Below, in pieces: positions 1 to 32,002 of a stretch of DNA of 32,002 nucleotides; position 1 is the first letter of the stretch; every line of letters starts with the position of its first letter. The notes below the pieces were generated by a model. The model searched no databases and was not told where the DNA came from. It saw only the letters and a list, made by a program, of their open reading frames with translations. This stretch comes from Chloroflexota bacterium (GTDB lineage Bacteria > Chloroflexota > Limnocylindria > Limnocylindrales > CSP1-4): the NCBI GenBank assembly GCA_003169655.1, contig PNAZ01000058.1, forward strand, positions 43,587 through 75,588, read 5' to 3'. The position numbers and the translations under genes are program-made.

Positions 1-887
1 GTGCTGGCCCCGCGCATGATCGACTGGCTCGGTGGGCTGGCGGTCACGCTGAAGGTCGGGTTGTAGGTGACGGCCGTCAGGTCGGCGCCGTTGTACCGAT
101 CGAGATCGACGCAACCCGTCGTGATCCCGGTCACATGGCCGCAGTCCGTGTACTGCCAGAACGTGTAGCCGTTGCCGTTCCAGTTGTTGGCCGGGACTGT
201 TGGGCTGGTCACGCCCCAGTTGGCGATCCAGAGGGTCGTGTAGCCGGCCTGGGCGATGCTCGTGTTGTTGCCGACCTTGCTCGACCAGAAGTTCGGGCTG
301 ACGTAGATCATCGGCCGGATGCCGAGCTTGGCGGTGACTTCGTCCAGCCAGGCCCGGACCCAGACCTGGAGGGCGGCCGGGGCCAGTCCACCCGTCTGCT
401 CGAGATCGAGCGCAGGCAACAGGTTGCCGGCGGTCAGGCCGGCGACGGCGACATAGTGGTCGGCCTCCTGGATCGCCTCGTTGGGGCTCGAGTCGGGCGA
501 GGCGAAGTGGTAGGCGGCCATCGGGATGCCGACCGCCATCGCCCCGGCCCGGTTCGTGGCGTACATCGGGTCGACGTAGCCGGTCCCCTCGGTCGCCTTC
601 ATCACGACGAACTGCTTGCCGGCGGCCTTGACCTGCGGCCAGTTGATCGTGACCTGCCAGCGACTGACATCGAGGCCTTCGAGGGGCGCGACGATGGTGT
701 TTGCCCGTACCCCGTTCTTCGTGTGGGACAGGGTATTGGCCGGCACGGGCACTGGCGAAGCACCAAGGACGGGAACGGGGATGGCGCCCGCCGCGAGGGT
801 GACGAGCAGGATCCCAGCCAGGATCCGGGCTGGCCAGGCCCCTCCGAATCTGGGCCTGACGGGAGGGATGGCGAGTCTCACGAGCAT
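1..887 (-). CDS. Secreted GH25-family lysozyme (C-terminus beyond window edge)
   Basis: Own minus-strand translation from ATG at 887: MLVRLAIPPVRPRFGGAWPARILAGILLVTLAAGAIPVP... signal peptide, then GLDVSRWQVTINWPQVKAAGKQFVVMKATEGTGYVDPMYATNRAGAMAVGIPMAAYHFA...LDLEQTGG...PMIYVSPNFW, typical GH25 motifs. Absent from the ORF track because it has no stop inside the window. Confidence 0.9.
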   Translation of the reverse strand, partial: MLVRLAIPPVRPRFGGAWPARILAGILLVTLAAGAIPVPVLGASPVPVPANTLSHTKNGVRANTIVAPLEGLDVSRWQVTINWPQVKAAGKQFVVMKATEGTGYVDPMYATNRAGAMAVGIPMAAYHFASPDSSPNEAIQEADHYVAVAGLTAGNLLPALDLEQTGGLAPAALQVWVRAWLDEVTAKLGIRPMIYVSPNFWSSKVGNNTSIAQAGYTTLWIANWGVTSPTVPANNWNGNGYTFWQYTDCGHVTGITTGCVDLDRYNGADLTAVTYNPTFSVTASPPSQSIMRGAS

Positions 888-968
888 CTTCCGTGCGGAA
901 GACCCACCCTAGACCCCTGCGTCAACCCGGGACCATCACCCCATCGGAGCAATCCGCACCGCCATGGG

Positions 969-2339
969 TCATGGCGTAGATCGCTTTGAAGTTGGCCGGG
1001 CTGGGGCCTTGCCTCCCGGCGAGGAGGCCGACTGGCTCATTGGTCCGAGCGTTGCTCGAGCCGCGGGCCTGGGCCCCGGAGCGATCGGCTCGCTTGCACC
1101 GATCGGCGCAGGCCGGCCGGCGAGGACCCGGGTTGGCCTGCTGACGGCGACCGGCGCCGTGCTTGGCGCGCCGAGGGACGCGGGCTTGGCCATGGATCGC
1201 ACCGAGCGCGGGGCGGGCACGGCGGTTGGAACCAGGTGGGGCGCGGGCGGAGGCGCGGGCGCGGGCGCGATCCGGCGGGCGGGCTTGGCGGGCACGGCTT
1301 CGACCACGGTCGCCGGTTTCGTCGATGCCGTCGCGATCGACTTGGTGGCGGGCCGGCTCGTCGCCTTCGCCGACGGAGGCGCGGCGGCCGCCGGGGTCGC
1401 TCGTGGGGCGGCCTGCCGGGCCGGCGCATTCGTGGCTCTTGGCTGTGCCTTTGGCTGTGTGCTGCTGGGCTGAGACTTGGCACGCCGGGCGATCGGCGGC
1501 TTGGCGGCCGCCGGCGCGGGCCTGGCCGGCGTGGCCGCGGGCGATGGAATCGGCGGGTTGAGCAAGGCGGCCGACATGCTCGGCGTCGTCTCCCGCGGCG
1601 CGTCCAACAGAGCCGGCAGGCCCACGGTGACCGGCCGGACAATGAGCGGAGGCTCGGCCGCGGGCAGACTGTACAGGGCCGGCGAGGACGTCGAGCTGTC
1701 GCCCAGCAGTGGCTGCGACGTCGGAGTCGGTGGTCGGATCGTCACCTCGGTGATCGGACGCGGCGGTCCCCACAGGTCGAGGTGGACGAGCGGCTCGGCG
1801 ATGATCGGCCTCTCGCCGTGATTGAGGCGGCGCTCCTGCTCAGCGAGCGCCGTCAGCAGGCGGACCCGGATCGACGCCATCTCGGAGGCAACGTCGGCGG
1901 GCAGTCCGCGGCCGGCCTGGTTGCGGAGCATGTCCACCGTGATCTGGTAGGTGGCGATCACATTGGCGTCACCGACCAGGGTGATGTCGCAGGTGTTGAT
2001 ATCGCCGAGCTCCGCCCGCAGGGCCGTCGCTCGCCAGGCGTCACCCAAGGCGAACGCCTCGAGGACGCTCAGCCAGCCGAGGAGAATCGAGCGCGTCCGG
2101 TGGAGCTCGACGATCAGGTGCTGAACGCGGACTGGGTCGAGATGCTCCGTTTTCGCGCCGGACCGGCGGGCGCTCGCCGGGCGGTCGCCGTAGACCGAGG
2201 ACTGCGGCGCAAGGACCTTGTCCTGGACCCCCTTTAGATCGCGTCTCCGCGCCCAGGCGGCGAGGAGGGTATCGACGATCGCGAGAATGCCGAAGAACAC
2301 CCCACCAGCCGCGATCAGGAGCAGAATCGTCTGTTGCAT
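969..2339 (-). CDS. Membrane-anchored protein with Pro/Ala-rich low-complexity C-terminal half, function unknown
   Basis: 456 aa ORF; N-terminal TM (MQQTILLLIAAGGVFFGILAIVDTLLAAWARRR), a structured middle and a long A/P/R/T-rich tail. Competing antisense and other-frame ORFs are low complexity. Confidence 0.6.
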   Translation of the reverse strand: MQQTILLLIAAGGVFFGILAIVDTLLAAWARRRDLKGVQDKVLAPQSSVYGDRPASARRSGAKTEHLDPVRVQHLIVELHRTRSILLGWLSVLEAFALGDAWRATALRAELGDINTCDITLVGDANVIATYQITVDMLRNQAGRGLPADVASEMASIRVRLLTALAEQERRLNHGERPIIAEPLVHLDLWGPPRPITEVTIRPPTPTSQPLLGDSSTSSPALYSLPAAEPPLIVRPVTVGLPALLDAPRETTPSMSAALLNPPIPSPAATPARPAPAAAKPPIARRAKSQPSSTQPKAQPRATNAPARQAAPRATPAAAAPPSAKATSRPATKSIATASTKPATVVEAVPAKPARRIAPAPAPPPAPHLVPTAVPAPRSVRSMAKPASLGAPSTAPVAVSRPTRVLAGRPAPIGASEPIAPGPRPAARATLGPMSQSASSPGGKAPARPTSKRSTP

Positions 2340-2405
2340 TGGGGGGCGAGTCTACGACGAGACCATGGTCGACGCGATCATCGCGCCGACCCGGTGGGTT
2401 TGGCC

Positions 2406-4517
2406 TTAGCTGACGGCAACCGGAGGCGGACTCGCTCCGATCGAGGCAAGGGTCTTGGCAGATGCCTGGCCCTTGCTGGACGGCGCCATGACGGGTGTCC
2501 CAACTGCGCGGTCCTCCGGTTCGTGTCGAGGTCCGCGAGCATACTCGAGCAGAGCCCGTCTGAGAAGGTCCTCGGTCTGACCGCTGGCCAGGCTCATCAA
2601 TCGGGCGACATCGTCGCGGACTGTTGTGGGGGCTTCGCTGGCAGCCGCCCGAAGGACCTTCGGGTTCTCGGTCGGCTGGACCTGCTCGGAGGCGTAGAAC
2701 AGCTCCTCGTGGAGCTTCTCGCCGGGACGCAGCCCGACGATCTCGATCGGCTGGCTCTCGGGATCCCGGCCGGCGAGGCGGACCAGGTCGTGGGCGAGAT
2801 CCATGATCTTGACCGGCTCGCCCATGTCCAGGACGAACAGGTCGCCGGACCGGCCCAATGCCGAGGCGTCGAGGATCAGCCAGGCTGCCTCCGGGATGGT
2901 CATGAAGAAGCGGGTCATCGCCGGATCCGTGATCGTCAGCGGCTCGCCGTTCTCGAGCTGCTCCTGGAAGATCGGCACGACGCTGCCGTTTGAGCCGAGG
3001 ACGTTTCCGAAGCGGACAGAGACGTAGGCCCGACCGGTTCGGCGCGCGGTGTCGGCGACGAGCATCTCGGCCAATCGCTTGCTGGCGCCCATCACGCTTG
3101 TCGGCCGGACGGCCTTGTCGGTCGACACCAGGACGAACCGTTCGACTCCCGCCCGGGCGGCGGCGTCAAGGACGGCCATGGTGCCGCTCACGTTGACGAA
3201 CATCGCATCGGACGGATGCGACTCCATCATCGGGACGTGCTTGTACGCCGCGGCGTGGAAGATCACCGACGGGACTTCCGCCGAGATCAGCTGGTCCATC
3301 GACTCGCGATTGGTGATGTTGGCAAGCTGGATCTGGAGCTCGCCGTGGCCCTTGCCGTGGTCCTTGCGGGCTTCGAGCTCCCGCTGCAGGAGGTAGAGCG
3401 GGCTCTCGGCCCGGTCGACCAGGATCAAGCGGCTGGGTCCGAGGGCGAAGACCTGGCGGGCCAGCTCCGAGCCGATCGAGCCGGCGGCGCCGGTGATCAT
3501 CACGACCCGGTCCTGGACGATCTCGCTGACGCCGGCGACGTGGTCGGTCACGATCGGGCGGCGGAGGAGGTCTTCGACCCGGATTCGGCGCATTCGATAG
3601 GCATCGACGGTGCCGTCCAAGAGATCAGTCAGGGGCGGCACCGTCCGGACCTCGAGACCGAGGGCCAGGGCCTCATCGACGATCGGTCGAACGGTCGCAC
3701 CGGGCGCGCTGGGCATCGTGATCAGGAGGGTCCGGGCGCCAGTCAGGTCGGCGATCTTGGCCAGCTCGTCGCGGCCGCCGTAGACCCGCAGGCCGGCCAC
3801 GATATTGCCGGCGAGCGAGCGATCGTCATCGAGGAAGCCGACCGGGACGATCCCCGCATCGGGGTTCCGCTCGGCGGAGCGGGCCATCAGGACGCCAGTC
3901 CGGCCGGCGCCGTAGAGCAGGGTCAGGCGCCTGGCCGTGTTCAGGTTCGCGCCTGAGTGGGGCGCCCAGTCATAGGCCGCCCGGATCGCGAACCGGGAAC
4001 CGCCCAGGAGGGCGATGCTCAGGAGCATCTCGGCGGGCCAGAACGACCGCGGGAACCCGGCCGGGACGACGGGTCCGGCAACGGCGCTCAGGGTGTAGAA
4101 CACGACGACTGTCGCGACGGTCCCGATGAAGACCGCCGAGACGATCCGGATGACCTCCGGGATGCTCGCGAACCGCCACCCCCGGCTGTACAGCCCGAGG
4201 CGCAGGTTGACGATCGTGCGCACGGCCAGGAGGAGCCCGAGGACCGGCAGGAAGAGGCCAGCCAGCTCGAACCCGATGAAGCGATCGTAGCGGATCGCCA
4301 GGGCGGCATACGCCGCCACGATGGTGCCCAGCAGGTCGATCGCCAGGAGCTCTCGAGCCCGGAGTCGACGGGCGATCCGGGCAATGCCGGCCTCCACATG
4401 GAGGGCAGACGACGGCCCATGCGGGCGATGGGGTGAGGCGCGGAAGGCGCCCGCGACCCTGGGAGGGATGTGTACCGATCGGCGAGTTGTCACGACAAAA
4501 CCCCCGGGTACCGCCAT
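2406..4517 (-). CDS. Polysaccharide biosynthesis nucleotide-sugar epimerase/dehydratase, CapD/WbpM/FlaA1-type (membrane domain plus SDR 4,6-dehydratase)
   Basis: 703 aa: N-terminal TM segments, LLYGAGRTGVLMARS nucleotide-binding region, ITGAAGSIGSELARQV Rossmann motif, VIFHAAAYKHVPMMESHPSDAMFVN, SDR active-site region, LRPGEKLHEELFY. Confidence 0.9.
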   Translation of the reverse strand: MAVPGGFVVTTRRSVHIPPRVAGAFRASPHRPHGPSSALHVEAGIARIARRLRARELLAIDLLGTIVAAYAALAIRYDRFIGFELAGLFLPVLGLLLAVRTIVNLRLGLYSRGWRFASIPEVIRIVSAVFIGTVATVVVFYTLSAVAGPVVPAGFPRSFWPAEMLLSIALLGGSRFAIRAAYDWAPHSGANLNTARRLTLLYGAGRTGVLMARSAERNPDAGIVPVGFLDDDRSLAGNIVAGLRVYGGRDELAKIADLTGARTLLITMPSAPGATVRPIVDEALALGLEVRTVPPLTDLLDGTVDAYRMRRIRVEDLLRRPIVTDHVAGVSEIVQDRVVMITGAAGSIGSELARQVFALGPSRLILVDRAESPLYLLQRELEARKDHGKGHGELQIQLANITNRESMDQLISAEVPSVIFHAAAYKHVPMMESHPSDAMFVNVSGTMAVLDAAARAGVERFVLVSTDKAVRPTSVMGASKRLAEMLVADTARRTGRAYVSVRFGNVLGSNGSVVPIFQEQLENGEPLTITDPAMTRFFMTIPEAAWLILDASALGRSGDLFVLDMGEPVKIMDLAHDLVRLAGRDPESQPIEIVGLRPGEKLHEELFYASEQVQPTENPKVLRAAASEAPTTVRDDVARLMSLASGQTEDLLRRALLEYARGPRHEPEDRAVGTPVMAPSSKGQASAKTLASIGASPPPVAVS

Positions 4518-4669
4518 ACGACGGCACGACCGATGGCGCGCGGATGATAAGTCATGCTCGGACCCGGCCGCACCCAGATCTCCCGGGGACGCGCCACCCT
4601 GGAAATCCTGAGCCGCCTACGCCGTTGACCACGATGAAAAGAGGTGTGGCCTCAGCTCGTAGACGATAG

Positions 4670-4797
4670 GCCATTTGGGCCCGTCGGGCTAGTACTCCGG
4701 GGGCCCAAATGGCATTGATTCGTTGCATCAATGCACCAGCCAGCCGTGAGCGAGCGGCCAGGGGTACTAGTCGCGTCCGACGGGTCGTTGCCCCTGG
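4670..4797. promoter_or_regulatory. Intergenic cluster of overlapping inverted repeats (possible leader, terminator or structured RNA)
   Basis: Perfect 13-bp arms GCCATTTGGGCCC (4670-4682)/GGGCCCAAATGGC (4701-4713); 8-bp arms GCATTGAT (4712-4719)/ATCAATGC (4727-4734); CCCGTCGG (4680-4687)+CTAGTAC (4689-4695) complementary to GTACTAG (4764-4770)+CCGACGGG (4777-4784); CCAGGGG (4758-4764)/CCCCTGG (4791-4797). Confidence 0.55.
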
Positions 4798-4842
4798 GCA
4801 CCAGTGGGCCGCGGCGGACGAGCGGGCGAGCGGGCGTTTGAG

Positions 4843-6033
4843 CTAGCGTCGGGCGGGAGTGAGGAGTTCGCCCAATGCCCCGACGACCCGGTCAAGGTCG
4901 ACGTCGGCCATTCCCGGCCAGATCGGCAGGGAGATCACCCGCTCAAACTCTCGGCTGGCGATGGGTAAGGCTCGTGGCGTCGTCTCCGGTCGAGACCGGT
5001 AATACGGGTGGAGGTGGAGCGGAATGAAGTGCACGCTCGCCCCGATTCCTCGTGCCTGGAGGCCGTCCATGACCGCCGCCCGGTCGATTCTCAAGCGCTC
5101 GAGCCGGAGTCGGACAACATACAGATGCCAGGCGTGGGACTCGTCGGGAGCGTCAGCCGGGAGATCGAGCAGGTCGTCGAACCCGGATCCGAGGAAACGC
5201 CGGCGGTAGCCGGCGGCAAGCTCGCGTCGCGCGGCAAGGAGCTCCTCGGCTCGACTCAGCTGGGCCAGGCCGAGAGCCGCCGCCAGGTCGGTCATGTTGT
5301 ATTTGAAGCCGGCGTCCTCGATCTCGTACGACCAGCTGCCGCCGGCCGCATACCGGTTCCAGGCATGGCGGCTGATCCCATGGAGGCCCATCAGGCGGGC
5401 CCGGTCGGCCAGTGCGTCGTCGTCGGTCACGAGCATCCCGCCCTCGCCGGTGGTGATCGTCTTCGTCGCGTAGAACGAGAACGCGCCGGCGCGCCCGATC
5501 GTGCCTGCGAACCGCCCGCCGAGCTCGGCGATCCGGCTCGGGAAAGCGTGGGCCGTATCTTCGACAACCGGAATCCCGCGGCGGTCGAGGCGATCCACGA
5601 GCTCGCCGATCGCCATCGGCCGGCCACCGAAGTGAACGGCGACGACCGCCTTCGTCCGCGGCGTGATGGCCTCCTCGATCGTTTCCGGGGTGGCGTTGAG
5701 GGTCGCGGCGTCGACATCAACCAGGACCGGCACCGCATCGCGATAGACGACCACCTCGGCACTCGCCGCGAAGGTCCAGGTGGGCACGATGACCTCGTCG
5801 CCTGGCCCGACCCCGAGCCCCTCGAGCGCCAGGTGGAGGGCGGCCGTGGCCGAGTTGAACGCCAGCGCGTGGCGGCTCCCGACGGTCTCAGCGAAGCGCG
5901 CTTCGAACTCCTTGGTCCGGGGTCCGGTCGTCAGCCAGCCAGAGTCCAGGACATCGAGGACCGCCGCCCGCTCGAGGGCGGTGATCGACGGTCGGGCGAA
6001 CGGCAGGAATTCGAGCGACGCTTCAGCCTTCAT
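4843..6033 (-). CDS. DegT/DnrJ/EryC1/StrS family PLP-dependent sugar aminotransferase
   Basis: 396 aa: SGWLTTGPRTKEFEARFAETVGSRHALAFNSATAALHLAL, GDEVIVPTWTFAA, VEDTAHAF, FSFYATKTITTGEGGMLVTDD (catalytic Lys region). Confidence 0.92.
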   Translation of the reverse strand: MKAEASLEFLPFARPSITALERAAVLDVLDSGWLTTGPRTKEFEARFAETVGSRHALAFNSATAALHLALEGLGVGPGDEVIVPTWTFAASAEVVVYRDAVPVLVDVDAATLNATPETIEEAITPRTKAVVAVHFGGRPMAIGELVDRLDRRGIPVVEDTAHAFPSRIAELGGRFAGTIGRAGAFSFYATKTITTGEGGMLVTDDDALADRARLMGLHGISRHAWNRYAAGGSWSYEIEDAGFKYNMTDLAAALGLAQLSRAEELLAARRELAAGYRRRFLGSGFDDLLDLPADAPDESHAWHLYVVRLRLERLRIDRAAVMDGLQARGIGASVHFIPLHLHPYYRSRPETTPRALPIASREFERVISLPIWPGMADVDLDRVVGALGELLTPARR

Positions 6034-6782
6034 CGAGCAACTGCCAACAGCGTCCGGCCCAGGAGGTTGAGGTCCGAGGCCAGCGAGCGGTGGGCCAGGT
6101 AGGCAGCGTCGAGGGCCAGCTTCGCCGGCAGGATCTCCTCGACGTACCTCTGTTCGATGTCGCGGCTGGCCAGGAGCGACTCCTCGTGCCTGAACTCGAT
6201 CTGGGCCGGGCCGGTGATCCCCGGGCGAGCACAGAACACCGCCCGATGGAGTGGATTCGACCAGTCCGCGTAGCGGGGATCCTCGGGCCGGGGGCCAACC
6301 AGGCTCATCTCGCCTCGGAGAACGTTCCAGAGCTGGGGCAGCTCATCGAACTTGGCCTGGCGCAGTACGCGGCCGACCCGCGTGATTCGAGCGTCACCGG
6401 CGGCCGTGACGGCGGGTCCAGCGATGGCCGCCCGCATCGTTCGCAGCTTCAGTGCGTGGAAGGGCCGACCGCCTTCACCCATCCGGACCGCCGAGTAGAA
6501 CAGCGGACCGCTGTCTCCGGAGATCCGATTGGCGATGAACGTGGCGGCCAGGACGGGTCCGGAACAGACCAGCAAGGGGACACCGATCACGACGTCCAGG
6601 CAGCGTTTCCAGAACGGGAAGGCCGGCTGCGGCACCACCGAAGCGGCTCCGACGGTCGCGCTGGAGACGATCTGATCATGCACGGTTGGAAACCTGATCT
6701 CCGATTGAGGCTGGGGCAAATCGTAGCGTCTTGCCGGTCCGGGCGAAGTCCCGAGCCTAGGGATTCCTGATCCGATTGACAA
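6030..6782 (-). CDS. Bacterial sugar transferase (PglC/WcaJ C-terminal type phosphoglycosyl transferase)
   Basis: 250 aa: KRCLDVVIGVPLLVCSGPVL, RMGEGGRPFHALKLRTM, ITRVGRVLRQAKFDELPQLWNVLRGEMSLVGPRPE. Confidence 0.92.
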   Translation of the reverse strand: MSIGSGIPRLGTSPGPARRYDLPQPQSEIRFPTVHDQIVSSATVGAASVVPQPAFPFWKRCLDVVIGVPLLVCSGPVLAATFIANRISGDSGPLFYSAVRMGEGGRPFHALKLRTMRAAIAGPAVTAAGDARITRVGRVLRQAKFDELPQLWNVLRGEMSLVGPRPEDPRYADWSNPLHRAVFCARPGITGPAQIEFRHEESLLASRDIEQRYVEEILPAKLALDAAYLAHRSLASDLNLLGRTLLAVAR

Positions 6783-6836
6783 GGTGGTTCGGGAGAGGAG
6801 CGGTGCCCGAGGGCACCCGTGGGACTGGCCGGCCGC

Positions 6837-8870
6837 TCAGCGGCGCACTGCGTTCGCCGGCACACCGACGGCGGTGCTCGAGTTGAGGCGATCGACGATC
6901 GTCTTGAAATCCACGGTCGACCGCCGCGAGGGGACGCTCCGGATGAGCCGTTCGTGGAGCAGCCCCGTGGACAGAACGCCGACGAGAGCCATGTTGTCGG
7001 TATTCGAAAACTGCTTGCCGGCCGGCCAGTCCTGGACCTTGCGCCAGAGCTGGCCGACTGCCGCCGGGTTGAAGACCCCCGCCTCGCTCACGGCGCTCTC
7101 GCTGATCACCTCAGCGACCCAGTCGACCGGGTTCGGCCCAGTGAATGACAATGCGTCCGGCGCCCGGAAGGGCTGCTTGGAGCGACGAATGATGTCGGCC
7201 GGCACGAGCCCTGCCGCCGCGCGCTTGAGGATGTGCTTCTCGTCCAGCCCGCGGAGCTTGAACGCTGGCGACAGGGAGTTCGCCAACGCCACGACGTTGA
7301 TGTCCAGGAACGGGAACCTGCCCTCGACCGAGTGGGCCATCAGCATCCGGTCGCCCTGCGATGAGAGCAGGTAGCCCGACAGCAGGGTGCGCACCTCGAG
7401 GTACTGGTCCTGGGCCAGGAACGACCAGGACTCGAAGGCCGGCGGGAGTGAGGCGAGCAGGCGCCCGACGACGTCGACCTGGGCTGCCCGTTCGTGCACC
7501 TCGGCGACGAACAGGCGCTGGAGGGCGGCCGCTGATTGCCAGCGGATCTGGTGGGCAAACCCGGCCTCGGCCCACGTGGCCCGATCGCGCCCGAAGAACT
7601 CCCGGGCCATCGCCTGCTGGGCCGTGGGCGACCGGGCGAGGTACGGGTAGAGCCGTTCGAGCAATCGCGGCCGAAGCTTCGATCCGGGTTGCCGGCCCCA
7701 GAACCGGCGCACCTTGCCTTCGCGGAAGATGTCGTAGCCCGCGAACATCTCGTCGGCGCCCTCGCCGGTGAGGACGACCTTGATGCCGGTCTCGTGGACC
7801 AGTCGCGACAGCAGGAAGAGCGGTGCTGCTGCCGTGCGCAGGAGCGGGCGCTCGGCGTGGGCGACCACGTCGGGAAAGACATCGGCGATATCCCGACGGC
7901 TGACCGTGATCTCGTGATGGTCGCTTTCGATGAGCGCGGCCACCGATCGTTGGAACGCTGTCTCGTCGTACTCGGCATCTTCGAACCGGATCGAGAACGT
8001 GTTGAACTTGTCGCCCTTGACCCGCCGCCCGAGCGCTGCGACGAGCGAGCTGTCAAGCCCGCCCGAGAGGTACGACCCGACAGGCACGTCGGCGCGCAGC
8101 ATCCGCAGCCGGACTGCGTCCTCGAGCGCGGAGCGGACTCGCTCGGCCGCACCCTCGATCGACTCCTGCGATGCTGCCTGTGGCGCGGGATAGCTCGGCG
8201 TCCAGTAGGCCCGGTCCGTGGTCGTCTCCCGAGAGATCGTCCGAACGTGACCCGGCTCGAGCTCGGTGATCCCTTCGAAGACCGCCTGCGGGGCGACGCT
8301 GGTCCAGAAGGTGAATGTCTCGGCCAGGCCGACCGGGTCGAGCCGGCGCGGGATCGAAGGGTCGCCGGCGAAGATCGCCTTGACCTCGCTCGCGAACCAC
8401 AGCCGCCCGCCGTGGGTGCACAGGAACAGGGGTCGAACGCCCAGCCGGTCACGGGCCAGGACGAGCGTGGCCGTATCCGAGTTCCAGAGTGCCAGGGCAA
8501 ACTGGCCGTTGAACCGGGCAAAGGCGTCGTCCGCCCATTGCTCGTAGGCGTGGACGATGACTTCGGTGTCGCTGGCGGTCCGGAACTGATGCCCCAGCTG
8601 GACGAGCTCCGCCCGAAGCTCGACGTAGTTGTAGATCTCGCCGTTGAACACGATCCACAGCGAGCCCGATTCGTTGCATATCGGCTGCTGGCCCGTCGCC
8701 AGGTCGATGATCGAGAGGCGGGCCATGGCCAGTCCCGCGGTCCGATCGCGATACAGGCCGAACTCATCCGGCCCGCGATGGCGGATCGCAGCGATCATCG
8801 CCGTCAGGTCTTCACGCGTCGGTGGGCCAACCCCATCGCCCAACGCGATCGACCCTGCAATTCCGCACAC
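6837..8870 (-). CDS. Asparagine synthase (glutamine-hydrolysing)-like amidotransferase
   Basis: 677 aa: MCGIAGSIALG (N-terminal Cys nucleophile), IRHRGPDEFG, FNGEIYNYVELR, VPVGSYLSGGLDSSLVAAL (ATP-PPase motif), VLTGEGADEMFAGY. Confidence 0.93.
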   Translation of the reverse strand: MCGIAGSIALGDGVGPPTREDLTAMIAAIRHRGPDEFGLYRDRTAGLAMARLSIIDLATGQQPICNESGSLWIVFNGEIYNYVELRAELVQLGHQFRTASDTEVIVHAYEQWADDAFARFNGQFALALWNSDTATLVLARDRLGVRPLFLCTHGGRLWFASEVKAIFAGDPSIPRRLDPVGLAETFTFWTSVAPQAVFEGITELEPGHVRTISRETTTDRAYWTPSYPAPQAASQESIEGAAERVRSALEDAVRLRMLRADVPVGSYLSGGLDSSLVAALGRRVKGDKFNTFSIRFEDAEYDETAFQRSVAALIESDHHEITVSRRDIADVFPDVVAHAERPLLRTAAAPLFLLSRLVHETGIKVVLTGEGADEMFAGYDIFREGKVRRFWGRQPGSKLRPRLLERLYPYLARSPTAQQAMAREFFGRDRATWAEAGFAHQIRWQSAAALQRLFVAEVHERAAQVDVVGRLLASLPPAFESWSFLAQDQYLEVRTLLSGYLLSSQGDRMLMAHSVEGRFPFLDINVVALANSLSPAFKLRGLDEKHILKRAAAGLVPADIIRRSKQPFRAPDALSFTGPNPVDWVAEVISESAVSEAGVFNPAAVGQLWRKVQDWPAGKQFSNTDNMALVGVLSTGLLHERLIRSVPSRRSTVDFKTIVDRLNSSTAVGVPANAVRR

Positions 8871-8872
8871 AG

Positions 8873-9547
8873 CTAGTCTTCCGAGCCAGCGTCGGCGATC
8901 GCCGGTCGTTCCACGCCGGCCGCCGGTCGGCGTTCAAAGATGAAGACCCAGCGGATTCCGAGGAGGCGTCCGAGCGATCCGTCCGCGGCCCGAAGGACCG
9001 CGCCCGGCAGCTGGCTGTAGAGCACGGATGGCAGGATCTGGTGCCGGAATCGATGGACGAGGTCAAACCCCGCCCGGTCGGCGATCCGAAGATGGTCCCG
9101 GGCTCGGCTCCAGTGCTCACCCCACAGGTTTGGCAGGATAAAGATGAACCGGCCACCTGCTGGCAGGGCCGCATGGACGGATTCGTAGGTCTCCTCGACG
9201 AGCTCGAGGTCAGGCGTGATCAGGACCGAGATCGACTGGGCCAGGACGTTCGTGTAGTGCCGATCGATGCCACTCACCAGGTCGGTGGCATCCATGATCC
9301 TGGCCTGGAGTCCCCGCGACAGCATGAAGTCCACGAGGAAGGGCTGGACGTCGGACGGGGTCACATCCAGTCCCCTCGCAGCCAGGAGCTCGGAGAGCTG
9401 GCCGCAGCCGGCGCCGATTTCGAGGATCGGACCCGGCCGGAAGTAGGGCACCAGGGTCGGGATGAATAGCGCGTCCTTGGCGCGTTGACGCCGCGTCGTC
9501 GCAAGCATCGTCGGTAGTACGCCGGGAACGTAGTGAAATTCGGTCAT
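8873..9547 (-). CDS. Class I SAM-dependent methyltransferase
   Basis: 224 aa: GPILEIGAGCGQLSELLAARGLDVTPSDVQ motif I/II. Confidence 0.8.
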   Translation of the reverse strand: MTEFHYVPGVLPTMLATTRRQRAKDALFIPTLVPYFRPGPILEIGAGCGQLSELLAARGLDVTPSDVQPFLVDFMLSRGLQARIMDATDLVSGIDRHYTNVLAQSISVLITPDLELVEETYESVHAALPAGGRFIFILPNLWGEHWSRARDHLRIADRAGFDLVHRFRHQILPSVLYSQLPGAVLRAADGSLGRLLGIRWVFIFERRPAAGVERPAIADAGSED

Positions 9548-9573
9548 CTGCCAGTGCCAGCCTATCTGCCCGG

Positions 9574-10701
9574 TTAGAGGTTCACAGGTCCGTCGCCATC
9601 GCCCCGATTGAGGTAGAACCTGGTCAGGTTGCTTCCTAACGGTCCCAATCGCTCGGCTAGGCTGGGTGATGCCGCGAATAGAAAGTTCGACGGCCCGCTC
9701 AGAAAGCCATTCCGCTTGAGCGCGGCACCGAGCGGCCGGAAGGTCTGGTTGGTCACGATCAGGTCGACGCCCTGGTGCTGCAGCCGGTCGACCGCCGCCT
9801 TGACAAGGGCGGCCTCATAGCCAGGCACAGCGAGCAGGTCGACAATCGAACCAAGTTTGAGATCACCGAAGTACTTGTCGTCGCTCCGCTGGGTGGCCAG
9901 GCAGACTGCCCAGCCGCACGGTCGACCTTCATCCTCGATCGCGACCCTGAGGAATGGGCTGCCCTTTGAATCGTACAACTGAGCCAACAGTGCCCCGTCC
10001 CGGACGGCACCGAACGCGAAGGTACCCCGGGCGGCTCCCCAGACGGAATCTGCGCAGCCTTCAAACGAGCTCACCTCGTTCACCACAACTCTCGTCCGCT
10101 GACGGGTCAGGCCCGCTCGATAGCGTTGCAGCCCCCGGATGCCGAGGGCGCCGAGCCCGCTCGCTGCGGCCACATCCGCGGCGATGCGCCGGGACTTCGA
10201 GGTCCGAAGAGGTCCAACCTGGCGGAGGAACCGGGCGGGATGCTCCACCCGGAAGTGGAACGGGACAGTGGCAAATTGGAATCGGGCGCCCTTCAGCAGG
10301 CGCGCAATCGCATGGTCGTAGCCACCAATCCCAAGACCATAGATCAACGGTTGGCCGCCAAGTGCGTGGCGGAGCAGCCGCGGCCCGATCAATGCGAAGC
10401 GCTTGTCGATCGTCCCCTCGGACAGCGCCTGCTGGAAGAAGCCGATCGAGGTGACAACGTCATTGATCATGAACTCCTGGTGCTTGAGCGTGTACCCGCC
10501 ATGCACTCCCTGGCCATCGACGGCCAGGAACAGCTCCTCGTGGATGCCCGCGCCCGGGACCCGTGCGGAGCCGACATTGGTTTCTCGGAGCAGGCTGCGC
10601 ATCCCGAACGCGACGGTGACACCAGCGGCATGCAATCGAGCATTGAAGGCCTGGACCGCCGGAATGTGCGTGGCTTCGTAGGGGACAATCTCGAGGGTCA
10701 T
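9574..10701 (-). CDS. GNAT-like/FemAB-like putative acyltransferase of a polysaccharide cluster
   Basis: 375 aa, MTLEIVPYEATHIPAVQAFNARL...LFLAVDGQGVHGGYTLKHQEF; GNAT-like N-terminus and operon position. Family call is tentative. Confidence 0.5.
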   Translation of the reverse strand: MTLEIVPYEATHIPAVQAFNARLHAAGVTVAFGMRSLLRETNVGSARVPGAGIHEELFLAVDGQGVHGGYTLKHQEFMINDVVTSIGFFQQALSEGTIDKRFALIGPRLLRHALGGQPLIYGLGIGGYDHAIARLLKGARFQFATVPFHFRVEHPARFLRQVGPLRTSKSRRIAADVAAASGLGALGIRGLQRYRAGLTRQRTRVVVNEVSSFEGCADSVWGAARGTFAFGAVRDGALLAQLYDSKGSPFLRVAIEDEGRPCGWAVCLATQRSDDKYFGDLKLGSIVDLLAVPGYEAALVKAAVDRLQHQGVDLIVTNQTFRPLGAALKRNGFLSGPSNFLFAASPSLAERLGPLGSNLTRFYLNRGDGDGPVNL

Positions 10702-10716
10702 CGTGGTGCGCCGCCG

Positions 10717-11691
10717 CTAGCTCGGACCGATGGTGAGCTTGCTCATCAGCCAGCGCCGTTCGAGGCCTTGACGCTGCCGGTCTGAGATCACGGTCGGCCC
10801 CCGCTGTTGGGCCAGGAAGTCGAGCAGTGTGGTGACCGGCACGAACCAACCGTTCTTGCCGGCCAGGCGCTCCATAAGCGACTGGAAGCGCGGATTGATG
10901 TGGCCGTCGTCGTTGAAGCCCGAAGCGAAGTGGGTGTACATGATCGAAGCCCCGCCGCGAGCCTCCAGGCGGTCCATGTTCGCCTCCGTGAGGCAGCGAT
11001 TGAAGGCCTCCACGTTCCGTCCCTCGGACGACGCAAACCAGTGGTTCACGTAGGGCCGCTCGGGGTCGTGGTAGGGCATCATGGGGCAGGCCGCGAGCGT
11101 GTCAAGTTCCTTGAAGGTGAAGTTCCGAACGTAGCGCACCTTCTCCTTGCAGATATCGCCCCAAAACAACGGATCCCCTTCGCAGTGGCCCCGGAATCGC
11201 CCGTTGCCCCTGAAACGGGTGAGGAGGTTGTAGGCCAGGCGATTGATTCCTGTCACGCGGTCGGCCCCCCAATAGATCGACTCGCCGCAGGCCAGGTGAT
11301 TGGCCATCGAGAGCGGGTAGTGGCCATACAAGTCATTGAACCGTTCGATCGCCGCGATCACCCGTTCACGCGGTGAGGTTACGAACGTGGCGCCGTGGTA
11401 GCCGATCTCAAAGCCCTTGGCCTGGAGGCCCAGGGTCCAGGCCAGGTATTCCGGGTCTGCGCAGGTCGACCCGCTGAAGTCCGGCGACCCCTCCCCCCTC
11501 AGAGGCCAGACCGATTTCGTTGTGCGCAACCCAAGGCCGTCGAGGACGTCGTAGACCGGCCTGACCAGCTCGAGCGTAGCGCTGTCGGTGTCATCGAAGA
11601 TCGTGAAGGCGAAGTCTCTGCCATCCGGCCACTGGATCCGCGGACGCTCTGCCGCGGACGAGCCAATCCCAACCCGACCAGCCGATCTCAC
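10717..11691 (-). CDS. Polysaccharide deacetylase-like protein
   Basis: WPDGRDFAFTIFDDTDSATLELVRPVYDVLDGLGLRTTKSVWPL...GFEIGYHGATF. The ORF runs to 11892 but its N-terminal ~65 aa look non-native and overlap the flippase; the GTG at 11691 is my estimate of the start. Confidence 0.7.
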   Translation of the reverse strand: MRSAGRVGIGSSAAERPRIQWPDGRDFAFTIFDDTDSATLELVRPVYDVLDGLGLRTTKSVWPLRGEGSPDFSGSTCADPEYLAWTLGLQAKGFEIGYHGATFVTSPRERVIAAIERFNDLYGHYPLSMANHLACGESIYWGADRVTGINRLAYNLLTRFRGNGRFRGHCEGDPLFWGDICKEKVRYVRNFTFKELDTLAACPMMPYHDPERPYVNHWFASSEGRNVEAFNRCLTEANMDRLEARGGASIMYTHFASGFNDDGHINPRFQSLMERLAGKNGWFVPVTTLLDFLAQQRGPTVISDRQRQGLERRWLMSKLTIGPS

Positions 11692-11830
11692 CGGATCATC
11701 GAGCCTCGTGGGCAGAGCCGAGCCGGAGGTCGTCCGGCCCCGTCGAGATCGACGGCAATGTGTGCTACTCCCTCTCCCTCGTCCGGCATCATCCCATGTC
11801 TGGAGCTGCTCGGGCACCCTCCGATCCGGT

Positions 11831-13147
11831 TCATTCGGGACGCCAGGCCCGCGACCGATGGCTCGTGATCGCACGCCACGATGTGAGGCCATAGGCGATG
11901 TAGGTCAGGCAGCCCGCCACGCTGAAGATGGCGACGGCGAGCACCGGCGACGCATGGATCATGACGGAGATGAAGGCGGCGGTCCCTACGAAAACGAGTC
12001 GCAGAACCTCGCGCACGAGATGGAGGTCCTGGCGCTCGAGCACGTCGAGCGTGCCGCCCGTCGGGCTCGTCACGAGCTGGAGGTAGAACATCGGGGCCAG
12101 GATGGCCACGTACAGTCCTGCGTCGCGCCAGGCCTCGCCGAAGATGAGCCCGGCAAGGATCGGCGCGAGGATCGCCAGCAGCAGGAATGGGCCCGCAGCC
12201 AGGAGGGCGAGGACCCGGGTGGTCCTTCCGAACATGACCCGCATCTCCGACGGCTGCTCACGAGCGAGCCGCGCGGTTTCCGCCACGAAGACTTGCGAGA
12301 CTGCCGCGGCCACGAGCGTTACCGGCAAGGCGCCGATTCGGACGGCCAGGGCGAACTGCCCGCCCACGGCCGCACCGTAGATTCCCACGAGCAGCAGCAG
12401 TGGCGCCTGCTCGCCGAGCGTGTTCATCAGGGCTGATCCACTCGAAAAGATCGGGAATCTTTGGTACCGCCGGGCGGCGTACCTGATGCCTGCCCAGGTG
12501 ACGGCTCGAAATGCCGGTGCGTGGGTGCGCCAGGCAACCCGGGCAAGTCGGATGAATCCGGCCTGGTTGCCGGCGACTGAGCCGAGGAGCATGCCGACCG
12601 GGCCAAGGCGGATCACCCCAAGGGCGACCTGGACCACGACGAGCGTGGCGCTCTGGGTCAAGCGGTTGATCCCGATATCGGTGAACCGCTTGGTCCTGAT
12701 CGCCCAGCCCGTGAGGGCCAGCACGATCCCGGCCCCGAGTTGACCGACGGCAATCAGGACGGCCCACTGGGCGACCGTCGGAGCTCCGAGCAGGGTCAGG
12801 AGCCAGGGGCCCCAAAGCCACAGGGCAACGGCGGCGATCAGGCTCGTGCCGATCGCGACGAGGAGGCATAGACCAAGGACGTTCGCCGCGGCGACGTCGG
12901 ATTCAGGGAGGGGGATTGCCCATTCGTAGCGCAGGCAGGTGACCACGATGAGGACCGACAGGACCGAGTTCGCCACCGAGTACGAGCCGACGTCAGACGG
13001 TGTATAGAGCCTGGTGATGATCGGCGCGCTGATCACGACGATGGCCTGGCCGATCGTCGCCGCACCGACGAGGGTCACGACCCCCTGCTTGAGCTCGCCT
13101 TGGGGCAGCATGCGGCGCCAGAGGTCAGGGATCCGCATGAACGGCAT
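11831..13147 (-). CDS. Wzx-like oligosaccharide flippase / MATE-like polysaccharide export protein
   Basis: 438 aa polytopic: KQGVVTLVGAATIGQAIVVISAPIITRLYTPSDVGSYSVANSVLSVLIVVTCLRYEWAIPLPESD. Confidence 0.88.
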   Translation of the reverse strand: MPFMRIPDLWRRMLPQGELKQGVVTLVGAATIGQAIVVISAPIITRLYTPSDVGSYSVANSVLSVLIVVTCLRYEWAIPLPESDVAAANVLGLCLLVAIGTSLIAAVALWLWGPWLLTLLGAPTVAQWAVLIAVGQLGAGIVLALTGWAIRTKRFTDIGINRLTQSATLVVVQVALGVIRLGPVGMLLGSVAGNQAGFIRLARVAWRTHAPAFRAVTWAGIRYAARRYQRFPIFSSGSALMNTLGEQAPLLLLVGIYGAAVGGQFALAVRIGALPVTLVAAAVSQVFVAETARLAREQPSEMRVMFGRTTRVLALLAAGPFLLLAILAPILAGLIFGEAWRDAGLYVAILAPMFYLQLVTSPTGGTLDVLERQDLHLVREVLRLVFVGTAAFISVMIHASPVLAVAIFSVAGCLTYIAYGLTSWRAITSHRSRAWRPE

Positions 13148-13344
13148 TGTGGCGCACGGTGGCAGGCACCGCGAACCATTACGAAAGGGCTGGCAAGCGG
13201 CCGACTCTCAGGTATCTTGTGCCACCGCTGCCACGACTGGGATCGTAGGGCGGCCGTTTGGCGTCGACTATGCTGTCAGTTCGATTGACTCGTGCGGAGG
13301 GCGACCTCAGGGTTGCCGCGGCCGCGCTGACTTCGAGGGCGGGA

Positions 13345-14868
13345 ATGCTGTTACAGGACGACTTTGAAGGCTGGGTTGAGCGTGACGCCGACCGGCTGGC
13401 GCTCGTGTGCGGCCCGGAACGCTATACGTATGGCGACGTTCACGGGCTGGCCCAGGCCGTCGCAGCGACGCTCCGGGAGGGAGGCATCGTGCGCGGCGAC
13501 CGGGTCGCGCTCTTTCTCGACAACGGCGTGGAGCTGGTCGCCGGGGTGCTGGCCAGCCTGACCCTTGGAGCCGTGTTCATGCCGATCAATCCATCGACGA
13601 AGGAGGACAAGCTCGGCTACATGCTCAGGGACGCCCGGGCGAGCGCACTATTGACCCACGATTCGCTCCGTTCGGTTTGGGATCCAGCGGTCACGTCGAG
13701 CCCGAGCGTGCGATCTGTGCTCGTCGCGGGCCAGGCTGAATGGCCGAGCGGTAACCAGCCGGCGATCCTGCCCTGGCCTCGCGATGGAGTCGCTGCGGCC
13801 GCACCGGACACGATTGACCAGGACCTGGCTGCGATCATCTACACGTCGGGCTCGACCGGCCTGCCCAAGGGCGTCATGCTCAGCCACCTCAACATGGTCA
13901 GCGCGGCTCGATCAGTCAGCACCTACCTGGGGCTGCGCGGCACTGACGTCATCATGTGCGCGTTGCCACTGTCCTTCGACTACGGGCTGTACCAGGTCTT
14001 GATGGCGTTCCGGCTGGGCGCCTGCGTGGTGCTTGAACGCAACTTCTCGTTCCCGGTTGAAGTGCTCAATTCGATGGTCAGGCAGCAGGTGACCGTCTTT
14101 CCCGGCGTCCCGACGATGTTCTCGATGCTGATGGCCTACGGCAACCTGACCACGTACGATCTCGCCTCCCTACGCATGATCACCAACACGGCGGCGGCCC
14201 TCTCGGAGACCCACATCCGCCGCTTGCGCGAGCTCTTTCCGCAGGCCCAGCTGTTCTCCATGTACGGCCTGACCGAGTGCAAACGGGTGACCTACCTGCC
14301 GCCCGAGCAGCTTGACATCCGGCCGACCAGCGTGGGCCGAGGGATGCCCAACGAGGAGGTCTGGCTGGTGGACGACGAGGGGCGACGCCTGCCCAACGGC
14401 GCCACCGGTGAGCTGGTGATCCGGGGCAGCAACGTGATGCGCGGCTACTGGGAAAAGCCCGAGGAGACAGCTGCCCGCCTGAAGCCGGGTCCAATCCCGG
14501 GCGAGATGGTCCTCTACTCTGGTGATCTCTTCCGTACCGACTCCGACGGATGGCTGTATTTTGTGGCGCGTCGCGATGACATCATCAAGAGTCGCGGCGA
14601 GAAGGTTAGCCCTCGGGAAGTGGAGAACGCGATCTCCTCCCTCGAAGGTGTGTATGAGGTGGCGGTGATCGGTATCCCGGACGACGTGCTGGGACAGGCA
14701 ATCAAGGCGTTTGTCACCCTCACGCCCGGCGCACAGCTCACCGAGCGCGAGGTGATCCGCCATTGCCTGGCGCACCTGGAGAGCTTCATGGCGCCGAAAT
14801 ACGTCGAGTTTGTCGAGTCCCTGCCCAAGACCGGGACCGGCAAGATCAAGAAGACCGGCCTCGCCTGA
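13345..14868 (+). CDS. AMP-forming acyl-CoA/acyl-ACP ligase
   Basis: YTSGSTGLPKGVMLSHLN (P-loop), SMYGLTECKRVTYLPPE, YSGDLFRTDSDGWLYFVARRDDIIKSRGEKVSPREVE, LPKTGTGKIKKTGLA. Start moved to the ATG at 13345 (MLLQDDFEGW); the ORF track extends to 13258. Confidence 0.9.
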   Translation: MLLQDDFEGWVERDADRLALVCGPERYTYGDVHGLAQAVAATLREGGIVRGDRVALFLDNGVELVAGVLASLTLGAVFMPINPSTKEDKLGYMLRDARASALLTHDSLRSVWDPAVTSSPSVRSVLVAGQAEWPSGNQPAILPWPRDGVAAAAPDTIDQDLAAIIYTSGSTGLPKGVMLSHLNMVSAARSVSTYLGLRGTDVIMCALPLSFDYGLYQVLMAFRLGACVVLERNFSFPVEVLNSMVRQQVTVFPGVPTMFSMLMAYGNLTTYDLASLRMITNTAAALSETHIRRLRELFPQAQLFSMYGLTECKRVTYLPPEQLDIRPTSVGRGMPNEEVWLVDDEGRRLPNGATGELVIRGSNVMRGYWEKPEETAARLKPGPIPGEMVLYSGDLFRTDSDGWLYFVARRDDIIKSRGEKVSPREVENAISSLEGVYEVAVIGIPDDVLGQAIKAFVTLTPGAQLTEREVIRHCLAHLESFMAPKYVEFVESLPKTGTGKIKKTGLA

Positions 14869-14898
14869 GCGGGGGACCTGCGGAGGAATCAACGGCGA

Positions 14899-15150
14899 AT
14901 GCGGGACTACAAAGCCGATCTGCGCAAGTTCATCGACGACAACTACATCATTGGCCTCAACGGGCCTGCCTTCGCGGATGCCGACTCATTCATGGATCGG
15001 CGGATCATCGACTCCACGGGATTCCTGGAGCTGGTCATGTTCCTCGAGGAGACGTGGGGCGTCGTCGTCGCCGATGACGAGATGGTCCCCGAGAACCTCG
15101 ATAGCCTCGACCAGCTTCAGGCCTACCTGACCAGCAAGCTCGGCGCGTGA
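14899..15150 (+). CDS. Acyl carrier protein (phosphopantetheine-binding)
   Basis: 83 aa MRDYKADLRKFIDDNYIIGLNGPAFADADSFMDRRIIDSTGFLELVMFLEETWGVVVADDEMVPENLDSLDQLQAYL; ACP-like helix pattern with I-DSTGF-ELV at the expected DS site. Confidence 0.85.
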   Translation: MRDYKADLRKFIDDNYIIGLNGPAFADADSFMDRRIIDSTGFLELVMFLEETWGVVVADDEMVPENLDSLDQLQAYLTSKLGA

Positions 15151-16166
15151 GCGGCGCGTCCGAACGGATGGCGATGCCCGCAGCCGCGCCCCTGGAGCCG
15201 CAGGTCCTCGAGCTGGACGTCGCCGCCGAGGTCGAGCGCATCTGCGCCTGGATGGTGCAGGAAGTCTCTTCAACGCTGCACCGGCGAGGGGTCGTTGTCG
15301 CCATGTCGGGCGGAGTGGACAGCTCGGTCTGCGCCGCACTCGCGGTGCGGGCCCTTGGCCCCCGGAAGGTCTACGGGCTGCTGCTCCCCGAACGGGATTC
15401 CAAGACGGCCAGCTCCGACCTCGGTCGGGAGGTCGCCGAGTACCTGGGCATGTCTTACGAGCTGATCGACATCTCGCCGACGCTCCAGGCAATTGGCTGC
15501 TACCGCCTGCGCGACGACGCAATCCGGGTGGTGTTCCCGGACTACGCCGAGGATTGGAAATGCAAGGTCGCGATCGCCGGCGGCGCGACAGGCGGGATCA
15601 ACTTCTTCAAGCTGATCGTCGAGGCACCAGACGGTCGCCGGCAGGAGGCGCGTTTACCCCTCCGTGAATACCTCCAGGTCGTGGCCGCAACAAGCTTCAA
15701 GCAGCGGGTCCGCAAGACCCTCGAGTACTACCACGCTGACCGCCTGAACTTTGCGGTCATCGGCACGCCTAACCGCCTGGAATACGACCAGGGATTCTTC
15801 GTCAAGAATGGTGATGGCGCTGCCGACCTGAAGCCCATCGCACATCTGTTCAAGACGCAGGTCTATGCCCTGGCGAACTACCTCGGCTTGCCCGCGGACG
15901 TGTGCGCCGCCCTGCCGACCACTGACACCTACAGCCTGGTCCAGGGCCAGGAGGAGTTCTACTTCGCTCTCCCGTACGACCAGATGGACCTTGCCCTGTG
16001 GGCCCACAACCACGGCCGATCGGCGAGCGAGCTTGCTGTCGCATTGGGGATGACCGAGGAGCACGCTCAGATCGTCTTCACCGACATCGAGGCCAAGCGG
16101 CGAACGACCCACTACCAGCACGCGCGCCCGCTGCTGGTTGAACCAGTGACCGAAGTCAACAGCTGA
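15147..16166 (+). CDS. Stand-alone NAD synthase (NadE)-like N-type ATP pyrophosphatase / amide synthetase
   Basis: GVVVAMSGGVDSSVCAALAVRALG, FAVIGTPNRLEYDQGFFVKNGDGAADLKPIAHLFKTQVYALANYLGLPADV; no glutaminase domain. GTG start overlaps the ACP stop codon (GTGA). Confidence 0.85.
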   Translation: MSGASERMAMPAAAPLEPQVLELDVAAEVERICAWMVQEVSSTLHRRGVVVAMSGGVDSSVCAALAVRALGPRKVYGLLLPERDSKTASSDLGREVAEYLGMSYELIDISPTLQAIGCYRLRDDAIRVVFPDYAEDWKCKVAIAGGATGGINFFKLIVEAPDGRRQEARLPLREYLQVVAATSFKQRVRKTLEYYHADRLNFAVIGTPNRLEYDQGFFVKNGDGAADLKPIAHLFKTQVYALANYLGLPADVCAALPTTDTYSLVQGQEEFYFALPYDQMDLALWAHNHGRSASELAVALGMTEEHAQIVFTDIEAKRRTTHYQHARPLLVEPVTEVNS

Positions 16167-16168
16167 GC

Positions 16169-17125
16169 ATGGCCAGCCAGCCGGCACCGCGGCCCGTGGA
16201 GTCCGCGCAGCTCGGCGAGGATGATCTCGCCCTGTGGCAGGCGCTGACAGTCCAGCTGGAGCAGGGCCTTGATCGCCTCCCTGACAAGCCGGAAGAGACG
16301 GCCGAGGCAACGATCCGGGTGCTATGGCAGCTCGCAGCGGGCGAACCAATGTCCGTCCAGCGGGCAGCAAGCTGGCCCCTGCCAGCGTCGAGCGTCGAGG
16401 CCCGCGAACGGCTGGGTCGCCTGGTTCGCGAGCGCCTCGCGGGAGTGCCGCTCGCCCATCTCACCCAGCGCCAGACGTTCATGGACGTCGAGATGCTTGC
16501 GGGCCCCGAGGCGCTGATCCCGCGGAGGGAGACGGAGCTGTTGGGTGGCGCGGCTGTTGCACTCCTGCGTCGCCTGGCCGAGGCCAACGCGGACGTCATC
16601 GTCGTGGACGCCTGTACCGGCTCAGGAAACCTGGCGGCGGTGCTGGCACTATCCGAATCCCGGGCGAAGGTCTACGCGTCGGACCTGTCCAGCGAGGCGG
16701 TGACCCTGGCCCGGCGAAACATGGCCCACCTGGGCGTCGAGAAGCGTGTGACGCTACGCGTCGGCGACCTGCTCGAGCCGTTCGACACGGACGAGCTGCG
16801 CGGACGGGTGGACCTGCTCACCTGCAACCCACCGTATATCTCGACCGGACGGATGGCGGCAATGCCCGACGAGATCGTTGGGCATGAACCCGCCCTCGCC
16901 TTTGACGGCGGACCGCTCGGGATCCGGATCCTCCAGCGGCTGATCAGCGAAGCCCCTCGCCTGCTCCGACCCGGTGGTTGGCTGGCTTTCGAGGTCGGCC
17001 TCGGTCAGGGTCCATCAGTCGAGCGTCGGCTGCTCGGGTCGGGAGATTACGGCGACGTCGAGCCGGTGGCGGACGCAGCTGGGCAGACCCGCGCCCTGCT
17101 AGCCCGCCGGCGACAGGACCCGTAG
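16169..17125 (+). CDS. PrmC/HemK-family N5-glutamine methyltransferase-like protein
   Basis: 318 aa: GVPLAHLTQRQTFMDVEMLAGPEALIPRRETELL, VVDACTGSGNLAAVLALSE, DLLTCNPPYISTGRM (NPPY), ALAFDGGPLGIRILQRLISEAPRLLRPGGWLAFEVGLGQG. Begins 2 nt after the upstream stop. Confidence 0.88.
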   Translation: MASQPAPRPVESAQLGEDDLALWQALTVQLEQGLDRLPDKPEETAEATIRVLWQLAAGEPMSVQRAASWPLPASSVEARERLGRLVRERLAGVPLAHLTQRQTFMDVEMLAGPEALIPRRETELLGGAAVALLRRLAEANADVIVVDACTGSGNLAAVLALSESRAKVYASDLSSEAVTLARRNMAHLGVEKRVTLRVGDLLEPFDTDELRGRVDLLTCNPPYISTGRMAAMPDEIVGHEPALAFDGGPLGIRILQRLISEAPRLLRPGGWLAFEVGLGQGPSVERRLLGSGDYGDVEPVADAAGQTRALLARRRQDP

Positions 17126-17145
17126 CCGGGACGGATCGAGGCCGC

Positions 17146-17871
17146 CTACGGTTTCAGGCGCTGCTGAGGGATTCGGATGGGCTCAGCCGGGGCGTCGGCA
17201 CGAGGCCCGGCGGCAACGGTCACCTGGTAGCTGAACGACGGCGATGCGTCGTTGCCCGCCTCGAGGCGACGGACGTTCCGCTCACCCTGCATCACAAAGG
17301 CAATGATCGCCGCGGCGACCAGCACGCCGCCGACGGTGCCGAGAATCGTGATCAACAGGACCTTGGGCGAGCTGGGCACCGACGCGGCGACGGCAGGTTC
17401 AACGACCGTCAGGGTGGCATCGGCATTGGCGGCGGTCGTGCCTGGAGACGCGCTTACCGGCGGCGCCAGGGCAATCAGCTCCTTGGCGATCTGGTCGGCG
17501 ACCGCCGCGGCGGCATCGGGCCGCTGATTCGAGACGGTGATCGTCAGCAGGTTGCTGGTATGGGATGCCTCGGCGATCACCTGGTCCGCCAGGGCGTCTG
17601 GCGTCTCATTCAGGCCGACGGCGGTGATCGCCTCCTGAAGGATGGGCCGGAGGGTCGCCAGCTCGGCATAGGTTTGTGCCTGGAGCTGGTTGGCCGCGAG
17701 GATGTCCGTGGTCGCCGTAAATGGCTGGCCCACCAGCAACGTCGTCGTGCTGGAGTACATCTTCGGCAACACAGCTGCAAGGCCATACCCGAGGACGGCT
17801 CCGACAACGTACCCGAGGGCAAGGAGGCGGATCCATCGTCGCGCGATGGAGAGCAGCGGGCGGACTTCCAT
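17146..17871 (-). CDS. Wzz/CapA-like polysaccharide chain-length determinant (no tyrosine kinase domain)
   Basis: Start set to ATG at 17871: MEVRPLLSIARRWIRLLALGYVVGAVLGYGLAAVLPKMYSSTTTLLVGQPF...ILAANQLQAQTYAELATLRPILQEAI; second TM near the C-terminus (VLLITILGTVGGVLVAAAIIAF). Confidence 0.85.
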   Translation of the reverse strand: MEVRPLLSIARRWIRLLALGYVVGAVLGYGLAAVLPKMYSSTTTLLVGQPFTATTDILAANQLQAQTYAELATLRPILQEAITAVGLNETPDALADQVIAEASHTSNLLTITVSNQRPDAAAAVADQIAKELIALAPPVSASPGTTAANADATLTVVEPAVAASVPSSPKVLLITILGTVGGVLVAAAIIAFVMQGERNVRRLEAGNDASPSFSYQVTVAAGPRADAPAEPIRIPQQRLKP

Positions 17872-18054
17872 TGGACTCCCTTTGGCGGTCGAGACAGTAT
17901 ATGGGGGGCGTTTGGCGAGCGCCAATGGGCCCAATGTGCTACGTCGAGGACCATCAGGCAGGCCACCAGGAGGGAGTCCGATATAGTCACGGGCGCCGTC
18001 GGCCTGGACACCGGTTGGACCGTGGGCGAGCTGCCAGCACGCAGGGAGCAACAG

Positions 18055-18918
18055 GTGACACGACTACCGGGGAAGATCAGCGAGCGAGTCTACGGGGACT
18101 TCCTGATGTCCTCGCGCCTCGCCGTGTACCGGGCGCTGCTGGAGACGGCCCTCGAGGCAGGCTACAAGGTGGTCTCGATCGAGGGCTTCTGGGCATTGAT
18201 CAGGGGCAGCATCGTTGACCCGGCTAGCCGCTACATGGTCCTTCGCAACGACATCGATACTGGTCCGAAGACCGCCCGGGCGATGTGGCGGATCGAGCGC
18301 TCGCTGGGGATTGTGAGCTCCTACTTCTTCCGGCTTTCCAGCCTGGACCTGGCCCTGATGGCTGACATCGGCAGCGCCGGTGGCGAGGCCAGCTATCACT
18401 ACGAGGAGCTCGCCACGGTCGCCAAGGGACGGCACCTTCGGACCCCAGCCGAGGCGCTCAGATATCTGCCCGAGGCCCAGGACCTCTTTCGCCTCAACCT
18501 CGACCGACTCCGCGTGTCGAGCGGCCAGCCAATCCGGATCGTCGCCTCACACGGCGATTTCGTGAACCGCAAGCTCGGGCTCACGAACTGGTTGATCCTC
18601 GTAGACCAGCCCTTCCGGGCCGAGGTCGGAATCGAGCTCGAGACGTACGATGCGGCCTTCATGGATCACGTCACCAGCCGCCATGCGGATCTCACCAACC
18701 CGCCGTATTGGACCCCAGCCGACCCCCTGTTGGCCATCGAGCGGGGCGAACCCGTGATCTACGTCCTCGTCCATCCCCGGGGCTGGCAGGTGGAACGCGG
18801 CCTCAACGCGCGGGATGATCTGGTCCGCGGCTGGCAGAGCCTGTGGTATGCGCTCCCGGGTCGGCGGCGCAGACGCGGTTCAAACGCATCGGCGGCGGCC
18901 AAGGTCGGGCGCCAGTGA
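18055..18918 (+). CDS. Polysaccharide deacetylase-like protein
   Basis: GTG start at 18055, in frame with the track ORF 16978-18918 whose 5' half overlaps other genes. YRALLETALEAGYKVVSIEGFWALIRG...SRYMVLRNDIDTGPKTA...ASYHYEELATVA; resembles the LRHDVD deacetylase-like family. Confidence 0.72.
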   Translation: MTRLPGKISERVYGDFLMSSRLAVYRALLETALEAGYKVVSIEGFWALIRGSIVDPASRYMVLRNDIDTGPKTARAMWRIERSLGIVSSYFFRLSSLDLALMADIGSAGGEASYHYEELATVAKGRHLRTPAEALRYLPEAQDLFRLNLDRLRVSSGQPIRIVASHGDFVNRKLGLTNWLILVDQPFRAEVGIELETYDAAFMDHVTSRHADLTNPPYWTPADPLLAIERGEPVIYVLVHPRGWQVERGLNARDDLVRGWQSLWYALPGRRRRRGSNASAAAKVGRQ

Positions 18919-18955
18919 CCAGGCGCCTCAACCCTCGGCGGGCGGCCGGGTCACG

Positions 18956-20299
18956 ATGAGTCGAGTCATCGTCCGGACCCTGGTGATCGCGGCGGCACTT
19001 GCCTACGTCCTGTCAATCCAGTGGTCGTACTCCGCGATCATTGCTCCGGCATTCAGCTACAACGGCTCGGTCTACCGACCCGCCGGCGACGGTTCGCTGG
19101 TGTTCGCCTTCGCGGTCAGCATCCTGCCGGCGATCTGGTTGCCGATCAAGGTCTCGCGACCGTCGCAGGTCACGTTGTGGGTCCTGTTCATCCTGGGCTA
19201 CGTGCCCAGCATTCTGATCCCGTACTTCGTGCTGGGCACGGGCTTCCAGGGTGTCCTCCCGCTGACCCTGGCGATCGTCGGGTCCTTCAGCCTGCTATCG
19301 ATCATGGTCTGGATCCGATCCGGGGTCACCTATTCGCCTGCAATCACGATGGCGACCTACGAGAATCTGATCCTGGGCTTGGCGATCCTTCTTGGCGGCT
19401 ACACGATCCTGGCCTTCGGCATCAACCTCAACCTGCCGGCATTGGCGAATGTATACGACGTTCGCTCGACGTTCGACCAGGCTGTCATCAACACCAATGT
19501 GCCGTTTGCCGCCTATGCGCTCGACTGGAGCATGTACGTCGTCAATCCCCTCCTCATGCTCGTCGGGCTCCGATCAAATCGTCTTGGGATCTTCGCCACC
19601 GGCCTGGCGATCGAATTGCTCGTATACGGCACGACCGGGTACAAGAGCGCCCTGCTGTCGGTCCTCCTGCTGGCGCCGCTGCTCGTCCTGTTGACCAGGC
19701 GGCTCCGGCCCGTCTTTGGCGCCAGCCTTGTCACCGGCTCGGTGATCATGGTGCTCGGCTCGGCGCTCTGGGATCAGGCGAATGACACGATCCTCGCCAC
19801 CTCGTTGTTCGTCCGGCGGCTGATCAGCGTCCCGGGCCAGCTGATGGCCGATTACTTCGACTTCTTCTCTCAGCATCGAACCTACGGCTTGAGCGCCAGC
19901 TTCCTCGCTTTTCTCGGTCCCGCGCCCTATGACCTGGCTCCGCCCTATCTCATCGGCGCCGTATATTTCAAGGCCCCGGCCGAGGACGCCAACGCGAACA
20001 TCTGGGCCGACGCGTTCGCCAACTTCGGGTTTGCCGGCATCTTCGCGTTCACCATCATCCTCGGCCTTGTCCTGATCGTCCTCGATAGCGCCGGGTCGGG
20101 CCGAGACCTGCGGATCACCGGCGCCATGGGCGGCCTGATGGCGATCGCGCTCTCCAATTCAGCCCTCCAGACGACGATCGTGACCCATGGCCTGGGCCTG
20201 GCGATCGTGCTGATCTTCCTGATGCCGCGGGACCCGGATCCGGCTCCCGTCCAGGACGTTAGCTGGCCAAACGCGGTCATCAGCGACGATTCTTCCTGA
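18956..20299 (+). CDS. O-antigen/oligosaccharide repeat-unit polymerase (Wzy-like) integral membrane protein
   Basis: ATG at 18956, about 447 aa, many TM segments; polytopic protein in a flippase/Wzz-containing locus. Confidence 0.7.
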   Translation: MSRVIVRTLVIAAALAYVLSIQWSYSAIIAPAFSYNGSVYRPAGDGSLVFAFAVSILPAIWLPIKVSRPSQVTLWVLFILGYVPSILIPYFVLGTGFQGVLPLTLAIVGSFSLLSIMVWIRSGVTYSPAITMATYENLILGLAILLGGYTILAFGINLNLPALANVYDVRSTFDQAVINTNVPFAAYALDWSMYVVNPLLMLVGLRSNRLGIFATGLAIELLVYGTTGYKSALLSVLLLAPLLVLLTRRLRPVFGASLVTGSVIMVLGSALWDQANDTILATSLFVRRLISVPGQLMADYFDFFSQHRTYGLSASFLAFLGPAPYDLAPPYLIGAVYFKAPAEDANANIWADAFANFGFAGIFAFTIILGLVLIVLDSAGSGRDLRITGAMGGLMAIALSNSALQTTIVTHGLGLAIVLIFLMPRDPDPAPVQDVSWPNAVISDDSS

Positions 20300-20328
20300 G
20301 CACCTGGCGGGCGACTTCACGGGCCCAG

Positions 20329-21288
20329 CTACCAGCTGTTGCCGCCCCCGTCGACCATCGGGCTGTTGATGATCGGGGGTCCAGATGTCGTCACGTGCAT
20401 GTTCCTGACGATGCCGGCAGGGCCCTCTGAGTCGAACGAGGAGTAGGAGACCCCGCTGATCGTCCAGCCTTCGATGTCGACTGCTGTCGCGTCGAGGCGG
20501 CCAACGAAGGCCCAGCGGCCGCCCTTGACCGTCCAGCGCAAGGCCGTCACTCCGTCCGCCTGGGGCGCGTGTTCGAGCTGCAAACCATTGACCGTAGGCG
20601 AGGTCCCGGTGTTACCGACGTCCCAGTCGTCGAAGGTCAGGTCGCTGGCGCGATGGATCCCATCCGAGGAAACGTACGCCGCCCAGGCCTGCTGGCCGTT
20701 TGTCGTCGGTGCGGTCGTGCCGCGCACCGTGAAGCCGTTGAAGGCCATATGGCTGGCCCAGGCGGTGCTGATCAGGCCGGTCTGGCCGATCGTGTAGTTC
20801 GTGATCTGGAACGGGCCCTGAAATGTAATGTGCGAGGTGTAGCCCGACCAGCCCGGGTACAAGAGACCCTCCTGGGTCGTGCCGCCGGTGTCGTCGAAGA
20901 CCACCGTGCCCCCCGCCGCCGGTCGGATCGTGAGCGGCCGGGCGGTGCGGTCGATGTCAATCGACAGATGCCAACCCTGATAGGTGCCCGGCGTCATCTC
21001 GATCACGTCGATCGACATGTCCTTCATCAGCTCCAGGAACGCGGCCTGGCTGCCGCCGAGCGGGAAGGCGGCGATCTTCTCGCCGGAGATCGCCGGGGTC
21101 GGCGTCGGGGTTGGGACGGGGGATCTGGCCGGCGCTGCCTCCGGGGTCGGGTTGGAAAGCAGCGCGAAGCCGATCAGGGCCAGAACAGCCGGAGCCAGCC
21201 AGATCGCCCGCCGGTTGCTACCAGAGCTCGGGGACGACTGGCCGGGACCGGCTGATTCAGGCGAGGATTCAGGGGCGACGGTCGGATT
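20329..21288 (-). CDS. Beta-helix paralog 1: TM + short PT linker + conserved ~235 aa domain (5' end lacks a canonical start)
   Basis: Own translation upstream of the track start (21027) continues in frame: NPTVAPESSPESAGPGQSSPSSGSNRRAIWLAPAVLALIGFALLSNPTPEAAPARSPVPTPTPTPAISGEKIAAFPLGGSQAAFLELMKDMSIDVIEMTPGTYQGWH..., back to a TAG at 21289-21291. Ends SPMVDGGGNSW. Confidence 0.7.
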   Translation of the reverse strand, partial: NPTVAPESSPESAGPGQSSPSSGSNRRAIWLAPAVLALIGFALLSNPTPEAAPARSPVPTPTPTPAISGEKIAAFPLGGSQAAFLELMKDMSIDVIEMTPGTYQGWHLSIDIDRTARPLTIRPAAGGTVVFDDTGGTTQEGLLYPGWSGYTSHITFQGPFQITNYTIGQTGLISTAWASHMAFNGFTVRGTTAPTTNGQQAWAAYVSSDGIHRASDLTFDDWDVGNTGTSPTVNGLQLEHAPQADGVTALRWTVKGGRWAFVGRLDATAVDIEGWTISGVSYSSFDSEGPAGIVRNMHVTTSGPPIINSPMVDGGGNSW

Positions 21289-21380
21289 CTAGACGATGAC
21301 CGACGGTCGCGTTGTCGAGCTGGAGCCTCGGCGGCAAGGGCCCACCGTGGGCCGGCAAGCCCTTGCCTCGAGATCCCGAG

Positions 21381-22934
21381 CTACCAGATATTGCCCGTGC
21401 CGTTGACCATCGGACTGTCGATGATCGGGGGGCCTGAGTTGATCGCGTGCATGTTCTTGACGATCCCGGCCGGACCCTCGAAGTCGAACGACGAGTAGTT
21501 CGCGCCGGTGATCGTCCAGCCCTCGATATCGACGCCGGTACCGCCCACGCGGCCAACGGCTCCCCAGCGGCCGCCTGTGACGATCCAGCGCAACGCAGTC
21601 ACTCCATTCGCTTGCGGACCGTGCTCCATCTGGAAGCCGTTGACCGTCGGGCTGGTGCCCGTGTTATCGACGTTCCAGTCGTTGGCCGTGATGCGTGCGC
21701 CGCTGTGGACACCGTCCGAGCTGATGTACAGGGCCCAGGCGGTCTGGCCATTGGTCGTCGGCGCCGTAGTGCCGCGCACGGTGAAGCCGTTGAAGGTCAT
21801 GTCAGCGACCCAGGCGGTGCTGATCAGGCCGGTCTGGCCAATGCTGAAGTTGGTGATCTGGAAAGGACCCTGGAAGGTGATGTGCGAGGTGAAGCTGGAC
21901 CAGCCCGGATAGAAGAGCCCGTCGCCCGCGCCGGCATTCCCGTTCCAGGTCACCGTTGAGCCCGGTACCGGTTCAATCAATAGCGGGCGAGCCGTGCGAT
22001 CGACATTGATCGCCACGTCATGCCAGCCGGTGTAGGTGCCGCCGGTCATCTCGATCACGTCGATGGTCATGTCTTTGGTCAGCGCCGCGAACTGAGCTGA
22101 TGTGCCATTGAGCGGGAAGACGACAACCTTCGCGCCCGGTGCCATTGGTGGCGGCGTCGAGGTCGGCGCGGACGTTGGAGCTGGAGTCGGAGTCGGCGTT
22201 GGAGTCCCCGTTGGAGTCGGGTCGACCGTTGGAGCCGGCGTAGGCGTCGGCGTCGAGGTTGGCGTCGGCGTTGGTCCGTTGGTCGGATCTGGCGTCGGCG
22301 TCGAGTCCGGCGGCTGGCTCGCCGTCACGCCCGGCAGGAACCGGGCACGGAAGTCCGACATCGCGGCCTGAGAGCCCGAGATCACGACGGCATCGATCGA
22401 GACGTAGGGGTGGCCCGGCGTGCCGACGACCTGGATCTTGAGGATATGGCGGTCGCCGGCTGGCCCGGCTGCGAAGACGACCCGCTGGGCACGGAAGACG
22501 TTGCCATGGGTAGACACGGTGGTCGTCGTCCCGTCGAGGGTCACCCGGAAGGCACCGGCTCCGCGGCCGGTCGGCGCGAGGATCTTGAGATACGAGCCGT
22601 AGTAGACAAGCGTGGCGCTCGCCCCGGCCTTGCCACTGACATGGACCGAGTCGCCTGAGGCGGACCCGTTGCTCTGGACCTTCCAGCCCGAGCTCCACAC
22701 GAGATGCGAATCGGTGTCCTGCAGGACCAGCTGACTGGAGCTCGAGCTCGTCAGCAGGTTACTCGGCTGGCTCAGCACCCTGCCCAGGCCCGCGCCACCG
22801 ACGGCGAGCAGGGCAAGGACGAGCAACCAGGCCATGGGCTGCGATGAACGGGGTGTGCGGGCGAGCTCTCGACGAACAGCTGCGTTCGGGTCGGGTCTGG
22901 TTGGAGTGCTCGCACCAGGGACGTGGTCCGACAA
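21381..22934 (-). CDS. Beta-helix paralog 2: TM + galactose-binding-like domain + PT-rich linker + conserved C-terminal domain
   Basis: TTG start at 22934 preceded by GAGGAGCGACCAA; SQLVLQDTDSHLVWSSGWKV...VYYGSYLKILAPTGRGAGAFRVTLDGTTTTVSTHGNVF...GHPYVSIDAVVISG; TPTPTSTPTPTP linker; SIGQTGLISTAWVADMTFNGFTVRGTTAPTTNG; ends SPMVNGTGNIW. The longer track ORF (to 23099) is unlikely at its N-terminus. Confidence 0.78.
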   Translation of the reverse strand: MSDHVPGASTPTRPDPNAAVRRELARTPRSSQPMAWLLVLALLAVGGAGLGRVLSQPSNLLTSSSSSQLVLQDTDSHLVWSSGWKVQSNGSASGDSVHVSGKAGASATLVYYGSYLKILAPTGRGAGAFRVTLDGTTTTVSTHGNVFRAQRVVFAAGPAGDRHILKIQVVGTPGHPYVSIDAVVISGSQAAMSDFRARFLPGVTASQPPDSTPTPDPTNGPTPTPTSTPTPTPAPTVDPTPTGTPTPTPTPAPTSAPTSTPPPMAPGAKVVVFPLNGTSAQFAALTKDMTIDVIEMTGGTYTGWHDVAINVDRTARPLLIEPVPGSTVTWNGNAGAGDGLFYPGWSSFTSHITFQGPFQITNFSIGQTGLISTAWVADMTFNGFTVRGTTAPTTNGQTAWALYISSDGVHSGARITANDWNVDNTGTSPTVNGFQMEHGPQANGVTALRWIVTGGRWGAVGRVGGTGVDIEGWTITGANYSSFDFEGPAGIVKNMHAINSGPPIIDSPMVNGTGNIW

Positions 22935-23069
22935 TTGGTCGCTCCTCTTCCACGGGACAAGTGCCCCCGCAGCGTAGGAGTGCCAATCGGTAATCAGACC
23001 CGTGACCAAGGGGCCAATCCGGCCCGGAATCCGTGGCCCCATGGTCATGGGCGTGCAGTCGGGTGGGGT

Positions 23070-23093
23070 AAATGGTGCCAGTTGGCACCATTT
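23070..23093. promoter_or_regulatory. 24-bp dyad AAATGGTGCCA-GT-TGGCACCATTT in a divergent intergenic region
   Basis: Perfect 11-bp arms with 2-bp spacer between divergently transcribed paralog 2 (22934) and GT4 (about 23255). Confidence 0.6.
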
Positions 23094-23254
23094 GGACACT
23101 ATTTGTGTGGTCGTTCACCCGTGCGAACGGGCTCAATCATCCCCGGAGATCGAGCCGGGACGCCGCGCGACGACCGACTGTATAGTCCGGCGACGGGCGC
23201 TGGGGCCAGGCGAGCCCGGCCCCCTGCAATCCCCGGAATCGAGGAGCGATCCGT

Positions 23255-24520
23255 CTGAGCAAGAATGAAGCCCGCCCGTCGCCGAGCCCGGGCGCTCGTC
23301 CGTTCGTCGTCTGGTTCGTCAATCAATACGCGGGCTCTCCGGTTCATGGGATGGAGTTCCGGCACTACGAGCTCGGTCGGGAGCTCGTGGCTCAAGGCCT
23401 GACGGTCGTGGTCATCTCCGGGTCGTACTCCCACCTGTTCAGCCATCAGCCGACGGCCGCCGGGACCTACACGGTCGAACAGGTTGGCGGCCTGACCTAT
23501 TGCTGGGTCAAGGTGCCGGGGTATCGGCGGGCGATGAGCATCGGCCGGATCTTCAACATGGTGGCGTTCATGCTCCGCCTCTTTCGACTGCCCACAGGTC
23601 GCCTGCCGGCACCAGATGCCATCGTGGTTTCGTCCCCCTCGCTCTTTCCGATCCTGCCCGCGCAGCGCTGGGCGCGACGCTATCGCAGCCGCTTGATCTT
23701 CGAGGTCCGGGACATCTGGCCGCTCACCTTGCAGGAGCTGGGAGGACTGTCGAGCCGACATCCGCTCGTCGCCGCGATGAGCTGGTTCGAGGCGAGGGCC
23801 TACCGAGTCGCCGATGCCGTCGTGTCGGTCCTCCCGGCGGCCGGCGCCCACTTCATGGCCAACGGAATGGCGGCCGCCAAGCTGAGCATCATTCCGAATG
23901 GCGTCAGCCCGGATGCCCTGCTGGAGCCGGCTTCGAAGATTCCGGCCAACGTTCGCGGGGCAACCGCTGGCAGCCAGTTCACCGTCGGGTTCGTCGGAAC
24001 GCTCGGAGTCGCCAATTCCCTTGATGCGCTGATCGAGAGCGCCCGGCTCCTGGCGAATGAGGAGATCCGGTTCGTGATCGTGGGTCAAGGATCGGAGGAG
24101 GCGCACCTCAAACGCCTGGCGGCTGGCTTGCCCAACGTCGCCTTCGCCGGCGCGGTCGCCAAGTCTGACGTCCCGGCGACCCTGCGCCAGTTCGACGTCT
24201 GCTACGTCGGCTATCACCGCAGTCCCTTGTATCGCTTCGGCATTTCGCCGAACAAGGTGTACGACTACATGGCGGCCTCCCGACCGATCATCATGGCGGC
24301 GGAAGCGGCCAACGATGTCGTGGCCGACGCCGACTGCGGGTTGACGGTGCCGCCCGATGACCCGGTCGCGCTGGCGGCAGCCATCCGGTCCATCCGGGCG
24401 CTCTCGGCGTCGCGCCGAGCCAGCCTGGGTGCCAACGCTCGGGCGGCCGTTGAACGCGAGTACACGTACGCCAGCCTCGCTCGGCGATACCTGTCGATCC
24501 TGACCGGAACCGATCGTTGA
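23255..24520 (+). CDS. GT4-family glycosyltransferase (WbuB-like)
   Basis: FVVWFVNQYAGSPVHGMEFRHYELGRELVAQGLTVVVISGSYSHLF...LIFEVRDIWPLTLQELG...FTVGFVGTLGVANSLDALIESARLL...GISPNKVYDYMAASRPIIMA. The first beta strand lies upstream of the track ATG (23351); candidate CTG start at 23255 with GAGGAG at 23241-23246. Confidence 0.88.
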   Translation: MSKNEARPSPSPGARPFVVWFVNQYAGSPVHGMEFRHYELGRELVAQGLTVVVISGSYSHLFSHQPTAAGTYTVEQVGGLTYCWVKVPGYRRAMSIGRIFNMVAFMLRLFRLPTGRLPAPDAIVVSSPSLFPILPAQRWARRYRSRLIFEVRDIWPLTLQELGGLSSRHPLVAAMSWFEARAYRVADAVVSVLPAAGAHFMANGMAAAKLSIIPNGVSPDALLEPASKIPANVRGATAGSQFTVGFVGTLGVANSLDALIESARLLANEEIRFVIVGQGSEEAHLKRLAAGLPNVAFAGAVAKSDVPATLRQFDVCYVGYHRSPLYRFGISPNKVYDYMAASRPIIMAAEAANDVVADADCGLTVPPDDPVALAAAIRSIRALSASRRASLGANARAAVEREYTYASLARRYLSILTGTDR

Positions 24521-25683
24521 CCGTCGGCGGCCGTGATCTGTTTCGGGCGAGGATCGGCGAGGCAATCGGCGTCTCGCCGTCGCGGGTGTCCCTCTTCGCC
24601 AAGGGTCGTGTCGCGCTGTACGCGATTCTCAAGGCCCTTGATATCGGCCCCGGCGACGAGGTGATCCTGCCCGCCTTCACCTGCGTCGCGGTTCCCAACG
24701 CGATCCTGTACTCGGGTGCCCGCCCGATCTACGTCGACATTGACCCGCTGACCTATACGATCGACACGGCCGCTGCTGAGGCGGCGATCACCCCCCGGAC
24801 ACGGGCGATCCTGGCCCAGAACACGTTCGGCCTGTCATCCGACCTGGATGCCCTCGGCGCCATCGCCGCCCGGACCGATGTGCAGATCATCGATGACTGC
24901 ACCCACGGGCTTGGTGGCCAGTACCACGGCCGACCGAATGGCTCGATCGCCCCCGCGTCATTTTTCTCGACCCAGTGGAGCAAGACCATCTCGACCGGCT
25001 TGGGCGGGTTCGCGATCGCCCGCGACGACGCCCTGGCCGTGCGCCTCCGGGAGCTCGAGGAGACCGCCGCCGAGCCGACGACGATGAGCGTTGCACTGCT
25101 CCGCGTGCTGCTCTTCGGGCTGGAGCATGGCGGTCACGGGGTCGTGTTCCGCAACGGCCGGGCGCTCTATCGGCGCTTGAGTCGGATCGGTGTCGTCCCG
25201 AGCTCCTCGAGCCGCGATGAGCTTGAAGGCGTGACCATGCCCAAGGGGTTCATGGCCCGCCTGTCGCCCTCCCAGGCGCGCAGCGGCGTGGCCCGGATCG
25301 GGCACCTGGCCGGCCAGGTCAGGCGACGGCGTGCGATCGCCGAACGCTACAGCGGGTGGCTCTCGGGACACGGCCTGACCGCTGCTGCCGAGCCGGCTGG
25401 GTTCGTCCACGCCTACCTGCGCTACCCCCTTCGGGTGAGCGATCGACCGGATTTCGTCTCGGCGGCGGGGCGGGCGGGCGTTGACCTGGGCGACTGGTTC
25501 GTCTCGCCGATCCATCCCGTGGTTGGGGATTTCGAGCGCTGGCAATATCATCCCGGCTCGGCGCCGATTGCCGATCGGACGTGCCTGGAGATCGTGAACC
25601 TGCCGACCAACCCGTCAATGTCCGACCGGGACGTCGAGCGGGTGATTGCCTTCCTCGGCCAGCAGGTCGCCAGCATCCAGTGA
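24517..25683 (+). CDS. DegT/DnrJ/EryC1/StrS family aminotransferase
   Basis: 388 aa, TTG start overlapping the GT4 stop (TTGA): FAKGRVALYAILKALDIGPGDEVILPAFTCVAVPNAILYSGARPIYVDIDP...IIDDCTHGLGG...FFSTQWSKTISTGLGGFAI. Confidence 0.88.
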   Translation: MTVGGRDLFRARIGEAIGVSPSRVSLFAKGRVALYAILKALDIGPGDEVILPAFTCVAVPNAILYSGARPIYVDIDPLTYTIDTAAAEAAITPRTRAILAQNTFGLSSDLDALGAIAARTDVQIIDDCTHGLGGQYHGRPNGSIAPASFFSTQWSKTISTGLGGFAIARDDALAVRLRELEETAAEPTTMSVALLRVLLFGLEHGGHGVVFRNGRALYRRLSRIGVVPSSSSRDELEGVTMPKGFMARLSPSQARSGVARIGHLAGQVRRRRAIAERYSGWLSGHGLTAAAEPAGFVHAYLRYPLRVSDRPDFVSAAGRAGVDLGDWFVSPIHPVVGDFERWQYHPGSAPIADRTCLEIVNLPTNPSMSDRDVERVIAFLGQQVASIQ

Positions 25684-26930
25684 GCGACCAAGGCACCCGC
25701 GGGCTGCGGATCGCGATGGCGCTGTACGGCGCCATCACCTACGACAGCCGCGTGCAGCGCGAAGCCGAGGCGCTCGCCCAGGCGGGCCACACCGTCACGA
25801 TCTACTGCATCTCGGGCACGCCGCCGGAAGGTGCCCGATATCGGACGGTCGTCGGGGTACCCAGCGGATCCTCGGTGCTGCCCGACGGCAGCAGCCCATT
25901 TCTCGGTGCGTCGCGATCCTCGAGATGGGCGCGGATGACCGGCCGGTTCAAGTGGATCGTGGGCTTCGCCCGAAACATCCGGGCCTGGGGTCGCTGGGCA
26001 GTCGCGGCGGCGGGCGAGGTCGATGTCTGGCACGTCCACGACCTGACCGGGCTGATGGCAATCGGGCCAGTGCGGGCGAAGGGATCGCTGCTGGTCTACG
26101 ACAGTCACGAGATCTTCCTCGAAGCCGGAACCGCCGCCCGCCTGCCGGGCTTCCTGCGACGCCTGCTGGGCCTGGTCGAGCGGCGGCTGTCGCGACGAGC
26201 TGTGGCTCTCGTGACCGTCAACGATCCAATCGCCGAGATCCTGGCTCGGCGCCTTCGACCGCGGCGGACGGTGGTAATCCGCAACTGCCCGCCGAGGTGG
26301 GATCCGCCCGTGCCCCGCCCGGACCTGATCCGCGCCGCGACCGCGATCCCGGCCGACGCGCCGATCGCCCTGTATCACGGCGATTTCTCGGCCCATCGGG
26401 GCCTTGAGGAGCTGGCGGCTGTCATCCTGCTGCCCGGCTTCGAGAACCTCCACGCGGTCTACCTGGGACGCGGGCCGGAATGGGCCATGCTCGAGCGAAT
26501 GGCCCTCGATCCCGTCTACGCCGGCCGGCTGCATCTCCTGGCCGCCGTTGGCCCCGACGAGCTCCTGCCGTGGGTCAGCTCCGCCGACATTGGCGTCATC
26601 CTGATCCAGGCATCCACCCGCAATCACCGGCTGGCGACCCCCAACAAGCTCTTCGAGGCCCTGGCTGCGGGCCTGCCGGTCATCGCCAGCGACTTTCCCG
26701 GAATGCACCAGATCGTCCTCGACGATCCGCTGAGCCCCCTTGGCGCGGTCTGCCGCCCTGATGACCTTGACGCCGTCGCCCGCGCCATGGCCACGATCGT
26801 CGAGCTGTCACCCGTCGACCGCGACGCGATGCGCCAGCGCTGCCTGCAGGCGGCGCACGAGCGCTGGAACTGGGAGACCGAGTCGGCTCGACTCGTCGAC
26901 CTGTACGCCGGGATCCGCGCCGCCAGCTGA
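25680..26930 (+). CDS. GT4-like glycosyltransferase
   Basis: GTG start at 25680 overlapping the upstream stop: MALYGAITYDSRVQREAEALAQAGHTVTIYCIS...DVWHVHDLTGL...YDSHEIFLEAG...ALYHGDFSAHRGLEELAAVI...NHRLATPNKLFEALAAGLPVIASDFPGM. Confidence 0.87.
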   Translation: MSDQGTRGLRIAMALYGAITYDSRVQREAEALAQAGHTVTIYCISGTPPEGARYRTVVGVPSGSSVLPDGSSPFLGASRSSRWARMTGRFKWIVGFARNIRAWGRWAVAAAGEVDVWHVHDLTGLMAIGPVRAKGSLLVYDSHEIFLEAGTAARLPGFLRRLLGLVERRLSRRAVALVTVNDPIAEILARRLRPRRTVVIRNCPPRWDPPVPRPDLIRAATAIPADAPIALYHGDFSAHRGLEELAAVILLPGFENLHAVYLGRGPEWAMLERMALDPVYAGRLHLLAAVGPDELLPWVSSADIGVILIQASTRNHRLATPNKLFEALAAGLPVIASDFPGMHQIVLDDPLSPLGAVCRPDDLDAVARAMATIVELSPVDRDAMRQRCLQAAHERWNWETESARLVDLYAGIRAAS

Positions 26931-26949
26931 AAAACGCCACGGCCGCGAT

Positions 26950-27498
26950 CTAGCGTCGCCTGGGCGCCACCGATCGGAGCACGGTCGCGACGGCCATCCA
27001 GCCGGCCAGGGTCCCGATCGTCAATCCGACGACGAGGCCGCTCAGGTTGTCGAAGACATCGGCGCTCTGGCAGCCCCGTTCTAGGGCGGGCACCAGCAGC
27101 TGGATCGTTTCGATCACGATCGGCAGGGCGATCGCCGCGACAATCAGGCCGGCCTTCTGGCGCGAGCGGGCCAGCAGGCCGAGGGCGACCCCGAGGGGAA
27201 TGAACATCACGATGTTCAGGCTCGTGTCGTCGATCGTCAGCAAGTCGTCGAATGGGGCCAGTCCCATCCGGGAGAAGTCGCAGGCTCGGCCGACGGCCGC
27301 CAGGTTGAGATGGCCGTTGAGCGGCGTCAGGGTCGCCGCCACGATGATCCCGAAGCCGATGACGAGGGCGCAGGCAATCCAGAAGCGCGTCGCCAGCATC
27401 CGGGCGAGCGGCCGACCGAGGGCCAGGCCCAGGACGACGAAGACGGCCGTCCCTGGCACAAACCACGGCAGCAGGTGTCCGTAGGCCCCTTCCATCAA
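26950..27498 (-). CDS. VanZ-like family membrane protein
   Basis: 182 aa with several TMs; MGLAPFDDLLTIDDTSLNIVMFIPLGVALGLLAR...ALPIVIETIQLLVPALERGCQSADVFDNLSGLVVG. Confidence 0.82.
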   Translation of the reverse strand: MMEGAYGHLLPWFVPGTAVFVVLGLALGRPLARMLATRFWIACALVIGFGIIVAATLTPLNGHLNLAAVGRACDFSRMGLAPFDDLLTIDDTSLNIVMFIPLGVALGLLARSRQKAGLIVAAIALPIVIETIQLLVPALERGCQSADVFDNLSGLVVGLTIGTLAGWMAVATVLRSVAPRRR

Positions 27499-27740
27499 CC
27501 GCCAACCGCCTTCCCGGCAATCGTCATGATTCGCGCGAGCGCGAGCCTGGATGCGGCCTGCCTCGACACCGTCGACCCCAATCCTCGGTTACCTGGAGCA
27601 CCGCAGCGCCTAGCCCCTTCGTACGGGATGGCGGCCACGAAGATGGGTGGCAGGATCTAAAGAGCAGTCCGAAGCGCGCAAAACGTGCTGCCGTCGTACA
27701 CTGCTGGCGGCCGCCGGGAACGGTCGCACTGGAGGGGTCC

Positions 27741-28835
27741 ATGCGCGTTGACCGCCTACCGCGTCGCCTTGGCTTGCTCGCTGCGGGCCTGCTCATTGCC
27801 ACATCAGCATTCGTCACGACCGTGCCCCGGCTCGTTGCCGCACCGGGTCGGCCCGAGCAGCTGGGGTCGCTCGCCGACCCGCCTCAGGCATTCGGCGACC
27901 CGACCGTCAGACCACTAATGGACCAGGATCTGACGTCCGGCAGCGTGCCGGCACCGAGCAGCTCCATTCCACCGACGCCAACCCCGCTGCTGGAGCCCGT
28001 GGCCACTCCGAAGCCGGCGCCCAAGGCGACCCCGCGGCCGACGGTGACCCACCCTGCGCCGCCGAAGCCGCCTAGAGCCGCGCCCACGCAGAAGATCGTC
28101 ACCTTCCCGACGTCCGGGACGCAGGCCCAGTTCCTGGCCCTGATGAAGAACATGTCGATCGACGTGATCGCGATGGAGCCGGGCACGTATCGAGGTTGGC
28201 ACCTCTTCTTCGATGTCGACCGCACGAAGCGCCCCCTGACGGTGCGACCGGCCCACGGCACGGTGATCTTTGACAACTCCGGCGGGGGGAACCCGGACGG
28301 CCTGCTCTATCCGGGCTGGCACGGCTACACCGCGCATATCACATTCAGCGGCCCGTTCGTGATCCAGAACTACAAGATCGAACAGACCGGCCTGATCAGT
28401 ACCGCCTGGGCCAGCCACATGGCCTTCAACGGCTTCACGGTCCGCGGCACGACGGCTCCGACGACGAACGGTGAGACGGCCTACGCGGTCTACGTCTCCT
28501 CGGACGGCGTCCATCGCGGTTCGTACCTGACATTCGACAACTGGAACGTTGATAACACCAAGTCGGGCCAGAAGGTGTCGGGCCTGCAGCTCTATCACAC
28601 GCCCCAGGCAATCGGCGTCACGGCCCTCCACTGGACCGTCACCGGCGGCCACTGGGGCTTCGTCGGCCGCGGCAACGCTACCGGGGTGAAGATCGAGTAC
28701 TGGACGATCAGTCACTGCATCGTCAGCTTCGACTCGAACGGGCCGGCCGGCATCGTGAAGTATGTCCATGCCACGTCGTCCGGTGCGCCCACGATTCGGA
28801 GCCCCATGGTCGACGGCGGAGGCAACACCTGGTAG
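27741..28835 (+). CDS. Beta-helix paralog 3: signal peptide + Pro-rich linker + conserved C-terminal domain
   Basis: 364 aa, GGAGGGG RBS just upstream of the ATG; MRVDRLPRRLGLLAAGLLIATSAFVTTVPRLVA signal; KIVTFPTSGTQAQFLALMKNMSIDVIAMEPGTYRGWHLFFDVDRTKRPLTVRP...FNGFTVRGTTAPTTNG...SPMVDGGGNTW end. Confidence 0.85.
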   Translation: MRVDRLPRRLGLLAAGLLIATSAFVTTVPRLVAAPGRPEQLGSLADPPQAFGDPTVRPLMDQDLTSGSVPAPSSSIPPTPTPLLEPVATPKPAPKATPRPTVTHPAPPKPPRAAPTQKIVTFPTSGTQAQFLALMKNMSIDVIAMEPGTYRGWHLFFDVDRTKRPLTVRPAHGTVIFDNSGGGNPDGLLYPGWHGYTAHITFSGPFVIQNYKIEQTGLISTAWASHMAFNGFTVRGTTAPTTNGETAYAVYVSSDGVHRGSYLTFDNWNVDNTKSGQKVSGLQLYHTPQAIGVTALHWTVTGGHWGFVGRGNATGVKIEYWTISHCIVSFDSNGPAGIVKYVHATSSGAPTIRSPMVDGGGNTW

Positions 28836-28862
28836 GTCCCGCGGAGCGGGTCCGACCCTGGG

Positions 28863-29129
28863 TCAGCCGAGCGGTGTGGGCCCGTTCCTCGTTCTAGAAG
28901 CGGACATAGGCAGCGCGGTCACGGCTGAGGTCCGGGCCGCGCTCGGGTTGAGCGGCGTCGTCGCCAGCTCGGCCCAGACATAGGACGAGGCGAGGTCGAT
29001 CGCGGAGTACTGCCAGACCCGCCCCGCGGTGCCCGAGAGGCGCCCGACGTGGAAGCAGTCGAAGCCGACGAGCTCACCCGGGTCGTCGACCGCGACATGG
29101 CGGGCCTCGGGCGGCGCCGGCCCCTCCAT
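28863..29129 (-). pseudogene. IS481-type transposase/integrase core (rve) remnant
   Basis: 88 aa fragment DDPGELVGFDCFHVGRLSGTAGRVWQYSAIDLASSYVWAELATTPLNPSAARTS, matching the N-terminal half of an IS481-like DDE core (PGEL...D...GR......AID.AS...AEL). No complete transposase ORF on either side. Confidence 0.72.
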
Positions 29130-29296
29130 GGGTGGATCCCGAAGATCCGGCAGGCGGCCCGGACGTTGTCGACCACGGCGCCGACCCTCCTGCTCATCGT
29201 TTGAAGCACGACAAGCATGAGGTGACGGCGCCGCTTGTTACCTGGCGATCAGGCGCCCAGGTATCGGGAGAACCACGCCCCCCAACCGTTGCTCGA

Positions 29297-30859
29297 TCAG
29301 TTCCAGACGTTGCCACCGCCGTTGACCATCGGCGCGTAGATGTACGGGGCGCCGCTGTTGGTCGCGTGCATGTTCTTGACGATTCCGGCTGGACCGTTCG
29401 AGTCGAAGGAGGGGCCGCTGGTGCCGGTGATCTGCCAGCCCTCGATGTCGACTCCGGTGGCGTCCCCTCGGCCGACGAAGCCCCAATAGCCGCCGCTGAC
29501 GGTCCAGTTGAGCGCCGTGACTCCGATCGCCTGGGGCGTGTGATAGAGCTGGAGGCCGTTGACCTTATGATCGGACTGCGTGTTATCGACGTTCCAGTTG
29601 TCGAACGTGAGGGACGAGCCCCGATGCACACCGTCCGACGAGACGTAGACCGCCCATGCAGTCTCACCGTTCGTCGTCGGAGCCGTCGTGCCGCGGACCG
29701 TGAAGCCGTTGAACGTAAGGTGGCTCGCCCAGGCCGTGCTGATCAAGCCGGTCTGTTCGATCTTGTAGTTCTGGATCACGAACGGGCCGCTGAAGGTGAT
29801 GTATGCGGCATAGCCCGACCAGCCCGGATAGAGCAGGCCGTCCGGGTTTCCCCCGCCGGAGTTGTCAAAGGTCACGGTGCCGGAGGCCGGTCGCACGGTC
29901 AGCGGGCGCTGGGTACGGTCGACATCGAAGAAGAGGTGCCAGCCCCGGTACGTACCGGGAGCCATCTCGATCACGTCGATCGACATGTCTTTCATCAAGG
30001 CCAGGAACTGGGACTGCGAGCCGGACAGCGGGAATTCGACCACCTTGCCTCCGGGTGCTACCGGCGGCGGAGTCGCGATCGGCGCGGCCGTCGGAGTCGG
30101 AGTCGGAGTCGGAGTCGGAGCCGGCGCGGCGGTCGGAGTCGGCGCGGCGGTCGGAGTCGGCGCGGCGGTCGGAGTCGGCGCGGCCGTCGGAGTCGGGTGG
30201 GCGGTAGGAGTCGGGGTCGGAGCCGGCGCGGCGGTCGGATTCGGCGCGGCGGCCGGCTTCTGCGCGGCGGCCGGCTTCTGCACGACGGTCGGCTTCTTCT
30301 GCGCGGCCGCCATCGCGGCCTGGGCTCCGGAGATCACGACGGAGTCGATCGAGACATACGGATGCCCGGCGGTGCCCGCAACGTGGAGGGTAAGGACGTG
30401 GCGATTGCCCGCCGGCCCTGCCGCGAAAACCACGTGCTGGGCATGGAACACGGTGCCGTGGGTCGTGACCGAGCGGGTCACGCCATCGAGCGTCACCGCG
30501 AGCGTGCCGGCGCCATGGCCGGTCGGCGCGAGGATCTCAAGGTACGAGCCGTAGTAGACGAGGGAAACCGTTGCCCCGGCCTTGTCACTGATGTGGACCG
30601 TGCCGCCCGATGCGGAACGGCTGCTCACGACCTTCCAGCCCGCGCTCCACACGAAGTGCGAATCGGTGTCCTGCAGGACTAGCTGGCCCGAGTGCGAGGT
30701 CGCCAGCAGGATCGTGGGCTGGCTCAGGACACTGCCCAGGCCGGCGCCGCCAAACAGAAGCGCGAGCACGCCGAGGAGGACGAGGGCCGGTTTTGGGTGG
30801 CGCCGATGGTGGGCGGGCGAAGGGCGCGCAGCAGCGCCGGGTAGGGTGCTGTCTAGCAA
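29297..30859 (-). CDS. Beta-helix paralog 4: TM + galactose-binding-like domain + APTPT-repeat linker + conserved C-terminal domain
   Basis: TTG start at 30859 preceded by GAAAGAGGAGCGAACA; LVLLGVLALLFGGAGLGSVLSQPTILLATSHSGQLVLQDTDSHFVWSAGWKV...YYGSYLEILAPTGHGAGTLAVTLDG; (APTPTA)n; FNGFTVRGTTAPTTNGETAWAVYVSSDGVHRG; ends APMVNGGGNVWN. Confidence 0.82.
   Translation of the reverse strand: MLDSTLPGAAARPSPAHHRRHPKPALVLLGVLALLFGGAGLGSVLSQPTILLATSHSGQLVLQDTDSHFVWSAGWKVVSSRSASGGTVHISDKAGATVSLVYYGSYLEILAPTGHGAGTLAVTLDGVTRSVTTHGTVFHAQHVVFAAGPAGNRHVLTLHVAGTAGHPYVSIDSVVISGAQAAMAAAQKKPTVVQKPAAAQKPAAAPNPTAAPAPTPTPTAHPTPTAAPTPTAAPTPTAAPTPTAAPAPTPTPTPTPTAAPIATPPPVAPGGKVVEFPLSGSQSQFLALMKDMSIDVIEMAPGTYRGWHLFFDVDRTQRPLTVRPASGTVTFDNSGGGNPDGLLYPGWSGYAAYITFSGPFVIQNYKIEQTGLISTAWASHLTFNGFTVRGTTAPTTNGETAWAVYVSSDGVHRGSSLTFDNWNVDNTQSDHKVNGLQLYHTPQAIGVTALNWTVSGGYWGFVGRGDATGVDIEGWQITGTSGPSFDSNGPAGIVKNMHATNSGAPYIYAPMVNGGGNVWN
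30124..30195. repeat. Coding minisatellite: four 18-bp units (gcgcggcggtcggagtcg), encoding six residues per unit
   Basis: Units 30124-30141, 30142-30159, 30160-30177 identical; 30178-30195 has one substitution. Flanked by degenerate units and a 6-bp ggagtc run at about 30094-30120. Confidence 0.9.
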
Positions 30860-31167
30860 TGTTCGCTCCTCTTTCACGGGGGGCACGTGTCCCGGAACGG
30901 TTTGCGCCGCTACCACCAACGCCGACCGGCATTGGCTGACCAGTCAAGGTCGAGTTAGAGACGGATGGTCACAGCGGGGCTAGGCGGGGAATCGCGGGGG
31001 TCCCGGGGGCACGAGCGGGGGCCGGCATCTGGGGGTATGTCCGTCCTCAGCCGTCTTCTGAGAGTGACACCGTTTCCCCGACTCCCGGGCCGACGTGGCG
31101 GTGCTGGGCAGAAGTGTACCCAACCTGACCAGACCGTGCCGGAACCGCCTTTTCCGCACGTCGCAAG

Positions 31168-32002
31168 CTAGTGGACCCGGCTGCCGAGGCCGGCCCAGAA
31201 CGGCTCGCGCAGCTCGGCCTTGAGGATCTTGCCGGTGCCGCCCTTGGGCAGCGCCGCGCGGAACTGGATCTGGCGGGGGACCTTGAAGCCGGCCAGCCGC
31301 TCGCGGCAGAAGGCCTTGAGCTCCTTTTCGGTCGCCGTCGCGTCGGGCTTCAGGACGACCAGGCCGACCGGCACCTCGCCCCGCTTGTCGTCCGGGGCGG
31401 CGATCACGGCGCACTCGAGGACGGCCGGGTGGGCGCCGAGGGCCACCTCGATCTCGACCGACGAGATGTTCTCGCCGGCGGTGATGATGATGTCCTTGGA
31501 GCGGTCCTTGATCAGGACATAGCCTGCGGCGTCGATCGTGGCCATGTCGCCGGTGTGGAGCCAGCCGTCGCGGATCGTGCTGGCGGTGGCCTCGGCATCG
31601 CGGTAGTAGCCGTCCATCACGGTGTTGCCCCGGACCACGATCTCGCCGATCTGCTCGCCGTCGGGACGGACGTCCTGGCCGCCGGCGTCCACCACCCGGA
31701 CCCGGACCCCGGGGATCGCCCAACCGGTCATCGACTGGCGTTGCTGGCGACTCTCCGCCGGCTCGCTCTCGGTCAGGTGGCGACGGGGCTGGGCGAGGGT
31801 CACGATCGGCGAGGTCTCGGTCAGGCCGTAGCCGACGATCGCCTGGACGCCCAGCTCGGCCTCGAGCGAGCTGACCAGGGCCGGCGAGGCCGGCGAGCCG
31901 CCGATGATCACCTGGCGCAGGCTGGACAGGTCGAACTTCGAGCGCTCGCGATGGTTGAGCAGGGCGGTGAAGATCGACGGGACGGCCAGCAGGCGGGTCA
32001 CC
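31168..32002 (-). CDS. AMP-forming acyl-CoA synthetase (N-terminus beyond window edge)
   Basis: GYGLTETSPIVTLAQP, GEIVVRGNTVMDGYYRDAEATASTIRDGWLHTGDMATIDAAGYVLIKDRSKDIIITAGENISSVEIE, LPKGGTGKILKAELRE. Confidence 0.92.
   Translation of the reverse strand, partial: VTRLLAVPSIFTALLNHRERSKFDLSSLRQVIIGGSPASPALVSSLEAELGVQAIVGYGLTETSPIVTLAQPRRHLTESEPAESRQQRQSMTGWAIPGVRVRVVDAGGQDVRPDGEQIGEIVVRGNTVMDGYYRDAEATASTIRDGWLHTGDMATIDAAGYVLIKDRSKDIIITAGENISSVEIEVALGAHPAVLECAVIAAPDDKRGEVPVGLVVLKPDATATEKELKAFCRERLAGFKVPRQIQFRAALPKGGTGKILKAELREPFWAGLGSRVH

Follow-up and report, generated by a model that had tools for sequence, protein, structure and literature searches.

A recurrent NadE-like, AsnB, carrier-protein and ligase gene set with an optional PrmC-like methyltransferase, and its possible role in surface-polysaccharide tailoring

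Results and discussion

In a 32,002-nucleotide stretch of DNA from a Chloroflexota bacterium (hereafter the window), we identified a gene set that very probably encodes a carrier-protein tailoring module. The recurrent core of this set is an AsnB-type amidotransferase, an acyl carrier protein (ACP), an AMP-forming ligase and a NadE-like ATP-pyrophosphatase (ATP-PPase); a PrmC-like methyltransferase is an optional add-on. We propose tentatively, at somewhat less than even likelihood, that a member of the NadE family has been co-opted to make amides or amidines of carrier-bound acyl groups, and that it characterises a modular pathway disseminated horizontally among several bacterial phyla. Interchangeable ligases would set the starter acid, a dedicated PrmC-type methylase would act on amino-acid starters only, and the product would belong to an unrecognised class of surface-sugar substituents. 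If this holds, surface glycans would gain a new substituent and the NadE fold a new function, and the names NAD(+) synthase, asparagine synthase and PrmC may be wrong for many genes that belong to a single carrier-protein pathway.

Organisation of the locus

Four genes on the forward strand form one unit: the TIGR03098-like ligase (13345..14868), the acyl/peptidyl carrier protein with a DST phosphopantetheine site (14899..15150), the NadE-like protein of the NF002048/PRK00876 subfamily (15147..16166) and the PrmC/HemK-family methyltransferase (16169..17125). The junctions are, in this order, 30 nt, a 4-nt GTGA overlap and 2 nt, and the recomputed coordinates agree with the preliminary description of the unit. 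In-frame alternatives to the ligase start lie upstream at 13258 and 13270, and homologues align from the Met at 13345. The NadE-like start at 15147 is predicted; in-frame ATG codons also occur at 15168 and 15174, homologues begin at about residue 15-20, and the overlap with the ACP gene would vanish if either of these codons were the start.

A 197-nt intergenic region (13148..13344) separates the cassette from a divergent operon on the reverse strand. This operon contains a Wzx-type flippase (Polysacc_synt_3, 11831..13147), a double-GNAT acyltransferase presumed to transfer the ACP-bound group (9574..10701) and an AsnB-type glutamine amidotransferase/amide synthetase with the glutaminase Cys2 and an SGGLDS motif (6837..8870). 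The preliminary description rightly placed the four forward genes in the cassette but overlooked this AsnB, its recurrent partner. A class I SAM methyltransferase-like protein encoded between AsnB and the GNAT (8873..9547) is possibly a further pathway member. The reverse strand also carries genes for a DegT-family sugar aminotransferase (4843..6033), a candidate source of the amino-sugar acceptor, and a FlaA1/WbpM-type nucleotide-sugar dehydratase (Polysacc_synt_2, 2406..4517), a candidate source of a 4-keto sugar. Pfam gave no match for the ACP, the GNAT (9574-10701), the methyltransferase-like protein (8873-9547), 10717-11892 or 18106-18918, and an Rfam search of the window gave no match. 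Mis-binning of the contig was considered; since the tetranucleotide compositions of window and genome are alike (r = 0.98; 0.935 for the cassette alone), it is not obvious and finds no support in composition.

With regard to family membership, the NadE-like protein scored 480.2 bits against the NF002048/PRK00876 NAD(+) synthase subfamily (curated cutoff 313), and the PrmC-like protein 173.6 bits against the HemK family TIGR00536 (cutoff 115.5). Three scores lay below the respective cutoffs: PrmC-like against the PrmC equivalog TIGR03534 (187.9 bits, cutoff 199.1), the ligase against the exosortase A-associated ligase TIGR03098 (450.6 bits, cutoff 592.35) and AsnB against the XrtA amidotransferase model TIGR03108 (423.9 bits, cutoff 816.9). 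The ACP matched its family with 40 bits, and its closest solved relatives are 2my5/2my6 (peptidyl carrier protein).

Conservation and distribution

The NadE-like protein has at least 580 confirmed relatives. Among well-covered loci with an NF002048-type NadE, 55 of 56 had ACP and ligase beside it and 51 of 56 had AsnB; in an evenly sampled set, ligase and ACP were each adjacent in 14/14 and AsnB in 13/14. The gene set, with ligase, ACP and usually AsnB beside NadE in nearly every locus examined, is thus far beyond chance. About 3-4% of the Chloroflexota and Pseudomonadota in the sample carry the core, among them Sinorhizobium meliloti (on pSymB). The co-occurrence anticipated earlier therefore holds across phyla for ligase, ACP and AsnB with the NadE-like protein, but not for PrmC, which is absent from many loci in the neighbourhood count and was rejected as an invariant core member. 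In two Thiomonas genomes AsnB lies outside the cassette locus (in one of them within the same contig, at a distance of about 12 kb), and ORFs upstream of the ligase at the two Thiomonas loci had no Pfam match. Steroidobacter agaridevorans possesses two cassettes, arranged AsnB-ACP-LIG(S235)-NadE and AsnB-LIG(D235)-ACP-PrmC. Full-text literature searches returned nothing on the cassette, which is apparently widespread but undescribed. Its presence in S. meliloti and Steroidobacter makes genetic testing possible now.

Proposed pathway

The cassette, AsnB and the double-GNAT may together form an acyl-tailoring pathway for a surface polysaccharide, a scheme whose full chain of steps we rate just short of an even chance. 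The ligase would adenylate a small acid, probably amino-dicarboxylic, and load it onto the ACP. AsnB, which has its own glutaminase, and the NadE-like protein, both ammonia-using ATP-pyrophosphatases, would then amidate free carboxyls of the carrier-bound group. In the amino-acid-type branch only, the PrmC-like protein would methylate this group with SAM; its association with that branch is observed, whereas the methylated atom is a prediction. Finally, the double-GNAT would pass the ACP-bound acyl group on to the amine of an amino sugar, for which the dehydratase and the aminotransferase are the presumed source. This step would precede flipping by Wzx and the polymerisation of a putative Wzx/Wzy-type polysaccharide.

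The NadE-like enzyme

The model of the NadE-like protein has a NadE fold (2e18, TMt 0.84) with a three-strand insert at residues 138-169. Both SGGxDS and GTxNxxE are retained in 91/91 NadE-like proteins, and the DS of the phosphopantetheine site in 82/82 ACPs; it is these conserved ATP-pyrophosphatase residues, together with the genomic context, that suggest amidation. The protein resembles ammonia-dependent NadE in fold and ATP-pyrophosphatase motifs, but differs in its low identity (~20-25%), the insert, the company of ACP and ligase, and the existence of a separate housekeeping NadE.

The presence of two amide-forming enzymes in one set speaks against the pathway as proposed. With AsnB already able to turn carboxylates into amides, the additional ATP-PPase suggests that a further, distinct reaction takes place: the NadE-like enzyme could convert the AsnB-made amide to an amidine, or form an amide to an amine other than ammonia, with PrmC methylating that nitrogen and the module otherwise working as above. 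Acetamidino sugars are indeed made by ATP-PPase-type amidotransferases, the insert and diverged pocket set the NadE-like protein apart from NadE, and a single NadE serves the two cassettes of S. agaridevorans. Nevertheless, in fold and catalytic residues the protein matches ammonia-dependent NadE and there is no direct sign of amidine chemistry, and we regard a product of this kind as unlikely.

The acyltransferase and the destination of the product

The GNAT model (pLDDT 71, moderate) shows a double GNAT fold, with Foldseek E-values of about 1e-9 to 1e-8 for matches to N-myristoyltransferases and a 2hv2-type entry. A phmmer search with the window GNAT found no homologue at the other cassette loci; it was detected solely, and remotely, by the profile of the neighbouring GNAT cluster (21.7 bits). 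Tandem-GNAT family genes lie near 40/91 cassette loci, and in other Chloroflexota FemAB or acyltransferase-3 genes take the place of the GNAT. The double fold and the family's position beside many cassettes bear out the early suggestion that this protein is tied to the cassette.

It seems rather improbable that the ACP-bound product is instead released as a free metabolite, or placed on a lipid or protein, and that the polysaccharide neighbourhood is coincidental. The four core genes on S. meliloti pSymB do form an operon without an adjacent glycosyltransferase, phospholipid genes are close to the Shinella p1 locus, and the window ACP weakly matches the ornithine-lipid and cispentacin ACP models. 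However, many loci sit among glycosyltransferases, polysaccharide deacetylases, sugar-phosphate transferases and EPS export genes, and in S. meliloti an overlapping tandem-GNAT and PrmC pair, 12 kb from the core, adjoins a lipopolysaccharide biosynthesis gene.

Ligase type and the PrmC-like methyltransferase

The ligase (A-domain code DYYTTTMRVK) has an Asp at the position equivalent to GrsA 235, and in an alignment with LgrA A-domains its FDYGLYQ falls on their FD motif. A pocket of this kind points to a substrate resembling an alpha-amino acid. A second carboxylate on it is suggested by the conserved Met322/Arg330 pair, so that an amino-dicarboxylic acid would be the probable substrate. An aminoacyl decoration, one of the two kinds first proposed, fits the alpha-amino-anchoring Asp of NRPS A-domains found here.

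PrmC was present in 23/32 cassettes with an Asp235 ligase versus 0/54 without, and in the even sample in 6/7 versus 0/7. Its state changes about 8 times on the NadE tree, and the coupling is therefore not one founder event. PrmC is thus an optional add-on from a dedicated clade, restricted to Asp235-type ligases. Asp235-ligase cassettes of Chloroflexota lack PrmC (the window cassette has one), which speaks against the proposed pathway.

The expected methylation of a Gln-type amide nitrogen gains from the intact NPPY of the window copy, but is weakened because roughly half of the cassette PrmCs carry Leu, Ala or Ile in place of the Asn. This frequent loss would suit a different target, whether a protein (the carrier or a release factor) or, on the acyl group, the alpha-amine or the carboxylate; moreover, as PrmC occurs only with amino-acid-type ligases, the feature that it needs may be an alpha-amino group. 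We give such targets little credence: the window copy keeps NPPY, and a second release-factor methylase is unneeded as a PrmC is already present.

Housekeeping copies

An accidental cluster of duplicated housekeeping genes (for NAD synthetase, asparagine synthetase and release-factor methylase) is extremely unlikely as an explanation and was rejected despite the database labels NAD(+) synthase and asparagine synthase, because separate housekeeping copies are present, the cassette PrmCs form their own clade, and the association with ACP and ligase is kept over several phyla. A second, full-length nadE is located at G000:C163, so the NadE-like protein is not the sole or housekeeping NadE of the genome, and a second prmC at G000:C150 lies directly 3' of prfA, a neighbour that thus belongs to the other PrmC. 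The preliminary description had considered the cassette copies being the only ones in the genome as grounds for abandoning its proposal, which these locations contradict. Furthermore, all 14 PrmC-bearing genomes tested (14/14) encoded additional members of the PrmC family as well as a NadE homologue outside the cassette, and the phylogeny called for at the outset placed the cassette PrmCs in a separate clade (support 100/99, branch length 1.07). The window AsnB is the sole protein above the asparagine-synthase cutoff in the 81%-complete genome, and could therefore also serve asparagine synthesis.

Relation to known systems

In butirosin biosynthesis (BtrI/BtrJ/BtrK/BtrH), an ACP-loaded amino acid is tailored on the carrier and then moved to a sugar amine; tailoring there is by decarboxylation and hydroxylation, whereas the proposed cassette would use amidation and methylation. 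The cassette PrmC shares family and SAM domain with the PrmC/HemK N5-glutamine methyltransferases, as well as NPPY in the window copy, but differs in its own clade, its score below the TIGR03534 cutoff and the frequent loss of the NPPY Asn. The AsnB-type amidotransferase OxyD presumably makes the malonamate starter of oxytetracycline (PMC6164072). The likeness lies in a dicarboxylic starter amidated by an AsnB-type enzyme, the difference in that OxyD feeds a polyketide synthase. We know of no NadE or PrmC in that system.

In Porphyromonas, the putative GNAT VimA has been put forward as the enzyme that moves amino acids onto sugars, and the amidotransferase WbpS of the linking-sugar pathway makes a uronamide (PMC7468200). 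A putative GNAT with a proposed role in placing an amino acid on an amino sugar and a TIGR03108-type amidotransferase are thus common features, but no ACP/ligase/NadE set is described there, and the AsnB-type enzyme amidates a uronic acid (PMC7468200). The XrtA/exosortase EPS modules (TIGR03098 ligase, TIGR03108 amidotransferase, ACP, PLP decarboxylase) share with the cassette a related ligase, an AsnB-type amidotransferase, an ACP and an EPS neighbourhood. The cassette differs in that its ligase and AsnB fall below the model cutoffs, a NadE-like protein is added, and a PrmC-like protein is present in a subset. The Met322/Arg330 pair also occurs in the second, exosortase-type-looking ligase of locus L052.

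A conserved module of at least six genes

The cassette is part of a genuine carrier-protein tailoring module, both conserved and mobile, that comprises six genes or more. The ligase (13345–14868), ACP (14899–15150), NadE-like (15147–16166) and PrmC-like (16169–17125) genes are joined by a 30-nt gap, a GTGA overlap and a 2-nt gap, just as the preliminary description had placed them, and 197 nt separate them from the start of the flippase on the opposite strand. The only soft point of this layout is the NadE-like start, where translation from either in-frame ATG (15168 or 15174) would abolish the overlap with the ACP. The four genes described as one unit do belong together, but form only part of the module: the window AsnB (6837–8870, minus strand) is the counterpart of an AsnB that recurs in related loci, and the true unit therefore spans both divergent operons.

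A scan of genome contigs confirmed at least 580 NadE-like relatives, 80 of which were kept and combined with eight Chloroflexota and three rhizobial plasmid loci into a set of 91. In this set, where contig ends cut many loci, the NadE-like gene was accompanied by the ligase in 83, the ACP in 82, AsnB in 68 and PrmC in 23. Where the flanking sequence exceeded 6.5 kb in both directions (56 loci), ligase and ACP were each found in 55, AsnB in 51 and PrmC in 13. An even sample of Pseudomonadota contained the NadE-like family in 14 of 398 genomes (centre genome not counted), beside ligase and ACP in all 14 and AsnB in 13; among sampled Chloroflexota it occurred in 9 of 301, the window genome included. 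AsnB, when not adjacent, was usually located elsewhere in the same genome. No AsnB was detected at the threshold used in one Chloroflexota genome (G249), in which another ATP-binding, HUP-domain-like gene (L029:7752-8780) overlaps the NadE-like gene and perhaps stands in for AsnB. Moreover, a FabH/KASIII-like enzyme lies beside nine cassettes (L105:4852-5904 and eight related loci), several with Ser or Asn at ligase position 235, a possible sign that the starter is extended.

The NadE-like family was absent from all 19 same-family genomes listed. Since the window copy falls in a NadE clade (support 98/98) whose other members are all Pseudomonadota, and lies separately from the remaining Chloroflexota, the cassette was most likely gained by horizontal transfer; its composition agrees with that of the genome.

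Identity of the cassette proteins

A housekeeping role for the cassette nadE and prmC was rejected. The genome carries a second full-length nadE (contig C163) and a prmC immediately downstream of prfA (contig C150), and in the maximum-likelihood tree a long branch (length 1.07, support 100/99) divides all cassette PrmCs, including the window copy, from the other paralogue and PrmC. All 14 further genomes with a cassette PrmC likewise have a non-cassette NadE homologue and other PrmC-family genes, in 13 of them with a copy above the PrmC cutoff.

With 480 bits against a cutoff of 313, the NadE-like protein clearly belongs to NF002048/PRK00876, a family that NCBI names NAD(+) synthase. Its AlphaFold model (44 sequences, pLDDT 87) has a predicted NadE fold (match 2e18, TMt 0.84), differing from NadE by an additional three-strand segment (residues 138–169). 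SGGxDS and GTxNxxE are retained in all 91 loci, and the aligned housekeeping copy has these elements, RxR and KxQV in common with it. Methanosarcina acetivorans gave the sole NF002048 match among 14 control genomes, and the family therefore extends to archaea.

The ligase most closely resembles NRPS adenylation domains and, after these, 4-coumarate and malonyl-CoA ligases, and the closest solved relative of the ACP is the peptidyl carrier protein 2my5/2my6, presumably PltL, which carries proline in pyoluteorin synthesis. The PrmC-like protein belongs to the HemK family, and its nearest solved structures are HemK. In HemK enzymes the Asn of NPPY touches the target amide. The methylation of a glutamine-like amide suggested earlier agrees with the intact NPPY of the window copy; across the cassette family, such an activity is not secured by the sequences, because 11 of 22 aligned relatives carry LPPY, APPY or IPPY.

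PrmC is coupled to the ligase type

The ten specificity positions of the ligase A-domains were read by motif alignment (window code DYYTTTMRVK). Asp235 (GrsA numbering) anchors the alpha-amino group in amino-acid-activating NRPS A-domains. This position is Asp in 32 cassettes and Ser, Ala, Gly, Asn, Cys or Thr in 54, and PrmC was present in 23 of the former versus none of the latter, a comparison whose Fisher value overstates independence as the cassettes are kin by descent. In the even sample the corresponding numbers were 6/7 and 0/7 (Fisher p = 0.005), the seventh Asp235 genome having a PrmC about 23 kb off. Five of the nine Asp235 ligases without neighbouring PrmC are from Chloroflexota whose genomes have only housekeeping-like PrmC copies; another, from Sinorhizobium meliloti, has a PrmC-like gene at 12 kb. 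Despite the kinship of the cassettes, about eight changes of PrmC state occurred on the NadE tree, and Steroidobacter agaridevorans (L208/L209) carries AsnB-ACP-LIG(S235)-NadE alongside AsnB-LIG(D235)-ACP-PrmC. Taken with the restriction of PrmC to Asp235 ligases, this means that PrmC probably acts on a feature supplied only by an amino-acid-type starter. The two S. agaridevorans cassettes share one locus with just one NadE-like gene nearby. In addition, Met322 and Arg330 are kept in nearly all cassette ligases; this pair, which also occurs in the alpha-aminoadipate-activating Lys2 code, would fit a substrate with a second carboxylate.

Putative transfer step and polysaccharide context

The protein encoded at 9574–10701 is a double-GNAT protein (AlphaFold, pLDDT 71), with N-myristoyltransferases and a 2hv2-type protein as best solved matches (E about 1e-9 to 1e-8). 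It is distantly related (21.7 bits) to a tandem-GNAT family whose members lie close to 40 of the 91 cassettes; in other Chloroflexota, FemAB or acyltransferase-3 genes occur close to NadE. In the window, dehydratase and aminotransferase genes, whose products would provide an amino sugar, follow on the same strand downstream of AsnB, GNAT and flippase. On S. meliloti pSymB (L030, L177) the core cassette is annotated as asnB, acyl carrier protein, adenylate-forming enzyme and nadE, the last of which looks wrong; 12 kb away, overlapping GNAT-type and PrmC-like genes adjoin a lipopolysaccharide biosynthesis gene.

Among known arrangements, the exosortase-A-associated set (TIGR03098, TIGR03108) comes closest, although the window ligase and AsnB score below the respective cutoffs. 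GNAT-type aminoacyl transfer onto amino sugars and a TIGR03108-related uronamide synthetase, WbpS, have both been proposed (PMC7468200); OxyD is the presumed malonamate maker (PMC6164072). Our literature search, whose coverage mostly excluded subscription papers, found no paper describing the NadE/ACP/ligase set.

Two further proteins (10717–11892 and 18106–18918) look like polysaccharide deacetylases and had no match in the Pfam search. Four paralogous ORFs (20329–21027, 21381–23099, 27741–28835 and 29297–30919), two of which were scanned against Pfam without a match, have a common C-terminal domain (FQITNFSIGQTGLISTAW... NGFTVRGTTAPTTNGQ), and three of them have Thr/Pro-rich linkers and a secreted look.
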